DNA of 64,000 nt from Nocardia sp. BMG51109 (GTDB lineage: Bacteria; Actinomycetota; Actinomycetes; Mycobacteriales; Mycobacteriaceae), in assembly GCF_000526215.1 (NCBI RefSeq), contig NZ_JAFQ01000004.1:8184001-8248000 (forward strand). The letters are read 5' to 3'. The notes under the pieces are model-generated. The model made no database searches and was not told the DNA's origin. It was given only the letters and a program-made list of their open reading frames with translations. Position numbers and translations under genes: made by a program. Positions 1 through 64,000 of this stretch are shown piece by piece (the stretch's first letter is position 1; every line of letters starts with the position of its first letter).

Positions 1-825
1 CATCTCGAGCCCACGTTCTCTCTGCGCCGTCTCGCCGGGGCGATCAACCCGCGCTCGCGCGTACCCATCGGCGGCAAGCGCATCCTGATCACCGGCGCCT
101 CCTCGGGCATCGGCCGGGTCGCCGCGATGCGGTTCGCCGAGGCGGGTGCCGAGGTCGTTCTCGTCGCCCGCCGGGAGAACGAACTGGAGGAGTTGCGCGA
201 CGACATCGTCGCGGCCGGCGGCCGGGCGGAATATCGCGCCTGCGATATCGCGGATACGGCGGATGTCGACAAACTCGTGCAGTGGGTGATCGACACCTTC
301 GACGGTATCGATGTGCTGATCAACAATGCCGCTCGCTCGATCCGGCGGCCGCTCGTCGATTCGTTCGACCGCTTCCATGATTTCGAACGAACCATGTCGG
401 TGAACTACTTCGGCGCCGTGCGCCTGACCATGGGTCTATTGCCTGCGATGCTCGATCGGAAAACGGGTCACATCATCAATGTCGGCACCTGGACGGTGGC
501 CATCGATACCGCCCCCAGATTCGCTGCCTATCACAGCTCCAAGGTGGCGCTGGCGGGATTCGGGCGGTGCATCGAAGCCGAACTCGGCAACCGGGGAATA
601 TATGTCACCGCCATCCATTATCCGCTGGTCAGCACGCCGATGAGCGCACCCACCGGCGATTTCGACAGGCTGGCGAAATTGACCCCGGAGGAGGCGGCGA
701 CATGGCTCGTCCGGGCCGTCGAGACGCGTCCCACCGAAATGGTCCCGCGCTATGCGGCGCTCATGCGGATGATGGGCTATGTGGCCCCGCGCGCGCTGGA
801 CAATTTCCTCCGCAACCGGACGTGA
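1..825 (+). CDS. SDR family oxidoreductase (5' end outside window)
   Basis: The reading frame is open from base 1, so the gene starts upstream; the first ATG (127) lies after the cofactor motif and is not the start. The Rossmann motif TGASSGIG is encoded at about 91-114. NNAA and the catalytic YHSSK motif follow, with an upstream Ser expected in the NVGTW segment. This identifies a classical short-chain dehydrogenase/reductase using NAD(P)H. The segment before the Rossmann motif suggests either an N-terminal extension or a fusion to another domain, as in mycobacterial acyl-CoA reductase proteins. The substrate cannot be read. The terpenoid genes that follow are convergent, so a role with them is only possible. 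Confidence 0.85.
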   Translation, partial: HLEPTFSLRRLAGAINPRSRVPIGGKRILITGASSGIGRVAAMRFAEAGAEVVLVARRENELEELRDDIVAAGGRAEYRACDIADTADVDKLVQWVIDTFDGIDVLINNAARSIRRPLVDSFDRFHDFERTMSVNYFGAVRLTMGLLPAMLDRKTGHIINVGTWTVAIDTAPRFAAYHSSKVALAGFGRCIEAELGNRGIYVTAIHYPLVSTPMSAPTGDFDRLAKLTPEEAATWLVRAVETRPTEMVPRYAALMRMMGYVAPRALDNFLRNRT

Positions 826-853
826 GGTCGGCTCGGCCCGGGCGGCGCGACCG

Positions 854-1912
854 TCAGCACGCCCGCCGCCCGACGAATTCCACCACCCGCACCAGTTCGG
901 CCGCGGCGACCGGATCGATCGCGATCTCGTCGACGGCCGCCAGCGCGCGACGGAGATGCGTCCGCGTCTGAGCCCTGGCCACGGTGCGGCCGCCGGCCGC
1001 ACCGATCAGGTCCGCCGCGCGGCGCAGCGCCTCGTTTCCGCCCGCGGATGCCGTGATCGAGTGGATGATTCGCCGTGCCGTCGCCTCGTCGCCCGACAGC
1101 GCGGCGACCACCGGCAGCGTCTTCTTGCGTTGTCGCAGATCGCTGTACACCGGCTTGCCGGTGACCGCGGGATCGCCCCAGATGCCCAGGAGATCGTCGA
1201 CACCCTGAAACGCGATCCCCAGGTCGCGCCCCAGCCGGTCCATCGCGGCGACCGTCGGCGCGGGCGCGCCACCGAACAGGGCGCCCAGCGCCATCGCACA
1301 TCCCAGCAGCGCACCGGTCTTGCCCGCGGCCATCGCGTTGTACTGCTCGACGGTCACCGCCTCGGGCCCCAGCCACGGCCGGGCTTCGAAGGCGGCGTCC
1401 TCGGCCTGCCCGTTCACCGCCGCGATCAGGGTCGAGGACAGCATGCGCAACGCCGGCGGCACCGTCGCGGCCGGATTCCGCGCCACCTCGTCGATCGAGA
1501 GGGCGAGCAGCGCGTCCCCCACCAGGATCGCGGGTTCGACGCCGAACGACTTCCAGACCGTGGCGCGATGGCGGCGTCGCTCGTCGCCGTCCATGATGTC
1601 GTCGTGCACCAGCGAGAACATGTGCAGTAGTTCGACCGCCGCCGCGGCGGGTACACCCGACTCCGGCGGCGAACCGACCGCCTCCGCCGCCAGCACCGCC
1701 AGTGCGGGCCGAAGACCCTTGCCGCCGTTGCCGATCAGCCGAGTGCCGTCCACGGTGTTCCAGCCGAAGGCGAACCCGGCAACGCGGCCGAGATCGGGAT
1801 GCAGCCGCCCTACGGCCTCGGCCAGCGCCGGCGTCACCAATCGGCGGCAGCGCTCGAGCGTGTCGGGGAAGGCCGGCTCCGATGCGGCGTACCGCGTCTC
1901 GGGCTCCGTCAT
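854..1912 (-). CDS. Polyprenyl (probably geranylgeranyl) diphosphate synthase
   Basis: This 352-residue trans-isoprenyl diphosphate synthase condenses IPP with allylic diphosphates in the cytoplasm. The first Asp-rich motif DDIMDGD lies near residue 106 and the second, DDLLGIWGD, near residue 239; both are needed for Mg-diphosphate binding. The overall length fits the IdsA/GGPP synthase group. Its ATG lies 4 bp after the stop of the terpene synthase-P450 gene, so the two are co-transcribed and probably translationally coupled. It most likely supplies GGPP or FPP to that cyclase. Chain length cannot be decided by eye; the residues just before the first Asp motif would set it. Confidence 0.88.
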   Translation of the reverse strand: MTEPETRYAASEPAFPDTLERCRRLVTPALAEAVGRLHPDLGRVAGFAFGWNTVDGTRLIGNGGKGLRPALAVLAAEAVGSPPESGVPAAAAVELLHMFSLVHDDIMDGDERRRHRATVWKSFGVEPAILVGDALLALSIDEVARNPAATVPPALRMLSSTLIAAVNGQAEDAAFEARPWLGPEAVTVEQYNAMAAGKTGALLGCAMALGALFGGAPAPTVAAMDRLGRDLGIAFQGVDDLLGIWGDPAVTGKPVYSDLRQRKKTLPVVAALSGDEATARRIIHSITASAGGNEALRRAADLIGAAGGRTVARAQTRTHLRRALAAVDEIAIDPVAAAELVRVVEFVGRRAC

Positions 1913-1916
1913 GGCC

Positions 1917-4451
1917 TCAGCCGATCGCGGCCGGGACGGGACCGGGAACGCGCCGGGACGGGCGCATCACCAGCGGGCCCGGGCCGAGCGAGGCCCGCGG
2001 ACGTAATACGCCGCGTTCGTGCCCCGGAACCGGGCGCAGGTACCACCGGCTCGCGATGATGGCCAGGCTGAGCGTCGTCTCGACCTGACCGAAATCCTCA
2101 CCGATGCATTTCCGGGACCCGGCGCCGAAGGGGACGGTGGTGCCCCGCGGCAGCGCCCGGACCCGATCGGGCAGCCATCGGTCGGGATCGAACCGGTCCG
2201 GCTCCTCGAAATACCGCGGGTTGCGGCCCATCGCGTACGGGCTGTACATGACGATCGCGCCCGGTTCGAGCCGGCGCCCGGCGAGTTCGGTGGCGTGCGT
2301 CGTGGTGCGGGTCAGCACCCAGGCCGGTGGATACATCCGCAGTGCCTCGGTGAGCACGCGCCAGGTGTAGTCGAGCGCGGGAACGTCGTCGACGGTCGGA
2401 ATGCGGCCGTCCAGTACGCGATCGAGCTCGGCATGCAGGCGCTGTTCCACCACCGGATGCTCGGTCAGGATGCTGAACGCCCAGGACAGGATGTTGCCGG
2501 TGGTCTCGGTGCCGCCGATCAGCAGCGTCATGACCTGGTCGTAGATCTCGTCGTCGGAGAGGCCCGGCCCGGCGTCCTGCTCCGGGGGCGCGACCAGGAT
2601 CGACAGCAGGGTGTCCGATGCGCCGGTGCCGGCGCGGAGGCTGCCGAGGGCCTCCCCGACCACGGCGTGCATCCGGGCGCGAACCTGCTCGTACCGCCGA
2701 TTCTCCGCCAGGGGCAGCCGCTCCTTCACCCCCAGCGGCGCGACCATCCGCTGGTAGACGCCGCGCATGATGATCGGCATGCAGTGCGCCACTTCCTGAA
2801 TCGCGCGACGGCTGGCCGTCATCCCGAACAGGGTCCGGGCGGTAACGCGCAGCGTCAGCGCGTGCATGGCCTCGTTGACATCGAAGGGCACACCCTCGCA
2901 CCACTCCGCCGACAGCTCATCGATCTCCTCGGCCATCACGGCCGCGTACGCCGGGATCCGGGCCCGATGGAAGGCCGGCTGCAGGTGCCGGCGTTGCGTC
3001 CGGTGATCGCTCCAGTTCGAACTCACCAGCCCGTTCCCGACCAGCATCCGGGCCCGCTCGAACAGCGGGCCGCCCTTGTCGTAGGTGCGCGATTCGGTGA
3101 GGACGTGGTTGACCAGGTCGGGATGGCAGGCGAGGTAGGCCCGCTTGGGCCCGATCCGGACCTCCACCAGATCGCCCCGGGCGGGCAGGGAGGCAACGAA
3201 TTCCAGCGGATCGCGCCACAGCCGCAGCGCGTGACCGAGCATCGGCAACGCATCGGGCGCCGTGGCGAACGTCCAGTGCCGGTCCGCGTTCTCGCGCCGG
3301 GACTTCCGGCCGGGCCGCGGGGACGGCCTCTCCCGGACGCTCGGCTCACCGTGGGAGACCGGGCATTCCGCCGGTGCGGCGATCTCGGGCGCGATCTCGG
3401 GCCGCTCCGGGGTCTCCCGGAAGCGCGTCACCGGAGCGTCGAGATCGAGCCAGCCGTGCGTGGTTCCGTCCCACACCGACCCGTCACCGAAGTACCGCGG
3501 GGTGAGATATTCGAACTCCTGGCTGCCGCCGATCAGATGATCGAGCCCGGACAGGTAGGCGCGCACCGCCCGATCGCCGCCGAGCGGCCCGGCCAGAATC
3601 TCGTCCCGGGCCCGCAGATACGCCCGCTCGTGCCGCTCGACGAGCTCGCCCAGCCTGTCGACGGCCCGCTGCGGGCCGAGGCCCTCCCGCTCGATCAGGC
3701 TGCGGACCACCGTCATCTTGTCGTCCTGGGCGCGCTCCTTACGCCAGGACAGCAGATCGTTGACGATGATCATCTGCCGCATGCCGTGGGTATGGACCTC
3801 CCCCAGGGCCTTTCGGTGCTCGCTCATGTCCACGGCGGCGCCGTACTCCGTCATCAGCTCGATGAATTCGCATCCGAAGCTGTCCAGCCGCACCGCCAGG
3901 CACTCCTCGTAGCCGGGCGCCTCCCCGGCCAGCTTGGCGTGGATCTCCACCGCGCAGCCCCGCAGGAACGCCGCCAGGCTCTCCCCGAAGCGCCCCACCT
4001 GGGCGGGGGTGAGCCCCGGGCTGATCCGCGACCACAGGTCCTTGGCCGCTCGCCGATACGCGAGCGCATCGGCCGGACCGTCCGCATCGGCCGGGCCGAC
4101 AGGATCGCCGAATTCCGCCACGATTCCGGCGAAGACCGCACCGGCCCGCTCATCGCTCTCCCCCAGCGCGGCACGATCGGAGACCGAACTGTCGATGACC
4201 GTGACGTACTGGTACCAATCCGCGATGTCCTGTGCGCGCTGGGCCTCCGCGTGCGGAACCGTCAGCGGACCGTAGATTCCGTTGCGCTGCCGCAGGAACC
4301 GCAGCAGCTCCCCCTCGCCGGCGAAGCAGTCGCCCAGCATCCGCCGGACCCAGCCGTTGGACGCGATCTCGATCTGCGCCGCCTTCGGATGGTAGGCAAC
4401 CGGCAACAGCCTCGGCAGTTGCGGCATGAACAGCTGACTCGTCGCTACCAC
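1917..4451 (-). CDS. Terpene synthase-cytochrome P450 fusion
   Basis: One uninterrupted frame encodes a class I terpene cyclase (about 1-370) joined by a charged linker to a P450 (about 385-844). In the cyclase the Asp-rich motif reads DSSVSD (87-92) instead of DDxxD/E. The NSE triad NDLLSWRKE (about 229) is intact and an RY pair lies near the domain end. The P450 has the I-helix GGTETT (about 648), ExxR as EALR (about 700) and the haem loop FGAGSRKCIG (Cys about 781). The start is taken as GTG 4451, preceded by GAGGGGG; a longer frame to 4520 would overlap the upstream gene by 56 bp. The expected role is to cyclise a C15/C20 diphosphate and oxidise the product in one chain. Confidence 0.88.
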   Translation of the reverse strand: MVATSQLFMPQLPRLLPVAYHPKAAQIEIASNGWVRRMLGDCFAGEGELLRFLRQRNGIYGPLTVPHAEAQRAQDIADWYQYVTVIDSSVSDRAALGESDERAGAVFAGIVAEFGDPVGPADADGPADALAYRRAAKDLWSRISPGLTPAQVGRFGESLAAFLRGCAVEIHAKLAGEAPGYEECLAVRLDSFGCEFIELMTEYGAAVDMSEHRKALGEVHTHGMRQMIIVNDLLSWRKERAQDDKMTVVRSLIEREGLGPQRAVDRLGELVERHERAYLRARDEILAGPLGGDRAVRAYLSGLDHLIGGSQEFEYLTPRYFGDGSVWDGTTHGWLDLDAPVTRFRETPERPEIAPEIAAPAECPVSHGEPSVRERPSPRPGRKSRRENADRHWTFATAPDALPMLGHALRLWRDPLEFVASLPARGDLVEVRIGPKRAYLACHPDLVNHVLTESRTYDKGGPLFERARMLVGNGLVSSNWSDHRTQRRHLQPAFHRARIPAYAAVMAEEIDELSAEWCEGVPFDVNEAMHALTLRVTARTLFGMTASRRAIQEVAHCMPIIMRGVYQRMVAPLGVKERLPLAENRRYEQVRARMHAVVGEALGSLRAGTGASDTLLSILVAPPEQDAGPGLSDDEIYDQVMTLLIGGTETTGNILSWAFSILTEHPVVEQRLHAELDRVLDGRIPTVDDVPALDYTWRVLTEALRMYPPAWVLTRTTTHATELAGRRLEPGAIVMYSPYAMGRNPRYFEEPDRFDPDRWLPDRVRALPRGTTVPFGAGSRKCIGEDFGQVETTLSLAIIASRWYLRPVPGHERGVLRPRASLGPGPLVMRPSRRVPGPVPAAIG

Positions 4452-4464
4452 GTCCCGATCCCCC

Positions 4465-5655
4465 TCAGTCCGGAAATCTCTTCTCGAGTTCTGCCGATAT
4501 GTGCGCCCAGTTCTCGGCACATTTACCGGCCAGGTCGGCGATCAGCCGCACGCTGTGGTCGGGCGCCGAACCGACGATCTGGGCGCAGTCGTCGGCGTCG
4601 ACGATGTGCAGGCGCAGCCAGCGCAGCAGCTGACGGCCGGAATCGCTGTGCCGCAACGACGGATCCCGGCCCAGCGTCTGCAGCGCCTCGCCGATTTCGA
4701 CGGGTTCGGCGTACTGCCGTCGCCTCGGCTGCGCCTCCTCCCCGCCCGCGCGGCGGCCGCCGTTCGCGCGCGGCAGTGCCGGATCCTCGCCGCGCCGCAG
4801 GCGCTCCCGGACGTCGCGCACGGTGCCGGGCGAGATACCCGCCGCCCGCGCCACCTCTCGCAGCGAGGCATCCGGGCGGTTACCGATCAATTCGGCCGCG
4901 AGCCGCCGGCCGACCGCGGCGGACAGCGGCCGGACCCGTCCGTCCTGACCGATCCGGTTGTGCAAGTGCGGATCTTCCTCGGTTGGCCGCACCCTGATGT
5001 GCCGGACCGTCTTCGGCGACAGGCCCGTCGACCGCGCGATCATCCGATCCGACCAGTCCCGGTGTGCCTCGATGATCTTGGCGGCCGCGGCGCGGCGGTC
5101 GGCCAGCGACAGCGGCAGCCCGTGGTCGATATTGGCCTCGACGGCGAGCACGAAGGCCGACTCCGCCGACCCGTCGAAGAAGAGGGCCTCGATCTCCGTC
5201 CAGCCCTTGTGCACGGCCGCGTGCACGCGGTGCACGCCGTCGATCACGCGCATGGTCTGCCGGTGCACGAGTATCGGCGGCAGTTCGGCATCCGTCTCGG
5301 CCAGGCGCAGCGTGTGTGCCCGGTCCTCCCCCGCCAGCCGAGGCGAATCCGACAGCACCAACGCGGATATGCGTACCCACTCCGTCGTGCTCGGTCCGTC
5401 CACCGGCCGCAGATGGGCCAGATTCGAACCGATCTGTGAGACCTCTCCGCCGGCTGTCACACCTCTGCCCGCCCGCCGGGCCGGCCCGCCGTGTGCCGCC
5501 GGGTAACGGCCGTGCCGCTGCACGCTCGGCTGCACGTCGATCGTCGAACGATGTCCTGAATGTGATTGTGAGCGAACACGGATGGGCATAACCCAGAGGT
5601 GCGGTCCGGACGGTCGAGCATCGGTGACTCCATCCTGCCCCGGGCTGCGGGGCAC
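4465..5655 (-). CDS. StrR/NovG-like ParB-fold transcriptional activator
   Basis: The protein has a ParB/sulfiredoxin-like N-terminal domain (segments SPRLAGE, LPPILVHR, MRVIDGVHR) followed by helix-turn-helix segments (SDRMIARSTGLSPKTVRHIR and a second HTH, SLREVARAAGISPGTVRDVR). This arrangement is that of StrR, the streptomycin-cluster activator, and NovG. It is the first gene of a minus-strand unit with the cyclase-P450 and the prenyl synthase, and its stop overlaps the RBS region of the next gene. It is therefore probably the pathway-specific activator. The N-terminal 60-70 residues look non-coding, so the true start may be one of several GTG codons between about 5450 and 5655. Confidence 0.85.
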   Translation of the reverse strand: MPRSPGQDGVTDARPSGPHLWVMPIRVRSQSHSGHRSTIDVQPSVQRHGRYPAAHGGPARRAGRGVTAGGEVSQIGSNLAHLRPVDGPSTTEWVRISALVLSDSPRLAGEDRAHTLRLAETDAELPPILVHRQTMRVIDGVHRVHAAVHKGWTEIEALFFDGSAESAFVLAVEANIDHGLPLSLADRRAAAAKIIEAHRDWSDRMIARSTGLSPKTVRHIRVRPTEEDPHLHNRIGQDGRVRPLSAAVGRRLAAELIGNRPDASLREVARAAGISPGTVRDVRERLRRGEDPALPRANGGRRAGGEEAQPRRRQYAEPVEIGEALQTLGRDPSLRHSDSGRQLLRWLRLHIVDADDCAQIVGSAPDHSVRLIADLAGKCAENWAHISAELEKRFPD

Positions 5656-5874
5656 CTAGCGGATGTCGGCGGGGTGACTCGGCGCTGAGCACGCGATCGC
5701 AGTATCGTGACGGCCGCGTACATATCGCTGTCATCTCGCCTTCCAGGCCCGCCACCTGCCCGTATTTTTTTCGGCTCGTAGGTGTCACCGCTCGTCGTTA
5801 TGATCTTCCGGAGCCCGACGCCAAGGGGGTCGACTCGGGTTCGCACACGGAATCGGGACCAGGGGGCGACCACT
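5656..5874. promoter_or_regulatory. Divergent promoter region with candidate SARP repeats
   Basis: This region separates the StrR-like gene from the AfsR-like gene. A -10-like TATGAT lies at 5799-5804 facing the SARP gene. Two direct GCTCGT repeats sit at 5774 and 5790, 16 bp apart, just upstream of it. SARP proteins bind heptamer direct repeats close to the -10 element, so autoregulation is plausible. The binding-site reading is by eye only. Confidence 0.3.
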
Positions 5875-8800
5875 ATGGACGATTCGGCGAACGCGGAAGA
5901 CCTGCGCTACCGAGTGCTGGGTCCGCTCAAGGCCTGGCGCGCCGGGCAGGAGATAGAGATACGGTCGGGCAAACAACGAATCACGTTGGCGGTGTTGCTG
6001 ATCAACATCAACCGCCCGGTTTCGCCGGCCACGATCGTCGACGCGGTCTGGGAGGGCTCCCCACCGCGCGACCCGCGCAATACGGTGCAGACCACCATCA
6101 GCCGGCTGCGCCAGACGCTGCAGCCGGGCTGCGCCCCCGGCGCCCCGAACGCGACCCTGGTCTTCGCCGACGGCGGGTACCTGCTCCGCGGCCACCCCGC
6201 CACCGTCGACGTCACCCTCTTCCGGCGGCATCTCGCCCAGGCGCGAGATCACCAGGCGCACGGCCGGTCCGGGCAAGCGCAGCGCGAGGTCGAGGCGGCG
6301 CTGGCACTGTGGAATGGCGAACCGTTCACCGGCCTCGACAGCACGCTGTTCCAGGCCGACCGGCAACGGCTGCACGAGGAGTACCTGACCGCGGTGGAGC
6401 TGAACGCCCAGCTTCGGATGGACCGGGGAGAGCATCTCGAGGCGATCGCCGACCTGGCCCGCCTGCGGTCCGAACATCCTCTGCGGGAACGGTTTCGGGC
6501 GCTGTACATGCTCGCGCTGTATCGCGCGGATCGGCGCAGCGAGGCCCTGCTCGAGTTCCACGACGCCCGTCGCGCCCTCGCCGACGAACTCGGCATCGAT
6601 CCCGGACCGGAACTGCGCCGGCTGAATCAGCACATCCTCGAGAGCATGCCCGAACCGGCCGACCATACGTCCAGGCCGGCACGGCCGCCCGTCCTCGAGT
6701 CTGCGCCGGCTGCGTCCCCGGCGGCGCCCGCCGAAGCACGGGCACCCGCCCGGATGCCGGCGATCCCCGACCCCAGGCCGATCCCCGACCCCAGGCCGGT
6801 CCCCGACCCACCGGTCGACGGCGCACCACGGGCAGCCGGCGCACCACGACAGACATCCGAACCGCAACCGGTGCCCTCCGATCCGCAGGCATCCACCGAA
6901 CCACCGGCATCCACCGAACCGGCATCCACCGAATCGTCGGAATCCACCGAATCCTCAGCGGACCAGGGGCTTCCACCGACCGTCCTGAGCGATCCCCGTC
7001 TGGACCGGGCGGCCCGCGAACTGGCGACGGCGGTGGCCCAGCAGTGGCGGGCGGAGGCGGAGTTCCGGTCCCTGCGCCGGCCCGAGCCGGTGCGCCTGCG
7101 CTGGTCGAGCACCAGCCGGCCGGTCAGCGCCACCGCCGCCGCGGTGCTCGGCGAGAAGACCGCCCCCGACGGGGGCGGGCCGTTGAAGCTGTACGGCGAT
7201 CTCAGCGATCTGGTCGACCAGTACCGACGGCTGCCCGCGCGGCAGCTGGTGGTGCTCGGCGAGGCCGGCGCCGGTAAGACGGTCCTGGCGATACTCCTTA
7301 CCCTCGGCCTGCTCGACGATCCGCTGCCGGGCCAACCGGTTCCGGTGCTGATGCCGCTGTCGTCCTGGAATCCGCGCCGCGAGCATCTGCACACCTGGCT
7401 GGCCCGCGAGCTCGTGGAAAACTATCCGGGCCTGGCGAATACGGCCGCCTACGGGCCCGACGCCGCGACCCGGCTGGTGATCGAGAGCCGGGTGCTCCCG
7501 ATCCTCGACGGTCTGGACGAGATGCCGCTCGAGCTGCGCGCCGCGGCGATCGACGCGCTCGACCAGGCGATCGCCGGTGAGCGTCCGCTGGTGGTCACCT
7601 GCCGCAGCACCGAATACGAACAGGCCGCCCGGCACGGCGGCGCCTTCCTGGCGCGCGCCGCGGTGGTGGAGATCGAACCGGTCGCGGTGCGGGACGCCAT
7701 CGGCTTCTTCGCCTCCCGCAAGCGCAGCGACGACACCCGGTGCCAGGCCGTCATCGACCACCTCGAACAACACCCCGAAGGCGCACTCGCCCAAGCGCTG
7801 TCGACCCCGCTGATGGTCGATCTGGCGAGCACCGCCTACGCCGCACCCGGCACCGACCCCACCGAACTCTGCGATACGACACGGTTCGCCGATCGCGCCT
7901 CGATAGAGGACCACCTGCTCGGAAACTATCTGTCCGCGGTGTACTCCCCGGATCCGCTGCCACCGACCCCCGGCAGCCGCACCTGCCTGCGGCGCCCCTA
8001 CGCACCGCGGCAGGCCCAGCGCTGGCTGACCTTCCTCGCCGGTCATCTGGAACGCCGGCAGACGCCGGATCTGACCTGGTGGCACCTGGTCGACACGATC
8101 CCCCGGCCGGTCCGGGGCATCCTCTTCGCGGCGCTGCCCACGCTGCTCTACACCCTCACCGGCTGGCTCGCCGGCGGACCGCGCGTCGCGCTGGTGTATG
8201 CGCTGGCCTTCGGCCTGTCCATCGGCGTCACCAACGCGTTCGGTACCCGGCCGAGCCCGCGGCGCGTACAGATCCGGTACAGCGGCCTCACCAAATGGAA
8301 TTTCAACCGGGCCACCCTCGGCCGGTTCGCCCGCGGCGCCGTCCCCGCCGCGGCCCTCGCCCTCGGCTGGGATCTACCGGCCGGCCCGCTCCTGGTGGTG
8401 TTCGTCCTGTTCGCACTGGGCCTGAGCCTGCAGGGATGGCTGGCCGACCCGTCCGACGTCCAACGGGTCACGGGCCCCGGCGATGTCGTCCGCCAGGACC
8501 GCCTCGCGACCCTGGCCCACGCCCTGTCCTGCGCGTTGTTCCTGGGGACCTTCTACGGCGCCGCGGCCACCTACAAACCGGATCTCCCCAGCCACGGCGA
8601 GTTGATCAGCACCGGGCTCGACGGCATGTTCAACCTCGGATACCTGCTGCCCGCCGGGCTGATCGGCGCGCTGCTCGGCTACCTGGTGTTCGGCCGGCTC
8701 GGCTGCGTGGCCTACGGGCTCGCGGTCGCCGTCTCGTCGAGCACGGTGATTCCGCGCGCGGAGACGATCGAACACGGGCTGCTGCTCGGCGGCCTCTACG

Positions 8801-9111
8801 GCGTCGCGAGCGGGTTGACCATCGTCTTCGCCCGCGCCTGGGGCGCCCTGCTGCTCGCCCGGATCTGGTTGGCGCTGCGCCACCACGCTCCCCTGCGGAT
8901 CATGCGCTTCCTGCAGGACGCCCACCGCCGCGGCGTGCTGCGCCAAACCGGGCCCGTCTACCAGTACCGGCACGCCCGGCTCCAGCAGCATCTGGTGACC
9001 GCACCCGGTTCCGCCGTTCCGGACGACGACCCCGCCCCGGCGCCGGCAACCGGCGAAGAGTCGCCGCCACCGCCCGCGGACCTCAGCGATGGCGGCCGTG
9101 CCGCAGCCTGA
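5875..9111 (+). CDS. AfsR-like SARP regulator with NACHT-type ATPase and membrane domain
   Basis: This 1078-residue protein has four parts. A winged-helix DNA-binding domain spans about 10-95 and a BTAD all-helical domain about 100-245. A Pro/Glu/Ser-rich linker with internal repeats follows. The NTPase has Walker A GEAGAGKT (about 462) and Walker B ILDGLDEM (about 542). From about 745 to 1040 there are several hydrophobic stretches that look like membrane helices, where AfsR would carry TPRs. ATG 5875 is preferred over the frame-opening GTG at 5782 because AGGGGGCG precedes it. It lies divergent to the StrR-like gene, so it probably co-regulates the terpenoid operon. The membrane part suggests signal reception at the cell surface. 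Confidence 0.85.
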   Translation: MDDSANAEDLRYRVLGPLKAWRAGQEIEIRSGKQRITLAVLLININRPVSPATIVDAVWEGSPPRDPRNTVQTTISRLRQTLQPGCAPGAPNATLVFADGGYLLRGHPATVDVTLFRRHLAQARDHQAHGRSGQAQREVEAALALWNGEPFTGLDSTLFQADRQRLHEEYLTAVELNAQLRMDRGEHLEAIADLARLRSEHPLRERFRALYMLALYRADRRSEALLEFHDARRALADELGIDPGPELRRLNQHILESMPEPADHTSRPARPPVLESAPAASPAAPAEARAPARMPAIPDPRPIPDPRPVPDPPVDGAPRAAGAPRQTSEPQPVPSDPQASTEPPASTEPASTESSESTESSADQGLPPTVLSDPRLDRAARELATAVAQQWRAEAEFRSLRRPEPVRLRWSSTSRPVSATAAAVLGEKTAPDGGGPLKLYGDLSDLVDQYRRLPARQLVVLGEAGAGKTVLAILLTLGLLDDPLPGQPVPVLMPLSSWNPRREHLHTWLARELVENYPGLANTAAYGPDAATRLVIESRVLPILDGLDEMPLELRAAAIDALDQAIAGERPLVVTCRSTEYEQAARHGGAFLARAAVVEIEPVAVRDAIGFFASRKRSDDTRCQAVIDHLEQHPEGALAQALSTPLMVDLASTAYAAPGTDPTELCDTTRFADRASIEDHLLGNYLSAVYSPDPLPPTPGSRTCLRRPYAPRQAQRWLTFLAGHLERRQTPDLTWWHLVDTIPRPVRGILFAALPTLLYTLTGWLAGGPRVALVYALAFGLSIGVTNAFGTRPSPRRVQIRYSGLTKWNFNRATLGRFARGAVPAAALALGWDLPAGPLLVVFVLFALGLSLQGWLADPSDVQRVTGPGDVVRQDRLATLAHALSCALFLGTFYGAAATYKPDLPSHGELISTGLDGMFNLGYLLPAGLIGALLGYLVFGRLGCVAYGLAVAVSSSTVIPRAETIEHGLLLGGLYGVASGLTIVFARAWGALLLARIWLALRHHAPLRIMRFLQDAHRRGVLRQTGPVYQYRHARLQQHLVTAPGSAVPDDDPAPAPATGEESPPPPADLSDGGRAAA
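6765..6960 (+). repeat. In-frame tandem repeats in the SARP linker
   Basis: An 18-bp unit, GATCCCCGACCCCAGGCC, occurs about two and a half times from about 6772, coding for IPDPRP repeats. Further on, several GCATCCACCGAA-type units code for repeated STEP/STES segments. They form a flexible linker between the BTAD and ATPase domains and could vary in length between strains. Confidence 0.7.
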
Positions 9112-10579
9112 CCACGCGCTCGATCAGCCCGAGCACCGCCGCCCTGCGGCGAAAGGACAACAGCGCCACGCCGATCGGGAAGCGCTGCCGGGCGATCGAC
9201 TGGGTGCGGGTGAATTCCAGCAGGCCCTCCGCGCCGTGGATGCGCCCGACGCCCGAGGCTCCGGTACCGCCGAAGGGCAGGGCGGAGATGGCGCCGAAGG
9301 ACAGCACCGCGTTCACCGACGTCGCGCCGACCCGTAGCCGGCGTGCGATCTCCATGCCGCGGCGCCGGGAGAAAACGGTGGAGGCGAGCCCGAATTCGGA
9401 CGCGTTCGCCAGGCGGATCGCCTCGTCGACGGAGCCGACCGCGGTGACCGTCACCGTCGGGCCGAACGTCTCCTCCGTCACCGCGCGGGAATCCTCGGGG
9501 GTATCCACCAGCAGCACCGGCTCGATATAGCGATCGCCGACCGAATCGAGGCCGCCGACCACCGCCCGTCCCCCGCGCGCGAGCGCATCGGCGACATGAT
9601 CGCGGACGATATCGATCTGCTTGGGCATCGTCATCGGGCCGTACGAGACACCCGCTTTCACTGTGCGCACACGGTTCCGGAGTTCGGTGAGGAATTCCTC
9701 GTACACGGTCCGGTCGACGTAGACCCGTTCGGTGCCCACGCAGGTCTGCCCGCTGTTGGACACGGCCGACCAGGCGATCGCGTCGGCGGCGGCAGGGATG
9801 TCCGCGTCGGCGGCGACGATCGCGGCGTCCTTCCCGCCGCATTCCAGCAGCACCGGCGTCAGGCTGTCGGCGGCCGCGGCCGCGATGCGCTTGCCGGTGG
9901 GCGTCGAACCGGTGAAGGCGATCTTGTCGACGCCCGACCGCACCAGCGCGGCGCCGGTGGCACCGAAACCGGTGACGGCGGTGAGGATTCCGCCCGGCAG
10001 CTCGGGATTCGCCCGGGCGAAGGATTCGGCGTACCACACCCCGATCGTGGTGGTGTACTCGCTCGGCTTGAACACCACCGTGTTCCCGGCCGCCAGCGCA
10101 TAGGCGACCGAGCCGTTGGGCGTATAGATCGGGTAGTTCCACGGGCCGATCACCCCGACCACGCCGAGCGGCGGATGTTCCACGACCGCTTCGTGATTGG
10201 CCATGAACAGCCCCGGCGCGACGTGCCGCGGCCGGAGCACCTTCTTCGCGTTGCGGGCCGCCCAGTCGAGATGTTCGAGCACCAGGATCAGTTCGATGGA
10301 GGCGTCGTCGCGCGGCTTCCCGTTCTCCCGCCGCATCAGGGCCAGCAGTTCCTCGGTGTGTGTCACCAGATAGCTCGCCCAGCGCAGCAGCGCCGTGCGG
10401 CGCGCGTCGAACCCCAGGTCACGCCAGTGCGCGGCGGCGGCGCGGGCCCGTTCGACCGCGGCCACCACGGCCGCCTCGTCGTCGACGGGCCATTCGGTGA
10501 TCGGCTCGCCGGTCGCCGGATTCACCGAGCGCAGCGTCTCCGTCACCGGTGTGGCAGTCTCGTCTTCCGCGGTTGTCAT
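9083..10579 (-). CDS. Aldehyde dehydrogenase family protein
   Basis: This is a full-length 498-residue NAD(P)-dependent aldehyde dehydrogenase. Visible motifs are the GPWNYP segment, the cofactor-region FTGSTPTGK, the general-base Glu in LECGGKDA (about 255) and the catalytic Cys in NSGQTCVG (about 289). It oxidises an aldehyde to the acid. It converges on the AfsR-like gene and overlaps its 3' end by 29 bp. The neighbouring terpenoid genes make oxidation of a terpenoid aldehyde possible, but nothing in the sequence fixes the substrate. It belongs to the class used for short aliphatic or aromatic aldehydes. Confidence 0.9.
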   Translation of the reverse strand: MTTAEDETATPVTETLRSVNPATGEPITEWPVDDEAAVVAAVERARAAAAHWRDLGFDARRTALLRWASYLVTHTEELLALMRRENGKPRDDASIELILVLEHLDWAARNAKKVLRPRHVAPGLFMANHEAVVEHPPLGVVGVIGPWNYPIYTPNGSVAYALAAGNTVVFKPSEYTTTIGVWYAESFARANPELPGGILTAVTGFGATGAALVRSGVDKIAFTGSTPTGKRIAAAAADSLTPVLLECGGKDAAIVAADADIPAAADAIAWSAVSNSGQTCVGTERVYVDRTVYEEFLTELRNRVRTVKAGVSYGPMTMPKQIDIVRDHVADALARGGRAVVGGLDSVGDRYIEPVLLVDTPEDSRAVTEETFGPTVTVTAVGSVDEAIRLANASEFGLASTVFSRRRGMEIARRLRVGATSVNAVLSFGAISALPFGGTGASGVGRIHGAEGLLEFTRTQSIARQRFPIGVALLSFRRRAAVLGLIERVVRLRHGRHR

Positions 10580-11231
10580 GTCGGATCAGCCTCCAGTGCG
10601 AATCGTCGAGTGCCGGACGCGCAGATTCGATGGGCATGCCCGCCCGTGAACGGTAGCGTGCCGCCAGGCCACGGTGCCGCATCTGCGATGAGTTCTGCTG
10701 TGCGGGACCGGATTTCATCGTGGCCGCCCCGCCGGGCCGGCAATCACAACCGCGCGCACCGGTAGAGTACACAGTCTCGCCGCGCATGACGATCATGTTC
10801 ACTGCCCCAGCGCTTGCCGAGGACCGCCACGTAGTTGCCGACGTCATCGTGGTGCCGACTCGAGGCTTCAAGGGACCGGGGCGCCGTGGCCGGGGACTCG
10901 AGCAGCGCGAGACAATTCCCGAGCAACAAGAGGACACGACCCGGCCGGCTTCAACGAGAACGTGGAGTGCGGCGCTCTTTCGCCACCAACCCCGGCACCG
11001 AGGTCAGTGCGCCGCCCGAGGGCTACGGCGTCAGCTTGGGGCCGGGTACCGGCCTGACCGTAAGCCCGGTTTTCGGGCCGCTACCGGCCGAAATCGGCAA
11101 AGCTTCTGAAAAATAGCTGGAGGCGTATAAGGTGCGTCCCAGGGGGTTGAAACCTCTTGACCGGCAACGGGTCCCGAGCGTTTCCGTCGATCTTGCGTAG
11201 GCACGTTCATCAGAAAAGAGCGGAGAGCAGG
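10580..11231. other. Intergenic region without a supported gene
   Basis: About 650 bp separate the ALDH start from the XRE gene. A short plus-strand frame (10835-11116) has no RBS, no recognised motif and weak coding character, so it is not called. The end of the region (11210-11231) holds GGAGAG, the RBS of the next gene. Confidence 0.5.
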
Positions 11232-12467
11232 ATGCACATGACAACCGGCGAGGTCATCCGCCGGATTCGTAAGTCGCTCGGGATGACCCAGAGTGAACTC
11301 GGGGCCGTTCTCGGTTACACCCAGCCCGCCATCTCGCAGCTGGAACACGACGGTGCCGCCGTGCACGATGTGCGGGTACTACGTCGTGTGGCCAAAGCGC
11401 TGCAGGTACCGCTTGCCATACTGGTAGTGGAGTCGAACGAGGAGGCGGATGTGAACCGTCGCAACTTCCTACGAACCGGGGCTATGGGGGCGGGAGCGGC
11501 TGTCGGTACTGGAGTGGTCGGCGGCAGTCACGGTGCGGGCAGCACGTCTGCCGTTGCCCGTTCGGACAGTGTCAAAATTGGTGCCGGCGATGTTGCCGAG
11601 ATCACGGCAAATATCACCCAGATTCACGAACTGGATCGGATCGTTGGGGGCGACCGACTGTGCCGACTGGCTGCTCATAAAGTCCGGTATGTCGAGTATT
11701 TGCTCGATTCCGGCAGCTACAACGATGACATTGGACGCCAGCTCACTAGCACCGCAGCGGAGATGATGACGGCCGCGGGTTGGGTCTGCTATGACGCTGG
11801 CCGACTGGACCAAGCCCGTCGCTACTACGCCGATGCTGCTCAAGCGGCGGCGGCCACCAATGATGGCATCGCCGTTTCGCATGCGCTGATCAACGCCTGC
11901 CTGCTCTCCTACCGGGACGGCATCCGCCCACGAGAAGGTGTCCAACTGGCCGAGGCGGCTCAGCGGGCCGCCATGAGTCACGGCGGGCCGAAGCTGAGAG
12001 CACTCGCCGCCACCCGTGAAGCTGAAGCCCAGGCGGCGGTTGGCGACAAACAAGCCATGAGAGCCGCAGTCAGCCGGGCGCATCGGGCGTACGCGTCAAG
12101 CCGGGGACACGATCCCGAATACCTTGTATCGCTACCAGAAACCACACTGAACGGGCTGATCGGCCTGGCTTTCAAGCGCCTAGGCGACCATGAGGAGGCG
12201 GCCGCCCACCTGCAAGCCGCCATTGACGGCACCACCGCTTATCCGCGACAACGCACCGGTTGGCAGCTCGGTCTTGCAGAGAACTGGATCGAAGCCGGTG
12301 ACGTCGCCGAGGGATGTGCCCTGCTGAGCACGAACTTTGAAGCGATCGGCAGCGTTGCCTCCACCAGGTCACATACCAGGCTGAACAGTATTGCCCATAC
12401 CGTGCGGCCGCATAACAAGGTGCCGGAGGTGCGAGAGTTTCTGGGGATGGTGGCAGAGCGGGGATAG
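11232..12467 (+). CDS. XRE-family HTH regulator with TPR-like C-terminal half
   Basis: The N-terminus carries a Cro/CI-type HTH (LGMTQSELGAVLGYTQPAISQLE, about residues 14-36). The C-terminal two thirds are helical, TPR-like repeats rich in Ala-Leu pairs. Between them is a hydrophobic stretch opened by RRNFLR, which looks like a twin-arginine signal although it lies about 80 residues inside the protein. ATG 11232 follows GGAGAG. Such HTH-TPR proteins are common actinobacterial regulators that may sense peptides or partner proteins. The codon use is less GC-rich at third positions than in the biosynthetic genes, consistent with an accessory island. No target is known. Confidence 0.82.
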   Translation: MHMTTGEVIRRIRKSLGMTQSELGAVLGYTQPAISQLEHDGAAVHDVRVLRRVAKALQVPLAILVVESNEEADVNRRNFLRTGAMGAGAAVGTGVVGGSHGAGSTSAVARSDSVKIGAGDVAEITANITQIHELDRIVGGDRLCRLAAHKVRYVEYLLDSGSYNDDIGRQLTSTAAEMMTAAGWVCYDAGRLDQARRYYADAAQAAAATNDGIAVSHALINACLLSYRDGIRPREGVQLAEAAQRAAMSHGGPKLRALAATREAEAQAAVGDKQAMRAAVSRAHRAYASSRGHDPEYLVSLPETTLNGLIGLAFKRLGDHEEAAAHLQAAIDGTTAYPRQRTGWQLGLAENWIEAGDVAEGCALLSTNFEAIGSVASTRSHTRLNSIAHTVRPHNKVPEVREFLGMVAERG

Positions 12468-12577
12468 CCAGGCTACGACTGCCTTTGACGCACCTCGGCA
12501 GCATCGAGCGTGGCGTTCGGCCTCATACTCGCGTGCCGGAAGTTCGCGAGTTCTTGGGGATGGTGACGAGCCGCTGA
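12468..12577 (+). pseudogene. C-terminal remnant of a second XRE-TPR paralogue
   Basis: Directly after the stop of the XRE-TPR gene, the frame ending at TGA 12575-12577 encodes VRPHTRVPEVREFLGMV. This matches the last residues of the intact protein (VRPHNKVPEVREFLGMV) with many synonymous differences. The match runs upstream for about 35 codons to the intact gene's stop. It has no start codon or HTH. It is best read as the tail left when one paralogue replaced another by recombination. Confidence 0.65.
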
Positions 12578-12622
12578 GGCGAGGAACACCCACCGCCATT
12601 TCGTTGTCGAGCGCACCCCCAC

Positions 12623-13123
12623 TCAGCATGGGCGCCTGAGGGCCAATTCGTAGACCGCGCGGCTGCGGCCGGGGCCTTTGAAGTCGGTGATGACCGAGAT
12701 GCCGTCGATCTCGTGGTCTCCCGGGACATTGACGAAACCGAGCGTGGCCCAACTGGCGTGTGCTGCTCGGTTGTCCGGCTCGGATGTCAGGTACAGCCGC
12801 TCACAGTCCCATTTCTCGGCCTGTGACCGCACGCTGCCGATGAGCGCACGGGTGATGCCGCGCCGCCGATGCCGAGGATGGGTCATGACGTCCTGGATGT
12901 ACACGTCTGCGGGGTCGTCTTGACTGCGGAAAGCGATCACCGCTCCGGTGATGGTGTTGTTGTCGCCGAATGCGACCGGGCAGGTCGAAGAGAACAGTGT
13001 GGCGTAGAGCCAGTAGTCGGACAGGCCGCGGGCGCGGATGTAGGGTTCGCCGAGTTCCATCAGCTGGTGGATTTCGTTGATGTGCTCGGTCTTCAGTGGT
13101 GTGGTGATCAATACCGTGCCCAC
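12623..13123 (-). CDS. GNAT family N-acetyltransferase
   Basis: The 166-residue protein shows the GNAT fold order: an N-terminal helix region, the strand VYIQDVMTHPRHRRRGITRALI with the acetyl-CoA pyrophosphate-binding R-x-x-G/A pattern (RRRGIT), and a C-terminal LYLTSEPDNRAAHASWATLGF segment typical of motif B. It would transfer an acetyl group to an amine of an unknown small molecule or protein. The frame is open upstream to GTG 13213, but the extra 30 residues look non-coding. GTG 13123 is chosen on length, without a clear RBS, so the start is uncertain. Confidence 0.75.
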   Translation of the reverse strand: MGTVLITTPLKTEHINEIHQLMELGEPYIRARGLSDYWLYATLFSSTCPVAFGDNNTITGAVIAFRSQDDPADVYIQDVMTHPRHRRRGITRALIGSVRSQAEKWDCERLYLTSEPDNRAAHASWATLGFVNVPGDHEIDGISVITDFKGPGRSRAVYELALRRPC

Positions 13124-13423
13124 GACGCCGCCCGAGCTGCCTGAGTCACGGCCGAATTCATCGTGTCCGTACGCCGCACAGGGATGGACGCACTCAATTC
13201 CGTGCGACGGCACGGAGCCGGACTACGGGGTGGCGGTGCTGGTTGTGTGGGTGCCGTCGGCGTGCCGGACGGTTGCTGACGGTGGGGTGTCGGTAGCGCA
13301 CATGCGGTCTGGAGTGCGGTTGGCAGTGCGTACAGGGGCGGTGCGTGTCTTCGCATAACTGGCTGGAGGCCAAGCGTCCGGGCAACTCACAGGAGAACAA
13401 CACCACGCGCCGAGCGTGGTCTG

Positions 13424-13573
13424 TTACAGCCCGTCCTCGATTCGCTGTCGGATCGCTTCCACGGTGCGGTCCTTCGGAACTCGCACGGGCCAGCAGATCG
13501 CCGCAACCAGTACCGCCAGCGGCAAGCCGATCGCGATCACGAATCCGAAAGCGCGCCAACCATCACCGCCCAC
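13424..13573 (-). CDS. Small single-pass membrane protein
   Basis: The frame encodes 49 residues with one strong hydrophobic helix (FVIAIGLPLAVLVAAICW), then a short charged tail ending RQRIEDGL. GTG 13573 has GGAGGG eight bases upstream, and the gene begins 2 bp after the stop of the upstream winged-helix gene. It is therefore probably the third gene of a micro-operon. No family is recognised. Confidence 0.55.
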   Translation of the reverse strand: MGGDGWRAFGFVIAIGLPLAVLVAAICWPVRVPKDRTVEAIRQRIEDGL

Positions 13574-13575
13574 CG

Positions 13576-13797
13576 CTACCGCCCTCCCGTGGCCGCCGCT
13601 AGCACGCCCCGGCCGGGTGCTGTGATCCACCACCGTGCCCGTATCGGACTGGCGGTGATGAGCCCACGTGATTCCAGCCGTCCTATGGCTCGGCGTACGG
13701 ACCAACTGGTGAGCTGCGCGCCCCGCTGTATCTGATGGGCGGTCAGCATTCCGCTCGGCGCAAGCACGACCAGCACCGCCGCGTCCGCCGCATTCAC
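13576..13797 (-). CDS. Small winged-helix DNA-binding protein
   Basis: The 73-residue product has a MarR/GntR-like winged helix: LTAHQIQRGAQLTSWSVRRA as helix-turn-helix, then IGRLESRGLI and a short beta wing (ARWWITAPG). GTG 13797 overlaps the stop of the preceding gene as GTGA, which implies translational coupling. It is short for a repressor and may act as a dimer or partner. It lies beside two XRE modules in the accessory regulator block. Confidence 0.6.
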   Translation of the reverse strand: MNAADAAVLVVLAPSGMLTAHQIQRGAQLTSWSVRRAIGRLESRGLITASPIRARWWITAPGRGVLAAATGGR

Positions 13798-14108
13798 GCT
13801 CGCGCCCCTTGGGGCGGGACCGTTGCCCAGCGAGCGAAACTCATTCGGGGAGAGACGGTTTCGACATCCGCAACGCACATCACCGCGTGCATTGTCATCA
13901 CGTCCAGATGGTTGGGCGCGGGCGTGATCACCGCATCGACGCCTGCCGCCCGCACCTGATCCACCAGCGGAATCAGGCTTGTTTCTGGAGGCCACACCAG
14001 TACAGAGCCCAGGCGACGGGCCAACCGCCGCACCTGCGCCGCATCCCATTCCAGCCAGGAACTCACAGCCGGATCGACCCATCCGAGCGCGGTCGGCCGG
14101 TGTCGCAT
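13794..14108 (-). CDS. Conserved-looking hypothetical protein
   Basis: The gene encodes 104 residues. ATG 14108 follows GGAGGGG at good spacing, and the stop overlaps the next gene as GTGA. The segment LVWPPETSLIPLVDQVRAAGVDAVITP suggests an alpha/beta domain, perhaps resolvase-like, with a Ser/Arg-containing tail. No catalytic motif is clear. Its position, divergent from the DUF6879-XRE trio, suggests it belongs to the same accessory module. Confidence 0.55.
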   Translation of the reverse strand: MRHRPTALGWVDPAVSSWLEWDAAQVRRLARRLGSVLVWPPETSLIPLVDQVRAAGVDAVITPAPNHLDVMTMHAVMCVADVETVSPRMSFARWATVPPQGARA

Positions 14109-14336
14109 CGCGTGCCCCTCCGTCGTGTGCCGGGGCTCCCGCCGTGCCGGGGAAGGTGCCGGATCGGGGGTGATCGGCAATGGTCTAGCGGCGGGAACCT
14201 GAAAAGCACGCTACGAGTGCGAAGTTCGCCCAGCCTAGTTTCTTGCTCCATCTTGCTTCCGATATTGACCCTGTCTCGTGTGACCAGTGACGATTGACGG
14301 CATCATGAGAGGCCGAGCAAATCAGGAGGCAGGCAC
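14109..14336. promoter_or_regulatory. Divergent promoter region of two micro-operons
   Basis: These 228 bp separate two oppositely transcribed, coupled gene sets, so promoters for both are expected here. TTGACC (14262) and TTGACG (14294) resemble -35 hexamers on the plus strand, but no convincing -10 partner is seen. The plus-strand RBS AGGAGG lies at 14324-14329. Confidence 0.3.
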
Positions 14337-14660
14337 ATGAGACTCACGCGCTTGGGCGGAGATTCCGAATCCGGGCATTCGCCAACACTCTTCGTCAGCG
14401 ACACGAATCCGCCAGCGTACATCGTGCAGGGGTGGAGCACGGACCGGCCGGACACCATCGAGATTCCGCATGGTCTGCTGTCCTACCTCCAGCCTCGAAC
14501 CTGTCTGGGTGCATTGCTGCAAGACACCGGCCGCGGGACATTCCTGCTCTCCGGTGAACTGGTCACGGATGCCGAAGCGCTGGAACGAATGGGGCTTCCG
14601 AGCCACGAGTCAGCAGTAGAGGTGCCGATCGGTCGGCAGGTGAGGCGTGACGCCGCATGA
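14337..14660 (+). CDS. Small hypothetical protein of a DUF6879-XRE module
   Basis: This 107-residue protein of unknown fold starts at ATG 14337, seven bases after AGGAGG. Its stop overlaps the next ATG as ATGA. No motif is recognised. Genes of similar size precede DUF6879 genes in many actinobacteria, which supports its reality by context rather than by sequence. Confidence 0.55.
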   Translation: MRLTRLGGDSESGHSPTLFVSDTNPPAYIVQGWSTDRPDTIEIPHGLLSYLQPRTCLGALLQDTGRGTFLLSGELVTDAEALERMGLPSHESAVEVPIGRQVRRDAA

Positions 14661-15151
14661 TCCATCGGGATACACCGGACACCTTCACCCGACTGTTCGC
14701 CGAAGCACACACCTACGCCTGGCACCTGGAGACCCAGGACGACTACGGTGCTGCCGAGGGCGCGAGCTATGACCCCTGGTCACCGCTCGTGCAAGCCACC
14801 GTGGCACGCGGGGTTCAGATTCAGCGGACCCGGATCGTCACCACACCGCACAGCGCGTATGTCGAGTGGTTGCTGTCGCGGACCGGCAACGCCGTCGCCA
14901 ACGGCGAAGACATCCGCTGGCTGCCGCGACACCTCGCCGATCCGCAAGACCAGGCGGCGGACGACTGCTGGCTGATCGATGGGCGGCTTGTCGCCTACAC
15001 CTTGTTCAGCGAGAACGGCGGACCCGCTGGGATCGCGGTCACTACCGAGGAACGGCAAGTCCAGCTCTGCCGGGATATCTATCTCCGGGCCTGGAAACAG
15101 GCGATCAGGCACGAGGACTACCTACGAACCGAGCACGCCGGGCGGCAGTGA
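14657..15151 (+). CDS. DUF6879-like protein
   Basis: The 164-residue product resembles the actinobacterial DUF6879 family: an N-terminal DTFTRLFAEAHTYAWHLE segment, a central RTRIVTTPHSAYVEWLL strand-helix, then DCWLIDGRLVAYTLF and LCRDIYLRAWKQAI. The family has no established biochemical role and usually sits beside XRE/DUF5753 regulators, as here. It overlaps both neighbours (ATGA before, GTGA after), so the three proteins are probably made in a fixed ratio and may act together. Confidence 0.6.
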   Translation: MIHRDTPDTFTRLFAEAHTYAWHLETQDDYGAAEGASYDPWSPLVQATVARGVQIQRTRIVTTPHSAYVEWLLSRTGNAVANGEDIRWLPRHLADPQDQAADDCWLIDGRLVAYTLFSENGGPAGIAVTTEERQVQLCRDIYLRAWKQAIRHEDYLRTEHAGRQ

Positions 15152-15990
15152 CAGGACCGCCCGACGACGCACGCCGCGCACTCGGTGCCAGGCTGCGGGA
15201 GCTACGACGCGACGCCGGACTCTCCGGCGTCGCATTGGCTACGGTTGCGGGCTGGCAGGGCTCCAAGGTTTCCAAGATCGAACACGGCCGACAGACACCG
15301 ACCGAGACCGATATCCACGAGTGGTGTCACTGGTGCCGCGCGGACTACGCCGTACCGGACCTGATAGCGACGCTTCGCAATCTTGCCGCCGCCTACATGG
15401 AGTGGCGGCGCGTCGTCGTCTCCAGGCACGCTCACCGCCAGCGCCAGGCGATCAGCCTGGAGTCCGGCACCCGATCGATACGCGGCTACCACCCGCGCGT
15501 CATTCCCGGACTGGTGCAGACCCGCGATTACGCCGAAGCGATCTTCCGCCGCACGGCCGCGTTCTACCGCGCCCCGGATGACGTGACGGCGGCGGTAGAC
15601 GCCCGGATAGCGCGGCAAGACGTGCTGCATCACGGCGACCACCGCATTCACTACGCGATCGAGGAACAGGCGCTCTATACGTCGATGGGTAGCGATGCCG
15701 TCATGGTCGGACAATTGCGCCATCTCCTGGCTGTGATGACGCTGCCCCGCCTGGTGGTCGCGATCCTGCCGTGTACGGCCGAGTACCACGCTCCTGCGAC
15801 CAACTTCGTGATTCATGACCGCAAGGTGGTCTTGGTCGAAACCGTAGCGGCTGAGCTGACGATCACCCGGCCGTCCGAGATCGCGCTGTATGAGAGGTCA
15901 TTCGCTCTGCTGGCGGCGCAGGCGGTTCACGGTGACGCAGCTCGAGAGCTGATCACGACCGCCCTGGAGCGCCGCAGCGGCGCATCGTGA
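15148..15990 (+). CDS. XRE-family regulator with DUF5753 ligand-type domain
   Basis: The 280-residue protein has an N-terminal HTH (LSGVALATVAGWQGSKVSKIE) followed by a DUF5753-like C-terminal domain. Landmarks of that domain are the GYHPRVIPGLVQTRDYAEAIF segment and the LRHLLAVMTLPRLVVAILP and FVIHD strands. GTG 15148 overlaps the previous stop. DUF5753 regulators are numerous in Streptomyces and Nocardia, where many pair with small DUF397 partners. Here the partner position is taken by DUF6879. The likely role is local transcription control. Confidence 0.82.
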   Translation: MTGPPDDARRALGARLRELRRDAGLSGVALATVAGWQGSKVSKIEHGRQTPTETDIHEWCHWCRADYAVPDLIATLRNLAAAYMEWRRVVVSRHAHRQRQAISLESGTRSIRGYHPRVIPGLVQTRDYAEAIFRRTAAFYRAPDDVTAAVDARIARQDVLHHGDHRIHYAIEEQALYTSMGSDAVMVGQLRHLLAVMTLPRLVVAILPCTAEYHAPATNFVIHDRKVVLVETVAAELTITRPSEIALYERSFALLAAQAVHGDAARELITTALERRSGAS

Positions 15991-16453
15991 GTGCGGGTAA
16001 GAGGGTATGGCACACCCTGTAGCGGATGGCCCCGGCACGAACGACAGGTTCACCAATCCGAGCGGCACCGGATCGGTCGCGGTTGGTTCGTCCATGGTCA
16101 ATCCCCTGCTCCCTATCGTTGTGTGGGTCGCTCCCGCCGCCGGGAGCCACGGGCAGGGTTTGGTCCGTTGCATCGAACCGGCGGCGGGAGCGGCACAAAC
16201 CCTCGCTCCTGGCCACGTCGAGAGGGGGCACACAGTGCGCCCCAATCGAGATGGCTGCGGGGTGCGCCTATCCGGGGTGGTCCGCCCTGGACGCCCGATT
16301 GCTCGCCTGGTTCACGGCATGACCGGACAACGACGGAAACCGGTTGTGAAACAGTGTGTTTCGCGTTCCCGCCGACTTGGTACCAGATCAGTACGGGAGG
16401 TCGATGCTGCCCGCGAGCGAGCGGATGCGGTGGCTCCTGACTCCACCCGACTC
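15991..16453. other. Intergenic region, no supported gene
   Basis: About 460 bp lie between the convergent XRE gene and the acyl-CoA dehydrogenase. A short plus-strand frame ending at 16322 encodes GWSALDARLLAWF near its end, which resembles a protein tail, but there is no supported start. It may be decayed coding DNA. Confidence 0.4.
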
Positions 16454-17614
16454 CTACAGCGTGCGAGAGATGATCTCCTTCATGATCTCGCTGGTGCCGC
16501 CGTAGATCTTGTTCACTCGTGCCGCGGCGTACATCCGGGCGATCGGGTATTCGGCCATGTACCCGTAGCCACCGAAGATCTGCACCGCCCGGTCGACCAC
16601 CGCCACCGCCCGATCGGCCGCCGCCAGTTTCGCGATCGAGGCGACGGCATGGTCGTGCCGCCCCTCGATGTACTCCCCGATGGCGTAGTCGACCAGCGTC
16701 TTGATCCCCAGCACCTCCGATTTCAGCTCCGCCAGTTCGAATTTCGTGTGCTGGAACTTGATCAGCGGCCTGCCGAAGGCGTGCCGCTCCTTGGCGTAGC
16801 GGATCGTCTCGAGCACCGCCGCCTCGGCCATACCCGCGCACATCGCGGCGATGATCAGGCGTTCGCGCGGCAACTGCGCCATCAGCTGGGTGAATCCGAG
16901 TCCCTCCTGCGCACCGAGGAGGTTCGAGACCGGTACCCGCATATCCGAGAAGAACAGTTCGCGGGTGTCCTGGCCGTGCTGCCCGATCTTCTCGAGTATT
17001 CTGCCGCGCTCGAATCCGGCCAGGTCGCGCGTCTCGGCAACGATCAGCGAGACGCCCGAAGCACCTTGGGACGAATCGGTTTTCGCCACGACCACCAGCA
17101 GATCGCAATGCGTCGCATTGGATATGAAGGTCTTCGAGCCGTTGACGACGTAATGGTCGCCGTCGCGCACCGCCGTGGTCCGCACCCCTTGCAGGTCCGA
17201 TCCGGCGCCCGGCTCGGTCATGGCGATGGCCAGCACCGACTCGCCGCTGATGATGCCGGGCAGCCAGGCGCGCCGGCGATCGGCGGCGGCGTAGGAGTCG
17301 ATGTAGTGCGCGGCGATCGGGGTGTGCACGATCCACCCGAACGCCGAGTCGTGAGCCAGCGGCAGCTCCTCGGCGATCACCGCGCACAGGCCGAAATCCC
17401 CGCCGGTGCCACCGAATTCCGGGGGCAGCTCCACCCCCAGCAGGCCCGCGGCGCCGGCCTTGGTCCACAACTCCCGATCGACCGCGTGCTGCCGGGCCCA
17501 GCGCTGCTGCTGCGGCGTCGACTCCTTGCGCAGGAATTCGGCGACGTGCCTGCGCAATTCACAGTGCTGGTCGGTCTCCCAGGCCGCTCGATAGTCGGGA
17601 AACAATCGTGACAT
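16454..17614 (-). CDS. Acyl-CoA dehydrogenase, long-chain (LCAD) type
   Basis: This 386-residue FAD flavoprotein would catalyse alpha,beta-dehydrogenation of an acyl-CoA. It has MTEPGAGSD and KTFISNATHCD (FAD and substrate segments), RERHAFGRPL and the C-terminal IYGGTSEIMKEII. The usual YEGT glutamate is absent. Instead LPRERLII (about residue 250) carries the alternative catalytic Glu of long-chain and isovaleryl-type dehydrogenases. It is therefore likely to be active, not degenerate. It lies downstream of an amidase and the mce operon on the same strand, which suggests breakdown of an imported lipid. A separate promoter within the 38-bp gap is unlikely. Confidence 0.9.
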   Translation of the reverse strand: MSRLFPDYRAAWETDQHCELRRHVAEFLRKESTPQQQRWARQHAVDRELWTKAGAAGLLGVELPPEFGGTGGDFGLCAVIAEELPLAHDSAFGWIVHTPIAAHYIDSYAAADRRRAWLPGIISGESVLAIAMTEPGAGSDLQGVRTTAVRDGDHYVVNGSKTFISNATHCDLLVVVAKTDSSQGASGVSLIVAETRDLAGFERGRILEKIGQHGQDTRELFFSDMRVPVSNLLGAQEGLGFTQLMAQLPRERLIIAAMCAGMAEAAVLETIRYAKERHAFGRPLIKFQHTKFELAELKSEVLGIKTLVDYAIGEYIEGRHDHAVASIAKLAAADRAVAVVDRAVQIFGGYGYMAEYPIARMYAAARVNKIYGGTSEIMKEIISRTL

Positions 17615-17652
17615 CCGGCATGCCCCTTCCGATCGGACCGCGGCGGAACGGG

Positions 17653-19122
17653 TCAGCGATGGCGGGTGGACGGGCGGCGGCGCGGCGACGAACCACGGGC
17701 CGGCGGCGCGGGATCGCCCGCACCGTCGGTGATCCGGGGAAACGGGTTCTCCTCCTCGAACAGATAGGCCAGCTCGATGAGCGTCCGCTCGTCACCGTAG
17801 GCGGCACTGAGCATGGCGCCCAAGGGAACTCCGCTCTCCGCGAGACCCATCGGCACGGCGATCGAGGGCGTCCCGGTGACATTGTTGACCGGCGTATAGG
17901 CCATGTAGTGCAGCAGCCGTTCGATCAGTTCGTCGGCGGGCCCGTTGGGACCGAGCTGCCCCAGCGGCGGAACCGCCTGGGCCAGTACCGGAGACAACAG
18001 CACCTGGTAGCGCCGGAAGATACCGGCGTAGGTCCGCGCCGACTGGCGCAGCCGGAGGTATCCGCCCGGCATCCGGGCGATGCGCCGGCGGTAGTAACGG
18101 GCCAGCCCGCTGGTGATGTCCTCGACCCGGTTCCGGTCGAAACTCGGATCGTGCAGGTACTTGCCCGCCAGCATGGTCACCTGCATGAGCAGGCCGAAGT
18201 AGGCGATGTAGTCCTCGGCCACCTGCGGCGAGAACGGCTGCGCGATCGGTTCGACCTCGTGCCCGGCCTTCTCCAGCAGATCGGCCGCGCGCTCGACCGC
18301 GACACGGGTCTCGGTATCCGGTTCGTCACCGGTCGGTGTCGTCGTCAGCAGGGCGACCCGCATGCGCCGTTCGGCCGGCCCGTCCACCATGCCGATCGGG
18401 ATCAGATCCGGGTTGCGCCAATACTTTTCGGCCGCCGCGACATAGGTGGCGGTATCGCGGACCGTGCGCGTGAGCACACCTTCCGAGATCACCCGGATCG
18501 GCAGATGGCGATTCTGGGCGTTGTCGAGGTGGCGAGACCGGCTCGGTTTGAGCGCCACCAGGCCGGTGCAGGAGGCGGGGATCCGGATGGAGCCACCGCC
18601 GTCGTTGCCGTGCGCGACCGGCACAACGCCGGCGGCCACCAGCGCCGCCGCGCCGCCGGAGGAGCCACCGACGGAATATTCGGGGTTCCAGGGATTCCGG
18701 GCGGGATCGGCGTCGCGGAATTCGGTGGTCGGGATCAGCCCGAACTCCGGCAGCCGGGACTTGCCCAGCACGGTCACGCCGGTGCTGAGGAACTGCCGGG
18801 TGTAGGCGTCGTCCCGGTCCACGGTGTGGGCGCGGAACGCGGCGCTGCCGTGCGTGGTCGGCAGGCCGCGGATATCGGTGTTGTCCTTGACGAAGGTCGG
18901 CACGCCGTACCAGCAGCCGAGCCCGTCGGCGGCGAATCGCGGTGTGTCGTAAGAACATTCGATGGCCCGCACGCAGGGTTCGACGGCGGCGACGCGCTCG
19001 GCCGCCGCGGCGGCGAGTTCCTCGGGGCTGACGTCGCGGGTCCGGATCAGCTGTGCCAGCGCGACCGCGTCGTGCTCGGCCAGCGCATCGTCGCGAAAGG
19101 CGTGCACACGGTGTGTAGTCAT
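17653..19122 (-). CDS. Amidase signature family hydrolase
   Basis: The 489-residue protein has the Ser-cisSer-Lys amidase fold: Lys in FVKDNTDI (about 88), the cis-Ser in VGGSSGGAAAL and the nucleophile Ser in GNDGGGSIRIPAS. It hydrolyses a carboxamide or aryl/acyl amide; the substrate is not readable. ATG 19122 with GGAGA upstream is chosen over an ATG at 19149. The gene starts about 28 bp after the Mce-associated gene and is followed at 38 bp by the acyl-CoA dehydrogenase. This makes it a probable late gene of the mce transcript. Confidence 0.87.
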   Translation of the reverse strand: MTTHRVHAFRDDALAEHDAVALAQLIRTRDVSPEELAAAAAERVAAVEPCVRAIECSYDTPRFAADGLGCWYGVPTFVKDNTDIRGLPTTHGSAAFRAHTVDRDDAYTRQFLSTGVTVLGKSRLPEFGLIPTTEFRDADPARNPWNPEYSVGGSSGGAAALVAAGVVPVAHGNDGGGSIRIPASCTGLVALKPSRSRHLDNAQNRHLPIRVISEGVLTRTVRDTATYVAAAEKYWRNPDLIPIGMVDGPAERRMRVALLTTTPTGDEPDTETRVAVERAADLLEKAGHEVEPIAQPFSPQVAEDYIAYFGLLMQVTMLAGKYLHDPSFDRNRVEDITSGLARYYRRRIARMPGGYLRLRQSARTYAGIFRRYQVLLSPVLAQAVPPLGQLGPNGPADELIERLLHYMAYTPVNNVTGTPSIAVPMGLAESGVPLGAMLSAAYGDERTLIELAYLFEEENPFPRITDGAGDPAPPARGSSPRRRPSTRHR

Positions 19123-19149
19123 AGGTATCTCCAAAGGTGCGGTCGGCAC

Positions 19150-19851
19150 TTACTTCTGGGGTAGCGCGGCGTCCATGCCGCCGACGTCGGTGATCTTCCA
19201 GTCGGCGTTGCCGTCGACGGTGATGTTGTAGGTGACGGTGGTCTGCGCGCCGTCGGGGTTCTGCACGTTGGTGGAGCTGACGTTGACGAAGACGTCGACC
19301 TTGTACACCCCGCCGGCGTCCGACATCACCTTGGCGGCAATGGGTCCGGCGGTGGAGGTCCATTTCAGCGGTGTGAGGATCTCCTGCAGTTTCGGCGCCG
19401 TCGCATCGAACTTGTTCGCCAGCGGCGGCGCGGTGTTGTTCTTCAGGCGGGCCACCCACGCGTTGAAGTCACCCGGGTCGACGGTGGCGGCGCCGACGGA
19501 GTAATCGGTGGCGACCTGTTCGGCGCGCCGATGGGCCGCGTCGGTGGCGGCACGGTCCGAGATCTCGTGCCTGGCGGCGATCAGGAAGGCCGCCAGGGTG
19601 ACCACGGTGACGGCCAGCACGGCGACGGCCGCGACCCACACCGCGCCGCGCAACGAGATCGAGATCGACCGGCGCGCCGGTGATTTCGGAGTCCGACGGG
19701 CCGGTGCGGCATCGGAGCGCCGCTCTTCGTCGCGGGCCTGCTCGCGGTCCGCTCCGGCGGCCGCCGTGTCGTCCGCCGTAGTCGTCTCGCCGGCCTTGCT
19801 CGCCTCCGTGGCGTCCGGCCGGGCGGTGTCAGTATCGGTATCCATGGGCAT
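19150..19851 (-). CDS. Mce-associated membrane protein
   Basis: The 233 residues comprise a charged, Asp/Thr/Ala-rich cytoplasmic N-terminus, one transmembrane helix (about 70-92, VWVAAVAVLAVTVVTLAAFL) and an extracytoplasmic domain with the pattern of Mam/Mas proteins, including repeated VNVSST and YNITVDG strands. These proteins stabilise or organise Mce complexes at the membrane. It begins 15 bp after mceF. Only one such gene is present, whereas many mce operons carry two. Confidence 0.85.
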   Translation of the reverse strand: MPMDTDTDTARPDATEASKAGETTTADDTAAAGADREQARDEERRSDAAPARRTPKSPARRSISISLRGAVWVAAVAVLAVTVVTLAAFLIAARHEISDRAATDAAHRRAEQVATDYSVGAATVDPGDFNAWVARLKNNTAPPLANKFDATAPKLQEILTPLKWTSTAGPIAAKVMSDAGGVYKVDVFVNVSSTNVQNPDGAQTTVTYNITVDGNADWKITDVGGMDAALPQK

Positions 19852-19866
19852 TCCCGGTGATCGGTG

Positions 19867-20838
19867 CTATTTGACGGAAATCTGCAGCCGCAGCGCCCCG
19901 TCGGGGTCGACGGTCTGCAACGCTTGCGTGATGAGACTGCTCAGGTCGAGCGTGCCGACGGCCCGGGTGGCCGATTCGAGCACCGGCCGCAGCATCGGAA
20001 TCATCGATTCCGTCTGGGGCCCCGTCTTTTTCATGATCTCGGCGATTTCGCGCAGCAGCGGAAGCGCGCCGAGGGTGTTCTCGTTGTCGACCAGGTAGTC
20101 GTCGGGGACGGTGCCGATCCGCGCGAACCGGCCGACGGCCGCGGCGACGTCGGACAAAGCCGGCCCGAAATCGGCCCAGGGCTGTGCGGCGCGCCGCAAT
20201 GCCGGTTCGGTCCACCCCATATCGTGCGCGTGCGCCTGCGCCGCTGTCAGCATCTCCCGCAGCACGACCGTCCGGCTGAGCAGGGTGGCCGCCAGCAGAT
20301 CGGTGGCCCGCGACAGCGGCGGCACGATGGCCTCGGTGCCGTCCGTCGCCTGATCGAAGGTGTCGACAATCGACGTCAGCGCGGCCGGATCCAGCTGCCG
20401 CAACAGTTCCGTGGTGGTCTTGGCGACCTCCGGAATCGACAGCGGGGTGACGACCCGGTCGGCCCGCACGCTCTGACCGTCGCGCAGATACGGCCCGTCG
20501 CCGCTGGTGGGACGGAAGTCGAGATAGGGCTCGCCCAGCCCGGACAGGGCCTCGATGCGGGCCGGGCTCGCCGCCGGGACCCGGTACCCCGCATCGATCC
20601 GGAGCCCGATCCGGACGGCCTGCTCGGCATGGGTGACCGAAACGACCTCGCCCACTTGCACTCCCGACAGCAGCACCTTGGAATGCGTCATCAGGCCACC
20701 GGATTCGGGAATCGCCATGGTGACCGACATGGTCTGGCGCAACCAGTCGACGTTCGCGACACCGAACGCCAGATAGGCGCTGCCGATCACGGCAATGGCG
20801 AGGATGGCGGCCGACGACGCGACCGATCTCGGTGTCAT
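19867..20838 (-). CDS. mceF: Mce family protein, MceF position
   Basis: The protein has 323 residues with an N-terminal membrane anchor (SSAAILAIAVIGSAYLAF) followed by the MlaD/MCE domain, including VLLSGVQVGEVVSV, and a helical C-terminal region. Its ATG overlaps the mceE stop as ATGA. The six Mce proteins are thought to form a periplasmic conduit that feeds lipids to the YrbE permease. Confidence 0.88.
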   Translation of the reverse strand: MTPRSVASSAAILAIAVIGSAYLAFGVANVDWLRQTMSVTMAIPESGGLMTHSKVLLSGVQVGEVVSVTHAEQAVRIGLRIDAGYRVPAASPARIEALSGLGEPYLDFRPTSGDGPYLRDGQSVRADRVVTPLSIPEVAKTTTELLRQLDPAALTSIVDTFDQATDGTEAIVPPLSRATDLLAATLLSRTVVLREMLTAAQAHAHDMGWTEPALRRAAQPWADFGPALSDVAAAVGRFARIGTVPDDYLVDNENTLGALPLLREIAEIMKKTGPQTESMIPMLRPVLESATRAVGTLDLSSLITQALQTVDPDGALRLQISVK

Positions 20839-21947
20839 CGCACCACTCCGATCATTCTCAGGGTCCGCACGATCGAGTCCACCTGCTCGGAAGTCGATCC
20901 CGGATGGCCGGCCGCATCGGAACCGCTATCGGCGATCGTCACGCCGGTGACATTCACCCGCGGACCGCGTTCCACGAACGGAATGATCCGATCGCGGAGC
21001 AACGCCACGAGGCGGTTGAGGTTGCTCGGCGCGTCGAGATCCAGCGGGTTGTCGCCCAGCAGCAGCGGAACGAACGCCTTGGCCGCCGCGTCGCCCTCCA
21101 CCAGCAACGGCGCCATCCACTCCTGGGCGCGCGCCGGGATGTTCGCCGAGCCGATGATGCCGAGTGTCAGCACCAGCGAGTGCACATCGGCAGGGATCTC
21201 GACGGAGCCCCGCTCGCTGAGCAGTGCGTCGAGCTGGTCCGGATTGTCCCGCACGGCACGCAGATCCTCCTGGTACGCCTCGAGAAACCGGTCGACGGAG
21301 TTCTGGTTGGCGGCGAGGTTCTCGATATCTCTGCCGAGGATGTCGAAGATGCGCGCGGTGTCGGCGGTCTGTTCGGGCAGCACCGCATTGGTCTGGTCGA
21401 CGATCTCCTGGATCTCGTGCAGCGCGCCGCCCCCGACGAACGTGGACAGCCCGGCCATCAGGTCCTCGACCTGCAAGGGCGGTTCGGTGTGCTGCAACGG
21501 GATGGTGTCGCCGGGCGCGAGGGGAGACGCCGAACCGGCCGACGGGGTGCCCAGCGCGATGTAGATGTCGCCGAGCAGGGTGTTCTGCCGCAGCTGCGCG
21601 GTCGTATCCGAGCGCAGTCGCACCGACGACGAGAGTTCGACCGTGGCGACGATATGTCCGGGGGCCGACGCGGACGGATCCCGCACCGTCAGCGAGCGCA
21701 GGCGGCCGACCGTGACGCCGTCGGCGATGACCTTCGCCTGCGTCGGCAGGTTGAGCGCGTTGGCGAACTCGATGTGCAGCGGGTAGGTGGGCCCGGACAC
21801 CGAGACACCGGGAACCGGGATCTGCGCCGGATCGAAACCGCATCCGGTCACCGGCCACATCGCCGCCGCGGTCACGACCACGACGGTCAGTAGCCGACCG
21901 CACCCCGCGCGCGGCCGGCGGCGCTTACGTTCTGCGAAGGTAGTCAT
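20835..21947 (-). CDS. mceE: Mce family lipoprotein, MceE position
   Basis: The 370 residues begin with a basic signal peptide (RKRRRPRAGCGR then LLTVVVVTAAAMW) ending in the lipobox VTGC, so the protein is probably lipid-anchored like LprK. The MCE domain follows with VIADGVTVGRLRSL and a helical tail. ATG 21947 forms an ATGA overlap with the mceD stop; the longer frame to 22019 is rejected. Confidence 0.88.
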   Translation of the reverse strand: MTTFAERKRRRPRAGCGRLLTVVVVTAAAMWPVTGCGFDPAQIPVPGVSVSGPTYPLHIEFANALNLPTQAKVIADGVTVGRLRSLTVRDPSASAPGHIVATVELSSSVRLRSDTTAQLRQNTLLGDIYIALGTPSAGSASPLAPGDTIPLQHTEPPLQVEDLMAGLSTFVGGGALHEIQEIVDQTNAVLPEQTADTARIFDILGRDIENLAANQNSVDRFLEAYQEDLRAVRDNPDQLDALLSERGSVEIPADVHSLVLTLGIIGSANIPARAQEWMAPLLVEGDAAAKAFVPLLLGDNPLDLDAPSNLNRLVALLRDRIIPFVERGPRVNVTGVTIADSGSDAAGHPGSTSEQVDSIVRTLRMIGVVR

Positions 21948-23044
21948 CGTGCACCCGCCGCCCCGAGAACGAGCGTGACCAGATCGACGTTCACCAGGCC
22001 GTCGTGTGCCCCGCGGCATCCGCCCGGCAGCACCGCGGCGATCGCGGCGCAGACCTGGTCCACCTGGGGTGGGGCCAGAGCCACCACCGGTGGGGCGTAT
22101 TCGACCCGCACCTGTCCCGTCTCCGGGTCGAGCGAGCGCCGGAACGCCTGGACGACCGCCGGCACCATATCGACCATCTGCTGCGTCGTGGCGATATTCG
22201 CCGACGTCGCCTGCGTCGAGGGCATGAGCTGATCCAGTCCGTTCAGGACCTGCCGGCCGTACTTACGCGAGATGTCGTTCAACATCGGCACGACCACCCG
22301 CAGTGAATCGATCATCTCGATGCTCTCCTGCCACAGGTCGTTCATCATGTTGACGCCGGGCTCGGCCAGTACCAGGGCCGTCTTGATGTCGCCCCAGTTG
22401 CCGGAGATGCTCGACACGAGTGAGGCGAAAGCGTCGATCAGGGCGCCGATGTGGCCGATCGCCGCGTCGGGTTGCTGCAGGGCCGTGCCGAGATCCTTGA
22501 AGACCTGATTGAGCCGGGGCCCGGTTCCCTCGGTGGCTCGATGAAATTGCTCCACGGCATCCGCGATCCGGTTCCGGTCGGGCGTGGCGCCCGCGCCGTT
22601 GAGCTCGTCGGCCAGCGTGGAGAACGCGCGCAGCGTCTCGGTGATGCTCTTGGGCGTGAAGGTCTCGGTGATGCAGGTGCCGCGGTTCCAGTCCGTCGTC
22701 GCGGCCGGATCGCTCAGCACCTCCAGGTCCCGGTCGGCAATGATCGTGTCGGCGACGGTGGTGGCCATGACGTCGCCCCGCAGCGGCCGTTCCGCGTCGA
22801 CGGTGAACTCCACCCGGACCGCGCCGTTGCCGGGGCGAACCTCCCCGACGGTGCCGATCCGGATGCCGCGCATCGTGACGTGGTTACCCGAGTAGAGGCC
22901 GATGGCATCGGGCATCAGCGCGCAGTAGGCGATCGTCTTCTTCAGCGGATCGAGGGCGACCACGTAGGACACGGCGACCACGAGCGTCACCAGTCCCGTC
23001 ATCAGCACCGTCACGACTCCGGGCGAGGCCAGTACTCGCTTCAT
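21944..23044 (-). CDS. mceD: Mce family protein, MceD position
   Basis: The 366-residue protein has an N-terminal transmembrane anchor (VVTVLMTGLVTLVVAVSYVV), the MCE domain segment VTMRGIRIGTVGEV and a long helical C-terminal region ending in a pair of cysteines. The gap to mceC is 19 bp, the only spacing larger than a few bases inside the mce core. Confidence 0.87.
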   Translation of the reverse strand: MKRVLASPGVVTVLMTGLVTLVVAVSYVVALDPLKKTIAYCALMPDAIGLYSGNHVTMRGIRIGTVGEVRPGNGAVRVEFTVDAERPLRGDVMATTVADTIIADRDLEVLSDPAATTDWNRGTCITETFTPKSITETLRAFSTLADELNGAGATPDRNRIADAVEQFHRATEGTGPRLNQVFKDLGTALQQPDAAIGHIGALIDAFASLVSSISGNWGDIKTALVLAEPGVNMMNDLWQESIEMIDSLRVVVPMLNDISRKYGRQVLNGLDQLMPSTQATSANIATTQQMVDMVPAVVQAFRRSLDPETGQVRVEYAPPVVALAPPQVDQVCAAIAAVLPGGCRGAHDGLVNVDLVTLVLGAAGAR

Positions 23045-23063
23045 CTCGGCACCGCCTTCATGC

Positions 23064-24146
23064 TCAACATCCTTTGCCCGGGACCGGAATACACACCGCG
23101 GGCGCCGGCAGCGTGACGCCGGACTGGTCGACGACCATCCCGCCGTCCGGCACCGCCATCCGCACCCGCCGCTCGACGTCGCCGAGTCCGTTCGCGGCCT
23201 GCCCCAGCCGGGCGCCGAAGTCCTGCAGCCGCGGGATCACCGCCGCGACCGCGTCGGCGATCGGCTCCAGTTGTTCACGCCAGATCGGTTCGAGCGCGGC
23301 GAGCCGGGCAATCTGTTCCTCGCCGACCCGCACCGCCTCCTTGATCTCGGCTTCCTTGTTCAGGGCCGCGGTCACGAGCATGCCGATCTGCCGGACGAAC
23401 GTGCCCAGCAGCGACTTGTTGGCATCGATCGTGGTGAGATACTCGTCCAGCATGGCCAGCGCCTGCGACACCTCGGCGTTCTGCCGGTTCAGCACGCCGA
23501 CGAAGGTCTCGAGCGCATTTCCCATGCGCCGCAGGCCATCCGGGCTGCCGGCGATCGAGTCCCCGACCTCGGCGAAGTTGCGGCGCAGGGTGTCGCCGTC
23601 CACCTTCTCCACCGGCGTGGCGGCATCGCGCAGAGTGCGAACGAGGCTGTAGGGCAGGCGAATTCGATCCGCCGGAATCGGCTTGTCGCCCAGCGGACGA
23701 CGACCGGCGGGGAACGCCGCGATGTAGTGCCCACCCACCACCGTGAGCAGACGGACCTCCAGCGTCGTGCCGTCGCCGAGGAAGACGTCGCGGCCCACGG
23801 TGAACCGTACTCGTACCCGGTCCGGTAACAACTCGAGTCCGGTCACCGAGCCAACCGGGATGCCCGCGACACGGATCTCGTCGCCGACCGTCACCCCTCG
23901 GGCCTCGGTCGGCTCCGCGGTGTAGGTGGACTTCCCGATGGGCAGCACGTAGATGATCGCCGTCGCGACCAGGGTCGCGGTCACCACGACGGCACCGACG
24001 ACGCCGGAGCGGAGTTGCCGCCGCCGTTCGGTTCGTTCGTGCCGGTCGTGCACCCAGCGCCGGTCGCCGCGCCGGCGGCCGGACCATAGCCGCCGCGCGA
24101 ATTTCGGTGCGGCACCGGATTTCCGGGCATCGCCGAAGGGGATCAT
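23064..24146 (-). CDS. mceC: Mce family protein, MceC position
   Basis: The 360-residue protein starts with a highly basic cytoplasmic stretch (about 1-55), then one membrane helix (VVGAVVVTATLVATAIIYVL) and the MCE domain with IRVAGIPVGSVTGL and VVGGHYI. ATG 24146 gives an ATGA overlap with the mceB stop. An in-frame ATG at 24155 would overlap by 13 bp. The C-terminus has a cysteine and a short PVPGKGC end. Confidence 0.86.
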   Translation of the reverse strand: MIPFGDARKSGAAPKFARRLWSGRRRGDRRWVHDRHERTERRRQLRSGVVGAVVVTATLVATAIIYVLPIGKSTYTAEPTEARGVTVGDEIRVAGIPVGSVTGLELLPDRVRVRFTVGRDVFLGDGTTLEVRLLTVVGGHYIAAFPAGRRPLGDKPIPADRIRLPYSLVRTLRDAATPVEKVDGDTLRRNFAEVGDSIAGSPDGLRRMGNALETFVGVLNRQNAEVSQALAMLDEYLTTIDANKSLLGTFVRQIGMLVTAALNKEAEIKEAVRVGEEQIARLAALEPIWREQLEPIADAVAAVIPRLQDFGARLGQAANGLGDVERRVRMAVPDGGMVVDQSGVTLPAPAVCIPVPGKGC

Positions 24147-25165
24147 GGGTTGCATATCGAGATCCTCTGACCCGCGATCAGCATCGCGACGGCGCCCGGC
24201 ACGTCCGCGTCGCCCCGCGAGCAGGCGACGTCGATCCCGCTTCCGGCCGCGTTCGGCGGCGGCAGCAGGGCGTCGAAAGACTGGAGCAGGCCGGGTAGCC
24301 TGCCGAGCAGGTCGACGATCTGATGGGGGTCGGGAATCACTCGCCGCACATCTTCCTCCAGGTTCGGATTGCTGTCCTCGGTGAGACCGAGGGTGGCCAT
24401 GATGCTGTTGAAGGGGGCGACCGTCGACGGCGAGACGGCCGCCAGGTCCAGCAGGCCGTCCAGCTTCTGACGGAAGACGGTGAACACGTCGGCCAGGCCG
24501 CGCATCAGCGTCACCAGATACGGTGAGCGGCCGCCGATCTGCTGGGAGATGGCCTGAAGATTGGCCACGATGGTGGTCAGTACGGCCTGCCGGTCGGTGA
24601 CGTAGCGGCTCATCTTCTCGACCGCGTCGAGGGCGGGACCGATTCCGGCGCCGTTGCCCTGGATCACGGCGAGCACGCTTTCGGTGAATCTGTTGAGCGA
24701 TTCGGGAGAGAACTCGGCCAGAACCGGCTGCAGGCCGTTGAACAGCGCGGTGATGTCGAAGGACGGGATCGTCCGGTCGGCGCCGGCCGTCGCACCGGAC
24801 GCGAGCTTCGGGCCCGGCGAATCCGGTTGGCGCACATCGACGTAACGCTGCCCGGCCAGCGACTGGTAGCGGATGGCGAACACGCTGCCGTCGTACACGG
24901 GCCGCTCGCGCCGGATGGTCATATCGACCGTGGCGCGGTCGCCGATCAGGCGGATGCCGGTGACCTTGCCGACCTGCACGCCGAACATGCGCACGTCGTC
25001 GCCGGAACGCAACCCGCTGACATCGGTGAACACTGCGTGATACGTCGAGGTGCCGCCCCCGACGGGGCGCACGATCGCGGTGAGGACGACCGCCAGCAGC
25101 ACCAGCATCGCCCCGGCGAACACGATGAGCCGCCACAGCACACCACGCGTTTTCACCGAATTCAT
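24143..25165 (-). CDS. mceB: Mce family protein, MceB position
   Basis: The protein has 340 residues with an N-terminal membrane helix (LIVFAGAMLVLLAVVLTAIV), the MCE domain segment DDVRMFGVQVGKVTGI, and a helical region. A C-terminal pair of cysteines (VACSRG, ISICNP) may form a disulfide. It overlaps mceA by ATGA. Confidence 0.88.
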   Translation of the reverse strand: MNSVKTRGVLWRLIVFAGAMLVLLAVVLTAIVRPVGGGTSTYHAVFTDVSGLRSGDDVRMFGVQVGKVTGIRLIGDRATVDMTIRRERPVYDGSVFAIRYQSLAGQRYVDVRQPDSPGPKLASGATAGADRTIPSFDITALFNGLQPVLAEFSPESLNRFTESVLAVIQGNGAGIGPALDAVEKMSRYVTDRQAVLTTIVANLQAISQQIGGRSPYLVTLMRGLADVFTVFRQKLDGLLDLAAVSPSTVAPFNSIMATLGLTEDSNPNLEEDVRRVIPDPHQIVDLLGRLPGLLQSFDALLPPPNAAGSGIDVACSRGDADVPGAVAMLIAGQRISICNP

Positions 25166-26262
25166 CGCGGAGCTCCCTGTCCTTGTCCGAGCGGCTGTCC
25201 TTGTCCGAACGGCGGTGGCGGACCCGTCGTCTCGGCGGCCGCCCGGCCACCCAGCAACGGCACGGCCACGCCCGGCACCCCGCGCAGCGTCACCGCCACA
25301 TCGAGCGCCGGTCCCCCGCCGGTGTCGGAGAAGGAGAGATTCAGCCGATCGATGAGTTCGCTCAGCTCCGCGCGCGCATTCGCCGGCGCGGGCAGGCTTC
25401 GCGTCAGGGCGGCCAGCAGCGGTGCGACCATGTCGATGAGCGGCTTGTTGTACGGGGCCCCCGCGCTGTACACGCCGGCGAGTGCCGGATAGGCCTCGTC
25501 GCTGATCAGGCTGATCGTGGCGTCGTACTTCGCGTGGTCGTTGCGGAAGACCTCGATCCCGAGCACCGAGTCGAGCAGCGTGAAGGTGGACGAGCTGAAC
25601 TCGCCGAGCCCGCCGAAGAATCCGGCGTACTGATCGAGCAGGTACGACGGCTCGTACCGCTGGGTGTCGGCGATCGCCCGGCTCGAGGCGACGACGGCCT
25701 GCAGGAAGGGACCGAAGGCCTCCAGGTCGGTGCTGACCCGGCCGAGCAGTTCGGTCAGCGTCGGGGTGAGCACCCGCGTCGAGACGTCGGTCAGCCGGCG
25801 CAGCAGGGTGCTCATGGTCACGTCGTCGATCCGGTCCGAGACGTCGATGTCGGCGTCGTCCCGCAGGGCCGCGCCGCCCGGGCGGGCATGCAGCGCCACC
25901 GCGCTGATGCCGAACAGGTTCTCCGGCGCGTAGTCCACGGCGAGGGCGTCGGTCAGCCCGCTGGTCTGCCCGCGGTCGAGGTCCAGCACGAGCAGCCGGC
26001 GATCCCGGTCGGCGGCGGCGACCGTCTCCACCTCGCCGACCGGAACGCCGTCCAGCCGGACCGTCGTGCCGGATACGATCCCCTCGCCGATCTGGTTGGC
26101 GTACAGGCGGATTCGTATACGGTTGTCGTCGGGCACCGACCGGCCACCGATCCAGCTCCCGATCAGGGCGGCGGCCAGCGCCAGCGCCAGCAGGCCGACC
26201 AGGTAGGAGCGGCGGCGACCGGTGTCGACGCCCGGTACGGCATAGTTCGGCATCGTGTTCAC
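25162..26262 (-). CDS. mceA: Mce family protein, MceA position
   Basis: The 366-residue first Mce protein has a membrane anchor (YLVGLLALALAAALIGSWI) and the MCE domain segment TTVRLDGVPVGEVETV. The C-terminal half is helical and ends in a Gly/Gln/Pro-rich tail with a short repeat (QPLGQGQ). GTG 26262 forms a GTGA overlap with the yrbEB stop. ATG 26253 is the alternative start. Confidence 0.87.
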   Translation of the reverse strand: MNTMPNYAVPGVDTGRRRSYLVGLLALALAAALIGSWIGGRSVPDDNRIRIRLYANQIGEGIVSGTTVRLDGVPVGEVETVAAADRDRRLLVLDLDRGQTSGLTDALAVDYAPENLFGISAVALHARPGGAALRDDADIDVSDRIDDVTMSTLLRRLTDVSTRVLTPTLTELLGRVSTDLEAFGPFLQAVVASSRAIADTQRYEPSYLLDQYAGFFGGLGEFSSSTFTLLDSVLGIEVFRNDHAKYDATISLISDEAYPALAGVYSAGAPYNKPLIDMVAPLLAALTRSLPAPANARAELSELIDRLNLSFSDTGGGPALDVAVTLRGVPGVAVPLLGGRAAAETTGPPPPFGQGQPLGQGQGAPR

Positions 26263-27125
26263 CCGGGGAATTCGATTGCGGAGTTGACGCCCCAGAGCAG
26301 GAGCGTGAGAACCATGTCCAGCACGACGATCGTCACGAAGCTCGCCCGCACCGCCCGGCCGGAGGCGACGCCCACACCCTCCGGGCCGCCGGACGCGAAA
26401 AACCCGTAGTAGCAATGGATCACGATGACCGCGACACCGAACACCGCGATCTTGAGCACGGCCGCCAGGATGTCGGGGCCGTTGGCGAACTGGTCGAAGT
26501 AGTGTTCGTAGATGCCGGACGCCTGGCCGTGCAGCGTCACAACCACTGTGGCGCAGGCGAAATAGCTCAGGATGAGGGCGATCAGGAAGGTCGGCACGAG
26601 CGCGACGACGCCGGCGATGATCCGGGTGGTCACCACGAAGGGCACCGACCGCAACCCGAGCGATTCGATCGCGTCGATCTCCTCGGCGATGCGCATGGCG
26701 CCGATCTCCGCGGTCATCCGGCAGCCGGCCTGCGCGGCGAAGCCCACGGCCGCGGCGATCGGCGCCAGCTCCCGCGTGTTGGCGAATGCCGAGACCACCC
26801 CCGTGACGGGGCCCAGCCCGAGCAGGTCCAGCGCCGCGAAGGACTGGATGCCGATGCCGGCGCCGATCGCCACACCCAATATCACCAGCATCGGCACCGT
26901 CCCCCCACCGACCACCAACGACCCACGGCCCCAGGTGATGTCGGTGATGGCTCGCATGGTCTGGCCGCGATACCGCCGCAGCGTCAACGGAATCGCCGAG
27001 ACGGCCTGCCAGACGAAACCCAGCGCGAATCCGGTCGTCTCCACCGGCGCAGCGAGCCGATCACGGTGCCGCGCAATGCGATAGGCCCAGCGCAAGATCT
27101 TCGGGGTATACGGTGTCGCGGTCAT
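26259..27125 (-). CDS. yrbEB: YrbE/MlaE family permease, second subunit
   Basis: The 288-residue integral membrane protein of the MlaE type has several hydrophobic helices and the hallmark cytoplasmic segment GCRMTAEIGAMRIAEEIDAIESLG, which contacts the MceG-type ATPase. ATG 27125 overlaps the yrbEA stop by one base (TGATG). With YrbEA it forms the inner-membrane permease of the Mce lipid importer. The ATPase is not in this window, as is usual for mce loci. Confidence 0.9.
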   Translation of the reverse strand: MTATPYTPKILRWAYRIARHRDRLAAPVETTGFALGFVWQAVSAIPLTLRRYRGQTMRAITDITWGRGSLVVGGGTVPMLVILGVAIGAGIGIQSFAALDLLGLGPVTGVVSAFANTRELAPIAAAVGFAAQAGCRMTAEIGAMRIAEEIDAIESLGLRSVPFVVTTRIIAGVVALVPTFLIALILSYFACATVVVTLHGQASGIYEHYFDQFANGPDILAAVLKIAVFGVAVIVIHCYYGFFASGGPEGVGVASGRAVRASFVTIVVLDMVLTLLLWGVNSAIEFPG

Positions 27126-27985
27126 CACGCCACCCGGATCGGCAGGAACATGGCGACCACCTGGGTGATCACCAGATTGACCACGATGATGGCGGCCACC
27201 GACAGCACCACCGCGGCGTTCACGCCGTCGGCCACGCCGCGCGGCCCGCCGCGCGCCTCCAGGCCGCGCTGGCAGGCCAGGATGACGACGAGGAAGCCGA
27301 ACAGCGCGGCCTTCCCCAGCGAGATCCACACGTCCGAGAGCGCGGTGAACGCGCCGAAGGTGGCCCAATAGCTGCCCGGCGTCACGCCCTGCGGGCCGAC
27401 CGCGATGAGATAGCCGGCCACGATGCCGGTGAAGACGATGAGGATGTTCAGCAGCGGAGCCACCAGCAGCATGGCGGCCACGCGCGGGACGACCAGCCGG
27501 TGCACCGGGCTGATGCCCATGGTGCGCAGCGCGTCGATCTCCTCGCGCACGGTCCGCGCGCCCAGGTCCGACGCGATCGCCGAGGCGCCCGCGCCGCCGA
27601 GCAGCAGGCCGGTGGCGATGGGGGCGCCCTGCTGGATCACCCCCAGCCCGCCCGCCGCGCCGACCAGCGAATCGGCGCCCAGCTGATGAATCAGGTTGCC
27701 CACCTGCACCGAGACGACGACGCCGAACGGAATCGCCATCAGCACGGCGGGAATGGCGGTGACGGTCACGAGATACCAGGCCTGCGACAGCATCTCGCGC
27801 CACTGGAAGCGCCCTCGGACGAGGTCGACCAGCAGACCGCGGGACGCCTCCGCCGCCATGTCGACCGTGCGGCCGAAGGTCCGCAGCGCGCCCTGCGTCG
27901 TCTCCGAAAGATTGGCGCCGATCAGGCGCAGCGCGCCTCCCTCACGGCCGAATGCCCGTCCTCGACTGCCTGCTACGACCGTCAC
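27125..27985 (-). CDS. yrbEA: YrbE/MlaE family permease, first subunit
   Basis: The 286-residue MlaE-type permease carries the segment GASAIASDLGARTVREEIDALRTMG and five or so hydrophobic helices. It is the first gene of the mce operon, which runs to at least the Mce-associated gene and probably to the acyl-CoA dehydrogenase. Transcription is divergent from a TetR gene, the usual arrangement for repressor-controlled mce loci. Confidence 0.9.
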   Translation of the reverse strand: MTVVAGSRGRAFGREGGALRLIGANLSETTQGALRTFGRTVDMAAEASRGLLVDLVRGRFQWREMLSQAWYLVTVTAIPAVLMAIPFGVVVSVQVGNLIHQLGADSLVGAAGGLGVIQQGAPIATGLLLGGAGASAIASDLGARTVREEIDALRTMGISPVHRLVVPRVAAMLLVAPLLNILIVFTGIVAGYLIAVGPQGVTPGSYWATFGAFTALSDVWISLGKAALFGFLVVILACQRGLEARGGPRGVADGVNAAVVLSVAAIIVVNLVITQVVAMFLPIRVA

Positions 27986-28180
27986 TGCCGAACGCCTCCT
28001 TGCGCTGGGCCACGCATCCGGCAGCGGCGCCGGGTGCGGTGATGCACTTCACAATCCAATTGCGATACAAGTGTACGGTAACAAAATCGGTTGTAAAGCC
28101 CCAACTTCGTTTGCACTGTATACTGTATGTTCGTATTACCGCTGCGCACCGGTCACGTCAGCGAAGACGAAAGAGGAGAG
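27986..28180. promoter_or_regulatory. AT-rich divergent promoter and operator region, mce/TetR
   Basis: The segment 28045-28130 is much richer in A and T than its surroundings. It contains several TACA/TGTA elements, including TACAAGTGTA and ACAAAATCGGTTGT, which are short inverted repeats. TATACT at 28119-28124 resembles a -10 for the TetR gene. The likely reading is overlapping promoters with a TetR operator that controls both the mce operon and TetR-FadD. Confidence 0.4.
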
Positions 28181-28930
28181 ATGGTCGATCCCCGTGCCAC
28201 CAACGACGATCTGACGGCCAGGGCGCGCATCCGCAATGCCGCCATGGACCTGTTCGCCGAGTACGGCGAGGCGCGGGTGTCGCTGCGCGCGGTCGCCTCG
28301 GAGGCGGGACTGTCGCTCGGGTTGTTACAGCACCACTTCAAGACCAAGGCGGGGCTGCGCGACGCCGTGGATCAGCTGGTGGTCGACTACTTCGCGCACG
28401 CCGTGTCGTCGGTGCCGCCCACGGGGAGCGCGGCCGAGGTCGCCGCCGCCCGCGACGAGGCGGTCAGCCGGATGCTGTACGACAACCCGGTCGTGGTGAA
28501 CTACATCCGGCGCGCCGTCCTGGAACCGTCCGAGACCCGGATGCGCCTGCTGGAAGCGATCATCGACCTCACCCGGCGGGAGGTGACCGCGCTGCGGCAC
28601 GCCGGCCTGGCCTCCACGAGCCGGCCCGAGTCGAATCAGATCCTGGCGGTGCTGGTGCGCCAGCTCGGCGAGCTGCTGCTGTCGCCGCTGGTGGACGCGG
28701 TGTGGGAGCGAGTCGCCGATACCGAGACGCCCAAGCCGCGGATGTCGATCGCCCTGGACGACCGAGCCGACCGAGCCGACCGAGCCGACCGAGCCGACCG
28801 AGCCGACCGAGCCGACCGAGCCGACCGAGCCGACCGAGCCGACCGAGCCGACCGGACCGAGCAGGCCGACCGGGCCGACCGGACCGAGCAGGCCGACCGG
28901 GCCGAGCAGGCCGAGCAGGCGGAGAGATGA
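28181..28930 (+). CDS. TetR-family regulator with Asp-Arg-Ala repeat tail
   Basis: The N-terminal TetR HTH (RIRNAAMDLFAEYGEARVSL, then EAGLSLGLLQHHFKTK) is followed by a helical ligand domain. From about residue 193 the C-terminus becomes a low-complexity tail of DRA triplets and TEQADRA variants, about 55 residues of alternating acid and base. ATG 28181 follows AGGAG closely; ATG 28127 is an alternative start without RBS. The stop overlaps fadD as ATGA. It probably represses the divergent mce operon and its own operon, with an acyl-CoA or lipid as inducer. Confidence 0.85.
   Translation: MVDPRATNDDLTARARIRNAAMDLFAEYGEARVSLRAVASEAGLSLGLLQHHFKTKAGLRDAVDQLVVDYFAHAVSSVPPTGSAAEVAAARDEAVSRMLYDNPVVVNYIRRAVLEPSETRMRLLEAIIDLTRREVTALRHAGLASTSRPESNQILAVLVRQLGELLLSPLVDAVWERVADTETPKPRMSIALDDRADRADRADRADRADRADRADRADRADRADRTEQADRADRTEQADRAEQAEQAER
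28760..28849 (+). repeat. Ten perfect 9-bp tandem repeats (GACCGAGCC)
   Basis: The unit GACCGAGCC occurs ten times without a mismatch, encoding (DRA)10 in the TetR tail. Diverged copies continue to about 28925. Because the unit is three codons, slippage would change tail length without a frameshift. It has no spacers and is not a CRISPR array. Confidence 0.95.
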
Positions 28931-30744
28931 CCGGCGTCCAGCCGCGCACCCTGTGCCAGGCATTCCAGGAGACGGCCGCGAGACGGTCGGGGGCGGTCGC
29001 CGTGCGCGCCCTCGGCGGCACGCCCAGCCTCACCTGGCGCGAATACCGCGAACGGGTCGGCACCATCGCCCGCGGGCTGTCCGCGCTCGGAGCCGGTCCG
29101 GGGAGCACGGTCGCCCTGATGCTCACCAACCGGCCGGAATTCCACCTGTGCGACACCGCCGCGCTGCACACCGGAGCGACGCCGTTCTCGATGTACAACA
29201 CCAATCCGCCGGAGATGCTGGCGTATCTGCTCACCCATGCCGAGAGCCGAATCGTCTTCTGCGAGAAGCAGTTTCTTCCGCAGTTGCGTACCGCGGCCGA
29301 ACTCGGCGGCAAGGTGGAACATCTGGTCTGCGTCGACGGCGAGCCCGAGGGCACGATCGGGCTGGAGCGGCTGGAGCGGTTGCCGGCACCCGGATTCGAC
29401 GCCGAGGCCGCCTGGCGCGCCGTGCGCCCCGACGACGTGCTGACCATCGTGTACACCTCCGGCACGACCGGCCCGCCCAAGGGCGTCGAGCTGACCCACG
29501 CCAACTTCATCGAAAACGCCCGCATCACAGACGAACTCGGCGGTGTCGACGGGAGCGATCGCACGGTGTCGTATCTCCCCGACGCCCATGCCGCCAACCG
29601 ATGGTTCGCGCACTATCTGAATCTGCTCTACGGGATGCCGATCACCACGGTCGCCGACATGAAGCGGGTCCCCGAGGCGCTGGCGGAGGTCCGGCCCACC
29701 GTATTCCTCGGCGTGCCGCGGGTCTGGATCAAGGCGAAGGCGGGCATCGAGGCGGCGCTGGCCGCCGAGACCAGCCCGGTCCGGCGCGCGCTCGCCGACC
29801 GGGCACTGGCGGTCGGCGTGGCCCGCGCCCGCGCCGCGTCGAGCGGCCGGCGCGACGGCCCCGCCCGGCGAATCGAATACGCCGTCGCCGATCGGCTCGT
29901 GCTCGGGCGGATCCGCCGGCGCCTCGGCCTGGACGCCCTGCGCATGGGTGTCACCGGCGCCGCGCCGATTCCGAACGAGGTGCACGAATTCTTCCTCGGC
30001 CTCGGCCTGCCGCTGTGCGCGGCCTACGGGATGACCGAATGCACCGCCGGGGCCACCACCGACCGGCCCGAACACATCAAGATCGGAACCGTCGGCCAGC
30101 CGCTGCCCGGCGTCGAGGTGCGGCTGGAGGCCGACGGCGAGGTCCTCGTCCGCGGCGCCAACGTGATGCGCGGCTACCGCAACGACCCCGAGAAGACCAC
30201 CGTCACAGTGGATTCCGAAGGCTGGCTGCATACCGGCGACATCGGCGCCTTCGACGCCGAGGGCTTCCTCACGATCATCGACCGCAAGAAGGAACTCATC
30301 ATCAACGCGGCCGGTAAGAACATGTCCCCCACCACGATCGAGAACGCCGTCACCGCCGCCACCCCCTTGGCCGGCCCCGTCGCGGTGATCGGCGACGCCC
30401 GCCCGTACAATACCGCCCTCATCACCCTCGACCCGGACACGGCCACCACTTTCGCCGCAAGCCAAGGCATCCCGGACACGTCGATCGCGTCCCTAGCCGC
30501 CCACCCCGCCGTGCACCGCGCCATCGAGGCGGCCGTCGCCGCCGCCAACACCACCCTCTCCCGAGTGGAACAGATCAAACGCTTCACCATCCTGGACCAC
30601 CCCTGGGAACCAGGCGACCGCCACCTCACCCCCACCGCGAAACTCAAGCGCAAACCCATCGCCGAGGACTACGCCGCCGTCATCGACTCGATGTACGCCG
30701 AGCCTGGGCCCCGGCCCGCCGCCCAGGCTCATGGGAAGGAGTAG
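28927..30744 (+). CDS. Long-chain fatty-acyl-CoA ligase (FadD-like)
   Basis: The 605-residue AMP-forming ligase has the P-loop YTSGTTGPPKG, the adenylate-binding YGMTECTAG, the GWLHTGDIG motif, RKKELIINAAGKN and the C-terminal catalytic Lys in LTPTAKLKRK. It activates a fatty acid (or steroid side-chain acid) to an acyl-CoA. It starts inside the TetR stop codon, so both are one transcript. Divergence from the mce operon suggests activation of the imported lipid. Confidence 0.9.
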   Translation: MTGVQPRTLCQAFQETAARRSGAVAVRALGGTPSLTWREYRERVGTIARGLSALGAGPGSTVALMLTNRPEFHLCDTAALHTGATPFSMYNTNPPEMLAYLLTHAESRIVFCEKQFLPQLRTAAELGGKVEHLVCVDGEPEGTIGLERLERLPAPGFDAEAAWRAVRPDDVLTIVYTSGTTGPPKGVELTHANFIENARITDELGGVDGSDRTVSYLPDAHAANRWFAHYLNLLYGMPITTVADMKRVPEALAEVRPTVFLGVPRVWIKAKAGIEAALAAETSPVRRALADRALAVGVARARAASSGRRDGPARRIEYAVADRLVLGRIRRRLGLDALRMGVTGAAPIPNEVHEFFLGLGLPLCAAYGMTECTAGATTDRPEHIKIGTVGQPLPGVEVRLEADGEVLVRGANVMRGYRNDPEKTTVTVDSEGWLHTGDIGAFDAEGFLTIIDRKKELIINAAGKNMSPTTIENAVTAATPLAGPVAVIGDARPYNTALITLDPDTATTFAASQGIPDTSIASLAAHPAVHRAIEAAVAAANTTLSRVEQIKRFTILDHPWEPGDRHLTPTAKLKRKPIAEDYAAVIDSMYAEPGPRPAAQAHGKE

Positions 30745-30746
30745 TA

Positions 30747-30986
30747 CTATCCCGGACCCGCGTAGCTGGCCTGCCAGCAAGTATGGGAGGTATTGGGTCG
30801 GAAGACTTTTTCACCCTGCCTTATTTTGTCGCATGATTGAAAGTCCGGGAAGGGCCCGACACATGTCTCCCAACCTACCGTCCAGCACCGAGTGTTCGGA
30901 ACTTCAGCATTGGACACTCCCGGCGACAAGACGGCTACGGACGCCGCACCCACTGCGATCAGCAGCATTGCAGGCAATTTCTTCAT
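30747..30986 (-). CDS. Small secreted cysteine-containing protein
   Basis: The protein has 79 residues with a clear Sec signal peptide (MKKLPAMLLIAVGAASVAVL, likely cleavage after SNA) and a mature domain of about 50 residues containing four cysteines, which could form two disulfides. ATG 30986 has AAAGGA upstream. It ends 2 bp from the fadD stop (convergent). The family is not recognised; Nocardia and Mycobacterium have many small secreted proteins of this design. Confidence 0.7.
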   Translation of the reverse strand: MKKLPAMLLIAVGAASVAVLSPGVSNAEVPNTRCWTVGWETCVGPFPDFQSCDKIRQGEKVFRPNTSHTCWQASYAGPG

Positions 30987-31122
30987 CGGATTCCTTTGTG
31001 CCACACCCGCTGACGCCATGAATTCCGACCTCATCACATCGGCGGCCTGCTTGCTATTGTCGTAGGAATCGTGCAATATGCTCCGGCTGCAGTCTTGAAC
31101 AGATTCAACCCTCGTGCCGCGA

Positions 31123-31344
31123 TCAGTGTTTCTCGTTCTCGGCGAGTTGACGCAGCCCGGCGACCATCTCGGCGAGAGTGCCGAGCGTGTCGGTCCACAT
31201 CGGTGGTCGAGCCGGAGTTCCGTCACGCAAGGTGGCCAGGACCCGGTGCGGTATCGTCGAAACCCCGTTTGCGACATTGCTGCGCGACACGGCGCACCGC
31301 CCTACGGAACTCGGCGCATGCGCCGACAGCGGAGTCCTCACCAT
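31123..31344 (-). CDS. Possible small hypothetical protein
   Basis: A 73-residue frame begins at ATG 31344, overlapping the stop of the VOC gene (ATGGTGA). It ends in a helical stretch (TLGTLAEMVAGLRQLAENEK). The coupling argues for a gene, but the composition is only moderately protein-like and no homologue is recognised. Confidence 0.3.
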   Translation of the reverse strand: MVRTPLSAHAPSSVGRCAVSRSNVANGVSTIPHRVLATLRDGTPARPPMWTDTLGTLAEMVAGLRQLAENEKH

Positions 31345-31742
31345 GTGCTCGAATGCCCTTCCCACGGCTCGACCCGGCGGCGGAGCAGGCAGAATTCGTT
31401 GCCCTCCGGATCGGCCAGCACGTGCCACGGTGCGTCGCCGGTCTGGCCGATATCGACCTTTCGCGCACCCGCGGCAAGCAGCCGCTCCAGTTCCGCGGCC
31501 TGATCCCGGTCGGTGGGGTTCACATCGAGGTGCAGCGGCAGTTTCCCGCGCTTCGGCTCGGCGCCGCGAACGAACACCAACGTGGGCTGCGGCCCGCCGA
31601 AACCTGTTCCGGGCGGGCCGATCTCGAGAGCGTCACCACCCTCCCAACCGAGTTCGACGTACCCGAGGACCTCGCACCAGAAGTCCGCCAGCCGCTGCGG
31701 ATCGGCACAGTCGACGACAAGTTCGGTAATCCGGCAAGCCAT
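31338..31742 (-). CDS. VOC-superfamily (glyoxalase-like) protein
   Basis: The 134-residue protein has two beta-alpha-beta-beta-beta modules: ITELVVDCADPQRLADFWCEVLG at the start and LERLLAAGARKVDIGQ then WHVLADPEGNEFCLL at the end. This is the glyoxalase/bleomycin-resistance/dioxygenase fold of the glyoxalase_6 type. The metal ligands of true glyoxalase I are not obvious, so the role may be binding or an unidentified reaction. Confidence 0.85.
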   Translation of the reverse strand: MACRITELVVDCADPQRLADFWCEVLGYVELGWEGGDALEIGPPGTGFGGPQPTLVFVRGAEPKRGKLPLHLDVNPTDRDQAAELERLLAAGARKVDIGQTGDAPWHVLADPEGNEFCLLRRRVEPWEGHSSTW

Positions 31743-31834
31743 CCACACGACACTACGCGTGCGACACACCGGTACCCGATTGGACGGCCGACTACCAGAA
31801 AGTCCGGGCGGAGTTGTGCGAGAGGCGAAATCCC

Positions 31835-32085
31835 TCAGATCCTGGGCGGCGTCGTTTCGGATACCCCCGCCTCGGAGTCCGGCACCCCTGCGTAGCCGGG
31901 GAACCCGGCCTCCGGGTCCCACCCGGCGGCGGCCGGCTCGCCGACCGGCAGGTAGGCACCGACCAGGGCCAGCACGGTGCCCGCCGCGGACATCGGCGAC
32001 GAGCTGAACGCCGCGTCCCCGAGCAGTCTCGGGCGACTGTGCCATCCGTGGAATCCACCTTCTGACCAGCGAGCAAGTGTCGGTA
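31835..32085 (-). pseudogene. C-terminal fragment of an FAD-dependent monooxygenase
   Basis: One minus-strand frame reads LARWSEGGFHGWHSRPRLLG then DAAFSSSPMSAAGTVLALVG and AYLPVGEPAAAG. It follows the second FAD-contact region of p-hydroxybenzoate-hydroxylase-type enzymes (usually LLGDAAF..P..G.GT.LALVGAYVLAGEL). The Rossmann GxGxxG start is absent, the frame meets stops near 32100, and the expected C-terminus is cut. It is a decayed remnant. Confidence 0.6.
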
Positions 32086-32245
32086 TCTCGGCGCAGGAGC
32101 CGGCGGGACAGGCTCATCAGGCATCGATATTGTGATAGGCGGACTCGGCCCACGGGATTCGCCCTGACGCGCAACGGCCGCTGACCGAGGCCGCACATCA
32201 ACCGCGGCAGGCCGATTCGGCTCACCGGCTGTCGCGATGGTGACT

Positions 32246-33268
32246 TCACGGTTGCACGATCTGGACCAGCTGCTTGCCGAGGTTGCCGCCCTCGAAGACC
32301 GCGCGCAACGCGCTCGGTGCGGATTCCAGTCCGCTACTCATGGTTTCGGCGATCGTGATGTCTCCCCGGTCGTGCCAGTCGCGTAATGCCGTGAAGGCTT
32401 GCGGGAATCGGTCCAGATAGTCGAGGAAGAGGAAGCCTTCCATGCGTGCTCGGTCGAGGGCCAGACGCATGTAGTTCCGTGGGCCGCAGGGAGGATCGGA
32501 GCCTTGATAACCGGACGAGATGGCTCCGGCCAGGGCGACACGAGCGTGGCGAGCGAGGTGCGCCAGACCATGCTCGAGGATGCGGCCGCCGACACCGTCG
32601 AAGAAGACGTCGACGCCGTTGGGCGCCAAGCGGGTCATGCGGGCGTCGATGTCGTCGTGCTGGTAATCGATGGCGGCGTGCAGACCCGCGCGATCGGTGA
32701 TCCAGGAGCATTTGCGCGGGCCGCCCGCGATCCCGATGACCGTGCAGCCCAACGCCTTCGCGATCTGGCCCGCGATGGACCCGGTCACGCCGGCCGCGGC
32801 CGATACCAGCACCGTCTGCCCCGGCTCGGGACGCCCGACATCCGTCAGGCCGAAGTACGCGGTCAGGCCGGGTGCGCCGAACAGGCTCAGCATGAGCGTG
32901 GGCGGCACACCGTCGGGAACCACGTTCAGCCCGAACAATCCGCCCTCGGACGCCACGGCGTAGTCCTGCCACCCCACCATTCCCGCGACCCAGCTTCCGA
33001 CCGGATACCGCGGATCGTTCGAGCGGACCACCTCCCCGACACCGCTACCGCGCATCACCGCGCCTACCGGTACGGCGTCGACGTAGTTGTCGGCGTCGTT
33101 GAGCCAGCCGCGCTGGGTGGGATCAATACCCAGCCAGTGCACCCTGACCAGGGCTTCTCTCGCCCCCGGAACCGGCACGGGCCCGCTCCTCAGCTCGAAA
33201 TCGTCGTCCCGCAAGGACCCCTCCGGCCGCCGCCGCACGACCCACTGCCGATTCACCACATCCGCCAC
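32246..33268 (-). CDS. NADP-dependent MDR-family reductase
   Basis: The 340-residue protein is a zinc-free medium-chain reductase related to leukotriene B4 dehydrogenase/curcumin reductase. It opens with the NRQWVVRRRPEG strand typical of this group, and has GLTAYFGL and the nucleotide-binding VSAAAGVTGSIAGQIAKALG with IGIAGG. It would reduce an alpha,beta-unsaturated ketone or aldehyde with NADPH. It stands alone between remnants and a DinB gene. Confidence 0.9.
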   Translation of the reverse strand: MADVVNRQWVVRRRPEGSLRDDDFELRSGPVPVPGAREALVRVHWLGIDPTQRGWLNDADNYVDAVPVGAVMRGSGVGEVVRSNDPRYPVGSWVAGMVGWQDYAVASEGGLFGLNVVPDGVPPTLMLSLFGAPGLTAYFGLTDVGRPEPGQTVLVSAAAGVTGSIAGQIAKALGCTVIGIAGGPRKCSWITDRAGLHAAIDYQHDDIDARMTRLAPNGVDVFFDGVGGRILEHGLAHLARHARVALAGAISSGYQGSDPPCGPRNYMRLALDRARMEGFLFLDYLDRFPQAFTALRDWHDRGDITIAETMSSGLESAPSALRAVFEGGNLGKQLVQIVQP

Positions 33269-33351
33269 CCGGCGATACTAGATCCCTCCCGACACACCCT
33301 TCGAACCATTTACCGTCCCGGAACGCGGGGAATTCGCTCTACGCCGGAGTT

Positions 33352-33855
33352 TCACGGGTTCGACTGTCGCAGTAGCGGTTTGTCGATCTGTTCGCGGAGG
33401 ATGTCGCCGTGGCCCGCGTGCCTGGCGAACTCCTGGACCATGGCGAGCAGTGTCCATCGCATGCTGACCGTGCCCTCGCGGGGATTGTCCTTCGTCTCCT
33501 CGAGGTCGAAGCGGGACGCGATCGTTCGTGATCGGCGGCTCGCGCGCTCGAATTCGGCGACGACGTCCGACAGCGACTCGTCGGCGGCGACGGCGAAGGT
33601 GCCCTCGTCGCGGCGCGAGTATCCATCGCATTCGGATTCGCCGAGTCCCGCCCAGAACCGTTGGAACCAGATCCGTTCCGCGGCCGCGGCATGCTTGATC
33701 AACGAGATCGGCGTCGTCAGCGACGCGACGAGCCGCCGGTGAGCGTCGTCGTCGGACAGGCCGCGCACGGTCTCGATGAGCGCCTCGCGATTGCGGTCCA
33801 GCATGCTCTCGAGGATCACTCGCTCGGTGCCGTTGGTAATTCCGTTGGTACTCAT
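33352..33855 (-). CDS. DinB/DUF664 family protein (first of two paralogues)
   Basis: The 167-residue four-helix-bundle protein of the DinB superfamily has the likely metal ligands His in LIKHAAAAERIWF and the ARHAGHGDILREQ pair near the C-terminus. Relatives include mycothiol-dependent transferases, so a thiol-dependent detoxification role is possible. A close paralogue lies at 38137-38643; they share LESMLDRNR and HAGHGDILREQI. Confidence 0.85.
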   Translation of the reverse strand: MSTNGITNGTERVILESMLDRNREALIETVRGLSDDDAHRRLVASLTTPISLIKHAAAAERIWFQRFWAGLGESECDGYSRRDEGTFAVAADESLSDVVAEFERASRRSRTIASRFDLEETKDNPREGTVSMRWTLLAMVQEFARHAGHGDILREQIDKPLLRQSNP

Positions 33856-34311
33856 GGGGTTTCACTCCATCCTGTGGCGCGGTCGAGGCCTGTGCGTTCC
33901 GTATCGGTGCGGCCGAACGACACAGAGCGGCCGCGCGGCAATCGATCTCGGGAAGCGACGAAACGTCCGGCATCAGGGAACGACCGGGGAAGAGGGGCAC
34001 TCGCCGCACGAGTTGCGGACCGAGCGGGACGACGCGGGCCTGTATCGGCACCGCGGCCCAGACCTGTCGGAAGGCCCGCCGCCAAGGCCAGTATGCCGCG
34101 GATTTCGGTTCCGGGCCACACGTCGCCGACTACGCCCTCACGATCACCGCACCGGCCATGGCCGCGGTCGTCGAATCGGGACGGTGGTCGAATCGGGACT
34201 GCGCCGCGGCCGGTCGGGCGCCGCCCGGCTATCGTCCGGCGAGCTCGGCGGCGGCCGCCGGGTCATCCGGACCATGAACCACCCACTTCCGCAGGTCCCG
34301 GCATCGGCCGA
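33856..34311. other. Intergenic region, no gene seen
   Basis: About 455 bp lie between two minus-strand genes. Both strands are open for long stretches because of GC bias. No frame shows a start with RBS, a known motif or consistent coding character. Confidence 0.5.
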
Positions 34312-35100
34312 TTACTGTGCGGCACTCGCGGATCCTCGTTCTCGCCGGTCTCGCATCGCCTGGGTTCTCAGCACGTCGACCTCGCAGCCCGGCGAGGCCG
34401 GGTCGAAGCCGTGCTCGACCAGCCAGCGGACCCCCAGCAGGCTGCGCAGCGACCACCATGCGCGGATCACGTCGAGATCGACGTCGGTGCCGTAGCCGGC
34501 GACGACGTCGCCGAGGTGCTCCTCGTGTCCCAGCGTCAAGGTGGCGAGGTCGAACAGGGCGTCACCCCGGCCGGCCTCGGACCAGTCGAGCACGCCGGTG
34601 ATCTCGTCACCAGCGACGAACACGTGGGCGACCTGCAGGTCGCCGTGCGTGAAGACCGGTGTCCACGGCCGCAGCGCGGCCTCGGCGACCCGGCGGTTGC
34701 GCGTGACCACGTCGGCGGGAAGGACGCCGTTCGTGCCGAGCCACTCGCATTCGCCGTCGAGTTCCGAGGCGATCTCGTCGAGGCTGCGGCCGGGCCACGG
34801 CGGCAGCGGCGCGTCGTGCAGCATCCGCACGGCGGACCCCGCCGCGGCCCACGCCGCCGACGACGCGGGCGACGGCTCGCCGAGGCGGCCGAGTGCCGTC
34901 CCCGGCAGCGCGGCGAGCGCGAGCACAGGCGGCTTGCGCCACAGGACCTCCGGGGTCGGGACCGGCGCCCTGGCCATCGCCTCGACCTCGACGTCGGTGC
35001 GCGCCTGATCGGCGTCGACCTTCAGGAACACGTCGCCGATCCGCAGGGTCGCGCACTCGTGATGGGCGACGACGACCTCGACTTCTTCCACGTCGGCCAT
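34312..35100 (-). CDS. Aminoglycoside phosphotransferase (APH)-like kinase
   Basis: The 262-residue protein has the protein-kinase-like APH fold: an N-lobe with the Lys in DVFLKVDAD, the catalytic loop THGDLQVAHVFV and the metal-binding GVLDWSEAG. In the catalytic loop the usual second metal ligand Asn of HGDxxxxN is His, a variant I believe occurs in other actinobacterial members. The phosphate acceptor is unknown; it need not be an antibiotic. Confidence 0.8.
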   Translation of the reverse strand: MADVEEVEVVVAHHECATLRIGDVFLKVDADQARTDVEVEAMARAPVPTPEVLWRKPPVLALAALPGTALGRLGEPSPASSAAWAAAGSAVRMLHDAPLPPWPGRSLDEIASELDGECEWLGTNGVLPADVVTRNRRVAEAALRPWTPVFTHGDLQVAHVFVAGDEITGVLDWSEAGRGDALFDLATLTLGHEEHLGDVVAGYGTDVDLDVIRAWWSLRSLLGVRWLVEHGFDPASPGCEVDVLRTQAMRDRRERGSASAAQ

Positions 35101-35629
35101 TATCGAGGGGTACACGACCGATGTCGCCGGATTATCGCGTGCCTGCGACCCGCGAGGGAAATCCGCTGCGGGGAAACGGCCTCGGGTTCGCCGGACGACT
35201 CGGCGCGACAGCCGCGAGGTCGCTCGCCCGACCGGCTGAGTCGATCGTCCGCAGAACGGTTGCAGGAGAACGAGTACGAGGCCCAGCATCGGCAAAGACC
35301 TGTGCCATGACTGTGAATCGAGCCGCGGTTACCGGAACATCAAGATTGCAGGGTGGATTCACCTACCGGGGTGATGCCAGTTACCACCGCGGACACGAGC
35401 CAGCGCCGGACGGGCGGTACGCGCCGCACGGTTGCGCTTCCATACTCCGCACCGCAATGCCGTTGGGGCACAACCAGTCGACCATGCCGCCGCAGCATAG
35501 TTCCAATTGAAACATTCTGTTCACAGTTGATCCATCGCTCGGGGGTCGCCCGGAACCGTATGCTGCCCGGGCGGGCCGGTTGGTGTTGTGCTCGCGGTGT
35601 TCCGTGGCGAATCCTTCGAGAGGGAACTG
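35101..35629. other. Intergenic region, no gene seen
   Basis: These 530 bp upstream of the kinase-like gene and the small secreted gene contain only low-quality open frames on both strands. The stretch 35500-35560 is relatively AT-rich and may hold the promoter of the secreted-protein gene, but no consensus is clear. Confidence 0.4.
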
Positions 35630-35890
35630 ATGTTCGTTGTGCGTTCGATGTTGGTTGGTGGCGCGTGTTCCGCCGCGCTCCTGGGCGGAACCGATGTGGC
35701 GATGGCCCAGGACGCGGGCAGTGCGATGGCCGGGGTTCATGCTGTCGACGGCAGCCTCGCCATCGCCGACGGCTATGGAGTCGCCCAGGGCGACGGTTCG
35801 GGTGTCGGTAGCGGTAGTGGTGACGGCTCCGGTGTCGGGAGTGGAAGTGGGAGCGGCAGTGGTTCCGGCGTAGGCAGTGGTGTCGGCTGA
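35630..35890 (+). CDS. Secreted Gly/Ser-rich protein
   Basis: The protein has 86 residues: a signal peptide (MFVVRSMLVGGACSAALLGG, likely cleavage at AMA-QDA) and a mature chain ending in about 40 residues of GSG/GSGVGSG repeats. ATG 35630 follows AGGGA. The tail should be disordered. It could be a surface or wall-associated peptide; no function is recognised. Confidence 0.55.
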   Translation: MFVVRSMLVGGACSAALLGGTDVAMAQDAGSAMAGVHAVDGSLAIADGYGVAQGDGSGVGSGSGDGSGVGSGSGSGSGSGVGSGVG

Positions 35891-35996
35891 TCTCGACGCC
35901 GAACTCGCCGATGTTGCTGCGGTGGTAGAGGATCCAGCCGCCGCGGCCAGAATGTCGCCCCGGGCGGACCGTTTCGGTGGCCGGGGCGAGTTGATC

Positions 35997-36035
35997 GCTA
36001 CCTCCACCGGCGGCGATGCCGCCGGTGGAGGTAGC
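35997..36035. terminator. Perfect 18-bp inverted repeat (candidate terminator)
   Basis: Bases 35997-36014 are the exact reverse complement of 36018-36035, with a 3-base GAT loop. Such a hairpin is very stable in RNA. It lacks a T-run, as many actinobacterial terminators do, and lies about 107 bp after the secreted-protein stop. Confidence 0.6.
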
Positions 36036-36495
36036 CGTACCAGTTCGGGTGGCAACCTGTAGTTCGCAGCGCAGCACGGGTGCCGAGCGCTGCCGCCGCG
36101 GTGCCTCCTCGGCGGAGCAGCCCGTAGATCCGCGAGGGTCCGGGCGGTGCCGATCCCGCACCTCGGCACCCATCTCGCGCGCGGATGTCACGTACCCGGA
36201 GACCTGGGGCGGATATCTCGGAGGGGCTGTGGGAATAGTCCGGTCGCGGCGTCCGCTATAGTGGGTGCAAGATCGGCGGCTCGCCCGTGTGCTGTCGCCG
36301 ATAATGGATGTGACCCAGGTCGCGTCCGGCGTCGTAGATCGCACTCCGCGCGACTGAGTCTCCGCTGCGTAGCAACGCTTTCCTTACGGCGATCGATATT
36401 GCCCACCGGCAATCTCGCCATTCGTGCCCCTGGCGCGGACCAGATGTCCGCGGTCGGCCGGGCACCCTCCATGCTCGAAAGGCACTGCCCCACTG
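36036..36495 (+). promoter_or_regulatory. Long leader/promoter region of the DEAD-box helicase gene
   Basis: There is no gene in these 460 bp. TATAGT at 36257-36262 resembles a -10 element and would give a leader of about 230 nt before ATG 36496. Long structured leaders are common in cold-inducible helicase genes; here that is inference. The frame is open upstream of 36496 to 36424, but no better start is seen. Confidence 0.3.
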
Positions 36496-38112
36496 ATGAA
36501 CACCACTGCACCGTCGTTCGCCGCGCTCGGCGTTCGCGCACCGCTCGCCCGCGCGCTGGAGCGCGCCGGGATCACCGCGCCGTTCCCGATCCAGACCGAT
36601 ACCCTGCCCGATGCGCTGGCCGGGCGGGACGTGCTCGGCCGCGGCCGGACCGGCAGCGGCAAGACCCTGGCCTTCGCGATCCCCATGATCGACCGGCTCG
36701 GCGGCGAGCTCGCCGGGCGGGCGGCGCCGAACCGCCCGGTCGGACTGGTCCTGGCGCCCACCCGGGAGCTGGCCACCCAGATCGCGGTGGCGATGACGCC
36801 CCTGGCCGCGGCGTACCGGATGACGGTCACCACCGTGTTCGGCGGCGTCTCGCAACACCGTCAGGTGCAGGCACTGCGCCGCGGCGCCGATATCGTCGTG
36901 GCCTGCCCCGGCCGGCTCGAGGATCTGATGCGGCAGGGGCTGATCGCCCTCGATGCCGTCGAGATCACCGTCATCGACGAGGCCGACCACATGGCCGATC
37001 TCGGATTCCTGCCCGGCGTCACCCGCATCCTGGAGGCCACGCCGGCCGACGGCCAGCGGTTGCTGTTCTCGGCCACCCTGGACAACGGGGTGAACCGGCT
37101 GGTGCGGCGTTTCCTGCCGCAAGCGGTCCGGCACTCGGTCGACCAGGCCACCTCGCCGGTCCCGGCGATGACCCACCACGTGTTCGAGGTATCGGACGCC
37201 GCGGCGAAGCGGGTTCTGCTGCAGCGGCTCGCCTCCGGCACCGGACGGCGAATCCTGTTCACCCGCACCAAACATCAGGCCCGTAGGCTGGCGCGGCAGC
37301 TGACCGCCGACGGCATCCCGGCGGTGGATCTGCACGGCAACCTGGCGCAGGGCGCCCGCGACCGCAATCTGGCGGCCTTCGCGGCCGGCACCGCCGCCGT
37401 GCTCGTCGCCACCGACGTCGCCGCGCGCGGCGTCCACGTCGACGACGTCGAACTCGTCGTGCACGTGGATCCGCCGGCCGAGCACAAGGCATACCTGCAT
37501 CGTTCGGGCCGCACCGCGCGGGCGGGCAGCGCGGGCGACGTCGTCACCGTCATCCTGCCCGCCGAACGCCGAGACGTCGCGGCCCTGCTGCGCAAGGCCG
37601 ACATCGACGCCACCCCGCAGCGCGTATCGGCCGATTCGCCCGCGGTGACCGGGCTCGTCGGCACCGTTGCCCCGCTGCGGCACATCGAGAACAAGCCCGA
37701 ACCGGCCGGCGAGGGCAAGCCCAGGAACGCCGGCACGCCGAGGGGCAACCGCAAACAGGCGGGCGACCAGGCCCGCCGCGGCGGGCCGAAGGGACGCGCG
37801 CGCGGCCCCCGGACCGCGCGGGCGGGCGGTGGCTCGCCTCGGGCGACCGGCAGCGCGGCCCATGCGGGCGGCAACTCGGCCAGGGCGACGGGCGGCGCGG
37901 GCCGTGCGGGCGGTGGCTCGGCTCGGGCGACCGGCGGCGCGACCCACACAGCGGGTCGCTCGGCGGCGGGCTCCGCCACGCAGACCAAGAACGATCGGTC
38001 CGCGAACCGCGGCAAGACGCATGGCGCCGGCCGTGCCGCGGCGCCGGCGGGCAGCACCGGCGGCATCGCCGGATTCTCCCGGGCCGGCGGCGGGCGCGGC
38101 CGCCGCCGCTGA
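36496..38112 (+). CDS. DEAD-box RNA helicase
   Basis: The 538-residue ATP-dependent RNA helicase has a Q motif (FAALGVRAPLARALERAGI then PFPIQ), Walker A GRGRTGSGKT, motif Ia PTRELATQ, DEAD in VIDEADHM, SAT in FSATLDN and motifs V/VI in ATDVAARGVHV and HRSGRTAR. After about residue 420 a basic Arg/Gly/Ala-rich tail follows with three 14-residue repeats, which probably binds RNA. It belongs to the RhlE/CsdA type active in RNA remodelling. Confidence 0.92.
   Translation: MNTTAPSFAALGVRAPLARALERAGITAPFPIQTDTLPDALAGRDVLGRGRTGSGKTLAFAIPMIDRLGGELAGRAAPNRPVGLVLAPTRELATQIAVAMTPLAAAYRMTVTTVFGGVSQHRQVQALRRGADIVVACPGRLEDLMRQGLIALDAVEITVIDEADHMADLGFLPGVTRILEATPADGQRLLFSATLDNGVNRLVRRFLPQAVRHSVDQATSPVPAMTHHVFEVSDAAAKRVLLQRLASGTGRRILFTRTKHQARRLARQLTADGIPAVDLHGNLAQGARDRNLAAFAAGTAAVLVATDVAARGVHVDDVELVVHVDPPAEHKAYLHRSGRTARAGSAGDVVTVILPAERRDVAALLRKADIDATPQRVSADSPAVTGLVGTVAPLRHIENKPEPAGEGKPRNAGTPRGNRKQAGDQARRGGPKGRARGPRTARAGGGSPRATGSAAHAGGNSARATGGAGRAGGGSARATGGATHTAGRSAAGSATQTKNDRSANRGKTHGAGRAAAPAGSTGGIAGFSRAGGGRGRRR
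37822..37947 (+). repeat. Three 42-bp imperfect repeats in the helicase tail
   Basis: Three consecutive 42-bp units encode AGGGSPRATGSAAH, AGGNSARATGGAGR and AGGGSARATGGATH. They keep the frame and build the disordered basic tail. Confidence 0.8.
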
Positions 38113-38136
38113 ACGCCGACCGCAACGCCCCTCCCC

Positions 38137-38643
38137 CTACCCTGCGCCGGGCGGAACGGGATGTTCGATCTGCTCGCGCAGGATGTCGCCGTGACCGGCG
38201 TGGCGCGCGAGATCCTCGATGACGAACAGATAGATGAATCGCAGGCTGACCTCGCCGAGGCGCGAGTGCGTGCGGATCTCGTCGAGGTCGAATTCGGCGG
38301 CGATCGCGCGGGCACGTTCACAGACGCGCTCGAACTCGGCGATCACGTCGGCCACGGTCTCGTCGTCGCCGACGACGAAACTGGCGTCGCCCGACGTCGT
38401 TCCGCCGTCGCAGTCGCTCTCGGGCAGGCCCGCCAGGATGTGCTGGAACCAGATCCGCTGGGAAACCGCGGCATGCTTCAGCAATCCGATCGGTGTGGTC
38501 ACCGACGCGACGAGGCGGCGGCGGGCGTCCGCTTCGGACAGCCCGCGCACCGTGTTCACCAGTTCGGCCCGGTTGCGGTCGAGCATGCTCTCGAGCAACC
38601 GGCGTTCGTCGCCGATGGTGGCTCGGGGTAGCGACCAGGTCAA
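38137..38643 (-). CDS. DinB/DUF664 family protein (second paralogue)
   Basis: The 168-residue paralogue of 33352-33855 has the same landmarks: LLESMLDRNR, LLKHAAVSQRIWFQ and ARHAGHGDILREQIEH. The frame stays open to 38772, but that extension does not look coding. TTG 38643 gives a length equal to the paralogue and is preferred. The function is probably that of a metal-dependent small-molecule transferase or isomerase; the substrate is unknown. It converges on the helicase gene with a 24-bp gap. Confidence 0.8.
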   Translation of the reverse strand: MTWSLPRATIGDERRLLESMLDRNRAELVNTVRGLSEADARRRLVASVTTPIGLLKHAAVSQRIWFQHILAGLPESDCDGGTTSGDASFVVGDDETVADVIAEFERVCERARAIAAEFDLDEIRTHSRLGEVSLRFIYLFVIEDLARHAGHGDILREQIEHPVPPGAG

Positions 38644-38852
38644 CGTCGTCTCGATTCTGTCGGTGCGGGTGGGAACCGCTTGTCCTATTCGTGCCGCGGC
38701 ACAGCACAGTTTCCTATTGCTTACCGGCGCACAACCGGCAATCGATATCGTCTGTGCCGGGACCCGGTTCACGACACGTCGGGCACGGGTGCGAGAACCG
38801 GTGCCGACTGTATGAGAATCGCATCCGGTATCCGGCTAGGGCGAAGGAAAGT

Positions 38853-39956
38853 ATGGTACGGCTGACCAGGGCTGAGCAGCAGGAACTCACTCGGCGCAAG
38901 GTGGTGGACGCGGCGCGGGCCGAGTTCGCCGAGTACGGCTACCGCGGCGCGACGGTGGACGGGATCGCGGAGCGCGCCGAGTTGACGCGCGGGGCCGTGT
39001 ACTCGAACTTTCCGGGTAAGCGCGCGCTGTATCTGGCGGTGCTCGCCGACGGTGCGGCGCAGGCGCCGCCGCCCTCCCCGCGGCCGCCGGGCGGGACACC
39101 GAGATCCGCACTGGCGGCATTCGCCGGCACCTGGATCGAACAGATACCGCGGTCGAGCGGCTACGTGTACGACGCCTCGGAACAGCTGAACTCGCCGATG
39201 CTGGGCGTCGACCTGCTGCCGGAGATCCAGGGCGACGCCCGGCTGCGCCATTCGTTCGGGCAGCTCATCCAGCTCGACGCCATCCTGCTCGGACTCGCGC
39301 TGGGCGGCCTCGACACCAAGCGGAAGGCACCGCCGCAGCGGTTCATCCACACGGCCGAGGCGTTGCTCACCGTGCTGTACGGGGCGACCCAATTATCCTT
39401 CGCCGCACCGGATTTCATCGACCCCGACCGGGTCATCGAGCTGTGCGAACAGATCGCGACGCTGCGTCCGGGGCCGGACGCACCGCGGCCCGCTCCGAAG
39501 GCGCGACGCACCCGCCGCATCGATCGGCCCTGGTCTCCCCCGGCCTGTTTCGATGCCGTGCGCGCGGAAAGGGTGGTGCCGCACGGGGATCGCCTCGTCG
39601 TGGTGGTCGGTATGCACCGGATCACGACGATCCAGGACGTGCTGTCCGCGGCCCCCCACCCGCACCCGCTCACCGTCGCGCTGGTGACCGGCGACGACAC
39701 CGGTGAACTGGTCCCGCTGGCCCGGCTGGCGCTGGCCGACGTCGGCCGCTCGCTGCGGCACGGCTTCCCGGCGTCCGCGCTTCCCGACCTGCAACTCGTG
39801 GTCGACGAGGCGGGCGCGGTCGCCACGGCCTGCGGCATCGAGGCGTTCGACGACGAGACGGAGACGGCCGTCGTCGTGCGGGACGAGCGCCTGGTGCTGC
39901 GCGCGGACGGCCGCGGCGCCTGCCATGCCGTCACCGGCTGGCTGAACTCTACCTAG
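38853..39956 (+). CDS. TetR-family regulator with extra C-terminal domain
   Basis: The 367 residues begin with a strong TetR HTH (RAEFAEYGYRGATVDGIAER then GAVYSNFPGKRALY). After the usual ligand domain (to about 215) comes an additional region of about 140 residues with alternating strands and helices: RLVVVVGMHRITT, LTVALVTGDDTGELVPLARL, LQLVVDEAGAVATACGI. It resembles a thioredoxin/peroxiredoxin-like fold without a CxxC. ATG 38853 has AAGGA upstream. A paralogue lies at 45751-46920. Confidence 0.85.
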   Translation: MVRLTRAEQQELTRRKVVDAARAEFAEYGYRGATVDGIAERAELTRGAVYSNFPGKRALYLAVLADGAAQAPPPSPRPPGGTPRSALAAFAGTWIEQIPRSSGYVYDASEQLNSPMLGVDLLPEIQGDARLRHSFGQLIQLDAILLGLALGGLDTKRKAPPQRFIHTAEALLTVLYGATQLSFAAPDFIDPDRVIELCEQIATLRPGPDAPRPAPKARRTRRIDRPWSPPACFDAVRAERVVPHGDRLVVVVGMHRITTIQDVLSAAPHPHPLTVALVTGDDTGELVPLARLALADVGRSLRHGFPASALPDLQLVVDEAGAVATACGIEAFDDETETAVVVRDERLVLRADGRGACHAVTGWLNST

Positions 39957-40325
39957 ACCGGCTCCGCCCAGGCTGGACCGGCTCCGCCCAGGGCGCCGCC
40001 CGATCCCGGGCGGCCCGCGGCGTCGTAGGCGAGGCCCGGTCGGCCGCCGTCCCTCCATACCTGGGATGCGCCGTTGGAACTGGACCCGACGAGTGCGTGG
40101 CCGTCCGGGCCGAATGCGATGTCCGACAGCCCTTCCCACTCGTCGTCGGCCCCACATTCGTGCGGCAGCACGGTAGCTACCTGCCGATCGGCGGTTTTCC
40201 CAGCGGGACGAAAGGACAGCGCCCCCGGCCCGAGAGAAAGGACCAATTTTCGGGTTGGGGGATCGTGTACGGTAGTTGCCGCCTCCGGATATCCCACAGT
40301 TGTACGGCCGAGTCGTAGACCTCGG
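39957..40325 (-). pseudogene. Decayed WD40-repeat protein fragment
   Basis: Two minus-strand frames together show WD40 features. One has DSAVQLWDIRRRQ (about 40280-40320). After a frameshift near 40230, another has LSDIAFGPDGHALVGSSSNG then ASQVW. Both match the repeat signature (F.PDG..L..G...G....W). There is no start and no full propeller. It looks like the tail of a beta-propeller gene broken by frameshift. Confidence 0.5.
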
Positions 40326-40574
40326 TCGTATCCGGCACACGATCCCGTCCGGAAAGTCGCGACCCGTGACCGGATTTCGTCCATGTCGCACGAGCCACGT
40401 AGCACGGCGCCGCACCGGAGACCGCGGACCGGCCAAACCCCTTGGGGCGGTGGGGCCGTCCCTCTTGGGCACCACTGCGCTCGCCACATTGCCCGCCATG
40501 CTTTTGCCGATCGCCCCCGCCGACGGACCTAGCCTTGCGGGACAGATCGCGCATCAACCGTCGGGAGGCCCCTG

Positions 40575-41924
40575 GTGAAAGACCTGCTCGAGATCGTCCT
40601 CGCCGAAAGCCGGACCGAGGACGATGTCGCCAACGCCCCACTGCCCCAGAGCTTTCGAGCGGTGACCCTGCACCGCGACGAGGTCGACATGTTCGCGGGA
40701 ACCGCTCCCGCCGATCGGGACCCGCGCAAGTCGATCCACATCGACGACGTCCCGGTGCCCGCGCTCGGGCCCGGCGAGGCTCTCGTCGCGGTGCTGGCCA
40801 GTTCGGTGAACTACAACACGGTCTGGAGCGCGCTGTTCGAACCGGTCCCCACCTTCGCGTTCCTCGAACGCAACGGCCGCGCCTCCGAAGCCGCGGCGCG
40901 CCACGATCTTCCGTACCACATCATCGGCTCCGACCTGGCCGGCGTGGTGCTGCGCACCGGGCCCGGCGTCACCAAGTGGCGGCCGGGCGACGAGGTGGTC
41001 GCGCACTGCCTGCACGTGGAGCTGGAGGAGGCCGACGGGCACAACGACACGATGCTCGATCCGGCGCAACGCATCTGGGGTTACGAGACGAACTTCGGCG
41101 GCCTCGCGGAGCTGTCGCTGGTGCGATCCAATCAGCTGATGCCCAAGCCGCGCCATCTCACCTGGGAGGAGGCGGCCGCGCCCGGCCTGGTCAACTCGAC
41201 CGCCTACCGGCAGCTGGTGTCGCGCAACGGCGCCGATATGAAACAGGGTGACAACGTGCTGATCTGGGGCGCCGGCGGCGGCCTGGGTTCCTATGCGACC
41301 CAGCTGGCGCTCGCGGGCGGCGCGTTCCCGATCTGCGTGGTGTCGTCGGCCGAGAAGGCGCGGACCTGCCGCGCGATGGGCGCCGAGGCCGTCATCGACC
41401 GCTCCGCCGAGGACTACCGGTTCTGGTCCTCCGGCGAGCCCGACGTTCGCGAATACCGCCGCTTCGGGCGCCGGATCCGCGAGCTGACCGGCGGCGAGGA
41501 CGTCGACATCGTCGTCGAGCATCCCGGCCGCGACACCTTCGGCGCCTCGGTGTTCGTCGCTCGCCGCGGCGGCACGATCGTGACGTGCGCGTCCACCAGC
41601 GGCTACGTCCACCAGTACGACAACCGGTATCTGTGGATGAACCTCAAGCGGATCATCGGCTCGCACTTCGCCAACTATCGCGAGGCGTGGGAGGCGAACC
41701 GGCTCATCGCCAAGGGCGTCGTACATCCGACGGTCTCCCGGAGCTACCCGCTGACCGACACCTCGACCGGGGTCCAGGACGTGCACAACAACGTGCATCA
41801 GGGCAAGGTCGCCGTGCTGTGCCTGGCCCCGCACGAGGGTCTGGGCGTGCGCGACGCGGAGCTGCGAGAGCGGCACCTGCCCGCGATCAACCGCTTCCGC
41901 GCGACCGCCGGCCGGGCGTCATGA
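40575..41924 (+). CDS. ccr: Crotonyl-CoA carboxylase/reductase
   Basis: The 449-residue protein is an NADPH-dependent reductive carboxylase of the MDR superfamily, giving ethylmalonyl-CoA (or other 2-alkylmalonyl-CoA) from enoyl-CoA. Family landmarks are NYNTVW, YHIIGSDLAG, the ETNFGGLAE segment, the nucleotide loop WGAGGGLGSYATQLAL and VEHPGRDTFG, which includes the CO2-site His. GTG 40575 follows GGGAGG. It sits upstream of a PKS whose AT shows an ethylmalonyl-like motif. It could serve that PKS, although Ccr also acts in the ethylmalonyl-CoA pathway. Confidence 0.92.
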   Translation: MKDLLEIVLAESRTEDDVANAPLPQSFRAVTLHRDEVDMFAGTAPADRDPRKSIHIDDVPVPALGPGEALVAVLASSVNYNTVWSALFEPVPTFAFLERNGRASEAAARHDLPYHIIGSDLAGVVLRTGPGVTKWRPGDEVVAHCLHVELEEADGHNDTMLDPAQRIWGYETNFGGLAELSLVRSNQLMPKPRHLTWEEAAAPGLVNSTAYRQLVSRNGADMKQGDNVLIWGAGGGLGSYATQLALAGGAFPICVVSSAEKARTCRAMGAEAVIDRSAEDYRFWSSGEPDVREYRRFGRRIRELTGGEDVDIVVEHPGRDTFGASVFVARRGGTIVTCASTSGYVHQYDNRYLWMNLKRIIGSHFANYREAWEANRLIAKGVVHPTVSRSYPLTDTSTGVQDVHNNVHQGKVAVLCLAPHEGLGVRDAELRERHLPAINRFRATAGRAS

Positions 41925-41935
41925 TCACGACCTGC

Positions 41936-43201
41936 TCACCACCGCCCGTCGAGATCCGCCAGCGCCACCAGCCGTGCCACGTCCCGGCGCAGCAGCCGAT
42001 TGCCGTGTTGCAGCAGCAGTTTCAGCGTACGGTGCGCGTCGGGGTCGTAGCGGAGATCCTCGGGCGATGATTCCGCGGCCTTGGCCAGGGCGAAGGCGGC
42101 ACCGACGTCGTCGTTGCGGCCGGCGAACGCGGCCGCGGTGGCGATGTGATAGCGGGCCCGGCGACCGGCGGGTTGATCGTCGCCGACGTCGGTCTGCGCC
42201 GCGATCTCGATCACGTCGTCGAAGTCGTTGCGGCCCAGCGCGATTTCCATCCTGGTCAGGCCGATCTCGGTGTCACCGAACCCGATTCCGCGCGTGCTGC
42301 GGCAGCCGCCCAGCCGGTCCGCCTCGAACTGCGCGGAGGTCAGCAGGCGGTCGGCCTCGGCCGGATCCGGCGCGCCCGCGGCGGCCTTGGCCGCCACCAG
42401 ATACGCGGCCCCGCACAGCAACCGGTGGTCGGGCGAGCGCTGGTCGGCCTCGGACAGCAGGCCCGCGATGGCCAGGGCCTGCGTGTGACAGGCGCTCAGC
42501 TGCCCCTGGTAGAGCAGCGCGTTCGCCAGATGCCACAGGCTCGCCGCCAGCACGGCCGGCGGATCCTCGCGCCGGACCGTCGCCACCGCTCGATCGGCCA
42601 CCACCCACGCCAGCCCGTGCGCGCCCGTCCCGGTGAGCAGCGACCGGCACAGCTGGTAGGAGCGCACGAGCGAATCCCGCCCCTCGGCACCGTCGGTGCG
42701 CCAGCTCATCCGGCGCGCCGACGTGACCACGTCGGGCAGCCGCTTCGCCAGTTGCGAGAACCGTTGCCGCGAACCGAGCCAGATCTGTTCGCAGCGCGCG
42801 AGATCGGCCATCACCTCCTCGGCCGCCGGATCCTCGCTCTGCCGTCCGGCCGGGCCGTCGGTATTCGGCGGGACGGCCCGGCCGTCGGTCACCGGATGAT
42901 CCAGAATCGCCTGTTGCAGTTCATCGGTCAGGTCGCTGACGCCCACGCTCGGCGGCACCCGACGGACCGGCCGGTCGATCAGATCGCGGAAATCCTCGAT
43001 CTGCAGCACCTCGGCCAGTCGCAGGACGACCTTGATGCTGTCGAGCTCGGCCCGGCCGGACTCGACCAGGCGCAGCCATTCCTCGCTGCGCCCAACCAGA
43101 TTCGCTACCACCTTGCGGGACAGACCGAATTGCATACGGCGCAGCTCCACTCGCTCGCCGACGCTCAATCCTTCGGTTCGGTGGTGTCTTACGGCATGCA
43201 T
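41936..43201 (-). CDS. XRE-like HTH regulator with TPR-like C-terminus
   Basis: The 421 residues start with a degenerate Cro/CI HTH (RMQFGLSRKVVANLVGRSEEWLRLVESG) followed by a long helical, Ala-rich TPR-like domain (for example LAASLWHLANALLYQGQLSA). ATG 43201 follows AAGGAG. It is convergent with ccr and upstream of nothing on its strand, but it lies just after the UbiA-type gene. It may control the locus, although no target site is seen. Confidence 0.78.
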   Translation of the reverse strand: MHAVRHHRTEGLSVGERVELRRMQFGLSRKVVANLVGRSEEWLRLVESGRAELDSIKVVLRLAEVLQIEDFRDLIDRPVRRVPPSVGVSDLTDELQQAILDHPVTDGRAVPPNTDGPAGRQSEDPAAEEVMADLARCEQIWLGSRQRFSQLAKRLPDVVTSARRMSWRTDGAEGRDSLVRSYQLCRSLLTGTGAHGLAWVVADRAVATVRREDPPAVLAASLWHLANALLYQGQLSACHTQALAIAGLLSEADQRSPDHRLLCGAAYLVAAKAAAGAPDPAEADRLLTSAQFEADRLGGCRSTRGIGFGDTEIGLTRMEIALGRNDFDDVIEIAAQTDVGDDQPAGRRARYHIATAAAFAGRNDDVGAAFALAKAAESSPEDLRYDPDAHRTLKLLLQHGNRLLRRDVARLVALADLDGRW

Positions 43202-43232
43202 AGCTCTCCTTCCCCCGCCGAAGCTCTGGCGG

Positions 43233-44141
43233 TCAATGCGCGAGAGCAGGTATCCCACTTGCCAATGTGACGCAGTACCAGAGGGTGTACAGCACATACG
43301 TCGTGTTGTCCGACCTGGAGTTACGCAGGCGGATCACGCGATAGGAAATGATCAGGCAGACGACGGCGCCGACGCCTCCGAGCACTACGGCCGCGACCGG
43401 CGCATGCCGGTAGAGCAGCAGGTACAACAGCACTGGATAGACGACGAAGGCCGTGCCGAATACCGTGCGGGCGGCCCGCTCTCCGAAAACCACGACGGCG
43501 GTGCGCCGACCGATGGCCAGATCCCCGGCGACGTCGCGCAAATCCTGCAGCGACACCAGTAATCCCAGCGGTACGGCGATCGCCAGTATCCACGACCACG
43601 CGGCGGAAGTGAGCGGAGTGACCAGCTGCCATGCGGCCGCCAACTGCGCGACGGTACCCGCGACCATGGCGGCGTTCTTGCCCCACCAGACACGAGCGCC
43701 GCCAAAATGATTGTGCCACAACCACGCCGCAACCCACAGCATGCCCCACTCGATGACCCCTAGCGCGGCGCCCATACCCAGGAACGCCCCACTGACCACG
43801 AGCAGCCGCCACCACGCGCCCCGCGGTGTCACCGCCCCGACGACCAGCGGCCGGTGCGGCTTGTTCAGCCGGTCCTCCTCGATGCCGGTGAGCTGATTCG
43901 ACAGGTTGAACGTGTAGATATAGAGCCAGAAGTAGGCGACGCACAGCAACGCCTCCTCCGGCAGTTCCGCGAGGGGCCGGCCGGACGTGGCCCACGCCGC
44001 ACCCGCGAACGTCGTCGCCGGGACGACCGTGGCGGTCAGGTCGCCCCAGGTGAACGACCAGCACAGGACGAGCTCGCGCCACGCGGCGAAAGCGCCCCTG
44101 CCGACCGCCCGATGTAACGGTGCCGCCGAGGTTGTGGTCAT
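43233..44141 (-). CDS. UbiA-superfamily membrane prenyltransferase or terpene cyclase
   Basis: The 302-residue integral membrane protein has about eight hydrophobic helices. The first Asp-rich region reads NQLTGIEEDRLNKPHRPL and the second SLQDLRDVAGD, both normal for UbiA-fold enzymes that bind a polyprenyl diphosphate. The EEDRLNKPHRP form also resembles UbiA-type terpene cyclases such as those found in fungi. It lies 25 bp downstream of a P450, suggesting a two-step pathway of prenyl transfer or cyclisation followed by oxidation. Confidence 0.82.
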   Translation of the reverse strand: MTTTSAAPLHRAVGRGAFAAWRELVLCWSFTWGDLTATVVPATTFAGAAWATSGRPLAELPEEALLCVAYFWLYIYTFNLSNQLTGIEEDRLNKPHRPLVVGAVTPRGAWWRLLVVSGAFLGMGAALGVIEWGMLWVAAWLWHNHFGGARVWWGKNAAMVAGTVAQLAAAWQLVTPLTSAAWSWILAIAVPLGLLVSLQDLRDVAGDLAIGRRTAVVVFGERAARTVFGTAFVVYPVLLYLLLYRHAPVAAVVLGGVGAVVCLIISYRVIRLRNSRSDNTTYVLYTLWYCVTLASGIPALAH

Positions 44142-44166
44142 GGATGTCCTTCTGCCGAATGTCTTT

Positions 44167-45531
44167 TCAGTCGGCCGATCGCACGACTTGCCTCTGGGTC
44201 AGGCGCATCCGCACGCCCTTCGGCGTGGGAAGCTGCGTCAGTGCCATGGGGACCGGCCGGCCCGTCGACGATGACAGGCACCAGTGCGCCGTGATGGTGG
44301 CCAGGGCGAGCACGACCTCGGTCAGGCCGAACTGCTGGCCGATGCAGCTGCGCGCACCCGCCCCGAAGGGCAGATACGGCATGCGGTTCGGGGCGACGTC
44401 GACCCAGCGGTCGGGCACGAAATCGGCGGCGTTGTCGTACAGACCGGCACGCCGGTGGAGCAGATACGGGCTGACGGCGACCATCGTCCCGGCGGGCAGC
44501 AAGATCCCTTCGAGGCGAGTGTCTTCCGTGACCAGCCTGGTGACCAGCCACACCGGCGGGTACAGCCGCAGGGTCTCCGTCACCACGCGCCCGAGCAGCG
44601 GGAGCGCGGGCAGATCGCCGGGTGCGGCCGCACGCCCGCCGAGCACCGCGTCCACCTCGTCGTGTACGCGCCGCAGCACGTCCGGATTTCGGTCCAGCAG
44701 GTGCAATGCCCAGGTGATGCAGCCGGCGGAGGTCTCGGCACCGGCCAGGAAGAAGGTGAACACCTGGTCGATCAGTTCCTCGTCGGTGAAGGCCGTCACC
44801 GCGCCCGACCCGTCGAGATCCCGCGCCGACAGCAGCGACGACAACAGATCGCCGCCGTCGGCGCCGTCGGCGCGCCGGTCGGCGATCACCGATCCGGCCA
44901 GGTCGCGCACCCGTCGCGTGATCGCGGCGTAGCGGCGGTTGTCCGGCGTGGGCAGCCGGCTCACCGCGGGCGGCATCATGGTCCGGCGGAACAGGCCCCC
45001 CGCGATCTCGCCGAGATCGGCGGCGACCCGGCGGCGCACGGATTCGGGCACGGCCGTGGAGAACATGGTCTCGGTGGCGACCCCGAACGTCATCACCGAC
45101 ATCTCCGACCCCAGGTCGATGATCCGGCCCTCGTCCCAGGTCCGCACCGTCTCGGCGATCGCACTGGTCATGATCTCGGTGTAGCCGTGCATCCGCTGGG
45201 AGCGGAACGCCGGTTGGCACAGCCGGCGCTGGCGCCGATGCCTGCTGTGCGGGCAGGTGCCCAGGCCGTCGCCGGCGATCTCCCGGGAGCGGTCGTAGAA
45301 CGGGCCGCCCTTGTCGAAGGTCCGGTCGTCGGCGAGAATGAGCCAGGTCAGCGCCGGATCCGAGACGACGACCACCGATTGTGAGCCGACCCGGATCCGG
45401 CACATCGCACCCAGTTCCGGCAACGACGCCAGGAACGGCAGCGGATCGCGCAGCAGGCGGACCCCGTGCCCCAGGGCGGGCAGCCCACCCGGGACCACGG
45501 GGATGCCGTCCAGCATCGACGTCCGGCTCAT
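44167..45531 (-). CDS. Cytochrome P450
   Basis: The 454-residue P450 has the I-helix AGAETS, ExxR as ETLR and the haem loop FGAGARSCIG. It resembles the P450 half of the terpene synthase fusion at 1917-4451 in several blocks (DKGGPFYDR/DKGGPLFER, RRQRRLCQPAF/RTQRRHLQPAF, LRLYPPVW/LRMYPPAW). ATG 45531 with AAGGGA is chosen; the frame is open to 45663. It precedes the UbiA-type gene and is divergent from a TetR gene. It probably oxidises a terpenoid. Confidence 0.9.
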   Translation of the reverse strand: MSRTSMLDGIPVVPGGLPALGHGVRLLRDPLPFLASLPELGAMCRIRVGSQSVVVVSDPALTWLILADDRTFDKGGPFYDRSREIAGDGLGTCPHSRHRRQRRLCQPAFRSQRMHGYTEIMTSAIAETVRTWDEGRIIDLGSEMSVMTFGVATETMFSTAVPESVRRRVAADLGEIAGGLFRRTMMPPAVSRLPTPDNRRYAAITRRVRDLAGSVIADRRADGADGGDLLSSLLSARDLDGSGAVTAFTDEELIDQVFTFFLAGAETSAGCITWALHLLDRNPDVLRRVHDEVDAVLGGRAAAPGDLPALPLLGRVVTETLRLYPPVWLVTRLVTEDTRLEGILLPAGTMVAVSPYLLHRRAGLYDNAADFVPDRWVDVAPNRMPYLPFGAGARSCIGQQFGLTEVVLALATITAHWCLSSSTGRPVPMALTQLPTPKGVRMRLTQRQVVRSAD

Positions 45532-45640
45532 CCACGGTCCCTTCATCGAATCGCCCTTCACCGACCGGCATTCATCGACTCGGCATTCGACGGGCACCGT
45601 GGCGAACGACGTTGGGCCCCAATCGATCGCCCATCGGATG

Positions 45641-45656
45641 TACCATCGGAATGGTA
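45641..45656. promoter_or_regulatory. Candidate TetR operator TACCAT-N4-ATGGTA
   Basis: The 16-bp sequence TACCATCGGAATGGTA is a perfect 6+6 inverted repeat with a 4-bp centre. It lies in the 219-bp gap between the divergent P450 and TetR genes, the usual place for a TetR operator. Size and symmetry fit the family. Confidence 0.5.
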
Positions 45657-45750
45657 TCAACATCCAGATGCCGCGTGTATCCCGAGTCGGAAATCCCTAG
45701 GGGCTGAGCCGGGTTGGCGCATGGCGTTTCCCAGGGGAGTGAAGGACGCG

Positions 45751-46920
45751 ATGGCTCGTCTGACCAGGGCGGAGCGCCAGGACCGCACCCGGCACCGAGT
45801 GTTGGAGGCGGCCCGGGCCGAATTCGCCGAGAACGCCTTCCGCGGCGCGACCATCGACGGCATCGCGCATCGCGCCGGGGTGACCAGGGGCGCGGTCTAT
45901 TCCAATTTCCCGGGCAAGCGGGCGCTGTATCTCACCGTCCTGGCCCGGGAGGCGGAGAAGACCGCCGCCCCGGCCGGCCGCGATCCCGGCCGCACCCCGC
46001 AGGCCGCGGTCGAGGCGTTCGCCGACGCCTGGATGCAGCGGGTCCCCCGGTCCGCGCGGCACGGACGGCGGGGATCGGCGCGGCTGCGGTCGCCGATGCT
46101 GGGGATCGACCTGCTCCCCGAGATCACCACCGCGGACGATCTGCGCCGGCCCTTCACCCAACTGCTGAAGCTGGACGCCCTCCTGCTGGCCAGCGCCTTG
46201 CGAACGCTCGGCGAGCGGCGGTCCGGCTGGTCCGAACAGCTCGGCATCGCGGAAGCGCTGCTGACCACCCTCTACGGTGCCACGCAGTTGGCCTTCGCCG
46301 CACCGGATTTCGTCGAGTCGGCCGCGGTGCGCACGCTGTGCGGGCAAATGGCCGATTCGGCGCGCGACGGCGACTGTGCCGCCCGGATCCGGCTGCCCGG
46401 CCCGTCCGCCGCGTACGTATCCGATCCGTGGGCGGCGCCGGCCTGCACCGATCTGCTGCACCGGGCCCCGGCGAACCTCGACCCGCAGGTGATCGCGATC
46501 CTGGGTACCCACAAGCTCACCACCGCCGGGGATCTGCTGTCGAGCCTGCCGGCCGGCGCCGCGCTGACCGTCGCCATCGTCACCGAGAATGCCGCCGAAC
46601 TGGCGCCGCTGGCCCGGCTGGCCGTCTTGGACATCGGACGCGCGCTGCGGCACGCGTTCCCGCCCGCCGCGCTGGCGAATCTGCAGGTGGTCGTCGACGA
46701 GTCGGGTGCCGTCGCGGCCGCCTGCGGTATCGGCCCGGTGGACGACGCCACCGAATCGGCGGTCATCACGGCCAAGGGGCGCATCATCGTTCGCGCCCGG
46801 GGGCGCGGCGCCTGCCACGCGGCGGCCGACACCGTCCGGCGGGCCACCGACGGCGCCCCCGCCAACGTGATCGCCGACCCGTCGATCTACGGAGGCAATC
46901 TCTCCGGCTTCGGCGCCTGA
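45751..46920 (+). CDS. TetR-family regulator with extra C-terminal domain (paralogue)
   Basis: The 389-residue paralogue of the TetR at 38853-39956 has an HTH (RAEFAENAFRGATIDGIAHR then GAVYSNFPGKRALY), a ligand domain with SPMLGIDLLPEI, and the same extra C-terminal region (LTVAIVTENAAELAPLARLA, LQVVVDESGAVAAACGI, RGRGACHAAAD). ATG 45751 has AAGGA closely upstream. It is divergent from the P450-UbiA pair, which it probably represses. The extra domain may sense a ligand or redox state, but the cysteines are few. Confidence 0.86.
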   Translation: MARLTRAERQDRTRHRVLEAARAEFAENAFRGATIDGIAHRAGVTRGAVYSNFPGKRALYLTVLAREAEKTAAPAGRDPGRTPQAAVEAFADAWMQRVPRSARHGRRGSARLRSPMLGIDLLPEITTADDLRRPFTQLLKLDALLLASALRTLGERRSGWSEQLGIAEALLTTLYGATQLAFAAPDFVESAAVRTLCGQMADSARDGDCAARIRLPGPSAAYVSDPWAAPACTDLLHRAPANLDPQVIAILGTHKLTTAGDLLSSLPAGAALTVAIVTENAAELAPLARLAVLDIGRALRHAFPPAALANLQVVVDESGAVAAACGIGPVDDATESAVITAKGRIIVRARGRGACHAAADTVRRATDGAPANVIADPSIYGGNLSGFGA

Positions 46921-46928
46921 GCACGCGC

Positions 46929-46969
46929 CGACGTCCCGGCGGTGCGGCGATCCGCCCGCCGGGACGTCG
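46929..46969. terminator. Hairpin between convergent TetR and NRPS genes
   Basis: A 14-bp perfect stem (46929-46942 with 46956-46969) encloses a 13-base loop. It lies 9 bp after the TetR stop and before the NRPS stop at 47018. It probably acts as a bidirectional terminator. Confidence 0.65.
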
Positions 46970-46971
46970 TA

Positions 46972-47019
46972 TTCGTGCGTCAACGGTGTTCGTGCGTCGG
47001 TGTTCGTGCGTCAACGGTC
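46972..47019. repeat. Short direct repeats TTCGTGCGTC
   Basis: TTCGTGCGTC occurs three times at 14-18 bp intervals, the outer copies followed by AACGGT. The last copy reaches the stop codon of the NRPS gene on the other strand. Confidence 0.7.
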
Positions 47020-50000
47020 AGAAATGGTAAGTGGCACAACCAACTCGGATGCCCGCGCCCACACTGACGATCAACCCGATATCTCCCCCGCGGACCAGCC
47101 CCGCCTCCCGGCAGTGCCGCAGCGCCAGCGGCACCGACGAGGTGAACAGGTCCGCGTCGGCGGTGACGTCGACGATCCGGCCGCGGGGCACGTCGAGCCG
47201 GTCGGCGAACTCGTCGAGGAATCCGGCCGAGATCTGCGGCGCGCAGATCACGGCGAAATCGGCGAGCGGGCGGCCGAGCCGGTCGAGAAATTCCGTGACC
47301 GTCTCGTCGAGGTATTTCAGGTAGCGGTCGTGCACGTCCTGGGCGACGCGGACCTCGAGGCCGACGTCGGCGAGGATGCGGGAGTAGGAGCTCACCGCCT
47401 CGAGTTCCTCGGGGTAGGTGGCGAAGTGGAACTCGCCGAATCCGGATTCGTCGTCGGACTCGGCCAGCAGCATCGCCGAACCCACGTGCGCGATTCCGCG
47501 GCGTTCGAGCGGGCGGCCGGGCCGGTCCGGATCCGCCTCCGCCGCGACGACCAGTCCCGCCCGGATCGACCCGGCTCCGATCGCCGCCGAGACGACATCG
47601 CAGGCCTCCAGGAATCCGGCCGCACCGTCGATGAGGTCGCAGGCGAGCGTTCCGTCGTCGGTCGGCCGGTCGGGATCGTCGTTGATCGCCAGGTCGGCGG
47701 CGATGAACGTGGCCGTCGCCGGTTCGACCATGTACTCGTCGCGAAATGTCCCGGCGTACAACAGCAGTCCGATATCCGACTTCGCGACGGTGGAGCGGTC
47801 CAGGCAGTCGGCGGCCGCCGCCACCGCGAGGGCGACCGCGGTCTGCTCGCCGCGCGGCGACGCCGTTCCGAGCCCGTCGACCCGCACCCGCGCGCGGCGC
47901 GGTGGCGCGGCCCGGGACGGTGCGGGCTCGGTGGCGTGCCCATTCCCGTTGCCGTCGTTGCGGAGCCGGTCCGGCAGACCGTCGAAGGTGTACAGCGCCG
48001 CGCCGATGGTCTGCCCGGAGCCGGTGATACCGAACAGCATACGATCGCCCGGCACCAGCCGGCCCTGCTGGACGAGATCGTTGATCGCTACGAAATGCGT
48101 TGTGGAGGCGGTATTTCCGCGATGTTCCAGATTGCAGATCGTATTGTCCGGATGCGAGACCGTCCGGCCGAACAGCCGGTTGATCGTCGTCGACGCGTCG
48201 CGGATGGACGCCTCGGACGTCTGGTGCATCAGGATGTGATCGACCGATTCCGGCGACCAGCCGTGCCCGTCCAGCAGGCCCGTCGCGAAGGGCACGGACT
48301 TGCGCACCGCCACCGCGGTCTGCTCGACGGCCTTGGTGTGCATGATCGCGCCGCCGTGCGGCTGATCGGTCCGCTTGCCGATGCACAGCCGGGAGTACTT
48401 GGCGAGGGTCCGCAGCCGCAGGTCGTGGAAGCCGACCGCCGCGCTGTCCGAACGCTCCAGGATGACGGCCGCGCCCGCGTCGCCGACGGTGAGACAGGCC
48501 AGCCGATCGTCGAGGAAGTCGGTGATCTCGTGCTGCGCCGTGCGGGCGATATGCGAGATGTACTCGCCGCTGACCACCATCGCGGTGCGCACGAGGCCCT
48601 GCCGCAGATACTGGTCGGCCAGCCAGATCCCGGTGAACATTCCGGCGCAGGCGTTGGAGACGTCGAAGGTCAGGGCGTTGTCCATGCCGAGTGCCGCGCG
48701 CAGCCGCAGCGACATGCTCGGCTCGTAGACGAATCGGTCGTCCGGGCCCTCCACCCGGGAGATGTTGGTGCAGATGAGCAGGTCGATATCGCGCCGGGCA
48801 TGGCGGGAGCGGTCCAGGCAGCGCTCGGCCGCCGCGGTGGCCAGATCGGAGCTGAACTGTCCCGGCTCCACCACCCGGCGGGTCCGGATCCCGGTGAGCT
48901 GTTCGAGCGGGACCTCGACCTGCCGATCGCAGCCGCCGACGACGTCGTCGGTCGACAGCACCTGCTCGGGCAGGTAGACGCCGATGCTGTCGATAACGGT
49001 GTTGCCCGGCAGCAGATTTCGCTCGATGGCCGGCCGCTCGGCCGGTCTCTCGGCGGGTCGCTCGGCGGTCTCCTCCCGTACCGGTTGTTCCTGCGCGGCA
49101 GGTATTTCCGAGACGACGACCGCATCCGCGATCGCCGCGACGGTCCGGTGCCGGAACACGATCTCCGGGGTCAGTTCCATCCCCCGCTCCCGCGCCTCGG
49201 CGCAGACCTGCATGATCTGGGTCGAGGTGCCGCCGAGTTCGAAGAAGTCGTCGCCGATGCCCACCCGGTCGACGCCCAGCGCCGCCTGCCACAGTTCGGC
49301 GAGGACGGCGTCGGTGTCGTCGCGCGGCGGCCGGTAACCGGCGGCCAGGTCGGGACGGGCCGTATCCGGTTGCGGCAGCGCCCGCTCGTCCCGCTTGCCG
49401 TTGGCGGTGGTGGGGATGCGCTCGAGGGTGACGAATCGGCCCGGCAGCATGGCGTCGGGCAGGCTGCGCTGCAACAGGGTTCGCAGATCGGCCGGGCGCG
49501 GCGGGGCCGCCGGATCGACCGGGACGACGTAGGCCACCAGGCCGGCGCCCCCGCCGTCGGTGCGGACGACCACCGCGGCCTCGCTGACGGTGGAACTCGC
49601 GACGAGGGCGGCCTCGATCTCCGCCGGCTCGATCCGCACACCGCGGATCTTCACCTGACTGTCGGAGCGCCCGCCGTATTCGACGGCTCCGTCGGGCCGG
49701 TACCGGGCCAGATCGCCGGTCCGGTACAGGATGCCGTCCCGGTCGCCGTCGTTCGCGTCCGGGTCGCGCACGAACCGCTGCGCGGTCAGTTCCGGCCGGC
49801 CGACGTAGCCCTCGGCCACCCCGATGCCGCCGATGTAGAGCTCCCCGGTCACGCCGACGGGGCAGGCGACCATGTCGCGGTTGAGGATTCGGATCCGGGT
49901 GTTGGCGATCGGGTGGCCGATCGGCACGACCGGATCGCGGTCTCCGCGTACGCAATCGAAGGACGTCACGTCGATGGCGGCCTCGGTGGGCCCGTACAGA

Positions 50001-52324
50001 TTGTGCAGGCTCGCCGGGAGCGTGCTGAAGAACTCGTTGCGCAGATCGGCCGTCAGGGCCTCGCCGCTGGTGATGACCCGGCGCAGCCCCGTGCAGCGCG
50101 AGGCGCCCGGGTCGGACAGGAAGGTGCGCAGGATCGAGGGGACGAAATGCACCACGGTGATGCCTTCGGCGATGATCGTCTCGACCAGATAGGCGCCGTC
50201 CTGGTGGCCGTCGGGTTCGGCGACGACCACCCGGGCGCCGGCGAGCAAGGGCCAGAACAACTCCCACACCGAGACGTCGAAGTTGGCCGGCGTCTTGTGC
50301 AGTACCGAATCGCCGTCCGAGAGCGGATAGGCGTCCTGCATCCACAGCAGCCGGTTGGCGATGCCCCGGTGGGTGTTCTGCGCGCCCTTCGGGGTTCCGG
50401 TCGATCCGGACGTGAACATCACGTAGGCGATGTCGTCGGGGCTCACCGCGTTCGCGGCGGAATCCCACGGCGGCACCGGTTCCCGGCTCTCGGCGGCATC
50501 GGCGAACAGCATCGAGAACTCGCTGGGCAGCCCCGCCGACGAGGCCCGGTCGGTCAGCCACACGGTGACCGCGGCCTCCGTGCCGATCGTGCGCAGCCGC
50601 TGCGCCGGATGGCGGGGATCGACCGGGAGGAAGGCGGCGCCGGTCAGCAGCACCGCATAGGCGGCGACCACCGACATCTCCGACCGGTGCAGGGCGATGC
50701 CCACCACCGCGCCCGGGCCGGCGCCGACCCCCCGCAGCCGGGCGGCCAGGCGCTCGGCACGCCGTTGCAGCTCTTGGTAGCTGAGGTGCCGGCCGCGGAA
50801 GGTCACGGCGGTGCGATCGGGGGTGCGCCGCACCTGTTCGGTGATCAGCGAATGCAGGCGGTGGTCGCGGAAGCGGTCGTCCCGGGTGTCGTTCCAGCGG
50901 GCCTGATCCGCCCGCTCGGCCTCGGTCAGGATCGGGATCCGGCCGATCGGCAGGTCGGGGTCGTCGACCGCACCGGCCGCCAGGGTCCGCAGGTGATCGG
51001 CGAACCGGCCGATGGTCTCGGTGTCGAACAGGTCGGTGTTGTACTGCAAACCCACCGACAGCGTGCTCTCCCGCTCGGCGACCTGGACCATCAGGTCCAG
51101 CGGCGCGCCGCCCTGCCGGATGGTGACCGGCTCGAGGTCGAGCGCCCCGTCCGGTAGCTCGGCGGTCAGCGCACCGGTCGAGGAGCGCGAGGTCTCCCAG
51201 GCGAAGAACACCTGGTACACCGGTGGATAGGCCGGATCACGCACGGGCTCGAGCTGTTCGGCCAGCAGCGGGAACGGATAGTCCTGGTGGTCGATCGCCT
51301 CCAGCACCGTGCGGCGGGTCCGTTGCAGCAGCGTCCGGTAGCTCGGGTTGTCGCTCAGATCCGAACGCAGCGCGACGGCGTTGATGAAATAGCCGATCAT
51401 CCGGTCCGCGCCCGGCATCGCCCGATGGGCCGTCGGTGATCCGATGATGACGTCGTCGCTGCCCGAATAGCGGTGCAGCAGTGCGATATACGCCGCCAGC
51501 ACGGTGATCTGCAGCGTGACGCCCTCGTCCCGGGCGATCCGGCGCAGCGCGGCGGTCTGCGCCTCGTCCACCTCGAACCGGTGCGTCCGGCCGTCGAAGG
51601 TCTGCACGACCGGACGCGGGCGGCGGCCGGGCAGTTCGAGGTGCGGCAGTTCACCGGACAGCCGGGCCTCCCAGTAGTCCTCGAGTGCCCGGCCGCGGTC
51701 GCTGTGCAGCAGATCCTGTTGCCACCGAATGTGATCCGCGTACGAATGCGTGATCGGCGGCAGCGGGTGGGACGGATCGGCGTACAGCGTGCTGAGCTCC
51801 GCGAGCAGGATGTCGAACGACCAGAAGTCGATGACGATGTGCGGAACGGCGATGACCAGCAGGTGGTGCCGCGGGTCCAGCCGCAGGACGGTCACGTCGA
51901 GCAGGGGTGCGGCTTGCAGGTCGACGTGCCGGTCGAGGGTGTCGTCCAGCCACCGGTCCCGCCGGGCCACGTCCCAGTCGGAGGCGTCCACGACGTGCAA
52001 CGGCACGTGCGCCCGGGGCAGGACGACGGCCCGCGGCCTGCCGTTCACGTCGCGGTATTCGGTGCGCAGCGTCTCGTGGCGGGCGACGAGTGCGTCCAGG
52101 GCGGCCGCCAGCCTGCGATGCTCGAAGACTCCGCGAATGCGGCCCGCGTACAGCAGGTTGTAGGAGGCGCTGTCGGGAGCCAGCCGCGAATGCAGCCACA
52201 GTCCGCGCTCACCGTGTGACAGATCGCGTTCGATGGGTCGGGATGCGCGCTCCTGTAACAATTTTCGTAGCAACGCGCGTTTATCGTCCGCGTCGAATTC
52301 GGACGTGTCCAGCTGAACAGTCAT
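47018..52324 (-). CDS. NRPS module (C-A-T) fused to two ketosynthase-III-like domains
   Basis: The gene encodes 1768 residues. The condensation domain (core PHIVIDFWS, about 163) keeps the catalytic His and Asp. The adenylation domain (FTSGSTGTPKG, about 640; YGPTEAAIDV) has specificity residues I read as D-V-W-H-I-S-L-I-D-K, close to the serine code DVWHxSLxDK. The carrier has GGTST (about 1033). From about 1108 a KSIII-like domain shows Cys in NACAG (about 1226), His in MHQT (about 1366) and Asn in RGNTAST (about 1406). From about 1480 a second KSIII-like domain has DGAAG for the Cys site and APQIS for the His site, so it looks catalytically dead. ATG 52324 overlaps the PKS stop as ATGA. 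No thioesterase or reductase is present. Confidence 0.9.
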   Translation of the reverse strand: MTVQLDTSEFDADDKRALLRKLLQERASRPIERDLSHGERGLWLHSRLAPDSASYNLLYAGRIRGVFEHRRLAAALDALVARHETLRTEYRDVNGRPRAVVLPRAHVPLHVVDASDWDVARRDRWLDDTLDRHVDLQAAPLLDVTVLRLDPRHHLLVIAVPHIVIDFWSFDILLAELSTLYADPSHPLPPITHSYADHIRWQQDLLHSDRGRALEDYWEARLSGELPHLELPGRRPRPVVQTFDGRTHRFEVDEAQTAALRRIARDEGVTLQITVLAAYIALLHRYSGSDDVIIGSPTAHRAMPGADRMIGYFINAVALRSDLSDNPSYRTLLQRTRRTVLEAIDHQDYPFPLLAEQLEPVRDPAYPPVYQVFFAWETSRSSTGALTAELPDGALDLEPVTIRQGGAPLDLMVQVAERESTLSVGLQYNTDLFDTETIGRFADHLRTLAAGAVDDPDLPIGRIPILTEAERADQARWNDTRDDRFRDHRLHSLITEQVRRTPDRTAVTFRGRHLSYQELQRRAERLAARLRGVGAGPGAVVGIALHRSEMSVVAAYAVLLTGAAFLPVDPRHPAQRLRTIGTEAAVTVWLTDRASSAGLPSEFSMLFADAAESREPVPPWDSAANAVSPDDIAYVMFTSGSTGTPKGAQNTHRGIANRLLWMQDAYPLSDGDSVLHKTPANFDVSVWELFWPLLAGARVVVAEPDGHQDGAYLVETIIAEGITVVHFVPSILRTFLSDPGASRCTGLRRVITSGEALTADLRNEFFSTLPASLHNLYGPTEAAIDVTSFDCVRGDRDPVVPIGHPIANTRIRILNRDMVACPVGVTGELYIGGIGVAEGYVGRPELTAQRFVRDPDANDGDRDGILYRTGDLARYRPDGAVEYGGRSDSQVKIRGVRIEPAEIEAALVASSTVSEAAVVVRTDGGGAGLVAYVVPVDPAAPPRPADLRTLLQRSLPDAMLPGRFVTLERIPTTANGKRDERALPQPDTARPDLAAGYRPPRDDTDAVLAELWQAALGVDRVGIGDDFFELGGTSTQIMQVCAEARERGMELTPEIVFRHRTVAAIADAVVVSEIPAAQEQPVREETAERPAERPAERPAIERNLLPGNTVIDSIGVYLPEQVLSTDDVVGGCDRQVEVPLEQLTGIRTRRVVEPGQFSSDLATAAAERCLDRSRHARRDIDLLICTNISRVEGPDDRFVYEPSMSLRLRAALGMDNALTFDVSNACAGMFTGIWLADQYLRQGLVRTAMVVSGEYISHIARTAQHEITDFLDDRLACLTVGDAGAAVILERSDSAAVGFHDLRLRTLAKYSRLCIGKRTDQPHGGAIMHTKAVEQTAVAVRKSVPFATGLLDGHGWSPESVDHILMHQTSEASIRDASTTINRLFGRTVSHPDNTICNLEHRGNTASTTHFVAINDLVQQGRLVPGDRMLFGITGSGQTIGAALYTFDGLPDRLRNDGNGNGHATEPAPSRAAPPRRARVRVDGLGTASPRGEQTAVALAVAAAADCLDRSTVAKSDIGLLLYAGTFRDEYMVEPATATFIAADLAINDDPDRPTDDGTLACDLIDGAAGFLEACDVVSAAIGAGSIRAGLVVAAEADPDRPGRPLERRGIAHVGSAMLLAESDDESGFGEFHFATYPEELEAVSSYSRILADVGLEVRVAQDVHDRYLKYLDETVTEFLDRLGRPLADFAVICAPQISAGFLDEFADRLDVPRGRIVDVTADADLFTSSVPLALRHCREAGLVRGGDIGLIVSVGAGIRVGCATYHF

Positions 52325-55300
52325 GACGCCTTGTCTCCTTCCGAGGCGAGCAGGTCGGACAACAATCGGTCGACGTCGTCGTCGGGCAGCGTGTCCAGTC
52401 GGTCGAGCAGATGCCTGGCCTGAGCAGGCTTGTCGGTTGCGGCCGGGGCGGCGGCGGCCCGGGTCGCGGAGGCGGGTGTGCCGGTGTCGAGCTGGCCGAG
52501 CAACCAGGCGGTGAACTCGGCGATGCTGGGTCCTTCGAGCAGCTTGACCAGCGGGATGGTGACGGCGAGGTCGCGCTGGATGCGGGTGCGCAACTCCATC
52601 GCGCCGAGCGAGTCCAGGCCCAGGTAGCGCAGCGGCCGGTCGGTTTCGATGGCATCGGCGTCCATGCCGAGCCGCCGGGCCACCACGGCGATCAGATAGT
52701 CGGCCACCATGCCGGGGCGGGCGCCCGGTTCGGCCTGCGCCAGGGCGGCGGCGACGTCGCCGTCGGCCTGCGGTGACGCCGACTCGGACGCGGCCGGTGT
52801 CAGTTCGCGCAGGCGCGGGATGTCGGAGAGGTCGGCCGAACCGGTGCCGGTGGTCGGCAACACCATCGACTGCACCGGATCCGCCGGCAGCACCCGATCC
52901 AGGGCCGCGAGACCGGCGGCCGGTTCGATCATCCCGATCCCCATGCTGCGGACGTGCGCGGACCGGTCGTCGCGGACGGCCAGACCGATCTCGCCCCACG
53001 GGCCCCAGGCGATGCTGGTGGCCGGCAGCCCGGCCGCCCGCCGATACCGGGCGAGGGCGTCGAGGAAGACGTTGGCCGCCGCGTAGTTGGCCTGGCCGGG
53101 CGCGCCCAGGGTGCCGGCCGCCGAGGAGAAGTACACGACGAACTCCAGCGTCCGGCCGGCGGTCGCGACGTGCAGGTTCCACGCGCCCGCCGCCTTGGCT
53201 GCGAGCACCGTGTCGACGGCGGCCTCGTCGAGATGTTCGATCAGTCCGTCCGCCAATGTGCCCGCGACGTGCAGGATTCCGCGCAGCGGCGGTCCGGCCC
53301 GGCCGATGCTCGCGACCAGCTCGCCGACCTGGTCGGCCCGGCCGACGTCGACGTGCCGCACGGAGACCTCGGTACCGGCAGCGCGCAGTTGCTCGATCAC
53401 GGTGGCGGCGTGGGCATTCGGCGCGCGGCGGCCGACGAGCACGAGATGGCGGGCGCCCCGCTCGACCGACCACCGCGCCAGCTCGATACCGATACCGCCC
53501 AGGCCGCCGGTGATCAGATAGGTGCCGTCGGCATGCAACCGCGGCTCGGTGATGTGGATGTCCGGTGCCGCGCCCGCGGCCACCAGCACCACCTTGCCGA
53601 TGTGCCGGGCCCGCGCCATGTGCTCGAACGCCGCCTGCGCCTCACCGAGATCGAACACGGTGACCGGCAGCGGCGCGTACTCGCCCGCCTCGACGTGCCC
53701 CATGATCGTGCGCAGCGCGGCCGCGACCCGGTCGGGACGCTGCCACGCCGTCGCGGTGAGATCGACGGTGAAGTGCGAGACGTTCTGCCGCAACAGCCAC
53801 AGATCCAGCGTGCGCCGCTCGTGGATGTCGCGCTTGCCGATCTCGACGAAGCGTCCGAACGGGCGCAGCAGAGCAAGACTGCGCGACACCGCCTCGCCGG
53901 ACAGCGAGTTCAGCACCACGTCCACGCCCGTGCCGCCCGTGGCGTCCACGATCTCGCGGGCGAAGGCCAGCGACCGAGAATCCATCACATGTTCGATACC
54001 CATGCGGCGCAGGTGGTTTCGCTTCTCCTCGCTACCGGCCGTCGCGTAGATCTCGGCGCCGATCCGGCGCGCGATCTGAATCGCGGCCAGGCCGACGCCA
54101 CCGGTGGCGGCGTGGATCAGCACCCGCTCCCCCGGCTCCAGCCGGGCGAGCTCGCACAGTGCCCGGTGGGCGGTGAGAAAGGCGACCGGGATGGTGGCCG
54201 CATCCGCCGGGCTGATCCCGTCCGGCACGGGCACCACGAGTTCGGCGGCGGTGGTGACGTAGGAACCGAACGCGGGCATGGCGATCGCGGCCACGACATC
54301 GCCGGGGGCGATGCCCTCGACTCCCGCGCCGACCGCGACGACGGTCCCGGCGCATTCCGCGCCGAGCACCGCGTGGCTGCCGTTCTCCGGCGGGATGACC
54401 CCGAGCGCCTCCACCACGTCGTGAAAGTTCAAGCCGGCGGCCCGGACCCGGATCTCCACCTCGCCCGGTCCGGGTTCCCGGCGTGCGACCCGCTGCAACC
54501 GCAGCGCGTCCAGCAACCCGGGCGCGGCCTGCCGCACCACGTAGCCCTCGTCCGGTTCGGCCGGGCGCACGACCGGTTCCGGTTCCGCGACAGGGGCGAT
54601 GCGAGCGACGAAGCGCTGGTCCGCGCGCAGGGCCAGTTCGGTTTCGGGGTTGTCGGCCGTCAATTCGCCGACGAGGGCGTCGTATTCGCGGTCGTCCGGC
54701 GCCGGGCTCATATCGACACGCGTGCACCGCAATTCGGGATACTCGTGTTCGATTGTCCGGGCCAGGCCCCACGTCGGCGCGGTGACGGCGGCGTCGAGGC
54801 AGGTCTGTTCGTCGAGCGCGGCGCCCGGCGGCAGATCCTGCGTTCCGCGGGTGACCAGATACAGCCGGGGCGGGCGCGCGGGCCAGTCGTAGCGGGCCAG
54901 ATCCTGTGCCCGGCCGAGGAATTCGAGGATCGACTCGCGCACCGAAGCGGGGATGTCCGGAAGCGCCGATTCGGTGGCGGGACCCGTCGCCAGGTAGACC
55001 ACGCCGGCCACCTCGTCGTCGGCGGCGAGGACGTCGTACAGGTTCGTCTCGCGATCGCAGACCGAGACGGCGCACCCGGCCGCCGCCAGGCGCTCCCGCA
55101 GCTCGTCCGCCGCGCCGCCCGCGCCGACGATCAGCCAGGGCCCCGCCGCCCGCGGCGATTCGGCCGGGAGCGGCGCCGGATCCCAGCGCACGGCGTGGAA
55201 CCAGTTCCGCGGGCCCTCGGCCTCCCGCTGGAGTTGTTCGGCCAGGCAGCGCACCCGCAGGCCCGCCCCGTCGGCCAGCACCGTGCCGTCCTCCGCGACG

Positions 55301-58300
55301 ATCTCGAAGTCGCCCTCCAGCAGCCCGGCCTCGGAGATGCCCCGGTTGACCATGTGGCATTCCGCCGCCGCCGTGAGATCACCGCGGATGCGCAGCCGGT
55401 CCAGCCCGACCGGCAGATAGATACTGCCCGCGAGCGTATCGGCGGAATCGACGGTGGCGGCCAGGGTCTGAAACGCCGCGTCGAGCCGGATCATGGTGTC
55501 GGCCAGCTCCGATCCGGTGGATATGGGAGCCAGGCTCGCCACCGCATCGGCGCCGCAACGCCGGATCTCCACGATCCGCCGGAAGGCCGGACCGTACTCG
55601 AGACCGGCCTCGGCGAGGGTTCGGTAGAACTCCGCCGCCGGCACGCTTACCGACGAGTCGTGCGAATCCGCCTGCGGGCGGCCGCGACCCGCGACCGAGT
55701 CGCCGCGGGCCGAGACACCGTCGGCCGGGACGTCATCCCCGCCCACGACACCCCCGGCCACACCATCGCCGGTCATGCCTTCGGCCGCAGCGCGGCCGTC
55801 GGCGCCTCCCGCTGCCATATCCGCCGGCCCGTGGCCGTTGCGGGCCCGGCCGGCAGCACGCGCACCCTGGACCGCACTGCCCCGGGCCACTCCGCTCCCG
55901 GCCGCGCTGCCGCCGGACGTGTCCAGGGCACGAATCACCCCGTCGCTCAGCCGTTCCCAGGGCGAATCGGCGACCGAGCGGTCCGCCGCGAGAATTCGCA
56001 CCGAGGCCGAGTCACCGGAACGGTCGAGCACGGCGAGCTGGACCGGCCGGGCCGTACCCGGCTCCAGGGTCAACGCCGTGGTGAACTCGAAATCGGCCAC
56101 CTCGCAGCCGGTTCCGCCGAACAGCTGCCGCGCCGCCGTGCACGCCAGCGCCACGTACAGCGCGGCCGGGACGACGGGTACCGACCGCACGCGGTGATCG
56201 GCCAGGCCGGGCATCGTATCCAGCGAGACCTCCGTCTGCCAGAAGGCCGTGCCCGCGTGAATCGCCGAATCGAGCCGCACCAGCTCACCCCTGGCCGCCC
56301 CGGACGGAGCGGTGAGATCGTCGGTGATCCAGTGGATTTCGCGCTGCCACGGATAACGCGGCGGCCGGACGAAGTGACCGCCGTGCGGGTACTGCAGCTG
56401 CCATTGCACCGGATAGCCGGCGCAGTACAGCTCGCCCACCGAGGCCAGCAGCTCCGCCTGCTCGTCGGTGTCGCGGCGCATCGACTCGACAATGGTTGTC
56501 GCCGTGACGCTTCCGCCCGGAGCCGGGCGGCGGGTGTCGCGGATGTCGATGAGCGCCGCGGTCAGCACCGGATGCGGGCTCACCTCCAGCAGCAGGTCGT
56601 AGCCGTCGTCGACCATCCCCCCGACGGCCGCCTCGAACTGCACCGTCTCACGGAGGTTCCGGCCCCAGTACCCGGCCGACAGCTCGCCGCCGTCGTGGAT
56701 CTCCCCGGTGACCGTCGAGTAGATCGGCACGGTCCCGGTCCGCGGCCGGATCCCCGACAGGTCGGCCTCCAGCGCCGGGCGCAGCTCGTCCATGTGCGGG
56801 CTGTGCCCCGCCACATCGGATTTGATCGCGCGGCAGAACACGTCCTCCCGTTCGAACTGCTCCAGCGCGGCGCGCACCGCCTCGGCATCCCCGGACAGCA
56901 CGGTCGCGCCGGGACTGTTCACCGCGGCGATACCGATGCCGGCGCCGAATTCGGCCAGCCGCGGGGCGAGCCGGTCGGCGGGCAGTTCGACCACGGCCAT
57001 CGCGCCGCGACCCGACAGCGTCCGCAACAGCCGCGCGCGCTCGCAGATGACCGCCGCCGCATCGGGCAGTTCCAGCGCGCCGGCCACGTGGGCGGCGGCC
57101 ACCTCGCCCATGCTGTGCCCGGTGACGGCGTCGGGAACGACACCGACCGACCGCCACCACGCCGCCAGTGCCACCTGGATCGCGAACAGCGTCGGCTGTA
57201 GGACGTCGATCTCGTCGAGGCGGGAACGCTCGGCGTCGGCGTGCAACTCGTCGATGACCGACCAGCCGGTGTTGCGGCGGATCTCTCGATCACAGGCGGT
57301 CAGGGCCGCGCGGAAGGCCGGCTCCCGGGTGAACAGCTGCTTGCCCATGCCCTGCCACTGCGAGCCCTGACCGGAGAACACGAAGCCGATCCGCGGCGTG
57401 CGGCCGGGCCGGCGGCCGACGGCCGTCCCGGTGCGCGCCGCGCCGTTCAGATAGGCCGACAGTTGTTCGGCGGCTTCGTCTTTCGACTTCGCCACGACCG
57501 TGAGCCGCTCGTCCAGATGGGTGCTGCGCACCGCCGCCGAATAGGTCAGCGACGACCAGTCCGGCGCGTCCTCACCGGTATCGGTCAGCACGTCGACGTA
57601 GCGCCGCGCCAGCTCGCGCAGCGCCTCCGGCGACTGCGCGGAGATCGGCAGGATCGCGTGGTCGCGCGCGCCCTCCCGGGGCCGACGCTCGACACCCGGC
57701 TGCCGGGGCGCGGCCGTCAGCACCGCGTGGGAGTTGGTGCCGCCGAAGCCGAACGAGCTGACGCCCACCGGCCCCGGATCCGGCCACTCCTCGAGCCGGT
57801 CACAGACGCGCAGCGTGGCCAGATCGATGGCCGGGTTCGGCTGCCGGTAGTGCAGGCTCGGCGGCAGCGTCCGATGGTGCAGCGCCAGCGCCGCCTTGAT
57901 GGTTCCGGCGATGCCCGCGGCCGCCTCGAGATGGCCGATATTCGTCTTGACCGAGCCGATGACACAAGGGTTTCCGGGGTCGCGACCCGCACCGAGCACG
58001 GCTGCCAACGCGCCGGTCTCGATGGCGTCACCGATCGACGTGCCGGTCCCGTGCGCCTCGACATAGCCGACGTCGCCCGGTGCGATCCCCGCATCGGCGT
58101 AGGCGCGGGCCAGCACGGCCCGCTGCGACCGCCCGTTGGGCGCCATCAACCCGTTGGTCCGCCCATCCTGGTTGACCGCGCTCCCCCGGATCACCGCGTA
58201 CACCGGATGCCCCTCCGCCATCGCCCGCGACAGCGGTTCCAGCGCCACGACGGCCGCGCCCTCACCGCGCACGTACCCGTCGGCGGAGGTGTCGAAGGTC

Positions 58301-61020
58301 TTGCACCGCCCGTCGGGCGCCACCACCCCGGCCCGGGCCATATTGATGCCCAGGTCCGGCGACAGCATCACGTTGACCCCGCCCGCGACCGCGAGCGTGC
58401 TCTCCCCCGTGCGCAGCGACCGGCAGGCGTCGTGCACCGCGACCAGCGACGACGAACAGGCGGTGTCGACGGCCACGCTCGGCCCGCGGAAGTCGAAGAG
58501 GTACGACACCCGGTTCGCCGCGACGCTCACGGCATTGCCGGTGCCCGAGTACGCCTCGATCCGGTCCTCGCTGCGGTAGAAGGTGCGCCCGTAGTCGTTG
58601 GACGAAATACCCACGAAGACACCGACATCGGTGCCGGCCAGCCGCTCGACGTCCAGTCCGGCATCCGCCAGCGCCTCCCAGACCACCTCCAGCATCAGCC
58701 GCTGCTGCGGATCGATGTGCTTGGCCTCGCGCGGCGAGATCCCGAAGAACTCGGCATCGAAACCGCGCACGTCGTCGAGGAATCCGCCCCAGCGCACCTC
58801 GCGGTGCTCCCAGCGGTCGACGGGCACCGCGGTGACGGCGTCCACGCCGGTGGTCAGCAGATCCCAGAACGCCTCGGTGCCGTCGGCGCCGGGGAACCGG
58901 CAGCCGATGCCGACGATGGCGATGGGCTCGCCCGTCTCGGCGCCGCCCCCGGCCTGCGGTTCGGCCGCGACCTCGGCGGAGGGAGAGTCCTCGGTCAGGG
59001 CGCGGGCGAGATCGGCGATGGTCGGGTGCTCGTAGATCAGCGCCGGCGCAATCTCGGTGCCGAGGTGTTCGCCCAGCGCGCCGACGAGTTTGATGCCGCG
59101 CACCGAATCCAGGCCGTAGTAGGCGAACAGCTGCCCGGTGTCGATATCGCTTGCCGGAAGCCGGAACTCGCGGGACAGATGATCGACCATCCAGTCCTCG
59201 AGTTCCCGCGCGCTCACCGTGGTCGCCGGTGCGGCGGCGGCCTCCGCGGCGCGATCGGCCGGCGCCGCGGTGGCCTGGCCCGACCATTCGCCGAGGACCT
59301 TCAGGCTGTCGTCACCGAGCTTTTCGCGGCAGGCGAACCGCTGCACCTTTCCGCTCGTCGTGCTCGGCAGGCTGTATGCGCGCACGAGCACGATCTGCGA
59401 CACCGCGACCTCGTGTTCCTGCGCCACCGCGGTCGCGATGGCGCGGCACACCGTGTCCGCGTCGAGTTCGTCGGTCCGGTCGCGCTCCACCTCCTGGACG
59501 ATCACCAACCGCTCGTCCACCGATCCCGGCACGGAGAAGGCCGCGCCGCGGCCGCGCAGCAGTATCGGATCGCTCTCCTGCACGGTGTTCTCGATATCGT
59601 CCGGGTACAGGTTGCGGCCGCGGATGATGATCAGATCCTTGAGCCGCCCCGCGACGAAAAGCTCTCCCTCGCCGACGAATCCGAGGTCGCCGGTGCGCAG
59701 GTAGGGCCCGGACGGCTCGCCGCCGGGGGTGCTCAGCCGGGCGCCGAAGGTGCGGGCCGACGCCTCCGGCTGGCCCCAGTAGCCGCGAGCGACCGCATCG
59801 CTGGCCACCCACACCTCGCCCACGGTGCCGTCCGGGCACCGCTCGAAGGTGTCCGGATCGGCGACGACGACCCGGGTGCCCTCCTGCGGGCGCCCGCACC
59901 CGACCATGGTCACCGCGTCGGCATCGGTCTCCGCCGCCTCGACCGCCTCGCCTTCGCTCAAGGCGCTGCGCCGCAACGTCTTTCGCAGCGGTCCATCCGC
60001 GCGCGGCGACCCCGTCACGAGCAGCGTCCCCTCGGCCAACCCGTACACCGGTTGCAGCGCCGAGGCACGGAATCCCGCGGGGGCGAAGGCCTCCGCGAAG
60101 CGGCGCATCGTATCCGGGCGCACCGCCTCGGCGCCGCACATCGCGACCCGCCAGCCGCTCAGGTCCAGTTCCGCGCGCTCCTCGGGTGTCGTGGTGTCCA
60201 CGCAGAGGTCGTAGGCGAAGTTGGGCGCCGTGGTGACCAGGGCCCGCTTGCCGGAGATCCGGCGCAGCCACCGAATCGGGCGCTGCACGAACGAGATCGG
60301 CGACATCAGCTCGCCGCCGTAACCGGACTGGATGGTTCCCAGCACCGCGCCGACCAGGCCCATATCGTGATGCAGCGGCAGCCAGAACACCGCGGACAAC
60401 CCGTCGGTCTCGTCGAGATCGCCGTAGGCCGCCCGAATGCTGCCCAGGTTGTGCACGAAATTCCGGTGCGTCATCATGACGCCCTTCGGATCCCCGGTGG
60501 AGCCCGAGGTGTATTGCAGCACCATCAGGTCGTCCGGCCGCGGATCGCCGGCCGGGCGATGTTCCGCGGTCGCCGGCAGGATGTCGGAGGCGCACCAGCT
60601 CATCGCGGGCGCCGCCTCGGTGGACTCGATCCCCGACCGGTCCCGGTCCAGCGCGTCCGCCGAGCTGAGCGCGAACCCGGCCCCGGAGTCGCTGACGATC
60701 TTGGCTATCCGGAACTTCTGGCGCTTGCCGACGGGCGAATAGGCCGGGACGGCGACCGCCCCCGAATACGCGCATCCGAAGATCGCCGCGACGAAATGCA
60801 GCGGATTCGAATGCATGACGAGAACCCGTTCGCCGGCGGCCCCCGACCCGGTCAGCCAGGACGCGACACCCAGTGCGCGTTCGTGCAATTCGCCATAGGT
60901 CCAGCGCTCGGCAACGGTTTCCCCGTCGGGAAGATAGGAGAATACATCGCGGTCGGGATGAGCCTCGGCGCGGGAGCGCAGCAGATGCGCCAGCGTGAGC
61001 TCGGATTCATCGTTGGTCAT
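52321..61020 (-). CDS. FAAL-type modular PKS (FAAL-ACP-KS-AT-DH-ER-KR-ACP)
   Basis: The gene encodes 2899 residues. The fatty-acyl-AMP ligase has YTSGSTGDPKG (about 173) and LPLHHDMGLVG. The first carrier has YGLDS (about 635). KS carries TACSSS (about 855), EAHGTGT and KTNIGH. AT carries GHSMG (about 1303) and VAGH (about 1403), an ethylmalonyl-like signature. DH has His in ADHRVRSVPVVP (about 1608) and Asp in LDAAFQ (about 1846), separated by an Ala/Gly-rich insertion (about 1697-1793). A structural KR half, ER (HAATGGVGLAA, about 2308), KR (TGGLGGIG, about 2506; Tyr in ANYAAANVF) and ACP (GLDSL, about 2800) follow. ATG 61020 has no clear RBS; the frame is open to 61284. It would load a fatty acid, add one fully reduced extender and pass it to the NRPS. 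Confidence 0.92.
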   Translation of the reverse strand: MTNDESELTLAHLLRSRAEAHPDRDVFSYLPDGETVAERWTYGELHERALGVASWLTGSGAAGERVLVMHSNPLHFVAAIFGCAYSGAVAVPAYSPVGKRQKFRIAKIVSDSGAGFALSSADALDRDRSGIESTEAAPAMSWCASDILPATAEHRPAGDPRPDDLMVLQYTSGSTGDPKGVMMTHRNFVHNLGSIRAAYGDLDETDGLSAVFWLPLHHDMGLVGAVLGTIQSGYGGELMSPISFVQRPIRWLRRISGKRALVTTAPNFAYDLCVDTTTPEERAELDLSGWRVAMCGAEAVRPDTMRRFAEAFAPAGFRASALQPVYGLAEGTLLVTGSPRADGPLRKTLRRSALSEGEAVEAAETDADAVTMVGCGRPQEGTRVVVADPDTFERCPDGTVGEVWVASDAVARGYWGQPEASARTFGARLSTPGGEPSGPYLRTGDLGFVGEGELFVAGRLKDLIIIRGRNLYPDDIENTVQESDPILLRGRGAAFSVPGSVDERLVIVQEVERDRTDELDADTVCRAIATAVAQEHEVAVSQIVLVRAYSLPSTTSGKVQRFACREKLGDDSLKVLGEWSGQATAAPADRAAEAAAAPATTVSARELEDWMVDHLSREFRLPASDIDTGQLFAYYGLDSVRGIKLVGALGEHLGTEIAPALIYEHPTIADLARALTEDSPSAEVAAEPQAGGGAETGEPIAIVGIGCRFPGADGTEAFWDLLTTGVDAVTAVPVDRWEHREVRWGGFLDDVRGFDAEFFGISPREAKHIDPQQRLMLEVVWEALADAGLDVERLAGTDVGVFVGISSNDYGRTFYRSEDRIEAYSGTGNAVSVAANRVSYLFDFRGPSVAVDTACSSSLVAVHDACRSLRTGESTLAVAGGVNVMLSPDLGINMARAGVVAPDGRCKTFDTSADGYVRGEGAAVVALEPLSRAMAEGHPVYAVIRGSAVNQDGRTNGLMAPNGRSQRAVLARAYADAGIAPGDVGYVEAHGTGTSIGDAIETGALAAVLGAGRDPGNPCVIGSVKTNIGHLEAAAGIAGTIKAALALHHRTLPPSLHYRQPNPAIDLATLRVCDRLEEWPDPGPVGVSSFGFGGTNSHAVLTAAPRQPGVERRPREGARDHAILPISAQSPEALRELARRYVDVLTDTGEDAPDWSSLTYSAAVRSTHLDERLTVVAKSKDEAAEQLSAYLNGAARTGTAVGRRPGRTPRIGFVFSGQGSQWQGMGKQLFTREPAFRAALTACDREIRRNTGWSVIDELHADAERSRLDEIDVLQPTLFAIQVALAAWWRSVGVVPDAVTGHSMGEVAAAHVAGALELPDAAAVICERARLLRTLSGRGAMAVVELPADRLAPRLAEFGAGIGIAAVNSPGATVLSGDAEAVRAALEQFEREDVFCRAIKSDVAGHSPHMDELRPALEADLSGIRPRTGTVPIYSTVTGEIHDGGELSAGYWGRNLRETVQFEAAVGGMVDDGYDLLLEVSPHPVLTAALIDIRDTRRPAPGGSVTATTIVESMRRDTDEQAELLASVGELYCAGYPVQWQLQYPHGGHFVRPPRYPWQREIHWITDDLTAPSGAARGELVRLDSAIHAGTAFWQTEVSLDTMPGLADHRVRSVPVVPAALYVALACTAARQLFGGTGCEVADFEFTTALTLEPGTARPVQLAVLDRSGDSASVRILAADRSVADSPWERLSDGVIRALDTSGGSAAGSGVARGSAVQGARAAGRARNGHGPADMAAGGADGRAAAEGMTGDGVAGGVVGGDDVPADGVSARGDSVAGRGRPQADSHDSSVSVPAAEFYRTLAEAGLEYGPAFRRIVEIRRCGADAVASLAPISTGSELADTMIRLDAAFQTLAATVDSADTLAGSIYLPVGLDRLRIRGDLTAAAECHMVNRGISEAGLLEGDFEIVAEDGTVLADGAGLRVRCLAEQLQREAEGPRNWFHAVRWDPAPLPAESPRAAGPWLIVGAGGAADELRERLAAAGCAVSVCDRETNLYDVLAADDEVAGVVYLATGPATESALPDIPASVRESILEFLGRAQDLARYDWPARPPRLYLVTRGTQDLPPGAALDEQTCLDAAVTAPTWGLARTIEHEYPELRCTRVDMSPAPDDREYDALVGELTADNPETELALRADQRFVARIAPVAEPEPVVRPAEPDEGYVVRQAAPGLLDALRLQRVARREPGPGEVEIRVRAAGLNFHDVVEALGVIPPENGSHAVLGAECAGTVVAVGAGVEGIAPGDVVAAIAMPAFGSYVTTAAELVVPVPDGISPADAATIPVAFLTAHRALCELARLEPGERVLIHAATGGVGLAAIQIARRIGAEIYATAGSEEKRNHLRRMGIEHVMDSRSLAFAREIVDATGGTGVDVVLNSLSGEAVSRSLALLRPFGRFVEIGKRDIHERRTLDLWLLRQNVSHFTVDLTATAWQRPDRVAAALRTIMGHVEAGEYAPLPVTVFDLGEAQAAFEHMARARHIGKVVLVAAGAAPDIHITEPRLHADGTYLITGGLGGIGIELARWSVERGARHLVLVGRRAPNAHAATVIEQLRAAGTEVSVRHVDVGRADQVGELVASIGRAGPPLRGILHVAGTLADGLIEHLDEAAVDTVLAAKAAGAWNLHVATAGRTLEFVVYFSSAAGTLGAPGQANYAAANVFLDALARYRRAAGLPATSIAWGPWGEIGLAVRDDRSAHVRSMGIGMIEPAAGLAALDRVLPADPVQSMVLPTTGTGSADLSDIPRLRELTPAASESASPQADGDVAAALAQAEPGARPGMVADYLIAVVARRLGMDADAIETDRPLRYLGLDSLGAMELRTRIQRDLAVTIPLVKLLEGPSIAEFTAWLLGQLDTGTPASATRAAAAPAATDKPAQARHLLDRLDTLPDDDVDRLLSDLLASEGDKAS

Positions 61021-61147
61021 GGGAAAACAGCTTTCGTCCGATCGATTTCTCGAATGCCCTGACGTCCGGGCAGCGACAGCCGGATCCGGCGCCGTCGCCG
61101 CATCCGTTGATGACACGATCTTCACAATTCGGAGAGAGTGGTTCGCG

Positions 61148-61942
61148 CTACCGTTTATCCGTCTGTCCGGCGGCGATTTCCGCGGTGATCCGGTCCGCGC
61201 CGGACCATCGCTGTACCTTCGCCGACAGCATCGGCGCGGCCGCGCCGAAACGAGCGCCCCATCGCAGGCTCGAGGATGCGACATCTATTTCGCCGACGTT
61301 CTTCTCCACGGCCCGGACGACCGCGGCGGCGACCTGCGCGGAGGTCACCGTCCGGACGTACCGCGGCAGCCGGACCAGGCCGGCATCGGCGAACAGACCG
61401 GCGTCGGCGACGAATCCGGGAAATATCGTCGACACCCCGATTCCCGCGGGGCGCAGTTCCTCCCGCAGGGCCAGGCCGAATCCGCGCAGGGCGAACTTGG
61501 TGGCGTTGTAGACCGAGGCCCGGGGCGACGCCGTCTTCCCGGACAGCGACGACATGAACACCAGGTGCCCGCGGCCGCGCTCCCGCATCGGGCCGATCAG
61601 CTGCCGGGCGAGGATCATGTGCGCGCGCAGGTTGACGTTCAGGGCGCGGTCCATCTCCGGCACCGACAGATCCGTCAGCAGCCCGCTGCACGGCAGTCCC
61701 GCATTGCCGACCAGCACGTCGATCGGGCCCGCGGCGGCGGCGAGCCGCTCCGCGGCATCCCGCTCGGCCAGATCCGCGGGTATCACCTCGCCGCCGCATT
61801 CCTTCGCGAGCAGGCGCAGCGCGGACTCCTTGCGGCCGGTCAATATCATCTCCGCACCGTGGCGGGACAGTTCCCGCGCGATCGCCCCGCCGAGGCCACC
61901 CGATGCACCGGTGAGTAGAACTCGATTACCGTCGAACTTCAC
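61148..61942 (-). CDS. SDR family oxidoreductase of the PKS-NRPS operon
   Basis: The 264-residue classical SDR has TGASGGLG, NAG in GNAGLP, the catalytic Ser in FMSSLSG and YNATK as YxxxK. A C-terminal segment FPGFVADAG follows. GTG 61942 with AGGGG is preferred over ATG 61963. The gene sits between the SRPBCC gene and the PKS on the same strand; the 127-bp gap to the PKS start leaves room for a second promoter. It may tailor the lipopeptide or reduce a keto group left by the KSIII step. Confidence 0.88.
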   Translation of the reverse strand: MKFDGNRVLLTGASGGLGGAIARELSRHGAEMILTGRKESALRLLAKECGGEVIPADLAERDAAERLAAAAGPIDVLVGNAGLPCSGLLTDLSVPEMDRALNVNLRAHMILARQLIGPMRERGRGHLVFMSSLSGKTASPRASVYNATKFALRGFGLALREELRPAGIGVSTIFPGFVADAGLFADAGLVRLPRYVRTVTSAQVAAAVVRAVEKNVGEIDVASSSLRWGARFGAAAPMLSAKVQRWSGADRITAEIAAGQTDKR

Positions 61943-62004
61943 AGTTCCCCTCCCGAACCTCATTTGTCGAATTGTCGCCGTAGCCCGACGGACCCGGATC
62001 CGGA

Positions 62005-62445
62005 TCAGTTCGATCCGGTCGCGATCCGTCTCTCGAGCCTTCCGGCACTGCTGTCTATGATTCGGCGGGCGATGATTCGCCCGGCCACATTGGCCGATCG
62101 GGCCAGCAGGCCCTCTCGGACGGGATAGCTGATTCGCACCGCCACGCGGCAGGAATCGGCACGTACCGGCTCGAAGTCGACGTCGACCCGAGCATCGTGT
62201 CCGCTGGTCTCCACCAGACCTATCGATGTGTCGCGTATCCAGGATTCGGTCGCGAGCGTGACCTGATGTTTGACGGCTCCGATCGACATCTCCAGAGTGA
62301 AACCCTCGGGGAGATCCTCGTGCCGCTGATATCCGGACACCCCGGCCACCCATTCGGGAATCTTCTCGTAATCGAAGACGTAGTCGAAGACGACATGTAC
62401 CGGAGCCGGCACGATTCGGGAAACCGAGACGACATCACTGGGCAT
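62005..62445 (-). CDS. SRPBCC (START/polyketide-cyclase-like) protein
   Basis: The 146-residue protein shows the helix-grip fold pattern: VSVSRIVPAPVHVVFDYVFD at the N-terminus, a beta-rich middle and a long C-terminal helix (VAGRIIARRIIDSSAGRLERR). This family binds hydrophobic ligands, and some members act as cyclases or aromatases. ATG 62445 has AAAGGGA, and it overlaps the MMPL stop by 11 bp. In this operon it may hold or cyclise the acyl product. Confidence 0.8.
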   Translation of the reverse strand: MPSDVVSVSRIVPAPVHVVFDYVFDYEKIPEWVAGVSGYQRHEDLPEGFTLEMSIGAVKHQVTLATESWIRDTSIGLVETSGHDARVDVDFEPVRADSCRVAVRISYPVREGLLARSANVAGRIIARRIIDSSAGRLERRIATGSN

Positions 62446-64000
62446 GCGATTCCCTTTCCGGTTCCGGCGTGCCGGCCGGTTCCACGGCATCGGCCCGCTC
62501 CGCCGGCACCCGGCTGCCCTGCCGGCGTTTCCCGAACGGCGACCACCAGTTGGCCTCGCCCATCAGGACGACCAGCGCGGGCACCAGGATCATCCGCACC
62601 AGCGTGGCGTCGACCAGGATCGCGACGACCATTCCGAGGCCGACCAGTTTCACGATCGACAGCCCGGACGCCGCGGCGGCGCCGGTGACGATGACCAGCA
62701 ACGCCGCCGCCGCGGTCACCACCCGCCCGGTCCCGGCGACGCCCTGGATGACCGCGTTCCGGGTGTCGGCGCCGGCCTCGCGGGCCTCCAGCATCCGCGC
62801 GAGCAGGAACACCTCGTAGTCGGTGGACAGGCCGAAGACGGTGGCCACGACGATCACCACGCCCGCGACCGGTAGCGGCCCCGGCGTGATGCCGAACAGG
62901 TCCGCCGCATGCCCGCCCTGGAATATCCAGGTCACCACGCCGAGGCTGGCCGCCAGGCTGAGCGCGGCCATCACGACCGCCTTCACCGGCAGCAGGACCG
63001 ACCGGAAGGCGAGGAACATCAGCACCAGGATCGCCGCGAGCATCGCCAGCGCCATCTTGGGGAAGTTCGTCACGATCGCGCGATAGCTGTCGGCGTTGAC
63101 GGCGTTCTCGCCACCGACCAGAACGGTCGAATCCGGCGGCGGCGGAAGCGATCTGAGCCGTTCCACCGTGTCCAGGGCCGGGGTGGTGAAGTCCGTGTCG
63201 GTGAGCACCACATGGACGATCGCGAAGTCCCGGCCCCGATCGGTGGCCAGCGCGAAGCGCACTCCGTCGGTGACACCGGCGCGCGCTATGAGGTCGTCCA
63301 CCGCGATCTCGCTCGGCGGTCCGCCGTCGGCGCCGCGGACGACGAGATCCGCTCCGTTGGTGGCGTTCGGGAACTTCTGCACGATCATTTCCTGCGCCAG
63401 GCGGGCGGGATTGTCGGCGGGCAGTCCCGAACTGTCCAGATTCGCCATCCGCACACCGGACACCGGCAGCGTGAACAGCAGCAGGATCGCGATGACCCCC
63501 GTCGCGAGCAGGATCGGCCTGCGTGTCGTCGCCGTGGCGAATCGTTCCCAGAATCTCCGCGACCGGTCCTCGCCGGACCGCACCCGGCCGCGCTGCAGGC
63601 TCAGCGCATCGATCCGATGCCCGAGCACGGCCAGCGCGGCCGGCACGACGGTCACCGACAGGCAGGCGGAGACGGCGACCGCCGACATCGCCCCGAACCC
63701 CAGCGACCGCATCGCGGACACCGGAAAGACCAGCATTCCGAGAAATGCGCACACCAGTATCGATCCGGAGAACAGCACGGTACGGCTCGCCGTCGCCGTC
63801 GTCACCCGGACGGCCCGCGCGACATCGCCGGATCTCGATAATTCCTCGCGGAATCGGCTGACCGTCAACAGCCCGTAGTCGATGGCCATGCCCAGGCCGA
63901 TGATCGACGCGGTATTAACCGCAAATGAACTTACATCGGTAAATTCGGAGAGCACCCGCAGGAACGCCAGCGAGGCGACGATCGTCAGAACTCCGATGAT
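62435..64000 (-). CDS. MMPL-family (RND) transporter, 5' end outside window
   Basis: The visible 521 residues cover the C-terminal part of an MmpL-like lipid exporter. They contain the helix GLGMAIDYGLLTVSRFREEL, a large extracytoplasmic loop with the LDSSGLPADNPARLA porter segment, and the second DYE-type helix FGLSTDYEVFLLARMLE. The tail after about residue 480 is hydrophilic. The frame is open through base 64000. It is the first visible gene of the PKS-NRPS operon, so it probably exports the lipid product, as MmpL proteins do for mycobacterial lipids. Confidence 0.9.
   Translation of the reverse strand: MIGVLTIVASLAFLRVLSEFTDVSSFAVNTASIIGLGMAIDYGLLTVSRFREELSRSGDVARAVRVTTATASRTVLFSGSILVCAFLGMLVFPVSAMRSLGFGAMSAVAVSACLSVTVVPAALAVLGHRIDALSLQRGRVRSGEDRSRRFWERFATATTRRPILLATGVIAILLLFTLPVSGVRMANLDSSGLPADNPARLAQEMIVQKFPNATNGADLVVRGADGGPPSEIAVDDLIARAGVTDGVRFALATDRGRDFAIVHVVLTDTDFTTPALDTVERLRSLPPPPDSTVLVGGENAVNADSYRAIVTNFPKMALAMLAAILVLMFLAFRSVLLPVKAVVMAALSLAASLGVVTWIFQGGHAADLFGITPGPLPVAGVVIVVATVFGLSTDYEVFLLARMLEAREAGADTRNAVIQGVAGTGRVVTAAAALLVIVTGAAAASGLSIVKLVGLGMVVAILVDATLVRMILVPALVVLMGEANWWSPFGKRRQGSRVPAERADAVEPAGTPEPERESHAQ

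Follow-up and report, generated by a model that had tools for sequence, protein, structure and literature searches.

NRPS products are known to be released through hydrolysis, cyclisation, reduction or amide transfer. In the 64,000-nucleotide stretch of Nocardia sp. BMG51109 DNA analysed here (the window), an NRPS ends in two KSIII domains, KSa and KSb, and the closest described systems are enzymes that join acyl chains. For example, LstA/LstB of the lipstatin pathway is an active/inactive KSIII pair like KSa-KSb: one member has C-H-N and the other contributes a Glu, which in LstB is essential. It condenses two acyl chains to an alpha-branched beta-keto acid; unlike KSa-KSb, which follows an NRPS carrier domain in the same polypeptide, it consists of two separate proteins that use acyl-CoA substrates (PMC12141560). 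The LstA residues are C128, H271 and N305; C128A and H271A were inactive with LstB, and LstB E60A was dead though soluble (PMC12141560).

OleA of Xanthomonas shares the fold, the C-H-N set and a Glu117-Pro with KSa-KSb, but is a homodimer with two complete sites. The Glu of one OleA subunit is described as the base in the other subunit's site, and Pro follows it in all but two of the OleA proteins aligned there (PMC7064751). The photopyrone synthase PpyS also joins chains head to head with an essential Glu, which is described as deprotonating the enzyme-bound acyl group and whose change in E105A cost all product; unlike KSa-KSb, PpyS is modelled as a homodimer and yields pyrones (PMC4578411). 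In nocuolin A biosynthesis (NocH/NocG), two FAAL-loaded acyl-ACPs are joined by one ketosynthase to a beta-keto acid, a precedent for carrier-bound substrates, and the passages of PMC11837247 on this step tell of no NRPS fusion.

The NRPS and its terminal KSIII pair

The original prediction placed two KSIII-like thiolase-fold domains after C-A-T, and Pfam and predicted models both agree with this (Table 1). Pfam finds ACP_syn_III at residues 1220-1304 of the tandem region and ACP_syn_III_C in two stretches. AlphaFold predicts the KSa-KSb tandem as a single confident object (pLDDT 90.0, pTM 0.94) with a thiolase fold in both halves, and KSb held up in our check on its fold, being predicted as a thiolase fold when modelled alone too. 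Fold comparison cannot separate OleA from FabH, FabH chains ranking equal or higher for both halves. The tandem is not a chance arrangement, since 419 of the 7990 candidates scored in a search with it fell under E 1e-3 and the 120 matches listed span 99-100% of its length; the closest among the matches listed is a protein of N. terpenica (74% over the tandem). Ahead of the tandem, the C domain has the motif PHIVIDFWS with its second His retained, and the A domain has the code DVWHISLID, which we take to be serine-like.

Table 1. Features of the NRPS gene and its neighbours, in window coordinates
Feature	Position	Strand	Basis or remark
NRPS C-A-T-KSa-KSb, 1768 aa	47018..52324	-	coordinates exact; Pfam; start overlaps PKS stop (ATGA)
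Condensation domain, residues 35-473	50906..52222	-	Pfam, whole-protein E 1.1e-94
Adenylation domain, residues 495-977	49394..50842	-	Pfam: AMP-binding 495-840 and AMP-binding_C 902-977
Carrier (T) domain, Ser1034	49118..49306	-	Pfam: PP-binding 1007-1069
KSa, predicted thiolase fold; E1201-P1202, C1226, H1367, N1404	47975..49003	-	
KSa nucleophile Cys1226 codon	48647..48649	-	
KSb, predicted thiolase fold; without catalytic-site Cys (A1568) or His, E1534-P1535 present	47021..47893	-	
KSb Glu1534 codon	47723..47725	-	aligned with OleA Glu117
PKS FAAL-ACP-KS-AT-DH-ER-KR-ACP, 2899 aa, feeding the NRPS	52321..61020	-	Pfam; stop overlaps NRPS start
Classical SDR (PF00106), possible beta-keto reductase	61148..61963	-	start codon assumed
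Polyketide_cyc2/START-like small protein	62005..62490	-	
MMPL-family transporter (PF03176), probable exporter	62435..64000	-	runs off the window

As originally predicted, KSa keeps Cys (NACAG, C1226), His (MHQT, H1367) and Asn (RGNT, N1404), and does so in all 119 aligned proteins (121 including the query, minus two of at least 1900 aa). A separate multiple alignment took domains from 85 loci: the window, four Nocardia loci and the best 80 of 214 relatives. With the KSa of L092 and the KSb of L096 and L076 dropped for length, and with two KSb from L072, it comprised 84 domains of each kind; many of the rows are close kin and not independent cases. E, P, C, H and N are present in 84/84 of the KSa rows. 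The scan behind the 80 relatives used two KSa motifs, one of which contains the Cys, so that the conservation of this Cys in KSa partly reflects the search itself; KSb played no part in finding them. KSa retains Glu1201 too, although no Cys faces that Glu.

KSb had been predicted to have lost its catalytic residues, which is correct for Cys and His. Across the 119 proteins, the nucleophile position is A (97), G (12), S (6), P (2), N (1) or D (1), and the His position is P in 118 and V in one. In the 84 KSb rows the nucleophile position is occupied by A, G, S, T, N or P, with Cys and His each at 0/84 in the aligned columns, and a search among them for a displaced Cys/His pair found no invariant Cys or His (Cys1507, 1575 and 1763 are common, not invariant). 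What the prediction overlooked, however, is the retained Glu1534-Pro1535. Glu-Pro occurs in 84/84 rows, and E1534, P1535, D1563 and G1570 are the sole invariant columns among 274 well-filled KSb columns. When KSb is aligned with OleA C143A, Glu1534 stands opposite residue 117 and A1568 opposite residue 143. Taken alone, the fragment giving the Glu117 match is weak (E 0.16); the whole KSb matches the same OleA chain at 1.9e-4, and the multiple alignment of the 85 loci puts the OleA Glu in the same column as Glu1534. KSb alone matches FabH in the PDB at 1.8e-9. At the Glu position, FabH has Phe (multiple alignment) and PqsC has Tyr, in Tyr-Pro (a different alignment). The C-H-N of KSa, the Glu-Pro of a KSb that has no Cys, and the confident thiolase-fold models together argue for an LstA/LstB-type heterodimer fused in cis.

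Occurrence and history of the pair

Judged by ORF, the best 80 of 214 relatives together with the window and the four Nocardia loci include KSa/KSb pairs of three kinds: fused in 43 cases (ORF above 1100 aa), in a tandem ORF in 9 and as separate genes in 32. The fused form was found in Nocardia, Mycobacterium, Mycolicibacter, Mycolicibacillus, Ktedonobacteria, Gemmataceae, a Roseimaritima and an Anammoxibacter MAG and one further MAG; KSa-KSb stands behind a separate C-A-T in Rhodopirellula kin and in a Cyclobacteriaceae MAG. NRPS-linked forms span Actinomycetota, Chloroflexota, Planctomycetota and Bacteroidota, and to our knowledge no product is known for any of them. Within Nocardia the distribution is sparse (6 of 150 genomes at E 1e-90), and 17 genomes in a 298-genome sample of the order match at 1e-60, 6 of these over the whole tandem.

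A tree was built from 98 of the 171 rows after near copies had been thinned. In it, the fused, tandem and separate KSa form one clade (100/97), apart from the FabH and OleA references. Within this clade, 14 separate-gene rows make up one group, and all 24 fused and 7 tandem rows make up another together with two separate ones. Among KSb, the fused and tandem rows cluster with a single separate one (32 rows in all, 100/97), and the other 16 separate KSb lie apart in two groups. The deep branching order is unsure, since the tree program flagged long branches. From these groupings, the KSa/KSb pair seems older than its NRPS fusion.

The likeness to LstA/LstB and NltA/NltB proposed in the original prediction was borne out, in that KSa shares its clade with separate-gene LstA/NltA-like proteins, the KSb Glu is kept and some relatives lie beside OleC- or OleD-like genes. 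The names NltA/NltB are taken from that prediction. In two Nocardia clusters, L077 and L080, a KSa gene adjoins a KSb gene and the two show the Glu-Pro/Cys split seen in the window; they differ in that the genes are separate, with OleC- and OleD-like genes behind, and in that their KSa falls in the sister group within the clade. We infer that these are nocardiolactone-type clusters. The relevant passages of PMC7413640 name nocardiolactone clusters, not the NRPS-fused one.

Other arrangements were also seen. For example, in an Anammoxibacter MAG (L088:4490-12004) FAAL, ACP, C-A-T and KSa-KSb make up one 2504-aa protein with no KS/AT match between, and a 967-aa Acrocarpospora protein (L075:9074-11977) has about 310 extra N-terminal residues ahead of KSa-KSb. 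Two mycobacterial separate pairs have a wax ester synthase/DGAT directly after (L105:9923-13360) or nearby (L083:9890-16084), and no OleC match was found in either locus; these could possibly represent a different use of KSa-KSb.

Gene context and substrate clues

A counterpart of the PKS lies upstream in 6/6 Nocardia loci, and an MMPL gene beside the locus in 6/6; no MMPL was found in the non-Nocardia NRPS-linked loci examined. A DH motif pattern requiring Gly gave no match, which is uninformative on DH activity. The SDR stands before the PKS in 2/6 Nocardia loci, the window's own and that of N. bhagyanarayanae, whose counterpart is 67% identical; every other locus gives 34% or less. An amidase-signature enzyme is present in 20/37 NRPS-linked loci and 4/6 Nocardia loci and absent from the window's own locus, and it could remove the N-acyl chain; an alpha/beta-hydrolase likewise occurs in four of the six Nocardia loci. 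Just beyond the window (L027:12077-13171), a PF00756 esterase is encoded near the MMPL gene, and N. bhagyanarayanae has this esterase too. The PF00756 family includes mycolyltransferases.

On the other side of the NRPS gene, UbiA (43233-44141) and CCR (40575-41924) are present only in the window's own locus of the six Nocardia loci and in 0/37 other NRPS-linked loci, and a P450 (44167-45663) only in the own locus and 1/37; because they are near-absent from related loci, all three were left out of the cluster. The UbiA-family membrane protein adjoins the P450 (43233-45663, - strand), for which pentalenene oxygenase is the top NCBIfam match, with a score under the cut-off, and the two may be a separate terpene mini-cluster. 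Two TetR-family regulators (PF00440; 38853-39956 and 45751-46920, + strand) flank the CCR/XRE/UbiA/P450 block; at 53% identity over 364 aligned residues, they look like a duplicated regulator.

Ole-type partners are unevenly distributed. The window genome has no match to the OleC profile NF045786 at 1e-60, and OleC and OleD queries at 1e-15 found nothing in 6/6 Nocardia loci. Among 37 NRPS-linked loci of at least 20 kb, OleC was found in 1, OleD in 7, an extended SDR in 24, a BBE oxidase in 19 and a thioesterase in 5, the last lying after the fused gene in five Ktedonobacteria loci. The mycobacterial extended SDR was considered as OleD and rejected, its best score being to HpnA. Another 37 loci with separate or tandem genes gave OleC in 6 and OleD in 8, the majority, chiefly mycobacterial, being without either; in one of the relatives (L106) KSa-KSb, OleD and OleC stand in a row.

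The Cyclobacteriaceae MAG (L070, Bacteroidota) encodes PKS, C-A-T, KSa-KSb, P450 and PPTase on one strand and, on the opposite strand, an alpha/beta-hydrolase (OleB-like by position only) with OleC-like and OleD-like genes. Its OleC scores 514.6 bits to NF045786 (curated cut-off 900) and 636 to PRK09274 (cut-off 478), and its OleD 361 bits (cut-off 580). Since the single other match of this genome to the KSIII model NF006720 at 1e-20 reads as FabH, without the Glu, KSa-KSb is likely the OleA of this gene set, in a MAG that may be incomplete. With OleC/OleD, SDR, amidase, MMPL and thioesterase content differing between loci, the later steps appear to vary by lineage around a constant condensing core.

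A-domain codes were read for 24 of 43 NRPS-linked loci, the 6 Nocardia loci, 8 of the 120 proteins listed and the query. They are DVWHISLID or close to it in Nocardia and Ktedonobacteria and DPWHFSLID or DPWHISLID in mycobacteria, with one mycobacterial exception (P0013, DAAHSGEIT); L088 has DILQLGLIW, L070 has DILQLGMIW, and others occur elsewhere. We take the two mycobacterial codes to be Ser-like and the last two to be Gly-like. The serine-type module of the original prediction is therefore upheld for Nocardia, Ktedonobacteria and most mycobacterial sequences, but the remaining sequences carry other codes, and serine was rejected as a general feature of the NRPS fusion. The AT motif of the window is VAGH; other Nocardia have VASH or IASH, and Ktedonobacteria have HAFH. 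A second FAAL was found in just 2/43 NRPS-linked loci within the flanks examined: a FAAL-ACP near L060, and an upstream FAAL with a downstream FAAL-ACP at L044.

Proposed reaction and competing readings

That KSa-KSb would work like LstAB/OleA is well supported by the sequence comparisons above. With a probability of about three in four, we propose that the two halves assemble into a thiolase pseudo-dimer in which only one active site, similar to that of OleA/LstAB, is functional and joins an N-acyl-seryl chain and a second acyl group by non-decarboxylative Claisen condensation. The FAAL would load a fatty acid, the PKS would extend it, and the C domain would couple the extended acyl group to serine on the T domain. 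Cys1226 of KSa would then take one acyl group, and Glu1534 of KSb would reach across the dimer and take the alpha proton, on the model of OleA Glu117 and LstB Glu60. Of the chains so joined, one would be the N-acyl-seryl chain delivered by the neighbouring T domain and the other a further fatty acyl group, carried as a CoA or ACP thioester. The alpha-branched beta-keto acid that hydrolysis would give may be converted by reduction to a statine-like gamma-amino-beta-hydroxy acid or may lose CO2 to give a ceramide-like amido ketone, and the product may then be exported by the MMPL protein.

The best PDB matches of KSa, by sequence and by fold, are FabH or PqsD, and C-H-N is the FabH set. KSa could therefore add a malonyl unit to the N-acyl-seryl thioester by decarboxylative condensation, as FabH or the active/inactive KSIII heterodimer PqsBC would, with KSb being structural only. 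We consider this unlikely, given that the Phe of FabH and the Tyr of PqsC (the PqsBC member compared) stand where KSb has an invariant Glu-Pro, and that some relatives lie beside OleC/OleD. PqsC also has Tyr-Pro where KSa has Glu-Pro, and identity with PqsBC was dropped, as was a KS/chain-length-factor pair, because of family and the residue at the Glu position. The latter likeness, raised in the original prediction, holds in form only: the type II PKS pair combines a KASII-type KS with a Gln-for-Cys partner, but the Pfam families here are KSIII and the KSb site is A, G, S, T, N or P.

Release without a thioesterase would also be explained if the N-acyl-seryl thioester cyclised on itself in a Dieckmann-type reaction to form a hydroxymethyl tetramic acid, and serine-derived tetramates would be chemically reasonable. 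This is quite unlikely, however, since the PKS contains a KR, so that no acidic beta-keto position is expected; furthermore, LstAB joins two chains (PMC12141560) and a second FAAL is present at 2 loci. Between the release routes first suggested for the pair, Claisen condensation and acyl transfer, the former is favoured because C-H-N and Glu are both retained. KSIII acyltransferases do exist, and ChlB3 is a weak PDB match, but esterification of the N-acyl-seryl chain onto an alcohol by a CerJ/ChlB3-like activity is very improbable: enzymes of that type change the Asn of C-H-N, which is retained in 84/84 KSa, and the Glu would have no evident role in transfer.

If the Claisen reading is right, the locus may, as a tentative and rather doubtful extension, represent an assembly line that makes sphingoid- or statine-like lipids without PLP, by linking an N-acyl-seryl chain on the carrier domain in cis to another fatty acyl chain. 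Loss of CO2 would then give an N-acyl-2-amino-1-hydroxy-3-ketone, the 3-ketoceramide skeleton, whichever alpha carbon attacks; attack on the seryl carbonyl followed by reduction, with CO2 kept, would give a gamma-amino-beta-hydroxy acid.

The enzyme family is already known, and its fusion to an NRPS as a terminal pair is a new architecture. We found no description of an NRPS fused to a KSIII pair in the open-licence PMC literature searched, which agrees with the original statement that no characterised system has this order, without being proof of it. The subunits of the LstA/LstB heterodimer were insoluble alone (PMC12141560), and the fusion would offer a heterodimer of this type in tethered form. 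A built-in LstAB-type pair would provide an NRPS with release by carbon-carbon bond formation, in which an amino-acid-tipped chain is joined to a second lipid.
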